Origin: Beverwykella pulmonaria
Lineage: Eukaryota; Ascomycota; Dothideomycetes; Pleosporales; Melanommataceae
Length of the DNA stretch: 64,000 nucleotides
Assembly (NCBI GenBank): GCA_001599595.1
Contig: BCHH01000016.1
Span: 801,901 to 865,900, forward strand
Direction of reading: 5' to 3'
The translations under genes and the position numbers were made by a program. Position 1 is the stretch's first letter; the number at the start of each line of letters is the position of its first letter. Below, piece after piece: positions 1-64,000 of this stretch. Below the pieces are notes generated by a model. That model had not been told where the DNA came from, made no database searches, and worked only from the letters and a program-made list of their open reading frames with translations.

Positions 1-458
1 AGCTCGAGCAGGCGTGACCCAGCGAACGTATATCTGGTCGGATTCGCTCTAGGAGCGAGGGACTTTTCTTTAGTGATTACCAATTTTTGGATGAGAAATG
101 AGCTTACTTCTGCCATTGATGCCGAACATAAGAAGATTTCAGGCCTGTCAGAGACGTCCAACAAATTTGTGATGGTATCGTCCGGGAAAGCTAGCGGCCC
201 ATTCCCATTCTCGAGCCTCAGGACGAGATCTCCCTGCGGGATCTTCACGTTCATCCTTCTCGCCCTCGTAATCGCCTGCTCCTGCAATTCTCCGAAAGTG
301 GTGACATCTGTTATGGGAACCACTATTTTGTTTCCACTGCCAATTTTCACATCAACCCTAAGCATTCCACTCCTCGAGCTTGGTCCTCTTGACACGGAAC
401 TTTGCTGTGACTCAATATCGGAATATATATCGTAGTTCTGGGGCTGAATTCGAGCCAT
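1..458 (-). CDS. Unknown protein, N-terminal part, runs off the left edge
   Basis: An open frame starts at an ATG (458-456) and continues to base 1 without a stop, about 152 codons, so only the N-terminal part is in the window. Residues 1-30 are Ser/Gln-rich and look disordered. Residues about 32-95 read as a compact alternating beta-strand/helix segment (start LRVDVKIGSGNKIVVPI, then a helix-like FGELQEQAITRARRM and later DLVLRLENGNGPLAFPDD) that resembles a ubiquitin-like beta-grasp fold, as found at the N-terminus of several multidomain fungal proteins. That fold is an inference from strand pattern only. I do not recognise the family. The start is the first in-frame Met and has GCC before it; an upstream exon cannot be excluded. 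Codon use is ordinary, with no RIP-type stops. Confidence 0.55.
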   Translation of the reverse strand, partial: MARIQPQNYDIYSDIESQQSSVSRGPSSRSGMLRVDVKIGSGNKIVVPITDVTTFGELQEQAITRARRMNVKIPQGDLVLRLENGNGPLAFPDDTITNLLDVSDRPEIFLCSASMAEVSSFLIQKLVITKEKSLAPRANPTRYTFAGSRLLE

Positions 459-1808
459 GGCTCCAAGAAGTAATGAATCCCAGGTAAGAGTAACAAGTTC
501 ACGTTGAAGAATTGAAACTGAAGAACTGCCTATCGTTTGTAGAGAATCCTATCAGGTTATGTAGGCACGGCTTCAGCTTGTTAGGAATGGTTGCCATCAG
601 GCTGAGCTATAACCCGATTGGGTATGATTTCAAGAAAACTGCAACTTCAGTCGCAAGGCGCAAAGCAGGCGCAAGAATATGCCCAATCACCCGTTTGCAC
701 GTGTTCCGAAACTCCCAAGGAATGGGCCCATCACAGAGTAAGGCAGATCCGGTATCCTTTAACGATTGATCGAGGATCCTATCGGAAGCCGAGTCAGCAT
801 AGCAAGGTATCCAGCATTCAACTGCTGCCGAATTGGCGCAGTCTCTCAACCCTCGGCCCATCGAAGTTCATCGACTACCTAAGGAGCCTGCGGGGACTCA
901 TATGGTGAAGAGACAGGTGCGTGGGTAATTTCCGCAACGCATATCGGAATTGATTTTCCACAAGTCTATCTCAATCTTGATTCCTTTACAAGGCAAAACA
1001 CGATGGCTTTGGAAGCAGGGTACCTCAATCAGGAATATCAATTTGGCGAAGTCGGATGTCAGCTAGAATCACGCCACGTTCATGATATCCTATGCTTTTT
1101 AGAGAACCTTCGCCAGCTTGGTCGTCTGATACGCCCGGTGTATGCATTTGCAAGCCGAGAGGTGGCGCTGAGGGTCCAATGGAGCCTGTCATAGGGCGAG
1201 GCTGAGTAGATTTTTGCAACAATATCGGTCACCGAACGAGTATTAGCTTATATTTTCTCGTTTGGAAATGGTTAAGAAGCGGAGAAGAAGTCTTATATAA
1301 ATGGAGCAACGACGTCAACCTATGCAACAGCGGTTGGCCGCCGTCGTTGAAGCAAGCAGTCGACATTTGGATGCCAAAGAAGCCACAGAGCCGACGCTCA
1401 CGGCGCCTCTTTCTCATTACCAAACACACGATTTTAAAGTAGCCAAGGTATGTAATAACGGACTACATAACGTCACATACGTTGCAGAGCCTCTAGGGGT
1501 GAGATAATTCGCTAGCCATGTGAGAAGACAGGAATAGAGAGACGAGCAAATGGTAGCTAGGAGCATCAAACGAAGTGAATAAAATGCCGCAAGGCAGAAT
1601 TCACGCACGTGTTTGGGAGATGTCGATGCAGTTGCCCTTTCGCCGACATACCTGGGGGCATAGCAACCTCGCGTAAACATACCATATGCAGCGAAGAGGG
1701 CTGCACCGTGGCGCTGCTGCCTAGACCTTGCTAAGACCGTCAGTTCTTGACAACATCTGCCAGCCTTTAGCAACATCCACCAATAGTATATCTTACAGTC
1801 TGCTGCCT
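459..1808. other. Intergenic, no supported gene
   Basis: Several open frames of 60-100 codons occur on both strands (for example 618-908 and 1003-1194 on the plus strand), but none shows a recognisable domain, a credible start context or frame-consistent introns. It may hold eroded flanks of the HET-type relic that follows. Confidence 0.4.
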
Positions 1809-2350
1809 TATCGATACCAACCACTGCAACACAATGATTCTATCCGGGTCCTTGTATTGCATTCAAGCCCAAACGATTCAGACCCTCTTGCCTGCACGAT
1901 TCAACACGTATGATTATCTGACAAGTCTCTGAAGTACGAAGCAATATCCTACACATGGGGAGATCCTACTCCTCGACAAGCGATCCACTTTCACAACGGA
2001 AGAAGGGCTCTGCGCGTAGCGACGAATTGTCGCAACATCCTTAGGCGTCTACGTCAGAAACATGGTGACCGAATGCTGTGGACTAATGCTATTTGTATCT
2101 GTAACAGTGAAAAGTGGGTGATTCGGAGCACCGTGAGGAGTCAATTGAGGGGCTATCTGGACGGCTATATATAGGCGGGTGAGGACCCCTTTCAGGGCCT
2201 AGATTCTCCGTTACAGTATCGATAAGGAAAATCTCATGGAACGAGCGAGCCAGGTCCGCATCATGGACAAAATATATCAAACCGCAGTTGTCGTGACAGT
2301 ATATCTTGGCGAGGAGACTGCAGGCAACGTCATCAGTCGCTCGATGAGCA
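1809..2350 (+). pseudogene. HET (heterokaryon incompatibility) domain relic
   Basis: The frame from 1809 reads the start of a HET domain: YRYQPLQ, then IRVLVLHSSPNDSDPLACTI, an in-frame TGA at 1911-1913, and on in the same frame KYEAISYTWGDP and MLWTNAICI. The block that normally follows, IDKENLMERASQVRIMDKIY and VVVTVYLGEET, lies at about 2218-2335 after a stretch that looks like an intron. HET domains act in non-self recognition cell death in fungi, where this N-terminal module is shared by many proteins. The TGA falls where CGA or TGG would be expected. I could not find a GT-AG pair joining the two parts in frame, so there is probably a second lesion. No C-terminal part is recognisable after about 2350. 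Overall an inactive fragment. Confidence 0.75.
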
Positions 2351-2668
2351 GTTTGGGGATCATTATCTGGGCTTGTAGTGCGCCGTAGCAAAGTGCTACT
2401 TCGGTTGAATCTACCACTGGCACAGGTTGAAGGCTTGGGTGCATGGTGCAGGGAACGAGTTTTGGTTTCTCTGTTAGCTGCTTGCTTCATCATCACTTAA
2501 CGCGGCATATATATGGGGATCCGAACACGACGCCCATCGATCAATCATCATCGAGACAGACCGCCATCACACGAACATCAAGCACGGACATCATGATCAC
2601 CGAACACACGACCTTTAACCCAACGAGATCATGAACATTTTTTCTTCTATCTTTCATCTTTGGTTTGG

Positions 2669-2830
2669 TAGTTAGATACAACGAAATTGCAAAGAGTCTA
2701 CTGCCAATCCTCCACCTTGATTCTTCTCCCCCCTTCAGTGCATTGCTGCTTCGGACATCGCATAGCTGCGAGACGCCCTCCTACCCCCTTGTGATATTTC
2801 TATATCACAAACATTTCCTCACCGCAATAG
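2669..2830 (+). repeat. Dispersed repeat, copy 1 of 3
   Basis: This ~160-bp segment matches two segments inside the large transposon: 15379-15546 in the same orientation and about 18950-19070 inverted. Shared landmarks are AAATTGCAA, GTCTACTGCC, GTGCATTGC, the block around GACATCGCATAGCTGCGAG, and TTTCTATATCAC. The copy here keeps more C and G at the variable sites (for example TTCGGACATCGC against TTTAGACGTCGC), so it is less mutated. It could be the remnant of an older nested element or a terminal piece of a related transposon. Confidence 0.7.
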
Positions 2831-3622
2831 GAATAGTATGGGTCATCTATAATGAGTTGAGTATGACAGAGAGTTCGTGGTGGTATTACCTTAAAGACTT
2901 ACTTCATGGAGTATTGTATGTGTCCGATCGCCGTCTTTCCGGAGGTTAGTTTTCATCGGCCATAGGATTATGCTTTTCAAACGAGGCTCTCTGCCAGATT
3001 TGGAGCTTTCTATATTCGAGTATTTCCGACGATTTCTTCGTTGGCATCAGCTTCCCTTGGCGTAGGAGAGTGGGAAGCCCTGCCCTTTCACCAGTGATTT
3101 GATTGAAATTACATTTATATTCCTAGTTAGCCCACATTTCCTAGAGATAGAGGAGTTGATACCTCTGTTTCACACATCGATAGCCAGTTATAAGATGTTG
3201 CGATCTCAATAGGTCACTTGAAGATTTGAATTCAGGAACTATTTCATTGACGCCATCTCGTGAGCTCTGAAGTTCGATTGTAAGGGAAAATGTCACGAGT
3301 GAGAAGCGGAAGTAAACTGTCTGATGGAAAGTGTGTATAAAGAGTGTGAAAGCCGTGAAGAGCTGACTGCTCGCACGACGACTATATATACCCATGAAGA
3401 GTGAGCTAGCTAGAATAGGACATATGGGATGTCACGTGACATACGTGACAGAAAAAGGACTGCAAGTAATCTCGGTAGGCATTGCGTATATAGGGATAAT
3501 GTATGCGTTTAGAGGATCTATGTTCAATTTCTGGGTGACTTAAGGTGGTTAGCGAGTAACGTTAAAGCTTAGTACAAGTAGATTACTAACTATTGTCGCT
3601 AGACACTATTCCTGCAGATTGG
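2831..3622. other. Intergenic, possible LTR remnant
   Basis: No gene is supported. The 3240-3450 part carries a TATA-like run (CTATATATACCC near 3381) and repeated CACGTGAC/ACGTGAC words, resembling the CACGTGAC-containing segment at about 31930-31980 inside the hAT element, so an eroded LTR is possible but no boundaries can be set. Confidence 0.3.
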
Positions 3623-3624
3623 TA

Positions 3625-3686
3625 ACGTATTCGATAAGCGAGCGGCCAGGACAAGCGAGTGGCCACCCTCACCAACAAAACGCGAC
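3625..3686 (+). repeat. Left TIR of the pogo/Fot1 element
   Basis: Matches the reverse complement of 4688-4749 at 61 of 62 positions. The direct repeats GCGAG(C/T)GGCCAGGACAA and GCGAGTGGCC inside it may be transposase binding sites (inference). The partner TIR is 4688-4749. Confidence 0.93.
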
Positions 3687-3768
3687 GCGTCAACTTGGAA
3701 CCACTATAGCTCAACCACCCACCATGCAATTAGTGCAAAACGAAGGCAGGATATTGCTAGCTATATTA

Positions 3769-4626
3769 GCTATGGATCAGAACCAAATTCAAAGCGCAAA
3801 CCTCGCAGCAGCAACCTACGAAGTTCCCTGAACAACGCTAAGACGACAACGCGCTGGAACGACTGCACGACGCGATTGTGTGCCCAAATCAAGGAGGCTC
3901 ACTAAGCCTGAGGAATCAATTATTATTTAACACATACTTGAACTGGATTCCCAAGGATTTGCGCCTAGACTGAGCGAGGTGTGAGATATGGCCAACAAAC
4001 TACTTGCTAAGCGCGCTGCTAGCAAGGTTGGCATTAAGTGGCCAGAGAACTTTGTTAAGCGCACGCTAGAGCTTAAAACACAATTTAATTGAAAGCATGA
4101 TCGCCAGAGAGCTCTATGTAAGGATCTAGAGATTATTGTGCTGTGGTTTGAGCTTGTACGCAATACAAAGGCAAAGTACAGCATCTAAGATGAAGACACC
4201 TACAACTTTAATAAAACTAGCAACTAGATGGGCGTTATTGCAACAGGAAAAGTTGTTACAGGCTCTAAGAGACGCAATTGGCTAAAAGCTGTACAACCTG
4301 GTGATCGCAAATGGGCCACAGTTATCTATAGTATCAACGCATGTGTTACTGCGTGATCAAGTGGCTCGCCTTTAGAAGGCAAGTGAAGCTGCAACAAAGT
4401 GTAGAGCGCGCAAAAAAAGGCGAATTCAGAAGCAAAGGACCCTAACAAAGGCAGAGGGTGCTGATATAATTGCTTAGCAGAACGTTGATGCACAACTTGA
4501 GGGCGAAACGCGTTAGAGTAGGGCACGCGCTGGGGGGAACGCACAACAGCAGACGCGCTGCAGCCACTGTAAAGAAACTGGACACAATATTTGTACTTGT
4601 CAAAAGGATGCAGGAACTACTGTAGA
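3769..4626 (+). pseudogene. Fot1/pogo transposase remnant (N- and C-terminal pieces)
   Basis: From the ATG at 3769 the frame reads the N-terminal region of a Fot1-like DDE transposase with several stops. Recognisable pieces are KPEESIII, GFAPRLSEV, ANKLLAKRAA, KVGIKWPENFVKRTLELKT (the Tc5/CENP-B-type helix-turn-helix), LWFELVRNTKAKY, DEDTYNFNKT and GVIATGKVVTGS. The third block contains the position of the first catalytic aspartate, read here as NFNKT rather than NFDET. After about 4340 the sequence jumps to the C-terminal tail: basic residues and a CCHC knuckle (CSHCKETGHNICTC). The central catalytic segment is absent. Stops sit at glutamine and arginine positions, as RIP would make them. 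Confidence 0.85.
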
Positions 4627-4918
4627 TTAGTTTGCAAGTTGTAGATAGTCTATACTTGCAGGCGTTGTGGAGTTATTCTGTTTTGCAGTCGCGTTTTGTT
4701 GGTGAGGGTGGCCACTCGCTTGTCCTGGCCACTCGCTTATCGAATACGTTAGTGATAGTGTTCCATCAATGTTTCGAACCATGCATAGAGTATGCTGTTT
4801 CAAATGTGGAAACCATACTTATACCGGTATGATGATGGACATTCACATATCGAGAAAAACTCCTATGTTTTCGACATTTGATGATGATACATCTGGAATG
4901 ACCTTCGGCCAAATCGCA

Positions 4919-6634
4919 CTACACTACCAAAGAAGCAATAAGCAGGACAAGCCCGCCGAACCCATCCATTCCCGAGCACCACTCCTCCCAATATGCATTG
5001 CTCCCTGGTGTCCTGACATCCAAAGACTTATAGAGTAGCATCCCATCACTACAATATAACTGACCTTCTTCTAGTTTAACTAGCTCACCATTTGCAGCCA
5101 ATCCGAAGGCAGTCTCTACCCCAGGTTCTCTTTCGCTTTCCGATTTCCAAACAAACTCACTATCTGCTTCCCATAGCTGTTTCTTCGTCGGCAGTGGTGC
5201 TAGAATGAGGTCCGTTTGCAGAGGGCAAAGCGCTGCTGGTTCGAAATAGATTAGTATGTTCACGACTCGATATACCATGGCTAATCTATTGATTCAATCA
5301 GTATTTGCATGCAATTCGACAAAAGCGTGACAAAATCCAACCTTCGTTTTGATTCTTCAAAAATCCAATCTTTCCAGCTTATATCGAGGCCGCAGCTTCG
5401 TAGCGCAGACTGCATGTTGCATGTGATGGTTATGGAGGAGAACTGTTTAGATATAACCTATATTATGTTATTAAAGCCAACGAGAGTGGGAAGAAGCTGA
5501 ATCTAGACCTACAGCCACTGTTGCGACTAACAGAACATCAAAGTTATTATAGTCTGTCTCACCTTCATCCAACCTTATGAGAATGTAAATGGAGAGGGCC
5601 TGCATAGCGGCAAGTAGTTCCCACTGGTTCAAGTTTAGATGCTAAAATTATTCTTTAGCTTTTTGTGAGTCTCCCTTTAGAACTATCACAAATTTAACAT
5701 ACCGTTTCACGCAATCGTTCACATTCTAACTGCACATTTTTCCAGAACAATTTTCGACTCCCTTGAACCCCGCTGCTAATCATATGGACCAAACTAATGC
5801 AATTGGTAAGTGGCTCCATGTGATTATTCTCAGAACCAAGAGATATCAAAGACGGATGAATAAAGGGTGGAAGGGTATTGCGGCTCAGCATCATAAAGGG
5901 ATAGGATTTCAGAGTGTGAAGTATGAGATTGATGATTCGTTGCGGACCTGTCTTCATATTTGTACGTAGAACAAGCGACCGGCGAGTGTAGGTTGATATT
6001 GTTGGTATCGATCCATTGGAAGCAGAGATGGCTTGTTGTATCTGAATTGTTTGATCGATCGAAGGTATCGAGTTGCGAGTCAAAGATGATGACCCCGAAG
6101 AAGGGTATTGAACGGTCTCTTCGGTCGTCTGCAGATTCGGGAATTCGGCGAAATCGATATTTGGGTCATTCCAGTCAAGATATTCCTCTCCAAGATTTGC
6201 GAACTCCAGGTCTGATACGCCTAGCTCGCTATCGAGAGATGTACCACCATTGTTGCTTGCTACGCAACGATTATCGAATTTGGGAAAATGCGCCACTGAA
6301 GAAGGTATCTTTTTCCGCCGTTCGGTCGGTGCATTCGCTGGATAGTGGCATTCGATGGCCTTGCTTATGCACCTTGAGCATTCGGGCCGCTTATTATCGC
6401 AGCGAGCCTTCCCTCTCGCACATGAAATACAAGATCGAGACCTAACGGTATTGCCAACTTTTCGAGACCGACAGTAGTATCCATGTCTTTTCAGCGTGGA
6501 CTCTAAGACGGCACACTGTTAGTACAGGCTTGGCGGCATGGAGTTACATCTGGTAGGAAAGACGGCTCACCCTTGTCGAATGGCTTATTGCAAATGCCGC
6601 ACCGCAGAACAGATTGTAAGGCTTGCTCGTACAT
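4919..6634 (-). CDS. Transcription factor with C2HC finger plus Zn2Cys6 cluster
   Basis: Five exons (6634-6571, 6502-5703, 5623-5513, 5442-5342, 5285-4919) join with consistent phase to 480 codons. Residues about 12-34 form a C2HC-type finger (CGICNKPF ... LKRHGYYC). At about 48-75 is a Zn2Cys6 cluster with C-x2-C-x6-C-x5-C-x2-C-x6-C spacing. A basic segment (TERRKK) follows. The C-terminal third (WELLAAMQALSIYILIRLDE, DISWKDWIFEESKRR, LILAPLPTKKQLWEA) matches the conserved tail of a large Pezizomycotina regulator family. It should bind DNA in the nucleus; target genes are unknown, but it is divergent from the dehydrogenase at 7041, an obvious candidate target. The last donor (GTTGGA) is weak. 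The first exon could start further upstream: the frame stays open to an AG at about 6690. No RIP damage is seen. Confidence 0.85.
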
Positions 6635-7040
6635 TTCGAGATTAGACCGCAAAGAAATCACGGGAAATGCGAATTGTAGTGCCTATATGAAATATGTCAC
6701 ATTTGTCAGCATTTGTCAGCGTAAATCTCTCCGGGCGGAACATTTTGTAAATTGGATCGATCGGCGAAACTCCTCTTTTCTTATTCAGAATAGTCATTTG
6801 GGCGGAACGTTTCGTAAAATAATTTCAATTCCAGAATTTGAATATCTTATACGTATTGTACAACTCACAAGTTTCACAAACGTGTTGATCTCACTTGGTT
6901 TTACAATTTGCACAACTCCATTGCAGAACTAGAGATTTAAAATCAGCGATATATAAAGCAAGAAAATGTCGCTTAACATTACTTTTCTCATCAGACAATC
7001 CATCCATTTTTTCTAATCATCAATATATCTTACAATCACC
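6635..7040. promoter_or_regulatory. Divergent promoter between regulator and dehydrogenase
   Basis: This 406-bp spacer separates two genes transcribed away from each other. A TATA box (TATATAAA, 6950-6957) lies 84 bp before the dehydrogenase ATG. A 19-bp direct repeat, GGGCGGAACATTTTGTAAA (6733-6751) and GGGCGGAACGTTTCGTAAA (6800-6818), matches at 17 of 19 positions with starts 67 bp apart. Just before it TTTGTCAGCA is repeated in tandem (about 6704-6721). The paired GGCGGAAC boxes are candidate binding sites for the neighbouring Zn2Cys6 regulator; that link is inference. Confidence 0.6.
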
Positions 7041-8012
7041 ATGGCTCCATTTCCCTCCCCAACCGCCACTTGGCACACAGAGACATACCAATCCATTTCT
7101 CCCTCTCGTCCCGAGCTCTCTGCCAAAGGCAAGACCGTGCTAGTCACAGGAGGTGGCACCGGCATCGGTGCTGAAACTGCTCGCTACTTCGCCAAGGCAG
7201 GCGCATCTCGCATCGCCCTCCTAGGCCGTAGAGAACACCCTCTTCTCGACACCAAAGCCTCCATCAAGCGCGAGTTCAATCACGTTGAGGTATTTGTGGC
7301 CTCCACAGATGTCACAAACAAGAGCGAAGTAGACGAGGCCTTTGCGAAATTTGCCGGCAACGGAAAAATCCACGTCTTGGTCAGCAACGCAGCGATGATC
7401 GGGCCTCAGGACCCGGTGAAGAGTGTCGACGCAGACAAGTTCCTCGATGCCATTCAGAAAAATCTCAAAGGGGCAGTGTTCGTGGCGCAGGCTTTTGTTC
7501 GTTACGCAGCGAAAGATGCAGTCGCTATAAATATCTCTTCTTCCGCTGCGCATTTGAATTTTGGTCCTATGTTTGGGTCATACAATGTTGCCAAGTTAGC
7601 AGTATTTCGACTTTGGGATTCTTTAGCCTTTGCGAACCCGGAGTTGAGCGTTTTCCATCTCCAGCCCGGCGTAGTGGACACTGATATGAATAAAGAAGCT
7701 GGAGGTGTTGCTGCGATGGGCTTCGAAGATCACGGTATGTGGAATTCTAGCTTGGGGAGAGAATTATCACGCAAACTGACTTTTGACTTAGTTTCTCTAC
7801 CAGCGAGCTTTAATGTTTGGCTTGCAAGCCCAGAGGCCCGTTTCTTGAAGGGCAAGTTTCTGTGGGCCAATTGGGATGTGGATGAGCTCAAAGCCCGAGC
7901 CAAAGAGATTGAGGCGAGCCAGCAATTTAATATTGGGCTTGTCGGGTGGCCATTTGGTTATGACAAGTGGAATTTTAAGACTACTGATGGTGCTTGGCTA
8001 GAAACGCCATAG
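7041..8012 (+). CDS. Short-chain dehydrogenase/reductase (SDR)
   Basis: An intron-free 323-residue protein starts at an ATG in good context (CACCATGG). It is a classical SDR, an NAD(P)-dependent oxidoreductase acting on alcohols or ketones. The nucleotide-binding motif TGGGTGIG is at residues about 36-43, followed by an Arg-Arg that may favour NADPH (LLGRRE). The NAA motif is present as SNAA near residue 116. The catalytic Ser lies in ISSSAA and the Tyr-Lys pair in YNVAK (residues about 180-184). A product-side motif PGVVDTDMN is at about 213. The length exceeds a minimal SDR (about 250), with an extra C-terminal region containing WASPEARFLKGKFLWANWDV-type sequence common in fungal SDRs. Substrate cannot be told. 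It shares a promoter with the divergent regulator, suggesting inducible expression. Confidence 0.93.
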   Translation: MAPFPSPTATWHTETYQSISPSRPELSAKGKTVLVTGGGTGIGAETARYFAKAGASRIALLGRREHPLLDTKASIKREFNHVEVFVASTDVTNKSEVDEAFAKFAGNGKIHVLVSNAAMIGPQDPVKSVDADKFLDAIQKNLKGAVFVAQAFVRYAAKDAVAINISSSAAHLNFGPMFGSYNVAKLAVFRLWDSLAFANPELSVFHLQPGVVDTDMNKEAGGVAAMGFEDHGMWNSSLGRELSRKLTFDLVSLPASFNVWLASPEARFLKGKFLWANWDVDELKARAKEIEASQQFNIGLVGWPFGYDKWNFKTTDGAWLETP

Positions 8013-8123
8013 ACTGAACAATTTTATGTATATTGGTATTTGCATCGGGAGTTACTAGGTATTTCCTATCTCTAAAACACTGAAGCAATAGAGAAACCAC
8101 TACGCAATCTCAAATGTTTTTAT

Positions 8124-8842
8124 TCACGCTGTAAACTTATCCTCCGCCGCTTCCTTTGCAGTCACACTGGTTAGAATATCCAAATCATGCAGATATGCCT
8201 CCCCAACTAACGCCCACCCATTTCTCTGACGAAGCGCGTACGGAATCTTGCCACCCTCGAGTACGCATATGACATATCCTACAAATACAAAGAAAGGTCC
8301 GCGCCAACACTCCGCAAGCTCGACTCCGATCAATCTCGCAAGGCTCTGATTCGGTAGGGAACCACATCCAGAAAGTTGTCGCGGTAGAAGACCTGAACTG
8401 AGTTATCGAATCGGCGTCGAAGTTCGCGCCTCCCACAGGGCCATCATCGTCCAGGTATTCTCGTAGACCCTCCGCGTCTCGGTAGTCCAGCCAGATGAAC
8501 CGTAGGTATGATTCATCGTCCGGAAAGAAGATCGCGCGCTGAACGTTGTTGCTCGGTCGAGTTTGGAAATTGGATAGAGTCTTGCAGAAGAGCTTGTGTG
8601 CACTCCATGGAGCAATAAAGAGAGTCGTGACATCCGCTGCAACGTTGGGTTCCGGGCCTAGTGCATGCAGCGCAAAGTCTAGTAGTATCTAAAGCTGGCG
8701 GATGCTCAGTTGGGGACTGATCTGATGTCGTAGAAACGGCAGCAGGGTGATCTGTCGTCAACGCCGTTCCTGCGGAAGTCGAGTCGGCAGCTGATGGATC
8801 AGTGGTCGCCTCCATCACTGTGGCGTGGAAGCAGCACAGCAA
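8124..8842 (-). pseudogene. MYND-type zinc finger protein gene, frameshifted
   Basis: From 8842 the frame reads a Ser/Thr/Pro-rich leader and the first half of a MYND finger (CAACTRPGTQRCSGC, then LYCS). The second half (WSAHKLFCKTL) follows at once but in another frame, and the residues normally between (Cys-Gln and a spacer) are missing. Downstream pieces are in three frames: IFFPDDESYLRFIWLDYRDA, then QVFYRDNFLDVVPYRIRALR, then IGVELAECWRGPFFVFVGYV to the stop at 8124. No GT-AG introns reconcile them. Intact fungal MYND proteins of this size are thought to mediate protein-protein contacts. The single-base nature of two of the shifts means sequencing error is a possible alternative; the missing finger residues are harder to explain that way. 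Confidence 0.6.
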
Positions 8843-9347
8843 GGTGAAGTTGAGAAATTGGACGGCGGGCAGTTGTCGGGCGGGAGAGGGCGCATTTTAA
8901 CGACCGGGAATGCGAGGTAAAGGCAGCATGGGTCCGGAAAGTTCCGCACGCTTCTTTCACCTTCACCATCTAAGGCAGTGTACCAACATACATACGCCCT
9001 CCTTCGCCTCCTTTACAATTCTCCTGGGGCCATCTTGTGACCCTGGCCTAACTCGTACGGTTCTCTAGTCCTCATCTCATATCGCTACCCGGACTCAACT
9101 GCATACTGTTCTCGACTCGCGAGCACTTCTACTGGAACTCCCAAAATCTCCTTTGGTTCGACATAATACTCGGCAAGTGATACTGGTCGGGAGGTTGGTC
9201 ATTTATTTTTTGATCAGGTTGACTATTTTTCCTACAACAAAGGATGATGGCTGCCACGACTGTGATCAATCCAGTTACATGTCCCTCCGCATTGCGCCAC
9301 GTTTCAAGGACCGCAGTCTTTGTGTCACCAATTTCGCCCGGCAGCTT
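8843..9347. other. Intergenic with pseudogene tail
   Basis: Pyrimidine-rich sequence at 8980-9130 has no convincing gene. The right part (about 9200-9347) would hold the C-terminal end of the beta-lactamase-like gene but its frame is lost there. Confidence 0.35.
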
Positions 9348-10267
9348 TTACAGATGCCTTGCTTTGTGTCCCGGTTCATCCTCCTTTTGAGATTCCTTTA
9401 GAAGGTCAGCGAGAACTAGCATGTAATCCGGGACACTTGCATACATCCCAAGGCCGCCACTGCCACCCTCTTCGGCAGGAGTCGGAAAGATGAGATCCGC
9501 CCCATTAACTAGCGTCCCATCTGATGCTCGTGTAGTCATGCGCATCAACTTCTCTTACACGCTTGACTCTCGGGGTAAATGCTACGTGAAGGATGTAATC
9601 CCCAAAGGCTTGGATATGTTCTCCTCAACGGACTCCTCGAAGCTCGTATTATTAAGACGGGATACCAACAGGCTTGCCCAATCTAAACCCTGTCCGTACA
9701 TCCAGCTCTCGCCCGCCTCAAACACACGAGGCACGTCGTAGTCTTCCGTGACAATCCCGCTGGTGGGAAAACACAGAGTTTCGCCGCGAGATTGGCGCCA
9801 AAGAGCAAGCGTAGGGTCTATCACGTCGTAGGCGGTACCGCTAGAATGAGTTAAAAGATCTTGGAGCATGATCGACTTCGTAGCTGTGCAGATTTCAACG
9901 TTGGAGTCACCTTTGGGCTCGATGATGGGTTGAGCAGCTAGCTCTAGAAGATGCTTGTTGATTGGATCATCTATGCTGATAAGACTACGTTCAACAGACC
10001 ATAGAGTAGAAATCGAGGTAATGAGCTTGGTACACGAGGTCAGAAAATAGGTCTGGTCAAACGCCAAAGGTTTGGCATTTGGAATATCGCCGTTGAAGCC
10101 CTTGACATTCTTGTAGATGAAGTTGCCTACGGGTTATATCAGTCGGAGTCGGTTGGAACGCACGATTTTGACTCACCATATTGATCTGTCACAGCTACTG
10201 CAGCCCCAGGAACGTTGTTTGAGCTTTTAGTTGTAGCGGCATTCAGAAGTGCCTCGAAATTTTCCAT
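9348..10267 (-). pseudogene. Serine beta-lactamase/EstB-like hydrolase gene with in-frame stops
   Basis: Exon 1 runs 10267-10177 and exon 2 starts at 10126, with a GTGAGT...GTAG intron in phase. The protein is of the class C beta-lactamase/penicillin-binding-like family (family S12), which in fungi includes esterases and transacylases. The active-site SxxK motif is SCTK, and other family blocks are LQDLLTHSSGTAYD, YGQGLDWASLLV and ISKPLGI. The frame then meets TAG (9582-9584) and TAA within the next 13 codons yet continues in the same frame as MRMTTRASDGTLVNGADL and SGGLGMYASVPDYMLVL, so these are premature stops. The last ~80 residues expected are not recognisable. Stop positions suit TGG/CAG and CAA precursors, consistent with mild RIP or drift. 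Probably non-functional. Confidence 0.75.
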
Positions 10268-10548
10268 GCTCTGTATTGATCGTTACTCGCTCACAATCTG
10301 AGTATCCTTGGAGAACTTCTGGGCTGCAAAAGTGCCCATGGGGCAATATCTGATTTTCCAATGAAAAATTGTAATTGCTGCACCTCGTGACTTAAACACC
10401 GCTCGGCAACATCGGCGTGATTAGAGAGTTTTTTTTTTGGTTTTTATTGGATTAATGATCCACTGTGAGGCCAGTATCGGGAACATTGCGCATATGAAGC
10501 TCGGATCATGCACATTTCCGTAAATGCTGGGTACCAAAATACATGCTA

Positions 10549-11374
10549 TCAAGACGGAGGATTATCAGCATTCCTCATCGCGGCCTGTCTGTCTGAGACG
10601 ACCTGGAAAATACTTCGACCTGCCATGACCTCACTCCGAGAAGCTGCATGGGTATAGGATCCGATCAAAGTGGTCTCGTCAATACGTACGAGTTCGAGGT
10701 CAACAGTTGTAGTTTCGGTAGACGTTCGTTCTCCTCCAGCCTCGTCCATCGTTGCACCGGTGTCAGCTGTATCCTTCTCATTGCTTGAGTGAAATTTTCG
10801 CCTTTTATAGTTCTCGACGAGAAGTAACTTCAACTCGGGCTCCACGCATGGGCGATTGGTTACTTCGTCGTAAGTGTCACGGAGTCGGCGCATCTGGGCG
10901 CCAACTCCATCATCTCGATCCAGATTTCCAGCGATAGATGCTATCCGGAGAAGTTCTTCAACCTCAATGGAAAGTTCAGAGAGTACCTGAAGAACAGCCT
11001 TGCACTTCTGCTTCTCGGTCGCCATGGCATCGTCTTTTCGCTCCTGGTAGGCTCGTTGAGCGTTTCGTACTTGTGCTCGACGTTTCTGCATTCTTTTTAG
11101 CCTCCATTTCGACAAGACTAAATCTATCAAAAACTCGAAACACCAAAAATTATATAAAACTTACCTCCATTGCACTGCCGTCGCGTGCTGTTGAGACCCG
11201 TGGTCTTCCGCGACCTCGACGCGCTGGTGCTGGCACCGCTCCGGATGATGCGGACAACTGTGCGATTGCTACGTCTTTGTTGTTGCTTTCCCTTTCGGCC
11301 AGAGGATGCAGCCAGGCGCCATAGCTGCCATTGGGAACGACTTCACGGTTGATGTTCGGCGGCAGCGGATTCAT
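10549..11374 (-). CDS. bZIP-like transcription factor
   Basis: Two exons (11374-11165 and 11085-10549) joined by a GTAAGT...CAG intron in phase give 248 residues. Residues about 52-60 contain a basic AT-hook-like stretch (RRGRGRPR). The bZIP basic region KRRAQVRNAQRAYQERKD begins exactly at exon 2, and a helical segment with hydrophobic heptads follows (VLQVLSELSIEVEELLRIA). The arrangement GRPR-linker-RRAQVRxAQRxYxxRK is typical of a fungal bZIP group. The C-terminal half is not recognised. It likely binds DNA as a dimer in the nucleus; no target is evident. Using the more obvious acceptor TTTAG would shift the frame, which is why ATGCAG is preferred. The gene starts about 220 bp from the left end of the large transposon. 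Confidence 0.75.
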
Positions 11375-11595
11375 AATCGAGCACTTAAATGAGTCACGGG
11401 GTTCTGAATCGGATGCCGGGCTATTTAATATAGCCGCTAGAATGATTCCATGATGAAAACGAGCCGCAGGACTGGTGGATGATCAGAAATCAAACCTCGG
11501 GGAGTTCGGAAAACTTCTCGGCCGATTACCGGTAGTCACTAGCGCTAAGCTAACGCTACGGTAATTGGTCGACTAATTGGCTCAACTCGTCTAAG

Positions 11596-11684
11596 TACGG
11601 AAAGCGGATATGAGCAAACCGGCAACAATTCAAGCGAGGAAAATCAAAACTCAAAACTCAAAACGCACAATGCAAAATCAACAA
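11596..11684 (+). repeat. Left terminal inverted repeat of the large element
   Basis: These 89 bp are identical to the reverse complement of 23331-23419. The similarity continues imperfectly for about 45 bp further (CACATGC, ATTTCAATAATTAAA). It contains a tandem AAAACTC repeat. Perfect identity contrasts with the heavy mutation of the interior. Confidence 0.93.
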
Positions 11685-11800
11685 GCACATGCGCGCACCT
11701 GCAAATAATTTCAATAATTAAAACAATACTTAATAATTTGGGAAAACATGGCCGGTATTAGTTCTAGAGAAAGGTATTAGTCTTTAAATAACAAATATGT

Positions 11801-13363
11801 ATAGGGCGCCCACCAATCAACCCAGATATCTTCCAGGAGTTTCTTACAAGGCACTGCGAAGAAGGTGCGACGTACAAAGATCTGATAGCGTATTGCATTG
11901 AGGAGATAGGGTACTCGCCGTCAGAGCGTAAAATTCGTGAATAGTTTAAAGAGTGGGGGGTCTCCCAGAGGATGTTACCTGACGTAACGCTGCGAATAAA
12001 GTACTGTATTATTGCGCTATTCTTTGTAGGGAACAACACTGACAAGGAGATAGTTAAGATGCTAAGAGCTGAGGATGGGATATTAATTAATAAGTACAAG
12101 ATTCGTCGCTTGCGGAAAGAATTGGGGTTAGTTCGTTAAGCTCGTGGGGTTGACGCTTGTATGCGCATGGAGAACTCAATCAGGCAATACGTAAAAGCAT
12201 TATTAAAAAGAGGTGTATTAGACGGACTTAGTAAACAGATGCTTTATATTTAGGCAAAGCAAAAAGGCTTTATATTTGCAAGAGACGCACTGTTTAGGGA
12301 ATACAAGCTTGTAAACCCTAAAGGTGTTAGGCGCCGCAACAAGGACGCCTAAAGAAGAAAGGGGGAGTACATTGTTCTAGGTCTAAATTAGCTGTAGTCT
12401 ATTAATAGTTATTTAAAGCTGCAGCCATACAGCTTTAAAATATACGCTAGCATTAATGCCTTCTCTTAGAAAATCCTATAGGTGTATATTAGAATATTAG
12501 GTAACACTGCTATTAGTGTTGGAAATTAGTATTTAAAGCACGTTAGGGCTACTAGCTAACACCCTTGCTTTATTTAATTAGATTGTAGCAAAGAAACCTA
12601 CATTCTTGCCTTTAGCTAGCTACAACTCTTACAGGCAGCCTTTAAGAATAAGGACCTTAAGATAAAGGACTGCTACATGTATAGTACTAGTACAGCAAAT
12701 TAGAGAATTAAATCCTAGTAGCAGCAGATATCAAGAGGAATCCTCTTTTAGTAGAGGGTAAGCGCATGTTTTTCTCCTGTCCTAGAACTAATACTAAACT
12801 AATACCCTAATTTGCACATATTCTAGTATTACTATTAACACATAACAGATGTACTTTAGAGGATTATTAGACAATAGTCTATTTATAAAGGCTAATATTG
12901 TAGATTAGGTGGCTATGTTTGTAGTATACATAGACATTATCTAAAGAGAAATTGCAGAGTATGTTAACATCTAGAACACCTACTATATTTAAAAGCAGAA
13001 GAATTAGCCTAATATTGTTGTTAGGAAGCCTAGGGTATTGTATAGTGCCCTAGACTATCCTGCAAAGGAGGAAGCTATATTACTTAGGTAGGAGTGATAT
13101 AACTCTATTAGACAGAAAGTTCTAGAATATAATTTGGACAAGTATCTGCTAGAAGAAACGCAAGCCTAGTGCAACACCTAACTACAGGAGCTTAGCTTTA
13201 ACCTACAGAATGCTAAGATAGAGTTTCCAACTCAGCGTGCTAAGCCATTTAAACACATCTATTTAGAGATGTGTAAGAGAATTTCTAAGCACATAGTAAT
13301 TAGGAAACAACTAATACTAGGGTTACTAGACAAGCCAACTAGTGTATAGGAGTAGAAAGTAAG
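11801..13363 (+). pseudogene. Integrase-core (rve/DDE) transposase, RIP-inactivated
   Basis: The frame opens at ATA (11801, a mutated ATG) with GRPPINPDIFQEF and reads a protein of roughly 500 residues with many stops. An N-terminal helical/HTH region (LPDVTLRIKYCIIALFFVGN, DKEIVKMLRAEDGILINKYK) leads to GVRRRNKDA, RRKGEYIVLGLN, SINSYLKLQPYSFKIYASIN and CYMYSTSTAN, the core-domain blocks of an integrase-like transposase family widespread in Pezizomycotina. The first catalytic aspartate of the family lies in a VDGYLKL/IDGHLKL-type motif and reads INSYLKL here; the second is in AAIDAYS, here ASINAFS. The Asn residues fit GAT/GAC to AAT/AAC changes. A C-terminal region (FKHIYLEMCKRI) ends near 13350. 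One likely intron is at about 12760-12830. As the only transposition enzyme seen, it is the presumed mobiliser of the element. Confidence 0.8.
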
Positions 13364-13734
13364 TGCTTATTATATTTTGTTTGTTACATGCTAACAGTAT
13401 CTAGCCACTAGGTGTAGTAGATAATAGTACAGAGGTTCTAGGTGTAGAAAAGCCTATACTTTTAACAGACGACACTAAGTTTATTGTAGATAGTAACCTT
13501 AAACTGCCATCTAATATAGGCTTAGAGCATTTTTATTTCCACAAAACAGATAATGTTAGTAAGCAAGGGTAACAAGGAGCGCTAGGCAAGGGTAAAACCC
13601 ACAACCTGCAATATTAAATATTTACCCTTTTGTTTCTTGTCTTACAATAGCTTTTACTGTTATTAGTTTTATCTTGCTGTTTTGCTATACCAACTATACC
13701 CCTTACTTTGTTCTGCCCTACACTAGGGCATAAT

Positions 13735-15330
13735 CACAAAAATATAAACATTGTATATCAACGTTGTTCTGCGTGTGGTCAAGAGAACAATAAATAGAAT
13801 AGTGTTACAGTGCTACCAGCAGCATCTAGAGTAGGACCACAACTACAGCCGCAGAATAAAAGAGCTGCTTCTATTATTACTAATACTAAAATAGTTAATC
13901 TATTATTGCTAAAAAACTCCTAAGGCATGTACATTGTAGGATTACAAACATAGTCTAGAAAATAGGAAGGAGAACTTACACCTAACAGGTCTAACACAGA
14001 TTGTGCACATGCACAGATTGCATTAGCTGTAGCAGGTGACGCACAAGCCTGCATTGCAGTATCTAACGCCCTCTACTAATCCCTAGATAGATGTCTAGCA
14101 TTCTAAAAAACTATTAAGAAAGCTAGCATAAAGACATTCTTAAGCAAACTTGCTGCGTACAAGATAAAGACACATCTGTTACCTCCTGTAGAATTCTACA
14201 AACAAACTTAGATTAAGGTGGCCTGCTTTAATGTTGACTAGGTTCTACTAGTTAATAGTAGCGCGCCTGTGTTTAAGAGATGTGTTAAGAGTTGTAAGTG
14301 TCTATTATGTCCTAGGCTAATACTAATTAGCATTGGACTAATACTAGGCTAATACTATCTCTAGATAAGTTTAGTTGCCTCCTCCAAGACAAAGATATTA
14401 AAGACAAATCAACCTTTATTAGGAACACCCTACTTGCTAATGTAGGACTTGTGCGGCTAGGCAATATTAAGAATTGCACCCTTAACCTTGCAACTGCAGG
14501 GAAGGAGGGGTTGTTACTAACATACATTGTAGCTAAATACACCTGCAATACAACTCTATACAAGATGCTAGGAACTAACATATTCCCAAGAGATAGGAAA
14601 GGGACATATACAATTGTTGTCTTGTTTAAACTATTTGTTTAGGAAGACAAGGAGGACGTAACGCAGATTAGTTACAGGGTAGCTAGAATGGCTTCTCCTG
14701 CTGTCACCCTGTTAGCTAAAAGGGCTAAGCTAGTATCTACAGCTAAGAAAGCTATTAAGAAGGAGCCTAGTATTAAGAAAGAGGCAATCTTACTATATGT
14801 AAAGAACTAAGCCTAGATGCTAAATCATACGTTAGTGACTAGAAGAAAGAGAACTTCTAGACTAATACTAGTAACTAATACTACTAACAATAAGGACAAC
14901 TTCACAACAACTAATAGTGGAGATAATAATAAAAATAGCAAAGAGATTAAAGAATTAGATTTAACAGTTGACAAATATTCAACACCAAAAGCTTTAAATA
15001 AGGGGAAGGGGAAAGGGAAGGGGAAGTAGGGAGTTTCTTAGGTTAAGAGTCTACAGCTACAGCAGACTCCTAAGGCTAATACAGACTCTAACAGTAAAAT
15101 AGGACTAGAGTTAGAGGAGGAAGGCAATAGAGACAATGTAGCTGCAAAGGTAGTCCCTTATCACCTCCTAAGGCGTAGGCTAGCTTATGCAAGTGCTAGC
15201 ACAGAAGAAGTAGTTACCTACAAGAGGACAGGAAAGATGCGCATTAATAGTAAGTAAGTAACACAGAAAAGGCAAGAGGAAAAGGAGGCTAAGATAGTGC
15301 ACTATAGCAGAGAGCTCTTCCCAAAATAGG
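13735..15330 (+). pseudogene. Unknown element gene B
   Basis: One coding frame can be followed with stops at glutamine-like positions through about 500 residues. An early CSACGQEN could be half of a zinc-binding site. Then come AQIALAVAGDAQACIAVSNA and FLSKLAAYKIKTHLLPPVEF, an intron at about 14295-14363 (GTAAGT...CTCTAG), and KSTFIRNTLLANVGLVRLGN, LTYIVAKYTCNTTLYKMLG and TNIFPRDRKGTYTIVVLF. The tail is Lys-rich with (KG) repeats and acidic stretches. I do not recognise the family. Its place between the transposase and H3-like gene 1 and equal degree of RIP suggest it entered with the element rather than later. Confidence 0.5.
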
Positions 15331-15378
15331 GTTTGTAGCTAGGTCTCTTGTTCATCACACATCTCTTTCTTTCCTTTA

Positions 15379-15546
15379 GTAGCTAGATATAACAAAATTG
15401 CAACAGTCTACTGCCAAACCTCATCATCTTTATAAACGTCACCTAAGACCTTTAGATCCTCCTCCCCTAGTGCATTGCCGCTTTAGACGTCGCATGGCCG
15501 CGAGTCACCTTCTACCCTCTTGATTTTCTATATCACACCTTTACTC
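15379..15546 (+). repeat. Dispersed repeat, copy 2 of 3
   Basis: Same segment as 2669-2830, more mutated. It lies between the 3' end of gene B and the 3' end of H3-like gene 1. Confidence 0.7.
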
Positions 15547-15829
15547 CACCACAACATAGCACAGCTATAAGTTGCATCTACCCTCTAGTTTCTAAATTCC
15601 ACCCTCTATTACACCTTAGTAGACAGCACATTGTATTAAGTTTTGTATTAAAGTAGTTTAGTAGGCTACTGTAGAGAAAAGACTAATAGATATCTTAAGC
15701 ATCTAAACTAATTAAACCCTCCCAAAAACTTAACAGAAATGTCCATCTAAATAAGGCACCTAACTTTTACCCTATAAATCTGTGCCTATTATGTATTAAA
15801 ATAGAATAGCCTTAAAGAGCTTAAAAGAG

Positions 15830-16642
15830 TTATGCTTTAAAAAGGTAACTAACTATTTTGTGCATGTTTTTTCTAATTCTTAGAGCAAGGTTGATGTCCT
15901 TTTGCATAATAGTAATACGCTTAGCGTGAATTGCTGCAAGGTTTGCGTCTAGAATAGATGTTAGACCAATTCTATATACAAATACTATTAAACTTACTCT
16001 TAAATAGTCAAATAAGGAAAGACTTAGTAGCTTCCTATAGAGCATGCAGTGCAGACTATTAGAAGCAGAGATCCTTATGTCTAGACACACTGCAACTAAT
16101 TTCTCAAACAAGTCTCTAAAAGGGTACAAATAGGATTAAGAAGCTAGTACTTATTTAGTAGAACTTGATTTCTTAAAGCGCAGCCGCTAACACAGATAAG
16201 TAGGTAATAACAGGATATTAGATACTAACTTACTTGAATACTTAGTACGTTGAACATTCCTCCCAAGCTTAGGTATACTCTTTTCAACGCAATTATAGAC
16301 AGGCGCACAATTAATCTTGTTACTTGCTAGGACTTTCAACCTCTTGTTTCTGTTGCAAGCTTCCCTTTGTCTCTCGCCAAGTGCTGTATACGTTAGTACA
16401 AAACAATACTAATACTAATACTTATACCACTTACCTTTTCCAGCAGCCTCTTCAACCTCTTCCTTTAATATACCTTTGCCAGAGATCTTAGAACCAACTT
16501 GTTGTTCTCTAGGTAGAGGTTGCTTGCAAGGTGTTTTTCTAGCTAGCTTTGCAGGTTCCTTGTGGGGTGCTTTTGCTGCTTTTGCAGCAATCCTCTACTT
16601 CTTAAAGTAATCTTTGCGCATAAATTGCTTTGTCAGAGCCAT
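15830..16642 (-). pseudogene. Divergent histone H3-like gene 1 in the transposon
   Basis: Four exons (16642-16435, 16383-16234, 16186-15998, 15948-15830) join through GT-AG introns with exact phase to 222 codons including the stop. The N-terminus MALTKQFMRK parallels the H3 start MARTKQTARK and a Lys-rich tail follows. The core is unmistakable: TAAL-EIKFY-ISTSFLI against TVALREIRRYQKSTELLI of H3, then PF-RLV-EIS against PFQRLVREIA, SALHAL-EATKSFLI, and NANLAAIHAKRITIMQKDI against DTNLAAIHAKRVTIMPKDI; dashes mark stop codons. Each stop sits where H3 has Gln or Arg, as CAG/CGA mutated to TAG/TGA. Canonical H3 is about 136 residues; this one is 221, with an expanded segment between tail and core. 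If once functional it would have entered nucleosomes or served as an H3 mimic. It is now inactive. Confidence 0.9.
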
Positions 16643-17409
16643 AATAGCAGTATTAGACAGTATTAGGCTAGCAGCGCAGCAATGTAAAGATGCGGTGCAA
16701 ATGTAGTACAGAAATGGTTTAAAACCTTAAATGTAGCTGTTTGCATAGTTAGCAGGTGCTAAATTGCATAGAAGTAAACGCATGATTGAACTAGTCGCGA
16801 ATACACTATCGCGACAGCAGATAGGTCACGTTTTAATGATTGAGGACTGTAAGATAGGCTAACACAATAGTAAAATTGCTGTGCGCCAGCTGCTAGAAGG
16901 GTATTAGCCATTGCGCAGTATAGTATTAGTATACTAGAGTACTAACTAAATTGTAAATTACTGTACGCACAAAGGTTGAAATTGTTGCTGTTGTAGGAGT
17001 GGCTGTGGTGGTTAAATATCACTTATAGAAAATTATAAACCAAATTAGCACGTGATTTAATTACGTAATTAGCGCACTGTCTTAACTTTTCACTGCAACA
17101 AAACATAATAAACACTAACAATTAAATAACCTTAAAACACAACAACTTTCTTACTAAACGTCTAATTAGTACAGTTTCTACTGTCCTAAGTTGTGCGTTA
17201 ACAAATACTCTTAGCCTAATACGCGTATTTGCGTATTTAAGTCTTTAGTTTCTTGCCAAGTGTTACAGTTATAGCACGTTAATCTTGACCTTCAACCCTT
17301 AGTTGCATTACTACTACTACTATCCTAACAACTAAAATTGTCTACTGTATTTAACTAATACTCTGCTAATACTATAGAGTCTCTTTCTAACAAAGTAAAG
17401 CTAGATGTT

Positions 17410-18885
17410 ACCTTGCCCAAAAACCCTAAAAAGTTATATTTAACAAATCTAAACATAGTTAAGAATTAGAATGCGTATTAGAAGGCGCAGGATAATAAGA
17501 AATTTATTATCTAGGCCAAGAATTCAACAAACACTCAGATTTCAAAATACAAGAAAAAGCTGTTAGCTTGGCTAGAAGAACAAGTAGCCTTTAATTAAAT
17601 AGACAAACCAGCGCAAGCTCTCTAAGAAAAGGAACTGTTGCTCTAGGCTGCTCAGGAAAAAATTCCTATCCTGTACGTAGTATTAGTATGGTATTAGCGC
17701 ATCTGCTAATATTTAATTTGTAGCTTTAAGAAGGGCATCTATTGGACGCAGAAGGTTAGAAATTAATACCTAGATATAACTGTACCTACTAAGAACAATA
17801 TTATTGCACAGTTAGATCTAGGTAACTACTACAGCACTACTAGTTGTAACAGTGTAGATGCAAGAGATGTTAAACAAGAGGTAGACTTGCCTGCAAATGA
17901 TCTGACTGCGTTGCCGCATCTTGTTAGTTTCCTTAAAGAAAAACCACAACAATTCTTTAAGGATACTGCACTAGTCATGCTCTACAATTAGTGGAAGACA
18001 GTTTAGATTGCATAGACTACAGCACTTAAGTCTGCTATTAAGAAGTTCCGCAGACTTTACTTCAAGGATATTGCTTTACTTATTATGAGCTTGAGCTAGA
18101 ATAAGTTTGAGGTATAAACATTTACACTGCGTTGGCTAATACCTGTACTAATACCACGCGTAGCAATATCTTAGGGGTATGACTTGCAAGAAATCAACAG
18201 ATAAAGTATTGTCATTCTACTCAAGCATAAATAGGAAAGACAAGCTACTGCTTAGAAGCAAATTTAATTAGGTATGTTTAGTATTAGTATGTAATATTAG
18301 CCTAATACTAACATCTCTTAGGGAGAAGTTGTGGATATTATTTGTTCTAAGGTCTGTTGCCTTACTAAAGCTTTAGGAACTAATACTTCTTGCTAGGAGC
18401 TAGTGCTAACTATTCCCTTTACGCTCTAGTTTACTTGTCTTAAGAGAGCTATAATAGGTCTTGTTGCTTAGAGCTAATTAATTGGCAAACTTAAGAATTG
18501 CAAAATCTAGTTAGCTAGTATTTACAGATATCTACCTCTTCCAGGCATCTATAATTTATAGACCTTAAACAATATTAAGCATCCTTTTAGTATTGGCATA
18601 CACTCTAGTCAGGATGCCTACTACATGCTTAGTATGCTTTACAATAAGGATACCTGGCCTGCTAATCTTATTCCTTAGATTAAGATTAAACATATAGACT
18701 ACCTTACTGTTTAATACAAGATTAATAAGGGGTACAGCACTAAGATATTAAGGAAGGAATTTAGGGAGAACAAATTAAATAACGTTAAGGCTTGCAATAA
18801 TACCTTTAAGGAAAATATAATAAAGGAAGACAAGGGAGAGAAGAAAGAAAGAGAGAAAGACAATAGAGAGTTAATAAACTAGGTT
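17410..18885 (+). pseudogene. Unknown element gene C
   Basis: A frame with stops at glutamine-like positions runs through at least three exons. Clear introns are about 17677-17728 (GTACGT...TTGTAG) and 18272-18320 (GTATGT...CTCTTAG). Readable pieces include NTQISKYKKKLLAWLEEQVA, ALPHLVSFLKEKPQQFFKDT, LKSAIKKFRRLYFKDIALLI, SIYRYLPLPGIYNL, NIKHPFSIGIHSSQDAYYML, and a Lys/Glu-rich tail. The product would be roughly 430-480 residues and helical. I do not recognise it. The introns contain the repeated word CTAATACTA, shared with the other genes of the element. Confidence 0.5.
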
Positions 18886-18949
18886 TTAACTTAGGTCTTT
18901 TCTTGCACTCTACAGTCTATTATAGTAGTTATAGGGTGTAGCAAAGGGT

Positions 18950-19070
18950 GGAAACAGAAATAGGAGGGTAAGGGGGTAACTTGCAGCTGTGCGATGTCTA
19001 AAGCAGCAATACACTAAACAAAAATGTAGGAAATGTGTTTGATAGCAGTTTGGTTCTATTTTGTTGTATG
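18950..19070 (-). repeat. Dispersed repeat, copy 3 of 3 (inverted)
   Basis: The reverse complement shares GTGTATTGCTGCTTTAGACA, TCGCACAGCTGC and the flanking ACAACAAAAT with the copies at 2669-2830 and 15379-15546. It lies just beyond the 3' end of gene C, so copies 2 and 3 form an inverted pair about 3.4 kb apart around H3-like gene 1 and gene C. Confidence 0.65.
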
Positions 19071-19439
19071 TATTTTAAAGAAAGGGCTATATATATGTAC
19101 ACAGAATAAATAAATTAATTGTTGTCTTGTTTATAGTCTAGTAGTTTTTTTGTTGTTCCTCTTTTTTTTTAATAGGTTAGGTGTTGGACGCATATTTATA
19201 TTGTGTTAAGTAATTGCGAAGCAAACAGCTAAAAGAGAAACTAAGGCCCTTTCTAGGTACTTAGGATAGCTGCAAGGAGCCTCTAAAAGCATTAATTGTT
19301 GTTATTAACAGCTATAGAGGCAGATAAGAATTGGCGCAGGCGCCAACTTATTTCTGCAAGTGCTGTATTCTTTCTTTAATTATTATGTATTGCAGTTAAT
19401 TACATGCAGTTTCTAGGCAGACTAATACTAGCCTAATAC

Positions 19440-20960
19440 TAAACCTTCTCTATAGTTTGAACCTGTCCAACTCTAGTAAATAACCTTTCCCTATCTTAGC
19501 CTATACACCTAATACCACCTAATACCTTTAGTTCAGCTGCTTAGGCGCTTAGGTCTCCTTACCCTAAGACTCCTATTCATTGTCTAATACATTCTCCACG
19601 TTATCTATAGCATACATACTGCTCTGCCTCTTATCATCTTGCTAGAGTAACCCTAAATTTAGGAATTTGTTAATGTTAGGCATCTCTATATTCTAATTGT
19701 CTTCCCTAGCTTCTATTAGATTAACATCTATAGCATCTTTATCCTCCAAAACTCCTTCTATTTGATTATCTTCCACAGCAGGTTTGTTTTTAGCCATTTT
19801 GTCTAACTTATTGTTCTCTTTTAGCAATAGCTTAACAATATTGTCCAGCAGGTCTGCAGCCCTAGTCATGTTAATAGCTGTAAGCAGAAAGTCCCTTCTG
19901 TAGTCCTTAATAGTCTGTAGTTTATAGACACTAGGAAGTTTAGACAGCTAATTGTTGTTAAAAAGCTTGAACTTGGAACCCTAGAATGTTCTGCTATGTT
20001 AAGCTTAGTAGAGTAGAGATAGTAGGACGCGCTTGGGACTAGTGAATAGCATTGAGAATAGCAGTATTAGTACACCTAAGTTGCTGTTAATTGCGATATC
20101 ATTCTTATACGCAACTTGTGTCTTTTTATATGCTTTTTGGACGGCTACAATCTAGGAATTGTTAGCAATAGCCTAATACCTAGATGAATGCTCAACGTAC
20201 CTGTTTAAAGCGCTGCTTGAGCTTGCTAAGCATTTCAACTACTATAGACAGGATATTTGGGTCAAGCCAGTTCATATATTCCTGCTAAGTATTAGTCTTA
20301 GTATTAGGCTATCTAGAATTTACTTGCCTTAAGTTAGTTAAGTGTTATGCGCAGTAGAAATGCCCTTAAGCCTTAAGTGCGTATAACACTTAATTTCCAA
20401 ACCACTATATTAAGCTAGCTGTTCTAGTATCACTTAATAGACAGCTAGTATCCAAGGTTGGCCTACAACTCCTTCTCTGTGCGTAAGTCTTGTTTATCTT
20501 AGTCCTAGTTTGCGTTTCTAGTGCTTTTTTGGACGCTACCTTCCTCTTAACTGCTTAGTAGAGAGCTAACAGCAATAGTAGCCGTTGCGCTATTAATAAT
20601 ATGCTGGGGCGGCATAAACTTATTGTCAAGAAGCCAGACACGCGTCTGTGCTTTAAACAGAGTGTCTAGGGATAGGTAATAAGATTTAGGGTTGCTAGTG
20701 CGCGCTATTGCTTGCTAAGTCTAGAGCAAGTTTTGCTTTGCCCTGTATACTGTTAGCTCTGCCTAATACTAACCTAATACTTATCTTATACCTAGTATTA
20801 AGGGCTGCATTCTTGCACTAATCCCTTAGGTCCTTCTCTAGCTAGTCACATTTTAATTTGTTGGATTCTGCATCTAGTAGATGTTAGATACGCAGCTTAA
20901 ACTTGTTCTTCTATAGCTTTAAAGACGCCTTTATGGCATTAGTCTAAGTATTAGCTATTC
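19440..20960 (-). pseudogene. Unknown element gene D
   Basis: On the minus strand a degenerate coding sequence can be followed from about 20950: NAIKASLKL, KNKFKLRI, HLLDAESNKLKCD, an intron near 20760-20795 (TAATACTAACCTAATAC on the plus strand), TRVWLLDNKFMPPQHIINSA, RPTLDTSCLLSDTRTASLI, YMNWLDPNILSIVVEMLSKL and further pieces down to about 19440. Stops are at Gln/Arg-like positions. The protein would be about 400 residues. I do not recognise it. It is convergent with gene C and tail-to-tail across about 500 bp of AT-rich spacer. Confidence 0.45.
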
Positions 20961-21123
20961 TGCTGTGGGTCTTACTGTGTTATTAGTATTTTTTCCCCTT
21001 ATAACTAAGAAGTCTTCACTAGTTTTCTTTGCGCAAATAGCATTGTTTTTAACAGTATTTAGATTTGTAGAGTATTTGCTAGCTTGTTTCTTCTGTTTTT
21101 AATTAGTTATAATGCACGCGTGT

Positions 21124-21550
21124 TGTAACGGCGCAGGATATCAGGACGATCGGATTCGGGTGCGAATCACTACCGAGGCATATGGGAGTGCACGAGTGAG
21201 AACGAAATACCCAAGATTGAATTGACACCTATAGGCCGGGTACGAAAGGATATTCAAAAGCTGCCTGATCTAACTAACGACACGACTGGTTTATATACAC
21301 GAAGAGAGATGAGAAAGAACAAAGCCGAGGTACTATAGGTTCGGATAAGGACCCGTATCGGAGTTGCATCAGGCGCTGGTCAGGAACCGAGGTAATACAG
21401 GTTCGGGTATGGATCGAGCCTGTATCGGAGTTGAGTGGGGAGCAGGTCGGGAACCGAAGTCCTAGCGGTTCGGGTAGGGATAGGATCTGTATCGGGATCG
21501 GGCAGGGAGCGGCTCGGTCACGTGATGGAACGATTGTTCGAATCGTTACA
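21124..21550 (+). mobile_element. Solo LTR nested in the large transposon
   Basis: This 427-bp insert starts TGTAACG and ends CGTTACA (TG...CA with inverted tips) and is flanked by a 5-bp duplication CGTGT (21119-21123 and 21551-21555), the hallmark of an LTR retrotransposon. No internal coding region is left, so it is a solo LTR from LTR-LTR recombination. A TATA-like TTTATATACACG (about 21290) sets the orientation as plus. Its base composition (many CGG, GGTTCGGG and CACGTGAC words) differs sharply from the AT-rich surroundings and shows no RIP, so it probably inserted after the host element had been mutated. Confidence 0.88.
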
Positions 21551-22186
21551 CGTGTGGTATTAGCAGGTATTAGTTGAGTATTATGCTAATTAGCTAGTAA
21601 TTGTGGCTAGGTTAAATTAAGTGCAGGTGTTATGGAGTTTTAGTGTGTTTGTGTGAAGCTAACTTAATAATTCACCCTAGCAAAATTTTAGGTAAAAGGC
21701 AAACAGAGAAAGTGCTTCGCGCTTTATTACCAAAACTTAACTTCTAGCTATTATTAAGACCTCTCTAAAACTGCGTAACGTTGCCAGTTAGAATCTGCTA
21801 ATAATACAAGTATTAGGCTGGGTATTAGTCTTCATGCAAGTAAGTAGCTTTAGAATATATTCTTAGTTTGTAATCTCTAACTAATTGTTAGATTTTGTTT
21901 TTTCTAGCTTTATTACAATTGGCTTTGCTTTGCAATAAGCAGAGAATCAGGACTAATAGTATTAGACTAGGTATTAGTTAAGAATTTCTCGCATTTTTTT
22001 CTACCTTTACCTGTTATCTCACCTTCACCTTCACCTTCACCTACCTAACTTTTTACTATTCTGAAACCTTTATATCTTCTCTTTAGCAACTAACCTTCTT
22101 CCTCTACCACTTACTTTTTGCGTTAATTGTCAACTCCTGTTTGTTGCAACTAAATTACTATTACTGTCTATTATATCTACACTATT

Positions 22187-22880
22187 ATAGCAAGAACTTG
22201 CCCTCCCAATCACCCACTTGGAGCAACTAGTAATCTTAGTATTAGTACTAGTATTAGCTATTTGCTAATAGCTGTTTTAGCCTTTGGCAGGAAGATTGCT
22301 ACCAAATCACCACACAAGTCTGCACCTAAAAAGCCTGCTAAACGCAAGAACATTTTGTATAATAAGAATGCCGTTAAAGCACCTGTCTACCGTGGAGCTA
22401 CCACTAGTAGACCTAAGAAGGTAAAAGCAAGGCCTGGTCGTAAGTTCTATGTATAGTATTATCTAAATTTTTAACTAATACTAGTATTAGGCTCTGCTCT
22501 CCGTAAGATCTAACACTACTAGTAATGCATTAGCACTCTCATCCCAAAAACCCAATTCATTCGCCTTGTTTATAAAATTCTAGAGGATTTCCAAAATACT
22601 AAAGGCAAAAAACTTATCAAACAGTTCTAATTAAATGCACTCACTGCTTTGCAAGAGGCAGCTAAGGCATTTATAACTATATGCTTAACAGGTATGCTAA
22701 TATCATCTTTAGTATTAATCTAGTATTGTTCTAATAACTTCAGCTTGCAACTTGTCTACTATTTACACTAAGCAGGTTACCATCCAGCAGAAGGACTTCC
22801 AACATGCTTTCTAGATTGCTAATATTCTCAGCAACTATGTCTAGATCATCCGCGATCACCGCTCAAAGCATCATCAGTAG
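22187..22880 (+). pseudogene. Divergent histone H3-like gene 2 in the transposon
   Basis: Four exons (22187-22229, 22281-22439, 22491-22691, 22744-22880) join with exact phase to 180 codons including the stop. The start reads ATA GCA AGA ACT: a mutated ATG followed by ART, as in the H3 start MART. RKIATKSPHKSAPKKPAKRK parallels the H3 tail RKQLATKAARKSAP. After RPG comes SALRKI-HY against VALREIRRYQ, then TLIPKTQFIRLVYKILEDF against LLIRKLPFQRLVREIAQDF, LNALTALQEAAKAFI, and ACNLSTIYTKQVTIQQKDF against DTNLAAIHAKRVTIMPKDI. Stops replace Gln codons. Introns 2 and 3 lie at the same places as in gene 1 (after the RPG-equivalent and before the NL motif). An alternative stop at 22842-22844 would shorten the tail. 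The Lys4 position of H3 is not conserved (MARTC). Confidence 0.9.
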
Positions 22881-23330
22881 ATAAATAAGGCGCAATCCTC
22901 AACTAGCAATATGGGTGTTAGTAAGTATTAGGCTATATATTGGTGTCTGCGAGGAGATATCTAAGCATACAACTAGTTCTAGTTTCTGACTTTGGGGACA
23001 GGCATTGGGCAGGTATCAGACAGGTAGAGCTGAGGAATTGGTTGATTTGGCACTACTTACAGTTTTTCATAGTCTAAATATAATAGTCTACTTACTTTTA
23101 AACATTACAAATGCAAGGACACCATAAGATATTCTAGCTTTAAACCTCGCTCTGTATTGTCAAACTTATTTACAAACATGTGGTCTATTTAACACAGTAT
23201 TAGCCACAGTATTAGTTCTTTTAAGTTTAGTGTACAAGTGTTGGAGCATTATTATTTATGTTTTAATTGTCTACTTGATTTATACTTAATATGATTTAAT
23301 TATTGAAATAATTTTTAGGTGTGCATGTAT

Positions 23331-23438
23331 TTGTTGATTTTGCATTGTGCGTTTTGAGTTTTGAGTTTTGATTTTCCTCGCTTGAATTGTTGCCGGTTTG
23401 CTCATATCCGCTTTCCGTACTCATATCCGCTTTCCGTA
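23331..23438 (-). repeat. Right terminal inverted repeat with duplicated 19-bp tip
   Basis: Read from the right end, the 19-mer TACGGAAAGCGGATATGAG occurs twice in tandem, then the remaining 70 bp match the left repeat exactly. The extra copy makes this TIR 108 bp. The target duplication TCTAAG follows the outer copy, so the outer copy belonged to the inserted element. Confidence 0.92.
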
Positions 23439-23783
23439 TCTAAGTCGTGAAGGTGAGAAAGGAGTATGAGAAATAAAGTCTGCGAGATTGTAAAAGAGAT
23501 TTCTACAGAGTGAAAGTCGAAAACAGAAAGGATACGGGCAATTCAATTCATCCTCGTCTTACGTTGACAAATCGTCAATGCGATTAGATCGGAAATGGTT
23601 TATAGATGGGACGCTTGAATAATGAATTCATTTGAAGCGAATGTCTGCTCTCATTTTTATGTACAGCATTAAACTCTCCTTCCAGTGGCACTTGGTAGCC
23701 TTCGATGCCAATATGCGGGTCCATTGGCGGCAATCAACAATTGGGATGGTCTGTGATCTGTTCATCGACGTCAGAATTATTCT

Positions 23784-24354
23784 CTAGCATAAAGCAAACC
23801 GCGTGCTGACCAGTTCGCATCGAGAATCTTCAGTATCTTCGTTCCAATCCAGAGCGCAATGTGCTCCGTAGCCACTAACAAATTATATCAGCTACCTCGT
23901 CATCGCAAACAAGCAAATGGGTCAATCGTACCATCCGTTATCCGAGGACGTGTATACTACACCATTTTTGATTTGGACGTAATAGCCAGTGCCCTAGAAA
24001 ACATAAATTAGCTATCAATGATACGGCAAGTACAGGTAAAAACGTACTACTGATGCTGGAGACTGCACAGATCTAGAACAAATTAAGTATCGCCGTGTTA
24101 CTCTAATCCTCAACGAGGGAACCTACGTCTCCCAATCTCCCGAAAGAACACCAGTGCAAAATTTGTATCCGTGTCCTTCCGTGAAGCAAACTTCGAATGT
24201 CGCTCCGCCATATGAGTCCTCGCCTTCCTACACAGGGTTAAGTTTAAGAAGTCATAGATTGTAGCAGAGTTCCTACGGTGACTACGATATTGTCCGCCAC
24301 ACCCAGGGTGAGGGCGCTTATGAGCACTGTGAAGACGGCGGAGAAACGCATCAT
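23784..24354 (-). CDS. Small secreted six-cysteine protein (candidate effector)
   Basis: Five short exons (24354-24277, 24227-24127, 24072-24051, 23993-23932, 23874-23784) joined by GT-AG introns of about 50-57 nt keep frame throughout and give 117 residues. The second codon is also Met. Residues 1-20 form a signal peptide (RFSAVFTVLISALTLGVA). The mature protein has six Cys (40, 50, 88, 94, 107, 117), the last being the final residue, suggesting three disulfides. No domain is recognised. Using the alternative donor three bases downstream of exon 3 would add one Val. A TATA box (24416-24423) is 62 bp before the start. Size, Cys content and position 340 bp from a RIP-mutated transposon are typical of fungal secreted effectors, but an effector role is inference. 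No RIP stops are present. Confidence 0.78.
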
Positions 24355-24415
24355 TGAATATTTCGAAAGTAAGATGGATGGTTGGATCAGGGTGTCCGCC
24401 ATGGACTTTGTGGGC

Positions 24416-24423
24416 TTTATATA
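24416..24423 (-). promoter_or_regulatory. TATA box of the small secreted protein gene
   Basis: TATATAAA on the minus strand, 62 bp upstream of the first ATG of the gene at 23784-24354. Confidence 0.6.
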
Positions 24424-24435
24424 CTCTAATAAATT

Positions 24436-25233
24436 CCCCACTAAGTACGATGGAGCGGTACTCCGTTCTACAACGAGTCAATTTGACATACTACACGACA
24501 GTACGACGTGGTCTTTACGCGGGACCTAATTCCAATTGGTCAACGAAGAATGATCCTTAGGCTAGAGAACAACGGGGCAACGCGAAGTCAGCCTTGTGAG
24601 AAAGTCGAGGTTTGAATGACCCAGCCATCTGTTCAAAGAACTATGCATGAAAGACGACAAAATATACGCTCTTCACTTGTTTGCTGCACCTAAGTCGTGG
24701 AAGCACTGTTATGTTACCTGCGATACTCTATTTAGATTGATGGGATATTGAAGTCTACATTCTTCCTCCACCGAATTACACATGCACATTTGCAGTAAGC
24801 CGTAGAAGGATCTCGACCGAATTGCATATACAAAAACCCTCGTGATATTTGTTTATTCCAATAAGAATCCTTCCCTGCATATGTAGGTCAATGTTGTGGT
24901 ACGTCTAGGCCTCCCATTCGAGAGTGCGATCGATTTAATTGATCTTAAAAGTCAGCTCCGACGATGTCGGCGGAGACAATATAAACAAGCGGAAGCGTAT
25001 CCGCTTTCGATGTTTGTGCCAAGGTAATTGGATGAATCTGGGGGGTATCGCACTGCAACCTTGATAACCCACGTAAGCTCTTGAACCGGTAGGAACAACC
25101 TTCTAAAAGTCTATCCACATTTTAAATAACTTCGCATCGCGTTATCTTCCTCTCACATACATCACATACAATACACATCTTGACACCTTTTCCCTCCACA
25201 CTTCTGCTTACATTACCTATAGTGGCTACAAGC
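24436..25233. other. Intergenic, no gene seen
   Basis: Short open frames only. Lies between the 5' side of the secreted protein gene and the 3' end of the next minus-strand gene. Confidence 0.5.
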
Positions 25234-27776
25234 CTACAAGATAAGATACCACCGACCTTCCTGCTTGCCGGTCTGCGCAACTGCACACGTAAAACAACAA
25301 TCCGGAGCTCGAACCATGACTCTAGTCTGCATGTCTCTGTGCTCAAGGATGCTGATCAAGGCCCGCCATCTTGCTGGCGGGCTGCCAGCGGTCAGACAGA
25401 TCCTAAAGTTCCCCAAGTCTTCCATCGACCCTTGATCACCAAAACCTTTGAGGGCACTCCAACCCGGCTGAAGCTTAATCTTCTGCCCCAGAACGGCAGG
25501 ATGAGGACATTGCTTCGTATTGACTGACATCCACAACGCCGACCAAAGTTCATTGTATCCAGTCCGGCGGATCTTAAATGTTGGAACAGACAAGTCTTGC
25601 GTTGCCACAGGGCGAAGGCTGCTCGAAGTTTCCGCTGTCTCCGAATAGAAGCGTAAGGTGACAACTAGGCAGTCGTCACGTTCGCCAACCTGTGGCTTAC
25701 CAGCAGTGACTTTCGTTGCGCAGGAAAGAGAAATGCTATCGCCTGCGTAGCCAACCCTGTTCCATACTTCGTATTCACGAGTACTACGAGGACCATCTAG
25801 AACACGGTGTCTCCAGATACCGTTGCGCCAGGGAACACCACGCTTGATCGAGATTTTGCCGCGCTCTGGAAGATAAGTCAGCTCCACATTCTTGCCATTT
25901 GCCGCTTCTCGAACAATGACGCTGGCTACAGTTCGACTCACCGACATAGCTTGGGTCAGCATCGCCAAACGTGTTTACGCAAACGCTCCAACCGCGGTCG
26001 CTGAGCAGTGCCGTAGTCTGCAAATCCGGATCTGCACCGGTTTGTCCAACCATCATGAGTGCAATAATTTGCAACCAGACATCTTCTTTGACGGTGATCG
26101 GGGCTGTTCCGTTCCAGGTAGACACCGCCATGCTCAAATCAGATCGTCCCACCAGATTGCTCAATTCACATATGGGCATGTCAGCACATGCATTGAGATC
26201 GGTAACATGAGCGAACGCCAGTATCAGCACACTCAACTGCATCGCAAGAAGACGTAGACGCGGCCACGCCGTATCTGCTTCACTCCACTGTCCGTCTGGG
26301 CCCCATTCTTTCAGAATTGTATCAATGCACTGTGGAGCATCTTCGATATCATAGAACCCTTTCCCAGCATACTCAACGGAGGCATACTCTTCAACAAGCT
26401 GAGTTGATAATTGCTTTGCGCTGAGACTGAACAAAAATCTTGCGGCCTCGAAAATACTCTCTTTTTTAACTGGGTATGGAAGTGGGTCCGGGATGTCTTC
26501 GCTTTCATCAGAGCCGTCTAGATCGGAATGGTTCAGCAGTTGTTCGTCACCGTTTAATTCATATTGTACTCCCGGTGGTGCTACGTGCAAGTTTGTCGCA
26601 ATACACAGACTAAAGCTGCAAGTTATAATGGCCATCTCTTTCATCACACGGTCTCTACCTGTTTGCTTAGGAAGAGCTTTGTCGAGGATACGATAGGCAA
26701 GTCCTTTAGCTGGTGCCTTGAAAGTGGCATCAATGGCGTCTTCGTCTGGATCCGCTTTCAAGCTGAATAGCTGTTCTTTATTCGATGTGGAGAGGAGCGT
26801 GATTGAAGGTTCCCTGAATACTGGCTCGCTCATTGGGTTATCATCTGGGTAATAAGTGCAGACGTCAATGAAGATGCACTCGCTCCCTTTGGGTTGATTT
26901 GGCGGAAAGAGGACTTCTCTGGCTTTACCATCTTCCCATAGGCGTACCAGTACCGGCAAGCCATGTAGTAGGTATGCCCAGGCTACCATATTACAAATGC
27001 CCCGAGGTGTTTCGATTGCGATGTACCTATCCTTAGGTAACTTCTGTGCGATCGGAAGCATAGGGATAAGACCATGGAGTATCGTTTGCGGTATGGTCTC
27101 ATAGATAGCGTCGTCTTCAAGACCCAGTGATATCGCCACCGCAAGCAATTGTTGTCGCCAGCTGAACTTCTCTGTCTGGTCTTCACAAGCTTGTAGCATA
27201 CCACGGACGCTTCCCATATTGGGCGGTGCTCGGTCTGGAGGCTTATTATGTGGTGCGTCTTCGGCCACCTTCTCACAGTACCTGGTAATAGCAGCTGCGA
27301 GACTATTGCGCTCATGTGTAGACACCAGGAAAGACACTGGAGCATGTCAGTGTCACTTTCTTGTGTGTATTGCTACCTTCCACGGAGGTGCTCACGCTGT
27401 ATCACGGTGGAGAGATAGTGCGGCTCTGTCAGGGCTCTGTTGACAGTCGGGCCCGCGCCGTGAAATAGACCAATACCGTCATGACAAGGTTCGAGACCGT
27501 TTGATTGGGACATAACGGTTCTAAAGGAAGACGCGATCCCGTGTTGAATCAAAGAGCGTCCAAACATCTGGGCAAGGTCTTCTTCAACTACAATATCCGA
27601 GCCCGCATTCTACAAAACGTCAGCGAGTCGTGTTTCTTCCCGAGTAAGTTACGATATACCTGCAAGTCTCTGGCAAGGCTCATTGCTGCCTCGTACGTCT
27701 TCCCCGCAACCTCCAACGCCAACGGAACCAGTCTCGTCAGTTCGACAGACAATGAGAATTGACTCTGCATGGCCAA
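25234..27776 (-). CDS. Fungal protein of unknown function, 785 aa
   Basis: Four exons (27776-27660, 27609-27396, 27336-25942, 25865-25234) with GT-AG introns in phase give 785 residues. The sequence belongs to a family I recall as common in Pezizomycotina genomes, often near HET-type genes, without a known function. Recognisable blocks are LTEPHYLSTVIQLSFLVSTH near the N-terminus, ETPRGICNMVAWAYLLHGL in the middle, DRGWSVCVNTFGDADPSYV before the last intron, RGVPWRNGIWRHRVLDGP just after it, and a conserved C-terminus (CCFTCAVAQ ... GRWYLIL). No catalytic motif, signal peptide or clear membrane segment is seen. The start could be residue 3 (second Met). No lesions are apparent, so the gene is probably intact. 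Confidence 0.8.
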
Positions 27777-28094
27777 CTGTTCTAAGCGTGTAGTATTTCT
27801 GATTGTTGGGGTCTTCGCTATCGTGTGAGGCTAGGAAGCCGCGTCTCAACATAGTCGAGGTCGGAAAGCCCAACGTGGCTGAGTCTAGAAGGCGAGGAGT
27901 CTGCCCCCAGCTGCAATTGACGCAGCTCGGTTGATGTGTAACCAATCAAGATCGAGTAGTGAGCTGGACATAAAAACAACTTAGAAGTGCTCTTTGCTAA
28001 CCATACCACAATGTTGCCTGTCATGCTAATTCCAGCCGCTCAAGGTTTCCGAGATGAATAGTCAAAGCTCCAGTAGCAACAAGTGCCTCCATCT
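27777..28094. other. Intergenic, no gene seen
   Basis: Upstream region of the 785-aa protein gene. Overlapping minus-strand frames here have no recognisable content. Confidence 0.4.
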
Positions 28095-29310
28095 TCAACT
28101 CTCCCACCCCCTTTTCGCGCTCACAAAACCCTCGCCACGCTTGACATCCTCCAAAGCGCTTCCATCAAACTCCAACTCACCATGCTTAATCTTGCCTTCC
28201 ATTACGCCCCACCAAGCGAAGCCGTATTGTATCCACAGTTCTCCCTCGCTTACTTCATGCCTGCTAATAGGGTTGAGAAGCGGATTATAATTTTCCTCGA
28301 GCGATTCACCGGGCGGACTGCACACAGTCACCCAAGAGTCGCACGATCCTGAAAATGTATATACTTCACTTGTAGCATCCGGACTAGCCGCGCCGTACGG
28401 CCTTAACACAGTCGTAACGGTGCCACTTATGCTGGAAATGTTAGTATACGCACCATGCGGTACGTGGGCACTAACAGCACCTGACAGCGATGAGATCTGT
28501 GTTCGATGTGTATAGACTTGTGTGGTGGGCCACACGACATAAACGAAACCAATGCGCACTGAGTCAGATAAAGTCGAGATGGAAATACTCTTCGGATCGA
28601 ATGGTACACCATCAGTGAGCCGCGGACAAATAAATCCGCCAATACCGCCTTCTTCGTTGCGGAGCTAGAGGTTCTCGTCTGGAATGTACCAGCCAAAGAT
28701 GGCCCCAGAGATTGAACTTAAGGAGACGTTGTGTGCGATTAGAGGATCATTGTAGGGGAAGCTGGCGCCCCACCACGTGTCGCCGTGTGATGTATGTATT
28801 CGTAAGTTGTTGACCTCTCAGCCAAGGTAAGTTTCGAAGCTGATGTTGAGAATACTAGTTTAGATGTCAAACTAATCTAATGAGCGTCTAGGCCATGGTC
28901 GGAGGAGTTCCAGTATCTGAATCTCAGTGCAAACGTCGCTGTCGTTTTTAAAGACGTAGTCCATATTGAGCACAGAGTCTGACTTGTGCAAGTGAACGTT
29001 TTCGAGGTCCTCCCCGTTGCTGGAGCGAATAGTAACGTGGACCTCCATGCCAGAATCTTGGGGGAAATCTCCTCGGTCAACAGTAACCTCACCTCGGAGG
29101 CTTTTGCGGTATTCGGAAACAGAAATGTCCAGTAGTTGCCATCGGTTCGCGGCTGCGTCGTCACTCGTGAAGTTGAAGCCGAACTGGAGTTTCTTGAAGG
29201 CAATGATGGACGGATAGCCCTTACGTTGAATTCCTGCCTGCATGCTGTGAAGAGAGAAATCCTGTTGGAGAAACAGGGCTGTGTTATTGAAGATTTGAGG
29301 GTTTATGTCG
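28095..29310 (-). pseudogene. Fungal SGxIxG-repeat surface-type protein gene with stops
   Basis: On the minus strand the 5' part (about 29290-28872) reads NTALFLQQDFSLHSMQAGI, FGFNFTSDDAAANRWQLLDI and NVHLHKSDSVLNMDYVFKN. After a probable intron the second part reads HTSHGDTWWGASFPYNDPLI, AHNVSLSSISGAIFGWYIP, TQISSLSGAVSAHVPHGAY, NISSISGTVTTVLRPYGAAS and SEVYTFSGSCDSWVTVCSPP to a stop at 28095. The recurring SxSGxhxxxhxP units are seen in a group of fungal proteins with beta-solenoid-like repeats, often membrane-anchored. In-frame TGA (28818-28820) and TAG (28665-28667) interrupt the second part at positions that fit CGA and CAG precursors. The start is not resolved. Function unknown. Confidence 0.6.
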
Positions 29311-30102
29311 GAATATAAGCCAGGGGAGAGCCAGGTTGCTTAACAGCATAAGGATGAAATGGAGTAGTAGGAGGGAGTAACAGAAGAGGTACAGGTAGTG
29401 TCGCCATGGTCTCGTATAAAATCTGTGAGTCGATTCCTGGTGCTCGGTATCCTACTCAGCTTAGTTTACGCATTGGAAAATGGGGACGATTCTTACACTT
29501 GTAAGCTCCAAGTCACTTTTACGCCCCGTCCGTTCTCCCAGGAGCGGTTTCTTCTCGTCAATAACCTTAGCATTTACCATGCGGGGGCGACAAGTTATAT
29601 CTCTCGGAAAGTGCGAAAGAGACTAGGCTAGTCGCAGTTGTCATCAAGATAAGTCGTATCTAAGAATCAGTGTGAAAAGTTCAGGTAAGTCTTTGATGGA
29701 TACATGAGATGAAGTAGGAATATTTGACATGAAACTTTTGCGGTGCGCCGGCGCATTCGGGCTGTGTCGAGCTGTGCCGTGTGCCGCGCTGTTTCGGACA
29801 AGCTGCACGACGCCGCTTGCACCTCTGCCCTCGTGAAATCTCCTCCAAGGCATATCAGCCCCTGGAGGAAAGCTTCTCGAGTAGGTGTACAAGTTTACGA
29901 AGCACCTATCCTCCCTTGGATAGTGTCTTCTGCACTCATCTCAATGTACGACACAGTTACAAAGCGTGTTGACGAGCAACTTCAGGCGTGATAGAGTCGC
30001 TTGACATTAAACATGGTGTAGGTGATGGAATGACGACGGACAATCCACCCAGACTAAGGCAACACGCGGTTGACAAAATAAGCGAGACTCACAAAACCGT
30101 AT
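29311..30102. other. Mostly intergenic; possible lost 5' exons of the HAD-like gene
   Basis: No convincing exon is found. The stretch 29770-30090 has plus-strand open frames, but none carries the expected DxDGT-type nucleophile motif of a HAD hydrolase. Confidence 0.35.
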
Positions 30103-30570
30103 ATGTACCCCGCGTTGAGGAGATTGAGGGAGAGCGGGAAGTTTGTGCTTGGCGCGCTGTCGAATACTGTCGTTTACCCCAAGGGTGTAGTGGATGACGA
30201 AGGCGTGCCCTTCAATAAGTTTCTGCAACATAAGCCGGGTGGCTCATATGCGGGCGATAGTAAAGATATCAGGGATGCTTTTGAGGTGTTTGTTAGTAGT
30301 GCCTACGTTGGTGTGAGGAAACCGGACCCGGAGGCGTATAAGATGGCTATACGGGAATTGAATAGGTTTAGTAGAGAGAAAGGGCTGGGAGGGGTAAACG
30401 CGGAGGATGTACTCTTTTTGGATGATATTAGGGGCAATTTGAAGGGCGCGAAAAAAGTGGGGATGCGAACCATCAAGGTCAATTTGGGGAGGACAAGGGA
30501 TGCAGTTAGGGAATTGGAATCCGAGGTCGGAATACGGTTATTAGAGGATGAGGCGAGGAGTAAACTGTGA
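30103..30570 (+). CDS. HAD-superfamily hydrolase, C-terminal part
   Basis: The 155-residue frame covers the second half of a HAD-like hydrolase of the epoxide-hydrolase-N/phosphatase type. GKFVLGALSNT holds the motif II Ser/Thr, SSAYVGVRKPDPEAYKMAI the motif III Lys, and EDVLFLDDIRGNLKGAKKVG the motif IV acidic pair that coordinates Mg2+. The N-terminal ~100 residues with the nucleophile motif DxDGT are not in this frame. In-frame stops lie about 20 codons upstream, so the missing part is either in unrecognised upstream exons or lost. If complete it would hydrolyse a small phosphoester or haloacid. Treat as partial or possibly a pseudogene. Confidence 0.6.
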   Translation: MYPALRRLRESGKFVLGALSNTVVYPKGVVDDEGVPFNKFLQHKPGGSYAGDSKDIRDAFEVFVSSAYVGVRKPDPEAYKMAIRELNRFSREKGLGGVNAEDVLFLDDIRGNLKGAKKVGMRTIKVNLGRTRDAVRELESEVGIRLLEDEARSKL

Positions 30571-30682
30571 GGATATACTGTCTAGTTGTAAATACAAAAC
30601 GCCTGGTCTATAATGTCTGTCTAACCGACGACAACCACATATCATCCCATGCAACAATTCCGCAAGTCTTCAAACAAATCCA

Positions 30683-31623
30683 CTACCATGCTGGTGCTCC
30701 ATTGAAGTTACCTACTTCCCAATCCTTCTCCACTCTCTTATATGGTGGCGGTCCCTTCGGAAAGTTGCCATTCACAGCATCTTGTAGATAACTGGGCACC
30801 GCCTGATAAGCCCCAGTAATGCCCTCTTGATAATGCGCATTTGTACTACTGGGCTGACTTGAAGGCCTGATGTGATAGTACACATTGGCGTTGCCATTCG
30901 CGTAATAACCAAAGAGGGTGTCCGTATCCTCCGTGGTCGCCAACGCATCGTCTCGCGCGCGATGGATGAATAACGGCATGTTCGGTATCGCGTGACCCAG
31001 GCTACCGTCTGTAGCGAGAATAGAGGACAACGTAGTGCCCTTCGTCATGCCTGGGAAGTATTTATCGCGCAGTGCGGGAAATTTTGCCGCATGAAGCTTA
31101 TTTATGACGTTCTCCCATGTCTGCACTTGGAAGACTTGCTTTGCCAATTCCCGAATTTCAGGCCACTGGTTTCCAAGACCGATCAAGACTTCTTTGATGT
31201 GGTAGTCCCAAATTGTAATGTTGTTATCCACTATTCCATACAACGTGTGCTCGAAATTGGGGATCGCGCCGCCGATGCCTGCTACCTTCATTTTCAGCTC
31301 AGGGGCGTAGGCGCGGGCCAACTCTGCCGCCCATCCAGTCGCTATGCTGCCACCACTGTAGCCGTACATAGCGATGTCAGGACTGGCATTCAAACCGACG
31401 CGGCCGCCCATGCTCAGCACAGCGCGGATGGAATCGAGAGTTGCTTGCCCGCTGAGTCTGCCTGCGCCGTAGGCTGCAATGACGCCTCCGTAGTCAGGTA
31501 CATTGACGTACCAGCCGAAGTCGAGGTAGCTTTGGATGAACAACTTCAGATAATTGTCATTATTTTCGTAAAGCCAGCAGCTCGGAGAGTGGTTGACATC
31601 TGCACTGTCGTAGAAGTGCTGGT
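30683..31623 (-). pseudogene. LIP-family secreted lipase, 3' half cut off by a hAT insertion
   Basis: This frame holds the catalytic part of a LIP-type triacylglycerol lipase, a secreted alpha/beta hydrolase known from fungi. GWYVNVPDYGG and SGQATLDSIRAVL lead to the nucleophile elbow MYGYSGGSIATGW (GxSxG). The acid and base candidates are in the segment IHRARDDALATTEDTDTLFG and near NAHYQEG. The C-terminus ends in a Pro-rich tail. The 5' half lies at 35713-36112 beyond the transposon. The first codons of the open frame before HFYDSADVN belong to the transposon end. At the repaired junction the two halves meet at the 8-bp duplication. The open frame is otherwise undamaged, so the insertion is not very old. 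Confidence 0.85.
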
Positions 31624-32296
31624 CAGAGTTGGCAACAATCAATTCAATCAACTATTCCTTATCCAATTGATTTGATTGATGAAGCTGCCCGTAGCAGATT
31701 GATTTGATTGACTTGATAGGGTAGAGGAGGGTGAATTGAATTGGAAATTGATTGGTAATTGATGATCGATTATCAAATCCGTATCTGATTTGTATGGGGG
31801 TTTGTGAGAGCAGTACTAGCAGGGAACGGAACGAAGAGATGGATCAGAGGTAAACAAGCTTGATTCATCAGAGTCGAGACGAATCCTTCAGGATACTCGG
31901 AGGATTTGAAGAAAGCTATATATGGTATGTCACGTGACTTGTCGACCCAGATGCCTCCAAAGATACGTCACGTGATCTTTAAGCACACGGCCTGATAGGC
32001 CTCCAAGGGGCCTCTGCAGGAGACCCTCCGGGAACAGAATGTTATACAAGGTGAACACTTACTGGGTCTGGTCCGTACTAAGGCGGAGCGTAAGCGTAGG
32101 TGTCGTAGGATTATTCTGTGAGGTTTAAAGACGATGATATAAGACAGAGGGGTGGTAAATCCAATCAATAAATTGACTAACTAACTTGCTGTATTAATCT
32201 GGGTAAGAGGCGAGTGAAGTTATTTAAGTTGACTACAAAGAGCAAACATAACATAGGGAACTGCCTTCCTTATATATTTCCTCTTTGCCTATAGAA

Positions 32297-32800
32297 TCCT
32301 AAGTCTCCCATCCCTTAGCGGGATATCAGGGATCCTTCAATTCTCCTAAGTCTCCCATCCCTTGGCGGGATATCAAGGATCCTCCAATTCTCCTGAGTCT
32401 CCTATCCCTTGGCGGGATATCAAGGATCTTCTAATTCTCCCAAGTTTCCCCTTCCTTAGTGGGATCTCTAGGATCCTTTGATTCTCCTGAGTTTCCCCTT
32501 CCTTAGCAGGATCTCTAGGATCCTTCAATTCTCCTGAGTTTCCCCTTCCTTGGCGNNNNNNNNNNNNNNNNNNNNNNNNNNNNNNNNNNNNNNNNNNNNN
32601 NNNNNNNNNNNNNNNNNNNNNNNNNNNNNNNNNNNNNNNNNNNNNNNNNNNNNNNNNNNNNNNNNNNNNNNNNNNNNNNNCCCTTCCTTGGCGGAATCTC
32701 TAGGATCCTTTGATTCTCCCAAGTTTCCCCTTCCTTGGCGGGATCTCTAGGATCCTTTGATTCTCCTGAGTTTCCTGTGTCTTGGCGGGATATCTTCTGT
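32297..32800. repeat. 47-bp minisatellite with an assembly gap
   Basis: A 47-bp unit (start CTCCTAAGTCTCCC, end TTCAATT) is repeated about ten times counting the gap. Units shift gradually from a GGGATATCA(A/G)GGATCC form on the left to a GGATCTCTAGGATCC form on the right. Bases 32556-32680 are N, so the true copy number is unknown. Scattered single Ns at 32859-32916 and at five further sites in the transposase show low consensus quality in this element. Confidence 0.9.
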
Positions 32801-32959
32801 CACGTGCCTCGCTTACCTGCGCGAATCCTCGCTGTTCTTTTGCGCCCGTCTGCGCGCCNTGCTGCGCCNGTTGACAGGGTTTTGTTTGTTNGTTGTTNGN
32901 GTTNGTTCCTNATCTNCAGCCCGCATCTGTGCAACTTCTTCAAACTGTAACACAGAAGT

Positions 32960-35413
32960 GTCCCTCACAGGTTTCTAGTAGTCAAGATCCCACTTAGATA
33001 TACTGTATATATCATCAATCTTTTGCTCTACCATATCAGTGTAATTAAAGTCCCTGGATACTCAAAATCTAGCCCTTGTCTAGGATTGTACACATTAAAT
33101 TGCTGCAAGTAGTTAAGGGCTTAGTTTCCTACGCTTAGGTTCTAAAAGATCGCCAATCTTAGAGAACATACGCTCACACGCGCAGCTTAATGCTAGAATA
33201 GATAGTACGTTAATTGCCATCTTAGAGAGATAAGGGTAACAAGGTTTGAGAGTTATCCAATAGGCAATTAGGTCAATTAAATGTGCGTGTTCCTAGGGCA
33301 AATTAGGCTTGTAGAGCTTCCAGCGTTAAAACTCATCTAGATCCTTAGGGTTAATTTGGTCTTCTTGAACAGGATTTACGTGTTAATTAATAGCCTCTTA
33401 AAGCCCTAAAATCTTGACCTTTTTACAGGGTAGTTGCTGCTGCCCATTATGAGAGCTCTTTGGTTTGTATTCCCTCTCCCACAGAGATTTAAAAGCTGCG
33501 TTACTTGTGGCCAGCTAGGTAGGTTGATTTATCCATAATCTATCGCAGTAGTGCTTGTAGTAAGGGTGGAGGACTGTTGCAGCATAATAGGCAGGAGAAT
33601 TGTCAAGCATTTCCCAATACTTTTAAGCTTTATTCTAGGCAGCCTTGACGTTGATAGCTAGATGATCTTCAGGGCTATCTACCTTATTAAAATCCACCTC
33701 TTTATACTGCTCTACAAGGTCCTTGTAGTAATTAAGCAATTGTTTAAGTGTAGGGATAATCTCATGGATAGCACCAAATCGTCCAGATTTCCCTCTACCT
33801 TCAAGTCGCGAAGTGGCTTCCTTCAAGGGGTGTAGAACCTCAATGTACTAAGTAATAATAGCCCAATTGTGAGCTGTTAATCCTGTTGATCTCATCCAAT
33901 CTGGCGCATCTGGCTCCTTGTTGTTGCAACTCTGTGCGTAAGCATCTTTAGTTTTAATAGCCTTAATGTGATATTGAATGTATGCATCCAGAGGCCCATG
34001 TAACTCAACAGCACGCTCAAAGGAGCTACAAAATAAATTCCACCTTGTAATAACAGGCTTAACAGGCTCTTTAAGCTTGTAAGGCTGCTGCAATTTCTGT
34101 TCCTTAGCCTCTGCTTCCTAGAAGTCGCGTAGTTTATTATACTGTTGTAGTGTTTTGATGTGATGCAGAACGTCAATAAGCACCCTAAGTGCCCTAAATT
34201 TCTGCCACTCCTTTAAGAAATCCTCCTCAATTTAATACTGCGATTAATTGTTGTCAAATGTGTTACTATCTATCCTAAAAATAATTGTTTGGCCTACTAG
34301 ATTAAGTATGTGGGGGCCGCAGCGCAGTCAACGTTTATTGGCATTAAACCTATATTCAACACCCAAACACTCAACTACCATATTATTGTTTGTCGCATTG
34401 TCTAAAACAAAGTATCCAATCTTGTTTAAGCTTATTTCAAAGCTTAGAAGAATCCCCTGTATTGCTTTGGCAATCCTTGCTCCAGTATGTGCGCTAGAGA
34501 GTTGTNGAAGNGCNATAGGGATGTCTTTAATAATGCCTAAGGAATTAACATAATGCGCAACTATCCCACAAAACCCTTTCTTCCCGCCCTTTATAGTCCA
34601 TCCGTCAAAGGATATATGTATTTTGCTTATAGATTTAGACAACTTATTTATAATTTGCGGGTGCAGATAGTCGTATAGTCGCATAATGTACCAAGAAACA
34701 CTGTAGTGGCTCTTCTATAACACATCTGCGGCCTCTAGGCTTGCAAGCAGCATTATAGCTTTAAAGGTAGGGCTTTCAAACTCACTCAGAGGATAATTAT
34801 TATCAACTATCCACTCAATTACAGCTAATTAGAAGCGTTGTACGTCAAAGTTTCCCATTGCGTTAGCTGCTCGTTGTAATAGTTCAATTCCACTACCTAT
34901 AATATATTCCAAGGATTTCTGCCTAGGCTCCATCCAAACACCTACGCGCCCATCTTGAGTATAGCCGTGCCCACAGATCTTTTTACGTAGATGAGCAGCA
35001 GCAGTAGAGGTTAATAGAGTAACTTCAAATCTGCCGCCTCCTCCACTATTAATTATCTTGTGTTGATGGCAGTAGGCGCATATAAAGAATATCCGTGATG
35101 GGGCTGCTCTCAAGCACACCCTGTATCCATGCCTATAAATCCACGACTTCTTGTGTTTCTGTGTACAGAGAGGGGCCATGTAACTGCGTAGGCNATCCCA
35201 ATCAATCCCATCAAAGTTATCCTCAAATCAGGCGTCAAAATCTTCGTCAGAGGGCTCAGGGGTCGCATCGGTTGCAGAGGGTGCCAGGGAGGGAGAAATC
35301 GCAGGGGAGACATCTACGCGATCGCGGAGCTCCTCCTCAAACGTTTGAGTAGCCTGTGAGTCGCCGTCAACAGGGCGCGCAGTACGTNGACTAAGGTGTA
35401 ATCGTTGGCTCAT
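32960..35413 (-). pseudogene. hAT transposase, degenerate
   Basis: From MSQRLHLS at 35413 the frame reads, with stops, an acidic N-terminal region, a BED-like zinc finger (FICAYCHQH ... HLRKKICGHGY), then the RNase H-like core: KIHISFDGWTIKGGKKGFCG (first catalytic Asp) and KIGYFVLDNATNNNMVVECL (second Asp). The inserted helical domain follows (KPVITRWNLFCSSFERAVEL, TSRLEGRGKSGRFGAIHEII). The C-terminal dimerisation block reads NVLSILALSCACERMFSKIG. All key blocks of a fungal hAT transposase are therefore present. At least six in-frame stops and several ambiguous bases occur, so it is inactive as assembled. Frame breaks are few compared with the large element upstream. Confidence 0.85.
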
Positions 35414-35712
35414 TGTGGTGGTGTAGATAGAAGATTCTTATGGAGGATATGCTGGTGCAGGGCAAAATCGTATGGCCCGAGCATCTCCGGAAGATCGTAA
35501 TTCCGACCGAAAACTGCCTAGGAGCTTACTCGTACATATAAACTTATGGCCTTATAAAATAGGTATCAATTGGATCAATTATCCAATCAATCTTTGAGGC
35601 AGTGACTGAATTGATTGCAAAAATCCATACAAACAGATTGAATTGATTGAATTGTTACATAATCAATTGATCAATCAATTACTTGGATTCGGATTGATTG
35701 TTGCCATCTCTG

Positions 35713-36112
35713 GTGCTGGTAGCTCAATAACTTGTAGTTGGGGGCGGTGCTGGACATATTGACAGGTTTGAATATGGTCGTAACAGTCCGTCGTGCGGAA
35801 AAGGACGTTGTATATTTTTGATGTGCGAGCTGAGGTGACCAGATCTATGGCGTTCCCCGGTGCCTCGCGCAGGGCGAGGACAGAGCCTGGCGGCCTGCTA
35901 GCCCAATCTTGAGGAGGGCATTGATACCACGGGTCGCAAGATGGTGGTTTCGGGCAATTTGCTGGAGGAGGCGTCCAGCACGGTGGTGGTGCGCATGCCG
36001 TTACCGTTGGGTATCCGGTTGTAGGAACGGCGGATGCGGCTTCGATAGGCGCGCTGAGCACGCTGGGTAAGGTCGAGAGGAGCAATGAAAGAATGGATAT
36101 GAGAGTAGGCAT
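35713..36112 (-). pseudogene. LIP-family secreted lipase, 5' half
   Basis: The protein starts with a signal peptide (MPTLISILSLLLSTLPSVLS) and a Pro/Cys-rich linker. It continues with the N-terminal lipase segment PPGSVLALREAPGNAIDL and IYNVLFRTTD, which in this family precedes a VTT-type strand. That strand is present (VTTIFKPVN, then YKLLSYQ leading straight into HFYDSADVN of the 3' half) but in a different frame, so a small deletion near 35783-35790 removed a few residues and shifted the frame. The open frame then runs 38 bases into the transposon and stops. The gene therefore has two lesions: the deletion and the hAT insertion. A TATA box lies at 36249-36256. Confidence 0.8.
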
Positions 36113-36248
36113 TGTGATTACTTATAAGATTCAATGATGCGTAAGGAGACTGCGTAGAAAATATGCTGATGAATGCTGTAGAAGATCCAAAGTCGAATTA
36201 TACTGCATGCGGTGTTGTGCTATGATGTAGAAGAGATGAAGACCTACC

Positions 36249-36256
36249 TTTATATA
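36249..36256 (-). promoter_or_regulatory. TATA box of the split lipase gene
   Basis: TATATAAA on the minus strand, 137 bp upstream of the lipase ATG at 36112. Confidence 0.5.
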
Positions 36257-38140
36257 CAAACTTGCCATGGCGGAAGATATCGAAGCATACACACCGCTGA
36301 TTGCCAGCCCATATCACCCAGCGCAACTGCTACAGTTGCGATGCGCCGCTGTGGAGGAGCAGTCGCAGACGAGGCTGAGCATACTGAAGCCCCCACCACC
36401 CAGTATAGATCTCATTGTACCTCGGCAGTATACTCAGAGCCCTGGATATGGGGTGATGCACCTTTTGCGAGCGTATTTCGAGCATCGACATTGGCGGATC
36501 CAGACACGATGTTGCGGTGGAGAAGCTCACCCCATGCTAAAATTATGCGGCTCAGCTGCCACCACATCGTGTCCACCTACCGGCATAGGCATGGAAATGA
36601 GCGGACGAGCCACACCGCGCAGCCTCATGGTATGTTCTTGCTCTGACTTGTCGATATATGTCTGCTTGTGGGCTTGCCACTTTGTCGGACCTGCGCTCAA
36701 GGAGCATATGAAGCTGGGTGAGCTTCGTGCTGAGGGCTGTTTCGCTCAGGTGTCGAGTTGGACGGCGCAACGGTGCTATGGGGGTTTTATCGAATTGACA
36801 CGACGTGATGGCATGTTTATAGACAGGAGATAGAAGAGAAGAACGGTGGCTGGCATTTATCTTTAGCGCAGTGTTCTTCTTGGGATGTGCGAAACACCAA
36901 GCCGATATATTGCTACTTCTAGTGTTGTGTTTGCGCGCTAGTACAAGCGGAACGAGGCAATATATACAAAGAGGTTGGCTCTCTCTAATATAAGCAGAGA
37001 ATTGGCCAGAAAGAACACGAAGATTCTCCCTCATCCAAGTTTTATGGCGTATGCACAGCGTGTACCTAGTGATTAACCTCTGAGGGGTTGAGGTTGATCT
37101 TAGCGACTCCCATATCAAAACTTAGAAAGGCATACCTCACCGTGACAATGCCCCATTTATCGTATATTTTACTGTCATGCGAGCGCATGCGACTCCATCA
37201 AAATGCTCCTGGCACGTACAGAGATACAAGCTATAACTCTGTTTGTGTCGAAAACTTAGGGCTACATTTGCAGCTTCTGCCAATGGTTTGCAACCTTTCG
37301 GTCCTCAGGCACAGCATCAACGATACCACCACTGACATAAGCCTTATCAGCAATAAGCAAAATACCCACTTGAAATATCCCTCCATCCCCTTCTAGTGCT
37401 CATCATCGTCTCACAGTAATGTACTTGCTATTAGCACCTCGAGGAGCATAACAGGTGTATCTTAAAAGATTTATATAAGAACATCCTAGCTTGGCTGGCA
37501 GATAAAGGATAAACCTCGTAGACTCTTGCCTAGATACTTTGCACTCTTGCTATTAGTTTTACGTAACGGAACATGCAGTTCGATAGTGGAAACGTCCTGC
37601 CCCTTTGGTTAGGTAGTTATAATCAATATCCTCTTCTAAGTCCATTTATTCTTTAGGTGCGTCGAGCAAGATGGAAAAGGCTTGCTTTTGATATCGAGAA
37701 GGGCAGTGGTATACCACTAGCAGCCGTCAAGTCTCTCAATCCTTACAAACGACAGGATAGATCCCTAGGCGAGAGCCATTTTGTAACCGAAAGCACATTA
37801 TTGTGCCCATCACTCAAACACTACCTGTAAAAGGTCATTGAGAAGCTTCGCGATCACAGCATAGCAGAAATATTGGGTAAGAGAAATTATCAATTTTCAC
37901 TACCGATAATCCTCCCCTTACTACGATCCCTCTCCCAAAGCAGCTATAAGTTACAAAAGATCAAAGTGATGACGACATGTACTGAACCCAAGGAAATGGA
38001 AAATGCACACACAATATCTAGCGCCCATGCCCATCTGACCTATGATGAATAACCTATGAAGCTGCCGCTTCCCTCAATATGCAAATCCCCGGGGAGAGCA
38101 GGGTATCAACGCTCCGTACTACATCGGAGTGCAGGTAGAT
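36257..38140. other. Intergenic, no supported gene
   Basis: Two long overlapping frames (188 codons on the plus strand at 36267-36833 and 188 on the minus strand at 36552-37118) have no recognisable domain, signal peptide or homology that I can see. The part 37400-38100 is AT-rich and without coding potential. It serves as the downstream region of the subtilase gene. Confidence 0.45.
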
Positions 38141-40007
38141 TTACTCGCGGGCGACACGTGCCTTGAACTCGGAGAAGAGCTCCTCCATCTCCTCAGCGAC
38201 GAAGTCCTCGATGTCGGCGGTGATCTTGTCGAGCTTGCCCTGGAGGTGCTTGCCCTTGCGTCCAGCGGCAGCCTTGGCCTTCTTGAACTCGAACTCGACG
38301 TCCTCTTCGATCTCAGCGACGGAAGGGATGGTGATGGTGAAGGAGCCATCAGTCTCCTCGATGGCCTTCTTGGCGGTGTAGCCACCCTTCTCGATAATCT
38401 CAGTGAAGTTGGAGATACCGCCACCGTTCCAGGCAAGGATGTTCTTGGTGTTGCTGGGGACATCAGAGAGGGCACCTACAGTACCGATCTCGATCAAGTT
38501 GGCCTTGAGCTTCTTGGGGGTGATATCAGCGACAGCGTAGGCGGAGTCCTTGGACGGCTGGAGGGACAGAAGGTAGGCCAAGAGACCAGCAACGTGGGGC
38601 GAGGCCATGGAGGTACCAGAGATGGTGTTGACGGCGTGGTCAGAACCAATCCAGGTGGAGAGGACGTTGAGTCCAGGAGCGAAGATGTCATTGCACTTGC
38701 CGTAGTTGGAGAAGTAGGCACGCTCATCAGCGAGTGTGGAGGCACCGACAGTGACGGCGTTCTCAGCAGCAGCGGGAGAGTAGTTGCAAGAGTCGGCGTT
38801 GTCGTTACCGGCAGCGACGGCGAAGTGGATACCGGCATCGACAGCGGCGTTGACAGCGAGGTCCAGAGTGACAGACTTGCCACCACCCAAGCTCATGTTG
38901 GCGGAGGAGCCCTTGAAGCCCTTCTTCTTGCCCTTCTTAGCAGCCTCGACAGCCTCCATGTGTGCCTGGGCAGCCCACTCAACACCCTTGACGACATCGG
39001 ACATGGTGCCGGAGCCGTTGGAGCGGAGAACCTTGACGGCGTAGACATTGGCCTTCTTGGCGACACCGTACTTCTTGCCAGCGACTGTGCCGGAGCAGTG
39101 GGTGCCGTGGCCGTTGCCATCCTCATCGGCATCGCCGTTGGGAATGGTCTTGCCCCAGTGGGCGCGGCCCTCAAAGTCGACGTGCTTGATGTTGGTTCCG
39201 GTGTCGATGACATAGACGTCAACACCCTCACCGCCATCGGCAGAGTAGAGATACTTGTTGTAGGTGCCGAAGCTCAGGGCGTTGCGGTGCGAGATACGAG
39301 CAAGACCCCAGGGAGCGTTCTTCTCGGTCTCGTAATCCTCCTTGTCGCTGAGGGTGTGGACCTCGGAGTCCTTCTCGATGTAGTCGACCTGATGGGTGTT
39401 GTTAGCATGTGTTCTACACACGGTACCTGACGGCTGCATGCGGGTATCTGTCACGTGCGATGGCGAGCGATGGCGTGGCGAACATTGGCGGAGTTGCTGA
39501 CGGAGATAACGTGCTCTAACGATGGGGGACAATGCTAGAAGCCATGCTCCATCGCGAATTCGTGCATGTGCGACGAGGGGTGGAGGAATAGCTGAAGCTC
39601 GCTATCGAGCTCAGTGTTGGAAGGGAACTGCTTACATCGGGGTGTCTCCGGATCTGCTCGATGGTCTCGTCATCGAAGTGGCCAGAGTAGCCCATCAGCG
39701 AGCCGACGATGTTGTACGTGTGCTTGAGGCCCTCAAACACCTCGGTTGTGAGCGGGAACTGGGAGCGCTTGCGCAGCTCCATGCGGTCGTTGGCATTCTT
39801 GAGGTGAATGCTCTGGACCCAGTCGTGGTGGCCCTTTGCGTCGGCGTGCTTGACGTGCTTCTTGAACACGATCATGTACGAGTTGGGCACCTCCTTCGCC
39901 TGCGTGGACGAGAGGATGGGAGCGGCATCCTTGTGGATGGTGCCGACCTCGAGGATGGGCGAGGCGGCTGCGAGCAGGGGAAGCAGCGAGAGCGCGGCGT
40001 ACCTCAT
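38141..40007 (-). CDS. Vacuolar-type subtilisin-like serine protease (S8, cerevisin/PrB type)
   Basis: Exons 40007-39636 and 39388-38141 give 539 residues. A signal peptide (residues 1-15, ending LLAAAS) is followed by an I9-type propeptide inhibitor domain (SYMIVFKKHV). The peptidase S8 domain has Asp in YVIDTGTN (about 184), His in GNGHGTHCSG (about 221), the oxyanion Asn in AAGNDN, and Ser in SGTSMASPHVAG (about 384). An acidic/Lys-rich C-terminal extension ends in FKARVARE. This is the layout of the fungal vacuolar protease B family, used in vacuolar protein turnover and autophagy; homologues are known mould allergens. The single intron, 247 nt, is long for this window but has GTAAGC and CAG ends in phase. 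The gene is GC-rich, strongly codon-biased and divergent from the BEACH gene. Confidence 0.96.
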
Positions 40008-41002
40008 GATGGGCGGCAGACCAGCTCGCGCGGCGATGCTGGGACAAAGAAAAGGTAGGGAGCGGACGGGCAGACGGGCAGCGTAATGAAAATGGAACTG
40101 TGGAAGATGGAGATGCAGGAGGGAGAGGGAGGGAAGACGGGGAGGGAGGAGGATGGATGGTGAGAGGGAGCGTAGCTATGGCGATGGAGCTCTTATCAGG
40201 GCGGCCAAACGCAGGTGACGCATGACTGGCTTTGCCAAGATCGGTGCCTTCCAGCGGCGGTGCGACGCGAGGCTGGGGCGCGCCTTTCCGCGTTTGGAGC
40301 TAGTGTGAGTGCGCCAACCATAGCACAACGCTGTGTGGATGCACCGCCGTTGATACAGGCAGTTGGGGCGAGGAGGACTGAGATGTGAGCTTAGGGAAAT
40401 CAGCATGTGATTGTTGCTGCATAGTATTGAATACCATCTTACTATCTTGCCGTGACGCCAGTGAACCATCGTGCTGTGTATGGACAGGACCTGTGCCTGA
40501 GGGCTGAACACGCCCCAGCTCTCCACCTCGTACCCCCGATACGGTGCTCGGAGGGGTGCTGTTCACGCGGCAGCCTCACGGTCTGTCAGCCGCCTCAGAT
40601 AGCTGTGCGCGTGAGTCGGAGTAGGGATCGCACCGCAAGCTCCCACAAGCTCCCCGGTAGTGTCTCTTGAGCTTCCCGGCGTGCATTCCTGTGTCCATTG
40701 CTTGGCCACTGGTCCGAGTGCTGGCTGTGCTGCCGCTGCGTGTATCAAACTGCCTAGCCTCAGCACCACGGCTCTCTCTCTCTCGCGCTGACCCACTGTG
40801 CCTGGCAACCTCAAACCTCAACCGCGGCGTAATCCCGCTCGGCGCACATTCACCTCCCACCAAGCCCACACCCAGCCGAGCACCCTCAGCTCCCTCCTCT
40901 CACTGCTGATGTGCAGCCGCGCCGCCAGCGAGACATGACTCTGTTTTCTCCCCCGCGCCCTCCTTCCACGAATTTCCTCAACGGCCGTGGCCTCGATTGA
41001 AC
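40008..41002. promoter_or_regulatory. Divergent promoter region, subtilase and BEACH genes
   Basis: 995 bp between two genes transcribed apart. It contains a purine-rich tract on the plus strand at 40080-40190 (GGGAGGGAGG-like), a CT-rich tract near 40770, and no obvious TATA box, as is usual for housekeeping genes. Short open frames here carry no recognisable product. Confidence 0.5.
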
Positions 41003-44000
41003 ATGGCCACACCTGCGCGCCGCCACCGGTCCTCGACCGCTGCGTCGAGGATCCCGCCCATGAATAATCAGATTGCGGAGCTGCGGAGCCTCGCCGACGA
41101 GCTCACGAGGGCCTCTGAAGCATCCCCGCCGACCTCCGAAATACTGCAGGCCCAAAGCAATGCCCTCCGCCGCATGCGCCAGCTGCTCATAGAATCGCAC
41201 GAACAGACCCAGACCAAAGATGCCTTCCGGCACGTACGCGGCTTCGACGTGCTGCTGCTTACGCTGCGCTCCGTCTCCGGCTTCTACACCCCCTCCACGC
41301 TCTCGACCCCCGACCGCATCGATTTCTTCGAGGTGATAAAGGCGACCTTGGACGTGCTCTCGGATGCGCTGAACGAGCACTCGGGGAATAGGCGCTTCTT
41401 TGCGAAGCGGGTCGAGGATGGCGGGTGGAGTGCGCTGGAGCAGGCCTTGGGCAGCACCGGAATCTTCGGCGGCCAGTCCAAGAGCAAGCGCGACGACGCG
41501 GGCCAGGAGCAGCTGTTCGGCTGTCTGTTTGCCTTTGCGCTCGGAGAGGAGGCCATGACACGTATTTTCAGGGATATCGACAAGAAGGTCGAGGAGGCAC
41601 AGGCGAAGCAAGAGACGACCGATGCTGCCGAGAACGGTACCCCGCAAACCACCGAGAGCATGGTCTCTAGCCCAAGATCACTATACAGCGAGTTCGAAGT
41701 AGATCAAGAATCACTGCGGGGCCAGGTGCGGGCCATCTTCAGTGGGGACGAGGTTCTCCAGAACCCCGACATCATTCCAATAATACTCCACTTCTGGCTG
41801 GGACTCTCTGGCGAAGACGCACCTGGAACCAGGTCGAAACCGCTGTCTGTGTCGGTACTGGTTGCTATTCTGGAGATAACTTCGCTCTCATCTCACAACA
41901 AGGCTTCACTGCACGTCACTGGAGTCCTTAGCATCATCCTTCCGATTCTCTTTGAGAACAAGTGTGCTCCCGTGGAAACCAGTCTCCTCCGAGAGTTGGC
42001 CGAAAGCCTGGTGGAATATGGCATCAACCGTCTCGATGATGCATACTACCTTTTCCGCAAAGCGGCAACTTCAGATGAAGCCTCACAATTTCTGCTTCAG
42101 GGCATGCGAACGTCTCGGAGTCCTCCATTCATTCAGTTTGATCTCTCATTACACGGCTTCAGCGCCATCGAAATACCGGATCTTGGCCGCCCTTTCCCAC
42201 CCATATCTCCTGGGAGTGGGTACGCGTTTGCTGCGTGGATTCGTGTGGACAAATACGACCCAAACTGCCATACCACCATCTTTGGCGCCTACGACGATAC
42301 ACAGACTTGCTTCTTGATGGCATACCTGGAAAAAGACACCCGCTGTTTTATTTTACAGACGTACATGGGACACTCGTCGGGTGTTGTCCCAAGTGTTCGC
42401 TTCAAAAAGGCCCCGCAATTCGAAGAAGGTAGATGGTACCATATTGCTGTGGTTCATCGAAGGGCCAAAGCCATTGGTCTTGGTGCACACAAAGCTTCCC
42501 TATACGTTGACGGCGAATTCACCGAAACAATGAAGGCTCATTACCCGTCCCATCCACCAGTCCTCGATAGTAGTCAGGAAAGCTTTGCATCCATGAGCTC
42601 AAATAGCCCGCGACAACACAATGTTCTTGCATTCTTGGGGACGCCGCGAAACTTGGCCCCTCGGTTAGGGCGAAACGTTCTCAGCTCTAAGCTATCAATT
42701 TCTTCCTTCCACCTCTTCTCTGAACCTCTGTCCGATGAGCTGATCGCTGTGTACAACAAGCTTGGTCCACGGTACTGTGGCAACTTCCAGGACCGTCTCG
42801 GCTCATTTCAGACTTACCGCACCTCCGCCGAGCTTCACGTGCAGAATGAGATACTCCACCCTGGAAAAGAAGAGAAATCTGAGATTGTGGCCGCAATCCG
42901 CGCCAGTGCCGGCTCACTTATGCCCGAATCTAAGGTTTTGCTTAGCTTCTCTCCCAGTTCGGTCATGGACGACGATGATCGAAACGCCATTGATGAGTCA
43001 CAATTGATCCGCTCGCTCTCAAGAGATTCAGCGAGAGCACTTCACAGGTATACCCGCATGCATGGCACGCCAATCATCATCAACGCGGCGGTGCCATCGG
43101 TGAACGACGCTCTATCGCAGACGCGGGGATTCGGAAGATTGTCCGGTGACCCAGTTGTGGTGGTCCCCCAATCTCTCGATGACGCCATCTGGCGGATCGG
43201 AGGCTGTTCAGCCGTGGGACTCAAGCTTATACAAGCGGCCCAGACTTTGGAAGGCGTCTTGCGCGCCATCAAAATCTTACTTGAGTCAGTTGAAGGCAAC
43301 TGGCGCAACTGCGAAGCCATGGAGCAGAGCAATGGTTTTGCTGTTATGGCCGAGGTGCTTCGCCAAAAGATCGGGTTCGGCACCGTTGGCACGATGCGAC
43401 ATCCTTCGGCACTTAATGCAAGCCCAGAAGAATGCGAGATCTTCATCTCGCAGCTGCTCCGAGTCATTCTTCGGTTTGTGGGATATGACGAGCAGAGCCC
43501 TACGGAATCTCTCATCATCAACCCGCTTGCCTACCGAGTGCTTTTAGTGGATCTTGATTTCTGGCGAAAGTCAACATCACTAGAGACTCAGAGGCTCTAT
43601 TACTCCCAGTTTGTTGATTTTGCAAAGGGCAGCAAACACCATCATTACAACACAAAGCGATTTCACAGGATAAGTATGTGTTTTTCTTTATAATTACCTG
43701 CTTTTGCTAACAATTATAACAGGAGTGGTTAAACGACTAACTGACGCACTCAAGGGCGAGTCATTTACTCCTCAAACTTTCCCATTATTCTTAGACGCAT
43801 TTAAGGTTCTACTCTCGATCAACTTCAATGGCGAGAATGCCCGGTCTTTATCGCTGTTTGTTACCTACGCTCTACACGATAATCGCGCCTCTTATGCCAA
43901 GCGCACCTTACGACCCAAGGCGAGCACGATGCGACTGCGAAAGGGGACACCTCCTATAACGACCCCAGGATCCACACCACGCTCGGCAAGCCCTGGCCAA

Positions 44001-47000
44001 GATCCATCTTTGCCGCCTGGGCTTTCCCTGGCAGAGTTAGGGGTAGCGGTTCTTGGACTTCTTACGGAGCTTCTATGTGATCCCGCAAACTTCAACGAGA
44101 TTATGAGATTTGCTAAGAATGTGACGGTCAAGGTAAGAAAAAAAAATCTTCATGATAAGCGCATTTGCTAATATCAGCAGTGGATTCTCTACCTACTGGC
44201 AGAGACAGATCAACGCGTGGTAGTTTTAGCTGCGAAGATACTTGCTCGTTTGCTCGTGGCTAACGGACCACACTTCGTCAAGAAGTTCTCTGAGAAGAGC
44301 GCTGGCTTCGTTGTTCTCAAGAATAGGCTCCGAAATTGGTGGAACACTCCTGGGGTCTGGACCATATGCTTTGCCATCCTCTTCGATCTTGATGTGGCGG
44401 CCATAGAGTTTGAGCGCGATTTTGATGTATTCAATCTCGTTGACATTTTCATCACACAATCTCCTCATCAACGGTTGAGGATCGTGTATCCGGAGGTGTT
44501 TCCTGTCATTACCGCCATGTTAGACACGGGTCTTCGTGCGATTGTGCGAGATCCCGCCAAAATGGAAAACGAGACAGCAAATGACGATAATGGTGAAGCT
44601 ACGGTGACGAGAGGGCGACGTCGGACAATGTCTTTAAGCGCTAAGCAGCCTTCAACTAGTAGGTGTAACCCCCCAAACTCATGATCAGAATACTTATCCG
44701 TTCAGATCCCACAGGTCCTCAGTCGGAGCGGCTTAGCAATTTTGCTATTGTTCTAAATTCCGCGATACAATTTCTCTCCGAGCTTCATTCACGGTCGGAA
44801 GTCTTCCGCGACTTTGCTATGTCATCCAACTACGTCCAAGAGTTGCTATTTGTTCTCTACCCAGTCATTGTTACGTCAGATAGCGTCAGCGCTGAAATTG
44901 AGTTGTTGTCGAGGGGATCTGCTTTGACCTTTGAAGGACAAGACGTGGTTATTCAGCCCCTCTCTAAGGCCAATAGCCAACAAGCTCCCATTGTCCGAAC
45001 CGCTAACGTCAATCTCTCTCCGGGACCCTCTTCGCATCGTGTAATCCCTTTCCGAAAAGCCTCCTCCTTCGTTCTTGTATCGGCCGACAAGTCCAACAAA
45101 AACTCGAAACTTCCTCGTAGCAATCCGATCCTTACTTCGAGAAATGGTGGGCCTATGGCCATGAAGGTCGGCTCTAGCGTTGTTGAGGCTATGCTCGAAG
45201 TTGTCTTAGGAGTTTTCCAGGATCAAATCTTTAGCAGGAAGGACTTCCCAGGCCTGGGTCTATTCCTAAAAACACCACCAGGCTTCCAGGAACACCAAGC
45301 TTACTTCGAATCATACGTTCTACGTCAAACTATATCCTCTGTGACGAGCGCGCTGCAGTTAGATCCAAAGCTCCTCCACGAACCACGAGTCCTCACTAAT
45401 CTATCGCGGTTGGTCACCCACATCTCCGAAGCTGTGTTTGAAGGATGGTTTCTTGAAGGAGCAGAACCCTTGCTAGACTTTGCAGGCTTCCTCCTTGAAT
45501 ACCTAGAGCGACCAGACGTATCCAGGATCAAATCCGTCCGACTATGCACCCAAGCAGTGGGCATCATTCGGGCCATCTTTCTTCGCGTGGTTCTTCTGCG
45601 ACTGGCCGAGCCAGATGAGTCTGAAGATGGCGTGAACACGGTCGCGGTGATTGAAAAGATGGTATACTGGCAACCCATTATTCTTTCTACAGAGAACACC
45701 GAAGGCCTGTTCTTACGGTTGATTTGTTACTTGTTGTACACAAAGCTGTCTTCGGAGCATAAAGAAGTTCGGTTAGCAGCAGCAAATTTCTGGCGACTTC
45801 TTTTGGTTCAGAAGCCTGATGAGACTTCGACTATCTTGAGCAACGCTATCCAAACTGATAAGAAGAATTTGTACGATGGTTTTCAGAAGCTCATGGAGTT
45901 GGACAACGAAACCTTCCTGTCCTGGTTTGACAAGAACAAAGCCGACTTGGACAGCTTCTTCTACGGTACCATGACGAAGACCTGGGAAGACTTCGCGCAG
46001 GAGCAGAATAAACGAACCGAGGAGACATCCCAAAAACGGATTGGAAAGCGACGGGAGAGGTTAAAGTCGTGGCAGGCGGAGGAGTTGGCACACGAGAGCT
46101 CCTGGAACAACCACGAGAATTCTACAGGTCACTGGAGATCTAACATCCATGCCTCCGAGCGTATCAAACACCAGCGAGTCCTTCAAGACCAGCAAGAGAA
46201 CACCACATTCTTAGGAACAGTCTTAGCAAAGCTGGAGCGACAGTTGAGAGGACCATGCGCTTTGTTTGAAGACAACCCTGCACCAAAGTGGCGGCTCGAT
46301 GAAACAGAAGGTCGAGATCGTAAGCGAATGCGTACGATAATCGACAGCATCAGCCGTGACCAGAACTACCAGCCTAAGCGTAAGGATACGGATCCTACTC
46401 CAAAGCTCAGACTCGACACTGTTGTACCCACAATTTCTACGAAGGATGCCGTTGGCGTGACCCCTATTGGTGGCGCGAACATGCGGCCTTCCTCCGCCCT
46501 AGGATCTTCCAAAGATGACACGAATAATGATGATTCTGGCTCTGACAGTGAGGAAGGTTTTGAGATGGTTGAGGCAATGTTGGAAGATGAGGATGGCTTT
46601 GAAGACAAGAATCGTAAAGTCATGAGAAGCCTCAACCGCGGCGATCAGGTCCAATATGTCTGCAACATCTCTCGCGTGGTCGGTCTGGAGGCTATCGAAG
46701 GTCTTCTCATTGTCGGCAACGATTGCCTGTATCTTCTTGACGACTTTTTCCAGCGGTCTGATGGGGAGATTGTCCGTGTTTGGCAAGCACCCATAGACGA
46801 GCGAGACCCCTACGTACAAGTCATTGCTGGCACAAAGGCTGCCAACAATCGAAGGCCTCAGCCTAAGGACCAAGATGAAAATGCCAGGCACTGGAAGTGG
46901 AGTGAGGTCATTAGTATCTCAAAACGTCGATTCTTACACCGGGATGTCGGGATCGAAATCTTCTTCGACGACGGCCGCAGTTATCTCTTGACCGCCATCT

Positions 47001-49469
47001 CTGCTCTTACCCGCAATGACATTCATTTACGCCTCATTTCGCGAGCTCCGCATGTCATCAAAACGGAATTGCTTGCTAACTCCGAGATCTCTTGGCGACT
47101 TGACTCGCTACGCAACCCTGAAGAAGCACCACAGACATTTGGATCAAGGTTTGCCTCCGCTTTCAGTGCAGCATCTTCTCACCCAGCAACAAGGAAGTGG
47201 CTCAGGGGCGAAATCTCGAACTTCCACTATCTAATGTTTGTAAACACACTTGCCGGAAGGACATTCAACGATCTTACTCAATATCCTGTCTTTCCTTGGG
47301 TTATCTCGAATTACACGAGTAAAGAGCTGGATTTGACTGATCCAGCCAACTTCCGCGACCTCACTAAGCCTATTGGGATCCAAACAGAGAAGCGAGAGAA
47401 AGAAACCCGAGAGAGGTACACGTCATTTGCAGAAATGGGCGATGCTGAGCATGCCTTTCACTATGGCACACACTACTCTTCGGCCATGACTGTGGCATCG
47501 TATCTCATCCGCCTCCAGCCGTTTAGCGCTGCCTACTTCCTCATTCAAGGAAGCACATTTGACCATGCCGATCGCATGTTCTACTCCATCCAGAACGCAT
47601 GGGAATCGGCGTCGGAGAAGAACATGGCTGACGTTAGAGAGCTCACACCCGAATTCTTCTTCCTTCCAGAGTTTCTCACCAATGTGAACAAATATAACTT
47701 CGGGGTACGCACCAGTGGTGAGAACATCGACGACGTGGCCTTGCCCCCCTGGGCGAAGGGTGACCCTGCTATCTTCATTGCGAAGCAACGCGAAGCCTTG
47801 GAGAGCCCCTATGTCAGCCAGAATCTCCATCATTGGATTGATCTCATCTTCGGATACAAGCAGCGCGGCGAGGCGGCTGTTGAGGCAGCTAACGTTTACC
47901 ATTGGATGACATATCAAGGGGCTGTCGACCTGGACGCTATCAAGAACGATTCAGATCGTGAGAGCAAGATCAGTATACTGAACAATTTTGGCCAGACGCC
48001 GGTTCAGATCTTTGTCCGACCGCACCCGCAGAAGGAGGAGTCTATAGGTAAGTTGAGAAAGTTGGACGTCGCAGCCGAGTCGCTTCATCGGTTGCCGATG
48101 ACATTGCTCGAAGCCAACGACCGCGTCTCCTCCCTCGCGTACATAACCAAAAGCGACAAACTCCTTTGCTCCGCACCATTTCGACACAACATTCCTCCCA
48201 ACTACAACCGCTACATGGAATGGGGCTTCACCGATGGCTCGGTACGGTTCTACTCGTCCGACTCAAAGAAACTCCTCGGACTGTTTGAACACCTCCATTC
48301 TGGCCAGCTCACCACTTCTCTCTTCGTTGATGGTCGGACTCTCATCACGGCCGGAACCGATTGCACGGTCGCTATATGGAATGTCATCAACGGCGAGAAG
48401 AGCACTATCGATCTGCAGAACACGACGATGCTGTTCGGACACAAGAGTCCAGTGGTCACTCTCGCCGCATCCCGCGCCTTCTCTGCTTTCTTGTCGGCGT
48501 CAGGTGATGGGCGGGTATTCCTATGGGACTTAAACCGGTCTGAGTTCGTACGGGAGCTGGATCTCGGACCTTCGCAGAGGAAGTTTCCGGTTCCGATCCA
48601 AGCTGCCAAGATAAACAATGTCACAGGGCACATTGTGATGGCGTGTGGACCTCGGCTTCTCATCACGACACTGAATGGAGAGCTTCTGCTCAATGAAGAG
48701 GTCTGTGAGGGCGAAGATGATGCGGACGTCATTACCGCTGTTGCAGTGTACGAGGGCGTTGGTAATGAATGGTGCGAGCGCGAGCTCATCTTCACTGGCC
48801 ACAGGCGGGGTGTTGTAAAGGTCTGTATTCTCATATTCTTCTTTCCCTCTCTGCGTCCTACTTCTCTCGCTCCTCCAACCCCTTCCTCAGAGCCCCCGCT
48901 AACACTCCATAGATATGGCATCTCGCCCCGCACGCACCCCCTACCCAACCAGCATACACCCTCCAGCCCGTGCACTGGAGCATCACACTCATTAAAGTTC
49001 TCAACCACACCGACGCATCCCGCGAAGATGGCCTGAATCACTTAGCACCAGTGACGTGTATACTACCGATGCCGCATAATGTATATACTGGCGATGAGGA
49101 GGGCAGAGTGGTACGTTATTTTTTCTTTAATCTGCAGGATGATGAATGGTGTAGTCGAAAACAAGGTTTTCGAAACCAGGTAGAGTGGAAGGGTGGCAAG
49201 GAGACGAAGGTGTTCTGGGGACTGGTAGAGTAGATTAGGTGGGTCAGAGAGATCGGAGAGGGTGTTCTTGTAGTTGATGGGTGAGGGCATATGGTTGAGT
49301 ATGGCTGGTGGGAGTAGTCAATGTCTCCCATTGTTCGTCTGCAGGTCCTAGAGTTGAGTTGAGTGGCATGGTTGCTGAACAAACGTTGGTCAAAAGGACA
49401 TTTTGCTAATGTGTGTTTCAACAGTATGAGTGGGATTGTGTCACCATGTCGAGGCATCCTACACGTTAA
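41003..49469 (+). CDS. BEACH-WD40 protein (LYST/neurobeachin-type)
   Basis: Six exons (41003-43673, 43723-44132, 44181-44658, 44706-48820, 48913-49110, 49425-49469) sum to 7,917 nt, exactly 2,639 codons. An armadillo-like N-terminal region leads to a concanavalin-like lectin domain (about 375-505: AFAAWIRVDKYDPNCHTTIF, GRWYHIAVVHRR). A PH-BEACH domain begins near 1830, the BEACH domain near 2010 (NFHYLMFVNTLAGRTFNDL, QYPVFPWVISNYTS), and WD40 repeats (GHKSPVV, SGDGRVFLWDL) follow to the end (TGDEEGRV, then YEWDCV). BEACH proteins act in membrane trafficking, vacuole/lysosome and autophagy processes. Start: ATG at 41003; an in-frame TTG lies two codons upstream. The last exon has only 15 codons behind a 314-nt intron; the donor at 48821 (GTCTGT) is weak. 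Typical length for the fungal family. Confidence 0.95.
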
Positions 49470-50000
49470 ACCTTGTTTCTTTCCTTCCACCGACGAAACT
49501 CAACTACTATCCTCACCACCTTTCCCCGAGCAATTCCCTAGCCGCGCGTTGCAGAAAGTTTGACACTCGAGGAAATAGAGATATCAGTATAGTGTAGCAC
49601 ATTTTTTTGGATTAGAAACGCGAACTTAGTGGTTCACCTTCTGATTTGTTTGGCATTGGTATGGTTAGACAATACTTTGGACGCTGGACATTGGTCCTTT
49701 GAGTGCTTAGGTGCTTGGGTGTTTATAGAGGACGAGGATTTTGATATATGGCGTGCATTTGACATTAGCGTAACGAAAGTTTTGGGATAGATTCTTTTAA
49801 CCTCCACGGTCTAAATACCCAACGTCTTTGTAATGAGCTCGCGTGGGGTCCGTCTATCTGCCTATAGTGGAGACCGCGCCATCCCCGATCTTTGTCAGCG
49901 TTCCGAGTTCTCCGCACACTTACAGAGAAAAGTTTCTTAGGTTCATTTAAAAGTTCCACAGTCCCTCCTCTATATTCATCTCCTCACCTATCCCCTCACT
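49470..50000. other. Intergenic
   Basis: 3' region of the BEACH gene and promoter of the next gene; no further gene seen. A CT-rich leader directly precedes the ATG at 50001. Confidence 0.5.
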
Positions 50001-50870
50001 ATGCATCTTTCCATCCTCCCCACCGTCTTCCTATCTGCCCTTATTGCAGCCAAGATATCAGACACAAGTGGCAAATATACACTTACCATCGATGGAACGA
50101 CGTACAACCCGGCGCTAGGCAACAAAGTCAAGGAAAACAACATCACACCCAAGAAGCTGGTGATACAAGTGAGAGGCACGCACTCGCAGTTCGACGTCGA
50201 TATGGGGATGTTGGGAATTGTGGATTATACGTTGATGGGGTTTCTGGACGCACTACGTGTGTAGCGAATTTCAACGGAACACTGGAATGAATTGATGTAG
50301 ACTGAACTAACGTGTATGTCCTAGGCATGGTGACATCGCCTACTATAATATTAGTATCCAAAGTGGCCACGCTATCTGCCTCCCAGCTCGCCGGTGCCTC
50401 TATCAAATCCTTTGAGCTTTCCGACGTCACGCTCACCATCTTCTTCTAGGCCAACGCCGGCAATCTAAAACTACAAGTCAAAGATGGCGCCACTGGTGGT
50501 ATCTTTCAAATGGAAACAGAATTTGCGAGAAATGCCACGTTTACGCACACTCTCGGGCCGTTGCTATTTTATTTCGTGAATAGTGTGACGGGAAAGATCA
50601 ATTTTGGGAATGGAATCGTGCGTCCCTGCCCATCTCCCTTACGTTCCCCAGATCTAATAGAAAACTCTACAGGATCGTGTCCCGCAGTCCCAAGACGCAG
50701 TGAACTTTCATAACATGCTTATCGGCAAGGACAGTCCGCAGGTAGCCACGAAAACGTATCAGGATGGCTCCACAACGATGTGGGACGTTGCGCCCGGAGG
50801 CCGGCTGGGTAGTGTGGTTGGGGAAGATGCAACGGAGTTGGGGGTCGGTGCGAGTAATTGTACCAGTTAA
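50001..50870 (+). pseudogene. Secreted protein gene with one in-frame stop
   Basis: Exons 50001-50256, 50325-50617 and 50673-50870 join in phase to 249 codons. The N-terminus is a signal peptide (MHLSILPTVFLSALIAAKIS) and the rest is a beta-rich, Gly/Asn/Thr-rich chain (GKYTLTIDGTTYNPALGNKV, TGGIFQMETEFARNATFTHT, SQDAVNFHNMLIGKDSPQVA). I do not recognise the family; it looks like a small fungal extracellular protein. A TAG at 50447-50449 (codon about 127) interrupts an otherwise open frame where CAG would give Gln. The stop sits in CATCTTCTTCTAG, which also looks like a 3' splice site, so an extra intron ending there is an alternative, but no good donor leaves the well-formed sequence before it intact. 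One substitution would restore the frame, so it may be intact in other strains. Confidence 0.6.
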
Positions 50871-51588
50871 TGCCAGGCGCAGAACCAATTCATGGGTCTA
50901 TTCAACACCGTGGAAGCAATGAGACTGTACATATGATGGTTCATTCTAAAAAAAGAATGATGCGCCATAGACAGTATGGCTGAAGAGGAACCTTACCTTT
51001 CAATACCGTCGTCATGTAAGCAGACTTGAAGCGCGCTAATTAATACACACAAATTTCCGCGAAAACATTAAAGATTCCAAGGGTTATCAGCCGACGGCGA
51101 AACGCAGTCAAATTGGACTTCAAGGCTTGGAAAAATTTATTTCTTAAACAGGCTCTCTTCTCAGGCCTTCAAAATCTAGCGAGGTTTTGTATGTCGCGAT
51201 AAAACAGGAGGGATGCTGAGGTGGCGATTTTAAGGCGTCGACGAATCGACGAATAGTACGACGACCACTAAGTGGAACCTTAAGAAAAGCTGGTATCATT
51301 GAGTCAGATAGCTACAGAATAGTCATACATCAATCAAAGCTCCATATACCTGAAGGAGGTTTTAAGACGTCTTTCTTTACAAATCATCTCGCTACACCAT
51401 GCGTCTCGGGACCAGGGACAGACCTTAGTCTACAAGTGTACTGTCTTTAGTAATAGGTAGCGCGGTAGGCAGCTCGGCCGCTAGTTTGGTGATGTTCCTG
51501 AGCACCTGGTCTAGATTAAAAGGGAATAACCCAGTTTTAGCCTATCTACGAGTATGTTCTTCTTAGTTATCGCCCGTTCCCTTCTAGG
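50871..51588. other. Intergenic, decayed sequence
   Basis: No open frame of interest. The stretch 51400-51590 may be the upstream part of the WD40 relic that follows. Confidence 0.35.
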
Positions 51589-51720
51589 GTACGTCAACGC
51601 CGTCGCCTTCTCGCCGGACGGCCAGCTAGTCGCGTCCTCATTCTCTGTATAAACCACAGAGCCGGTGCTGACAGTAGCCGGCCACGGCGCCTAGGATGCG
51701 ATTTACGAGGGCTTCTGAAA
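51589..51720 (+). pseudogene. WD40-repeat relic of a NACHT/WD40-type gene
   Basis: One frame reads GYVNAVAFSPDGQLVASSF, the signature of the highly conserved WD40 units of fungal HET-E-like NLR proteins, then meets a stop and only short matching scraps follow (TVAGHGA, DAIYEGF). No NACHT or upstream domain is found. A small leftover of a larger gene. Confidence 0.65.
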
Positions 51721-52044
51721 AAGGCGCACTGCGCACATATAGAGGTTTGTGCGGCTTTGATTTCTGTTTCCGATTGGCACGATGTATCGATCGGCAGAGG
51801 CTTGTAGAGGTATTCTGTGGCTGAGCCGTCATGGCTAGTGGCCTTATTGGTCTCCCCGATGCTTCAGCTTACGAGTCAACTTCCCGGTTAATCCAAGTAT
51901 GCTGATCCCTCACCGGAACTCAACTAACAAGAATATTAAAGGAGACATCTCATTGTTTAGGCCTACCACCCCTGCTGCCTTTGAAAAATCAGATTCAATC
52001 TCAGGGACCTCGCAAGTGCTCTATTCAACGGTAAAATTGCCCGA

Positions 52045-54226
52045 ATGGAGCATCTCTCGGACGAAGAGATATACAAACTTACTCGCGTCTCTGCTGTTGG
52101 CTCAACCAATTCTTCAACCCAACAAGATTGCCAAGGCACGTTGCGGATCAATAAGAATCTCCCGCTTGATGAGGCTACCCCACATCAAGTTTTGTCAACG
52201 TTTTCTCCTGGGTTTTCTTCCGTACCCCAGACTCGGCCTTTGCTACTACCAGACGAATCCGGCGCATTTGGATCCGATGATACAGCACCACCATCTACTA
52301 CAGCTACAGCGAAGAGTTCTTGGGGCACATCAAAGAAAGCGGCAATATATTCCTGGACACCCGAGTCATTGTGCTGTGCACTCGCGATTAGCTCTCTTGT
52401 CGCTATTTGTATCTTGTTGTCTAGATACCAAGGTAAACAGCGACCGCAATGGCCAATGAATTTATCGGTGAATGCGCTACTTGCCATATTTCTGGTTCTT
52501 CTCAAAGCTGGTGTCGCATTACCAGTAGCCGAAGGTGGGTATACTTCAGTTTGTGCTCCATTGACCACAGGTTGGGACTAATCCGCAGTAGGGTTAAGCC
52601 ACCTAAAATGGCAGTCAATGAAATACGGGCCAAGAAGACTATTTGACATTGAACTTTACGATATGGCGAGCCGAGATGCTTGGGGATCATTTAAATTCTT
52701 GTTTACCCCCGATTCTATCTCGTTGGGTCGGAGCATCGTCACTTGGTATAACCCGGGAACCTGGGGGCCTCTGTTGGAAATGATCAAGCCAGAAAGAAGG
52801 CAAGTCTCCAGAAATTTCATATTCCGCGTCTCATTGACAGTTCATCCACAGGAATATTACACGATACCTCGCTAAGATTGCGGCTTTGATCATGGTACTA
52901 AGTTTCTTCGCGGATCCATTCGCACAGCAACTTGTTCAATACGTAAGTTGCCGCGTTCCCAATCCTGGATTAACAGCCACTCTTTCTCGTACCAACCTCT
53001 TCTCTCGTACGGGAGGAGACGCAGATTTCAAAGGCAACTATTTATATCCAGAACTGAAAGTGGCGCTCACCATTGGGACAAGCGTCCCGAGTGGATATAT
53101 TCGCTCACTGGTCAGTGTGCAATGTTCTTCTGGGAACTGCACGTTTCCCATGTTCCAGACATTAGGAATATGCCACAGTTGCGAAGATATCTCGAATCGA
53201 ATCAGACACTCTGGTAACAAAGTCGAAATTGATCATGGGCCTGAATTCTATTCCACGGATGAATCAATGAAAAAATCGTATCTCGATGCCTCCGAGGATG
53301 GAAACCCTTTGAGTGCGGCTAGCACGACGGACAGTAACAATGCCACTTTCCATTTCACCGTCCTTAGCGCTGGTGGGCGAGCCTGGGGCACCAAGCCAAG
53401 TGCTATCCAGTGCGAAATCTATCCATGTGTGAGACTGTACAATTCATCGGTAACAGATTTCGTCCTGAATGAGCAACTTCTTGGAACAACCCGTATTCCA
53501 TATGACAATACCAAGGATGGATCGAGAGAGCAGGCTGTCTTCAGCTTGACCGCGAACCAAACCCTTCGGAATGGCGCATGGAAAGATTGCGAAGTCTCGA
53601 ACGAAATAAATCATGTTCCCGATGATTGCCTTTGGGAATTCACCACAATGGGAGACTTGGCCCGAGGCTTGGGCATGATGTTATCGGAGCCAGATCTATT
53701 ATTGCGGGTGGTAAAAACCAATCTAATCGGAACCTCATCCGCGTGGAAACTCTGGGGTAATGGCTCGGTGACCGTGGATTCTGTAGACAAGTATTTCACA
53801 GACATTACGGAGGCGCTTTCAGCAACTATCAGGCGCACAGGAAGCGGGAACTCTACTACCGAAATGTGGGGTGACTCCAAAGTCACGCTCGACACTGTCG
53901 AAAGCCGAACGCCCTTACGTGGAACGGCTTTAAATGAAACGACCTGCCTGGAAGTTCGTTGGGAGTGGCTCTCGTTTCTTGTGACGCTGACTGCACTATT
54001 ACTCGTCTTCTGGGCTGGGTTTCTGGGCCATATAAGAGAGTCTGATCAAGAGCAGTCTTGGAAGTCATCAAGCCTCGCTGTTCTCTTCTGCTCTCTGGAT
54101 GACGATTTGAAAGAGCTTGTTCAAGACTATTCGAAAAAAGATGAGATGTTGGCAGTATCCAAGAATACAATGGCACAGCTCGTGTTCGGTCCCCAAGGAA
54201 GGCCCAAATTGGTGAAAAGGAAGTAA
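52045..54226 (+). CDS. DUF3176-family membrane protein
   Basis: Exons 52045-52534, 52589-52745 and 52852-54226 give 673 residues in frame. The N-terminal ~95 residues are Ser/Thr/Pro-rich. Two membrane segments follow (LCCALAISSLVAICILLS and LLAIFLVLLKAGVALPVAEG), then the family motif GLSHLKWQSMKYGPRRLFDI, a third membrane segment (IAALIMVLSFFADPFAQQLV), a long Cys-rich, glycosylation-rich outer region (SSGNCTFPMFQTLGICHSC), a fourth membrane segment (WLSFLVTLTALLLVFWAGFL) and a cytosolic tail. DUF3176 proteins are multi-pass fungal membrane proteins of unknown function. The first intron is clear; the second (donor GTATAA, 108 nt) is tentative, chosen because it restores the family sequence. 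The start is the first Met of the frame. Confidence 0.82.
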
Positions 54227-55647
54227 ACTTATGGGTTGCAGAGAGGTGGAAGCGGATCCATCAACATTAGGAACGGCAGTTGGACGAAACTTGAGGCCAC
54301 TGGAAGCTTTGCATGTATAATCCCATTCACGCGCATCTAAGGTAATCTCTAAGACAAGTGGAGAATTACGGGAGATACAATACGACTTTGTATGAAAGAG
54401 CTAATCTATCACCTGCAGCCTGCATCCGTTTGACCATCATGTAACGTTAGGTGTTATCCTTAAACAGGGAGGCATGGAGTGCTTCTGAATTAGTTTCATC
54501 TTACCCTAACCGGAAACGATGAACCAAAGATCGCTTCCACATATGTCCAACGTGAGTCCATATTGACCTTCACAACCTGGGGTTTGAAGTGTCATTTCTT
54601 TTCATTCTCTCAACTTGGCATCTTCCTTCTCGATCCCAATCTTCTCGGACTGTGGAGCATGGAGATAGTCCTTGTCCCCGTGCAATTGCCAAATTATATG
54701 TCCCCTGCTAAGGACAGAGAATACCGACGAGGCAACTTCCTCCATCTCATCTCTAACCACATTCCAGTCCCAATTCCTGGAAACCGCGCCAAAGCCTCAA
54801 TGACCTCGTTGCATAGGCTTTTTTCTGATTTGAGTGCGGTAGAATGTGCAGTATAGATCGCGTCAACAAATCCATTCGAGTCTTAGCAGTGCTGTTCCGG
54901 AGCTGAATTACCCCTCCATCTACCAACCAAACCGTTAAAAAACTGCTAACCTCTCTTGAACATCATTTTCGCGTATCTCTATCCATTGATAACTATCCAT
55001 CCCAGGAGACATAAACACCTCGAAAAATTGGGCATGCTGGTCACCTGGCATCAATGACGCCAGTGGGGAATTTACAGCTTGAACTCCAAGCCTTGGGTGT
55101 GAAAGACACAATTATGTAAATGGAAGTGGTAAATTATATCGGCTTTGACAGTGTACACAGCTCAGGGAACGATTTCGCTCTAAATGAAACTACTACAAAG
55201 TACCGTTGGGCCTACGTAGACTCTTCCCCAGCAGGCTCGACTCGAATCGATGCCATTAAATCACGTCTATCCGTCCGGATTTCGAAGATAGGAGGCATCT
55301 TGCATCCTCCGCCCAGTCATTCAGAGCGATTCCACCACAACGCCTGGCCAAGTCTTTGTCGTATTTTCTGATATTCTTCCTTAGCATGAGCAACCGTCTG
55401 ATCTCTGATTTCGACAAGTAGCTTTCTTATGTCCGGTCTGATGCCTCTAATTTAAAGTAATTAAGCTGTGCCAGAGGTAATGTTGCGGTTCGAGTGATGA
55501 CTGCCTGTCTCATTTTCACCAATCACTAACATCTTCGTACCTAGCAGATCTTTTGAGAACACACTCCTGTTCATTTTTGGCGTCATTTTCCATCCATGGG
55601 CGTAGGCAATAGCGCTCGTTCGACCTCAATCCACTGTTCCGCTTCTC
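54227..55647. other. Intergenic, no supported gene
   Basis: A minus-strand stretch at about 54590-54780 (DWNVVRDEMEEVASSVFSVL in one frame) could be an exon of an unrecognised gene, but no start or neighbouring exon fits. The rest has only short frames. Confidence 0.4.
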
Positions 55648-57976
55648 TCACTGGGTCCCAAAACTGAAATCAGGAGCATCAACCAAGAACGCAGGGTCGT
55701 TGATTTGAAAGTCGACCACGAGATTATCCCAAGCCGACCAGTTCATGTTGTCTGGGTCGAGCGGCTCAAGCTCTGGCATGATGGGTGTGTCATTTAAGCT
55801 TGCTGCAAAGTCAGAGGGCCATTGGAGTTCCTGCAGAGGATCCGAAATCTGCACCAGGTTATCTACTGTAAAGTTGATATTGTTCCTAGTGGATGTAGGC
55901 GTTGGCACCTGTGGTGCCAAAGGCTCAGACTCTTGAGGTGTGGTCTTGGATGGCTTAGCCCTCACTCTCTGGGTACGCAGGACCTGGATGAAGTACGGTT
56001 CTCCTCCTTCAGGCACACCCCGCATCGCCAAGTATGCATCCCAGGCCTTGAGTGTCAGATTACCGATCGCGATGGGGAGCGCTCTCTTGTACACTTCCTT
56101 CGCGAGGTCGGGATGATACTCGTAGACCATCTCAACCTGCTTCCATGCGTTGTCCGCATCAGCAGCGTGAGTGCGGTACCGAAGTTGTGAGATAAGGTAG
56201 ATGAATGCCTTCCATTGGAAGTTCAAGTTCACATGCCATAAGAAGCCTTGCATTTCCTTGGTAGCGTAACCCAAATTCTGCATTGAAACCACCTGGAGCG
56301 ATATATCGAACAGCATATTCGTCTCTGATTGCGACATGTTCGGGGTTGGGCCAGTGTGCTGCTCGGCATTGTGAGCAATAAATCGTAACATGAAGATAAC
56401 GGCCTTGGCAAGGTAAATGCACATGAAGTGCCACGGGATAGACCGATCGCAATACTGAAGGTACTTGTTCTGGAAGAGAGCCTCCAGCTCGTCAATGGCT
56501 TTGTCTTTCACGGACAGGGCCACCGCCGGGGTGCTGAGCTTGTTCCAGATACCATCAAAGTTACTCTTGGCATTGGTTGTTCGCTTGAGAAATTCACCAA
56601 CGTGGGTGCGCATCTTAAAGAACATCATCTCGGTAGCACCCTCATGCTCTTTCGGCATCTCCTGCATACCCTGGAAGAGGTCGCTGTCGTTGAAGTTGGA
56701 AGGCGGTTTCGTGTCGCCCATGAAGAGGCTACCACCTGTGCCCGCGAGCTTCTCTGCGAAGCCCTCAAGGAACATGATCTGCCACCAGAGTCGTCTTCGC
56801 ATTTCAATCTCGAATGGGGGGAGGCCAAGAATTTCGCCGTCTCGATGTAGCCCGATGCGTTGGCCTATTCGGCCAGCCACACCGGTGAAGATCCATGTTA
56901 CCCGGGCATCAAAATTCTGGAGAGAGATCTGAGATTACGATTAGCAAATGAGCTAAGTAAGGCGAAAGTCCAATAACTGAGGGGCAGCTCACGAGGAACA
57001 AGACGAAGGCTTGGAGGACCATGAGATCGGAGGTTTTCAAGAGACTTGCGTTGACCAGTGCATGTTGGGCACCTGACCGAAATTTTTGCGTCACGATGGA
57101 TTTTGGCTCGCCCATGATGGCATCGCACTCGGCGTCACCTACTGATGCCAGTGCAACACAATAGATGGAGAATAGCAATGCTTCGACATTCTTCGGAATG
57201 TCATCCAGGTTACCACTCGCGTTCAGAAGGACGTTTTGGACTGTCGGCGTGTGGAATAACTTGACCAAGGGGTTGATATTGCTTAGGTACGTCTGCCAGA
57301 GCTTAAAAATTTGCACAGGTTGGGGATGGAGAGGACGAAGGCTCGAAGCAGGCCTAGGGCTCCCAAAAAGCAAGCTGCCTCCATCTGGCGCAAAGGCTTC
57401 TGGGGAAGGCGTGAAACCGTATTCTGGAACTTCTTCGTCGGAAGACTCGCCCAGAAGATCCTTGGAGTCTCGAAACTCGCCTTTTAAACTCGTCCACAAG
57501 CCGTTTTCCAAGTATCTCGACTTGCCGTCGCCCGAGATCAGCACGCCTGCGTCTCTGGTGGCGTTGCTTATCGGGCGTTTGTCTGGGCCAGCGGGGATAG
57601 CGTGATGTAACGCTTCCGCGCCGACAGCCTCCGCCGAGTCATGTATCTTGGGTGCGAATATGTGTGGCGTGCTCTCCAGGTCCGCCGGTTCTACGCCTAG
57701 CTCACGAAGAGCATCTTCGTAGATTCGCAGCTTCGCGTGAATATCGAGGTCTCGGGTACCCTTCTTCCGGCGCCGTGGCGGAAGAGGCGCCTTGTAGATG
57801 CACGGTACGCGGGCTTTGGCGCAGTTCAAGCACCCGCTAGAGCGTTTGTCACATTTGACCTTGCGCTGGGCACAGAGTACGCACGAGAAGCTTTTCTGGG
57901 CGGGCGGATTCGGGGCGGCAGCTGCAGAATCAGGGGTCGCAGTTTCCGAGGACGAAGGCGGTGCAGTGGATGACAT
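55648..57976 (-). CDS. Zn2Cys6 fungal-specific transcription factor
   Basis: Two exons (57976-56993, 56928-55648) with a GTGAGC...CAG intron in phase give 754 residues. The binuclear zinc cluster is at residues 32-59 (C-x2-C-x6-C-x6-C-x2-C-x6-C), followed by a basic linker (PPRRRKKGTRD) and a short coiled segment (HAKLRIYEDALRELG). The middle-homology (fungal_trans) region starts near 230 (FKLWQTYLSNINPLVKLFHT) and continues across the intron (RVTWIFTGVAGRIGQRIGLH, FEIEMRRRLWWQIMFLEGFA). The C-terminal ~100 residues are Pro/acidic-rich, suited to activation. It should act as a nuclear DNA-binding dimer. It is divergent from the flavin monooxygenase at 58655, a candidate target. No damage is seen. 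Confidence 0.93.
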
Positions 57977-58654
57977 TCAGAGGAGTTCTTTGCGCGTAGT
58001 CAGTGTAACGGTAGCCAAGGCAGGCTAATTGCATCTTTTGGCGGGGGAGCAGCGCACTCCAGGCGTAGTCGTAAGTGTGGAGAAGCCTGAGGCACTTCTG
58101 GTGGAGATACTGGGGCGTAGAAAACTGGATAAGCTACATTTGCGGACGATGCAGGTTTCTGCGAAGCCTTTCTCTATCGTGGGTCTTAACCTGGCGCGTA
58201 AAATGAATGTGCAGATGGTAGGTGTCAGCTTGGATGTCGAGAGAAAGATCCCGCCAGCCCACTTCGCTAACCGAAAGTGAGCATGACCCCTGTCATACTT
58301 TCCTAGCTCACGTCTCACGTGCAGCCCTGGTGACATTGCCATTGAATACTTCAACCTCACGGCTTCGGTGAGAAATGCTGACTACAAACAAAGCGCCTAC
58401 ATACGAGCAGCTTCGTACAAACATCAAACATTGAGAACCTCGTCCAGCTTGACATCTCGTCCATCTGCACCACGCATCGTGTCTGGCTTATTCTCGTTTC
58501 CACATCGGAGCCCTCTGCCAGGCCCTGCTAGCTCACCCCGCACTCTCTCGGGTTTAACGGGGAGCCACTTAAAACATTGATCTCTATGACCACGCCGTAA
58601 TCCCGATTCGATGCAAAATTGCTTTCTTACTCCAACTTTGGATTCAGTTTCACC
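57977..58654. promoter_or_regulatory. Divergent promoter region, regulator and monooxygenase
   Basis: 678 bp between genes transcribed apart. CGG triplets, the usual half-sites of Zn2Cys6 proteins, occur here (for example GGCGGGGGAG near 58040 and TTGCGGACGATG near 58140), but no clear paired site stands out. No gene is evident. Confidence 0.4.
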
Positions 58655-60445
58655 ATGGCGAGCAACCTCGGTTGCCGAGTTCCAGTCTCTACCCTCCCTG
58701 GGTCGCTACCCCAGATTTTCATACCCCCGGATACGGACGCTAAGTATGTAGCTGCAACAATAACGATTCAGCTCGGTCATCTTCACGAGTCAGAGTTCGC
58801 GAACGATGCGCTATGGAGAGATGCATTCGCCTTGACCGGAACGTTGAGGACCTTCTATTCACCCGCTTCCATTGTCTCATCTTGGCGGGCTGTTTGTTCC
58901 AGACGGAAGACCACCATATTTACACTAAACCCCGAAGATGCAACCCTTATCAGGATTGAAGAGTCAAGTTCCTGGATTGACATCCCCTTCACATTTGAAA
59001 CAAGTGCTCCTCTTCCGACTACTTGCAGCGGGATAATCTCAATCGTCCCGAGCTCCACCGGGGATTGGAAGATATGGGTCTTGAGAACAATTCTTGAGCA
59101 ACTTAGTGAACTGCCAAACGTTGATGCGCTTGATCCTTGCGATTCTGTTGTGGGACAAGGGGCATATAGCAGCATCGAACCTTCTGAATTCGATGCGGTC
59201 ATCGTCGGTGGTGGCCAAGCTGGCCTGAGTGTGGCAGGGAGATTAAAGGCCCTCGGTATATCCCATGTGGTTGTCGACAAGTACGCAAATGTGGGGGATA
59301 ACTGGAAGCTGCGGTACAGGTCGGCTCGCCTTCATACCTGTCGCCAATACTCGCATCTACCGTTCAATCGGACCTTTCCTTCACATTACCAAGAGTGGTT
59401 GACGAAGGATGATCTTGCCCAAGGCTACCAAGATTGGGTGAATCGATATGGTATTAACATCTGGCTCTCCACTAGCTTGATATCAGGAACGTGGGACCCT
59501 ATTGCAAAGAAGTGGGAACTCCAACTTCTCCAGAATGACCAACCACGCACTATTACTTGCTTTCACGTAATTCTCGCTATTGGGGCTGGAGGTCAAATCC
59601 CTGTTATGCCCAAGTATCCCGGTCGGGAGCGCTTCAAGGGTATTGCGTTGCACTCTGGCGAGTATGTGGATGCCTCTAGCTTCCAAGGGAAGCATGGAAT
59701 TGTGGTTGGGACAGCAAATACAGCTCATGACGTCGCTGAAGATATGCTACAAGCTGGTCTAGCATCAGTAACCATGGTCCAACGATCCCCGACATACGTC
59801 CTCCCATATGAATACTATCAACGGGTACAAGAGCGCATCTATAACGATAATTTCAGCACTGAGTATGCAGACCGGATGAACTTCTCGAACCCTTTGTCAA
59901 TTAGCAGGCAATTGGCTCTCGCGGGAATGCATGCCGCTGCCCGTGTTGAGCCTGAACGATTCGATGCTCTTGAAAAAACCGGCTTCTTGTTGGAGAGGTA
60001 TGGGGACATCATCCATTACATTTACGAGCGTATGGGTGGTCACTACATCGATGTTGGGACGTCGAAAAAAATTGCAGAGGGCCGAATAAAGATCAAAGCG
60101 GATGCCCTCCCAATCGCATATACCGCAAACGGGCTAATTTTTGAGGACGACCAGGAGCTTCCTGCAGATCTAATCGTGTTTGCCACCGGCTTCGAGATGG
60201 ACATGAAGAGTCTTGTGAGGCAATACTTCGGAGAGGTCGCAAATCAGGCAGACGACTTTTGGGGTGTTGATGAGGAGGGCGAACTTATTGGTGCTTTCAA
60301 GCCCAACAATCATCCTGGCTTGTGGTACCACGGCGGAACACTTGGTCATGCGAGGTTCTATTCTAGGTTCATTGCCTTGAGCATTCGCGCATCGTTGAAT
60401 GGCGCTCCGATCCCAATATATGGACGGAACGGTTATACCGAATGA
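58655..60445 (+). CDS. Flavin-containing monooxygenase (YUCCA-like)
   Basis: The 596-residue intron-free protein starts at an ATG in strong context (CACCATGG). The first ~150 residues are a non-conserved N-terminal extension. The FAD-binding Rossmann motif (VIVGGGQAGLSVAGRL) is at about 182-187, followed by a flavin-proximal block (NVGDNWKLRYRSARLHT), the linker IGAGGQIPVMPKYPG, an NADPH-binding motif (VVGTANTAHDVAEDM, about 351) and the FATGFE block near 508. This matches the fungal/plant YUCCA-like FMO group, which hydroxylates or oxidises N- or S-containing small molecules using NADPH and O2. The second GxGxxG reads GTANTA, as in many fungal members. Substrate unknown; expression may depend on the divergent Zn2Cys6 regulator. 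Confidence 0.92.
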   Translation: MASNLGCRVPVSTLPGSLPQIFIPPDTDAKYVAATITIQLGHLHESEFANDALWRDAFALTGTLRTFYSPASIVSSWRAVCSRRKTTIFTLNPEDATLIRIEESSSWIDIPFTFETSAPLPTTCSGIISIVPSSTGDWKIWVLRTILEQLSELPNVDALDPCDSVVGQGAYSSIEPSEFDAVIVGGGQAGLSVAGRLKALGISHVVVDKYANVGDNWKLRYRSARLHTCRQYSHLPFNRTFPSHYQEWLTKDDLAQGYQDWVNRYGINIWLSTSLISGTWDPIAKKWELQLLQNDQPRTITCFHVILAIGAGGQIPVMPKYPGRERFKGIALHSGEYVDASSFQGKHGIVVGTANTAHDVAEDMLQAGLASVTMVQRSPTYVLPYEYYQRVQERIYNDNFSTEYADRMNFSNPLSISRQLALAGMHAAARVEPERFDALEKTGFLLERYGDIIHYIYERMGGHYIDVGTSKKIAEGRIKIKADALPIAYTANGLIFEDDQELPADLIVFATGFEMDMKSLVRQYFGEVANQADDFWGVDEEGELIGAFKPNNHPGLWYHGGTLGHARFYSRFIALSIRASLNGAPIPIYGRNGYTE

Positions 60446-61021
60446 TTCGGGTCTGAGATGACGTACAATTCCGAAGGCCTCAGCTAGGACAGTAAGGATA
60501 ACGGGAATCCAAAAGGCCATGGACGGACGACACATACGGTTCACTCTAGTCTTCCTAACCGGTTGATTGGATTCGACCTTGCTTTCAGATGTAGCCAATA
60601 AGTTCGTGGCACCATTAAAAAGTTTGAGCTTGGAGGTGGGGGTTGGGCGACCAAGTGACCTTGAGTAGGCGTGTGAGTAGCCCGGTATGGGTGGATCGAT
60701 ATGATCAGGGTAGTTGGTTTGGTGGTGTTGAAGAAGTTTTTGTAATTCTCGGCGTACGCGAGAGTTATGTGCGGGCAGCATGTAAGGAAAGAGATTCCTT
60801 TGTTCGCTGGGAGGAAGAGGGAATGTGGCGCACGTGACATCGTGTGGTCCTGGCGTTGGAAGCGAGGTGCTAGTCTTAATCAGGCCTAGTGCGCACCCGA
60901 CTTCGCACTCATAAAAGTAGCCTCCGTAGATTTGCTGATTGACCAGCGAAACAATCTCGTTCTACACACAGTCTTTGGTCCCGCACCACGTGCCTTACAT
61001 TTTGTTTTGCTCTTTAACCAA
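60446..61021. other. Spacer before the retrotransposon
   Basis: No gene. An LTR or tRNA primer-binding site should lie just before the gag-like start at 61022, but no TG...CA boundaries or recognisable primer site could be identified; a CACGTGAC word occurs near 60831. Confidence 0.4.
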
Positions 61022-61476
61022 ATGGCCTCATCAGAACAATGGAAAGCTGAGTACGCGGGTGGCGCGGATGAAGCTGCACTCACCTGATACGTTTTTGAGA
61101 CAGGACAAAATCTCTCCCAGGACTATGGCGGAGCACTTGCACAAGCTACTCAAGAGCTAATTGCAGCATACTAGGGCCCTATGGCCATACAGGGCGTAAC
61201 TGAACGCGTCTTTGCAGGCGTTAAGGCACGCGATGAGGCGTCTAGGAACCCTACAACTGACAAGCCCCCCACCTTTAGGTATCCTCGCAATGACGCCTGG
61301 CGTAGTGATACTGGCAACAGCAATTTTGGTGACGGCGCCTCTTTAGTTATGTCCCACGCTTCTTGCCTCACTAGCAGGAACCCCTATTGACACACTCCCC
61401 TGGTCACACACACTGGCAGCTTTGAAGGTTTCCAACCTGGCAGACTCTTCACGCAACCAACCAGCAATGGTAACGA

Positions 61477-61552
<76 letters not shown>

Positions 61553-62760
61553 TACAACGGTAATGGCAATAGCAATAGCAATGACAACGGCAACGGCCTC
61601 AACGGTATTGGTTAAGGTAATGGTCCCTCCGCAGGTCAGTAGGACAAACATAACTAGAATAGCTACTTGGAGATCCCTAACAACACTAACTTTAGGGACC
61701 CCCTCCGCGACTTACAGGAGAAGTTTGAAGAGCTTTAACGCATAATACAAACAGGTGGCACTTAGCAGCCAAATGCATTAGGACTTATTAACTTTGGGTT
61801 GTATGGTGTTAAGCGCAAGCAACTACAGTTTAACAGTGACGTAGCCTCCTATGAGATATTTAAGCACAAGGTCTCTAAAGTCTTTTGCAATGAGCCTTTA
61901 GCTTTCTGTGATGAATATAGCAAGGTTAGCTATGTCTTTGACTACCTTAAAGGTACTACAATAAGAAATATCTAGCCCTAGTACAACAGTAATAAGGCTG
62001 TCTGTACACTCTACCAGTTTTGGGACTACATAGATGTCTAATTTACTAACTATTAGGCTAAACAAAAGGCAATAGACGCACTAACTAATTTAAAGCAGTA
62101 GCCAAAAGAAGACGCCTGCACGTACTTCCTGCGCGCGCAAGAACTTACTATACGTGTAGGACTTGACCTTGTTGATGACAACGTCAAGAAACAGTATTAC
62201 AAGAACGGCCTCTGTGAAGACCTCTTGAAACACCTTGTTACTGCAAACGTTGGCAACACCGTGAATAGCTTTTAACACGCTGTAATTATAATAGAAGACA
62301 ACATAAACTGTTATATTAAGAAGCGTACTAACACCCCTGCCCTTACCACTACTATGGACTCTCTAAGTAGAGACCTAATGGATTGGACTACATTAGTCAA
62401 TGCTATTACTACTAGGAACAACTGCAGCAGCAGCAAACACAACAACAATGGAGGAAGATACAACAGCAATAGTGGGAATAGTGGCAATGGTATTAGTTGA
62501 GGTATTAGTTAAGGAGACAGTTAGAACTGTAGTTAGGGCAATGGCAAACGCGCCAAGTGGGTTTTGCAAGACACACTGAACTAACATTGCAAAAAACAAC
62601 GCCTGCCTGCACTGTGGTGACCTTAACTATTATATTAGCTAGTATGATCTACTCCCCGCCTAAGACCCCAACAGGACCCTGTAGACAAACAACAGCAAGA
62701 AAGGGCAAAACAGCAACAGAGAGGGCAATAGTAATAGAGGAAGTAGTAGTTGCGGCGACC
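61022..62760 (+). pseudogene. gag-like gene of the gypsy element
   Basis: From ATG 61022 (MASSEQWKAEYAGGADEAAL) one frame continues past many TAG/TAA/TGA codons for about 580 codons. It includes a (GN)-type repeat from the GGCAAC microsatellite, then a capsid-like helical region (FNSDVASYEIFKHKVSKVFC, ALTNLKQ-PKEDACTYFLRA, GLCEDLLKHLVTANVG), and a Ser/Asn/Gly-rich, basic tail where a nucleocapsid zinc knuckle would be expected. The knuckle cannot be read with confidence. Inactive. Confidence 0.7.
61472..61560 (+). repeat. GGCAAC hexanucleotide microsatellite
   Basis: About 13 tandem GGCAAC units with a few variants at the ends, lying in frame inside the gag-like gene and encoding alternating Gly-Asn. 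Expansion in frame suggests it arose while the gene was still coding or that hexamers are neutral to frame. Confidence 0.9.
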
Positions 62761-62959
62761 GTGTCAACGTTAATCTAGTTGACGTCGCGCACATGCAGTC
62801 TACTGTGGAAGAAGTTGATGAGGATAGCCTTTAGGGAAACGCGGTGCTCCTCACTTAAGTTGCAGTAAGGAGCCAACTTCTAGCTAGTTTAAGGATGATG
62901 ATGACAACACAATAGATACAAAAGAGACAACATTATTAGCAGATTGGGAGGAGTTTGAG

Positions 62960-63265
62960 AAGAAGCACATGACCACAAACCTCTTTACAGTTGACACAAT
63001 TATTAATAACAGTTTAGTTGCTAATACATTAATTAATAATGGTTGCCTTGCTAATGGTGTTATCAAATCCTCTTACGTTAGAAGTCACAAGCTAGAGCGT
63101 ATTACACTACCCTATCTAAAGAAACTAAAAGGCGTCAGCGGCACAGTTCGCCCAGTGCGCTATTCTGTTAAAGTGGTGATTAATATCAACAGCTATAAGG
63201 AGACGAATTTCTTCTATAAAGTTGACTTTAATCTGCTATACAAACTTATCTTGGGCTGCCTATAG
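62960..63265 (+). pseudogene. Retropepsin-like protease segment of the gypsy element
   Basis: The frame reads FTVDTIINNSLVANTLINNG followed by CLANGVI, where retroviral-type aspartic proteases of fungal gypsy elements have a LIDSGC-like active site. The catalytic Asp position reads Asn, as a G-to-A change would produce, so the enzyme would be dead. The segment ends near 63265. Confidence 0.55.
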
Positions 63266-63652
63266 CTAAAACGCAACAATGTTACATTAGCACCTGCAAA
63301 AGAGACTATGTACATACACAAAAGTAGTATCCAACTGCGTAATAGCATGTCCTGAAAAGGAATGGACATTAATGAAGTTACTGCTGTTGCTATAATCTAG
63401 CTTTATAATACTAGCTAGGATAAGAAAAAATGGAATAACCCAAGTAAGTAAGTGGAAGTTTTTACAGCCTCTATAGCTAACATTAATAAGGCCCTTTGGG
63501 GCAAATTAACAACAGATCTGTTAACAAAACTACCTAATTATTAAGGCTACTGTGACTAGATAGATTAATAGAGTAAAGACCTGGCCAACGTCTTACCACC
63601 CTGCTGCAATGGTGTTGATTATAAGATTGAACTTATTAAAGACGCTCACGGC

Positions 63653-64000
63653 GTGGAAGGCAAACTACTGTGGGGTCCCCTGTACGCTATGTTGCGCGGC
63701 GAGCTGCTAGTTCTACGCAAAGAGCTCACCAAGTACCTCTCTAAAGGCTTTATACGCGTCAGCAAGTCTCCTGCTAGAGCACCCGTTCTATTTGCCAAAA
63801 AGCCAGGCAGAGGACTCCACTTCTGTGTGGATTACCGCGCCCTCAACGCTATTACGCGCAAGAACCATTACCCACTTCCTCTTATACAAGAGACTCTGGA
63901 TCGCATCAGCAAGGCGAAATGGTTTACTAAGCTAGACGTCACTTACGCCTTCTATTGTATCTGCATAGTAGAAGGAGATAAGTAGAAGACAGCCTTTCGC
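63653..64000 (+). pseudogene. Reverse transcriptase segment of the gypsy element
   Basis: WGPLYAMLRGELLVLRKELT, LSKGFIRVSKSPARAPVLFA, GRGLHFCVDYRALNAITRKN, YPLPLIQETLDRISKAKWFT and KLDVTYAFYCICI are the N-terminal fingers/palm blocks of a Ty3/gypsy reverse transcriptase, with the first palm Asp in KLDV intact. A TAG at 63983-63985 follows EGDK, where related elements read Glu or Gln. The YxDD motif would be beyond the window edge. Confidence 0.9.

Follow-up and report, generated by a model that had tools for sequence, protein, structure and literature searches.

An IS3EU-like transposon carrying two histone H3-like genes in Beverwykella pulmonaria

Histone cargo and IS3EU elements described so far

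Histone H3 cargo is already known from fungal transposons. In Pyrenophora tritici-repentis, Manning et al. (2013) described an H3-like gene, H3L, with ESTs, in a hAT element, and Dhillon et al. (2019) reported that hAT elements of six Mycosphaerellaceae carry one or two H3-like sequences each, which lack introns and were killed by RIP (excerpts of PMC3538342 and PMC6710886). An earlier note on the DNA studied here had held that histone cargo was not described for fungal DNA transposons, a claim that these accounts of hAT elements overturn. IS3EU elements have TA..TA termini and 6-bp target duplications, and the termini of rust IS3EU families read TAYGG..CCRTA (excerpts of PMC10045372 and PMC12730594). 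There are IS3EU families with TET/JBP and alpha-kinase cargo, the epigenetic TET/JBP genes occurring in several transposon superfamilies (excerpts of PMC12730594), and Styx, also IS3EU, has genes with GATA, CCHC and DUF3577 domains (excerpts of PMC10853768).

The window, by which we mean the whole stretch of 64,000 nucleotides analysed here, holds an IS3EU-like element that carries two H3-like genes, H3L-1 and H3L-2. As in P. tritici-repentis, an H3-like gene lies between the inverted repeats of a fungal DNA transposon and its product has extra tail residues and is neither H3 nor CenH3; however, the hAT elements there are about 5.6 or 2.3 kb long with one H3L each, whereas the element in the window is IS3EU-like, 11.8 kb long and has two, and they occur in 26 near-identical copies that show little damage and have ESTs, whereas here there are two copies, both damaged (comparison with the excerpted text of PMC3538342). 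RIP-killed H3-like sequences, one to two per element and in AT-rich blocks, are likewise found in the hAT elements of Pseudocercospora, Cercospora and Sphaerulina. These Mycosphaerellaceae elements, however, have 8-bp duplications where the window element has IS3EU-type ends and 6-bp duplications, and their H3-like sequences are read as intronless copies of the host H3, while H3L-1 and H3L-2 have introns at places where the host H3 has none (excerpts of PMC6710886). The TET/JBP-bearing IS3EU elements and Styx resemble the window element in being IS3EU with extra genes, but in the portions of PMC12730594 and PMC10853768 on which we draw no histone gene is described, and IS3EU elements with a histone gene did not turn up in the open-access literature, which was covered in part and leaves most subscription journals outside. 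What differs here is thus the superfamily, the introns, the presence of two divergent H3 genes in one element, and the occurrence of IS3EU-borne and hAT-like-borne H3L genes in one genome.

The element and its two H3-like genes

The element (11596-23438; Table 1) is an AT-rich block of 36.6% G+C, with inverted repeats at its limits and H3L-1 inside it. Its ends read TACGG...CCGTA, its terminal inverted repeats have 99-nt arms that are 98% complementary in the window, the tips being aligned in other copies, and a 6-bp target duplication, TCTAAG, stands on either side. The same ends together with 6-bp duplications were found in four other elements in which both tips and flanks are readable, where the duplications are GACTTT at the second copy of the element on C4, CTTTCG at L034, TACTCG at L036 and TGGATG at L037. 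It is because of these ends and 6-bp duplications, both as in IS3EU, that we call the element IS3EU-like; it has neither the 8-bp duplication of hAT elements nor an intronless copy of a host histone gene.

Table 1. Features of the element and of its H3-like genes, in window positions
Feature	Positions	Strand	Remarks
Left target site duplication TCTAAG	11590..11595	.	same letters as 23439-23444
Left terminal inverted repeat, starts TACGGAAAGC	11596..11692	+	99-nt arms, 98% complementary
Damaged transposase-like frame, start and end not fixed	11780..12790	+	weak HTH_21, Clr5
Possible damaged frame, limits approximate	14316..15330	+	long one-frame stretch, few stops
H3L-1 exon 4, core end and C-terminus	15830..15948	-	Pfam Histone 25.8 bits
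H3L-1 exon 3, core helices alphaN to alpha2	15998..16186	-	Pfam Histone 44.0 bits
H3L-1 exon 2, residues added to H3 between its tail and core	16234..16383	-	
H3L-1 exon 1, tail start MALTKQ	16435..16642	-	
Possible damaged frame, probably multi-exon, limits approximate	17330..18890	+	
Possible damaged frame, limits approximate	19480..21000	-	
Insertion, window copy only (C4 copy without it)	21127..21547	.	51.8% G+C, not RIP-like
H3L-2 exon 1	22187..22229	+	start codon lost in window copy, present in C4 copy
H3L-2 exon 2, tail and linker	22281..22439	+	
H3L-2 exon 3, histone core	22491..22691	+	Pfam Histone 18.2 bits, below cut-off
H3L-2 exon 4, provisional end at the first stop downstream of NYV	22744..22844	+	
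Right terminal inverted repeat, ends CCGTA	23323..23419	-	inverted-repeat pairing, tips
Right tip duplicated in tandem	23420..23438	-	
Right target site duplication TCTAAG	23439..23444	.	matches left duplication

The transposase-like frame matches HTH_21 at 18.1 bits and Clr5 at 18.9 bits, both below the Pfam cut-offs, and no DDE domain was recognised in it by the Pfam scan. Weak HTH_21 and Clr5 matches are what an IS3-like transposase, the DDD/E enzyme of the IS3EU superfamily, would be expected to show. In the window copy 18 stops interrupt the frame; the C4 copy has 13. The three further possible coding stretches gave no Pfam match above cut-off in a six-frame scan. The motif TATTAG/CTAATA is repeated many times throughout the element, introns included, and the 421-base insertion resembles DNA that occurs in L034 and close to an element end on C25 (L040). 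IS3EU-like tips with an extra inner copy of the tip were also seen in short elements of about 0.6 to 1.9 kb (L034, L036, L037 and L039). An element on C1 (C1:4803744-4812757) has only its ends and subterminal DNA in common with the window element, with no H3 match listed in it.

H3L-1 runs on the minus strand from a start codon at 16642 to a stop codon that ends at 15830. The earlier note had proposed a four-exon, 221-codon H3-like gene inside a transposon at this place, and we found its coordinates to be exact: the three introns (51, 47 and 49 nt) are all GT...AG, the coding sequence of 666 nt amounts to 221 codons and a stop, and the gene lies within an element bounded by inverted repeats and target duplications. 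The protein exceeds canonical H3 (136 aa) by 85 residues, the note having put about 80 between tail and core. In the window copy the frame is broken by nine in-frame stops before its end. The note had placed every stop opposite a Gln or Arg of H3, which is borne out for six of the nine; as read from the alignment, the others fall at A15, S86 and position 102, the last being G in vertebrate H3 and S in the host H3.

The histone identity of H3L-1 is carried by several comparisons. The profile search that the note had called for matched Pfam Histone at exon 3 with 44.0 bits (E 3.3e-11) against a curated cut-off of 26.4, and the spliced protein, with X at the stops, matched solved H3 chains of the PDB at E 1.2e-22; the best 60 of 175 matches, inspected by name, were all H3 and none CENP-A. 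In phmmer comparisons with the host H3, the real element gave two matches (25.3 and 18.9 bits), whereas not one was reported for 100 shuffled versions of it with dinucleotides preserved. A protein database search with the same spliced sequence returned 189 candidates, none at E <=0.01, from a collection that appears to contain little or no eukaryotic H3, so that the homologues compared are those of this genome. The host has its own H3 gene at C8:263751-264092 and a CENP-A-like gene at C11:474223-474592, so that H3L-1 is neither the ordinary H3 locus of the host nor its CENP-A locus. Chance similarity or a host gene was therefore rejected, being contradicted by the structure match, the shuffles and the host loci; nothing was found in its favour, and its probability is negligible.

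H3L-2 is a different H3-like gene in the same element. When its spliced C4 copy was compared with solved structures, the best match was Cnp1 of S. pombe (E 5.3e-16, 62.5 bits), ahead of H3 by 1.3 bits (61.2 bits). Histone matches in the element are confined to the two H3L genes, with no H2A, H2B or H4 in a Pfam search of all six frames. These observations bear on a structural role, in which the H3L proteins would package or protect the DNA of the element or aid its transposase. The presence of two different H3L genes in some 11.8 kb, together in both copies, would suit such a role, but the element offers no H2A, H2B or H4 partner and nothing links the H3L proteins to the transposase, and we regard it as a slim prospect.

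Matches to H3L-1 occur at only two places in the genome, the window and C4:2194975-2207488, and H3L-2 is matched over its length at the same two. The one other copy of the element found has both genes, and neither gene is intact in either copy. The TpA/ApT ratio is 1.59 in the element against 0.74 in the left flank, and the aligned blocks of the two copies differ by 490 transitions and 3 transversions. The following base is common to both copies for 421 of the 490 transitions (324 A, 85 G, 6 T and 6 C), leaving 69 unclassed by following base; the pattern is that of RIP. Four in-frame stops interrupt H3L-1 in the C4 copy, and all four are also among the nine stops of the window copy. Our data thus show that the transposase-like frame, H3L-1 and H3L-2 are RIP-damaged in the window copy, with stops in the C4 copy as well.

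A third H3-like gene and common introns

A third gene, H3L-3, is present at four places in the genome (on C2, on C16 near 75.5 kb, on C8, and on C4 near 1.79 Mb). It matches H3 at E 2.8e-36, and the 60 solved-structure matches shown were H3. Its copies (L048/L049, L050/L051, L052/L053 and L054/L055) have one repeat end in common, TAGGCTGGCGAATGGG, and differ at the other. This end and an opposed partner flank two sequences, each about 1.55 kb long, of which one has an 8-bp duplication and the other has none. On C4 a variant of the end is followed, about 0.5 kb further in, by a hAT dimerisation domain. A 5'-truncated retroelement, as the single common end of the four copies might indicate, is less likely than a hAT-like repeat because of the opposed terminal repeat pairs, the 8-bp duplication and the nearby hAT domain. 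The repeat is more likely hAT-like, its own transposase and left end not having been seen in stretches that are partly N, and H3L-3, unlike the genes of the window element, may thus belong to the hAT-borne kind. Single N bases are scattered across H3L-3 copies (L020, L013), several where another copy has C, and these are perhaps ambiguity codes of collapsed repeats.

In standard H3 numbering, and as read by eye, each of the three H3L genes is interrupted in phase 1 at T45 and at D106. H3L-1 and H3L-2 have three introns each and H3L-3 has two, whereas the introns of the host H3 stand at R8 and position 120 and the CENP-A-like gene has a core intron near residue 70. The chance of two randomly placed core introns coinciding is 2.4e-5 by a naive estimate, which splice-site bias would raise. 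The cores, computed with the C4 copies of H3L-1 and H3L-2, are identical at 34/92 positions between H3L-1 and H3L-2, 38/93 between H3L-1 and H3L-3 and 42/90 between H3L-2 and H3L-3. Since the T45 and D106 introns are common to the three genes and absent from the host H3 and CENP-A-like genes, it is likely that H3L-1, H3L-2 and H3L-3 derive from one intron-bearing H3 gene that dwelt in transposons and moved between transposon kinds, as opposed to repeated captures from the host. This reading is weakened by the tree, which joins H3L-2 with H3L-3 (87%) and leaves H3L-1 apart from them, beside the CENP-A-like protein (47%). Two repeat kinds of one genome nevertheless carry H3-like genes with two intron positions in common.

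The introns also bear on passive transduplication, in which H3 genes would have been captured by accident and be useless to the element, which is the published reading of the hAT-borne H3-like sequences of Mycosphaerellaceae (excerpts of PMC6710886). The divergent tails and loop 1 of the H3L proteins are in keeping with it, as is the finding that none of five H3L sequences agreed significantly better with five reference histones at their invariant columns than at their variable ones. However, the introns are unlike those of the host H3, which rules out a retrocopy of the H3 gene that the host has today, and are alike across two repeat kinds. Moreover, the frames are open save for RIP-type stops at identities of about 34-42 in 90-93, and codon positions 1 and 2 are better conserved than position 3 in two of the three pairs (H3L-1/H3L-3, p 7e-6; H3L-2/H3L-3, p 0.009), both of which point to past selection; the codon-position signal was not significant for H3L-1/H3L-2 (p 0.11). 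We consider accidental capture rather unlikely. If the H3L genes do not serve the element, their common introns still call the published host-retrocopy picture into question.

A role like that of CENP-A has also to be weighed, in which H3L would give the element chromatin like that of a centromere or would direct it to centromeres or to heterochromatin. A loop 1 longer than that of H3 is a CENP-A trait. Compared with H3, loop 1 is longer by 2 in H3L-1 and H3L-3 and by 6 in H3L-2, as it is by 4 in the host CENP-A-like protein and by 6 in S. pombe Cnp1; H3L-1 has 'NANL' and 'QKD' where the host CENP-A-like protein has 'DANL' and 'QQKD', and the top structure match of H3L-2 is, as given above, Cnp1. 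Against this, the proteins begin like H3 (MALTKQ, MARTR and MARTK), the inspected best 60 of 175 structure matches of H3L-1 hold no CENP-A, the tree gives the placing of H3L-1 next to the CENP-A-like protein no more than 47% and sets H3L-2 and H3L-3 elsewhere, and the CENP-A-type intron is absent from the H3L genes. Such a role is accordingly improbable, and the H3L genes fit neither the H3 nor the CENP-A group clearly, as Manning et al. said of theirs (excerpts of PMC3538342).

Altered tails and a possible anti-silencing role

The stretch R8-G12 is altered in all three H3L genes, reading RKDYF in H3L-1, RPLGA in H3L-2 and RPGRG in H3L-3. In ungapped alignment, the tail of H3L-1 keeps K4, R8, K9, K14, K23 and K27, while S10 is replaced by D and S28 by E in the window and C4 copies alike. 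In H3L-2, R stands in place of K4 and P in place of K9, and K27-S28 is preserved if one gap is allowed. H3L-3 keeps K4, R8, K14 and K18, but its K9 is replaced by P and its S10 and K27 are each replaced by G. For H3L-1 and for H3L-3, none of 20000 shuffled tails attained the ungapped identity of the real tail to H3; for H3L-2, 1956 of 20000 did. In Neurospora, the H3K9 methylase DIM-5 requires R8-G12 of H3 in vitro. An extra H3 gene with K9L, K9R, S10A, S10E, T11A or G12P cuts DNA methylation there despite the presence of wild-type H3, whereas S10G is recessive and K27L and S28A have no effect (excerpts of PMC3248561).

As R8-G12, needed by DIM-5, is altered in all three genes, our tentatively preferred mechanism, possible though short of probable, is that the H3L genes encode dominant anti-silencing histones that aid the element. 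Intact H3L variants would be made alongside the host H3, much as ESTs are reported for the related H3L of P. tritici-repentis (excerpts of PMC3538342), and would be incorporated into nucleosomes. Their tails, with residues 9-12 changed, would not be normally methylated at K9; their presence would then lessen silencing and DNA methylation dominantly, and weaker silencing would favour expression and movement of the element. The tail changes in the three genes are a suggestive sign of this, not proof. Several observations stand against it: both the window and the C4 copies were hit by RIP, so that any protection by H3L failed; R8 and K9 themselves are kept in H3L-1; S10G, the change that stands beside K9P in H3L-3, is recessive on its own in Neurospora (excerpts of PMC3248561); and the tail changes come from only three genes, whose tails have diverged overall.

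A wider form of the proposal, which we hold to be doubtful, is that fungal transposons of different superfamilies may share one ancient mobile H3 lineage that lacks the normal H3K9 site and would dilute the heterochromatin mark, acting as a dominant anti-silencing factor. Anti-silencing H3L would be the histone counterpart of transposon-borne TET/JBP genes. If H3L serves the element, transposons would counter silencing by supplying an altered substrate of the mark besides enzymes that edit marks. Because dominant effects on DNA methylation have been shown in Neurospora for single changes in the H3 tail (excerpts of PMC3248561), the anti-silencing idea is directly testable.

Apart from the element, the window contains host genes and other repeats. 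A short-chain dehydrogenase lies at 7041-8009, Armadillo-like and BEACH/WD40 frames lie at 40997-43690 and 44681-49033, and a Zn2Cys6 protein and an FMO-like enzyme are encoded at 56912-57976 and 58619-60442. An inverted repeat pair at 3623-4751 (64 nt, 98% complementary, 1001 nt apart) is possibly a small element. In an AT-rich stretch at about 32-35 kb there is a damaged hAT dimerisation domain on the minus strand (33083-33307, 59.6 bits, three stops), and 47-base tandem repeats, of which seven copies were found, occupy 32250-32834.
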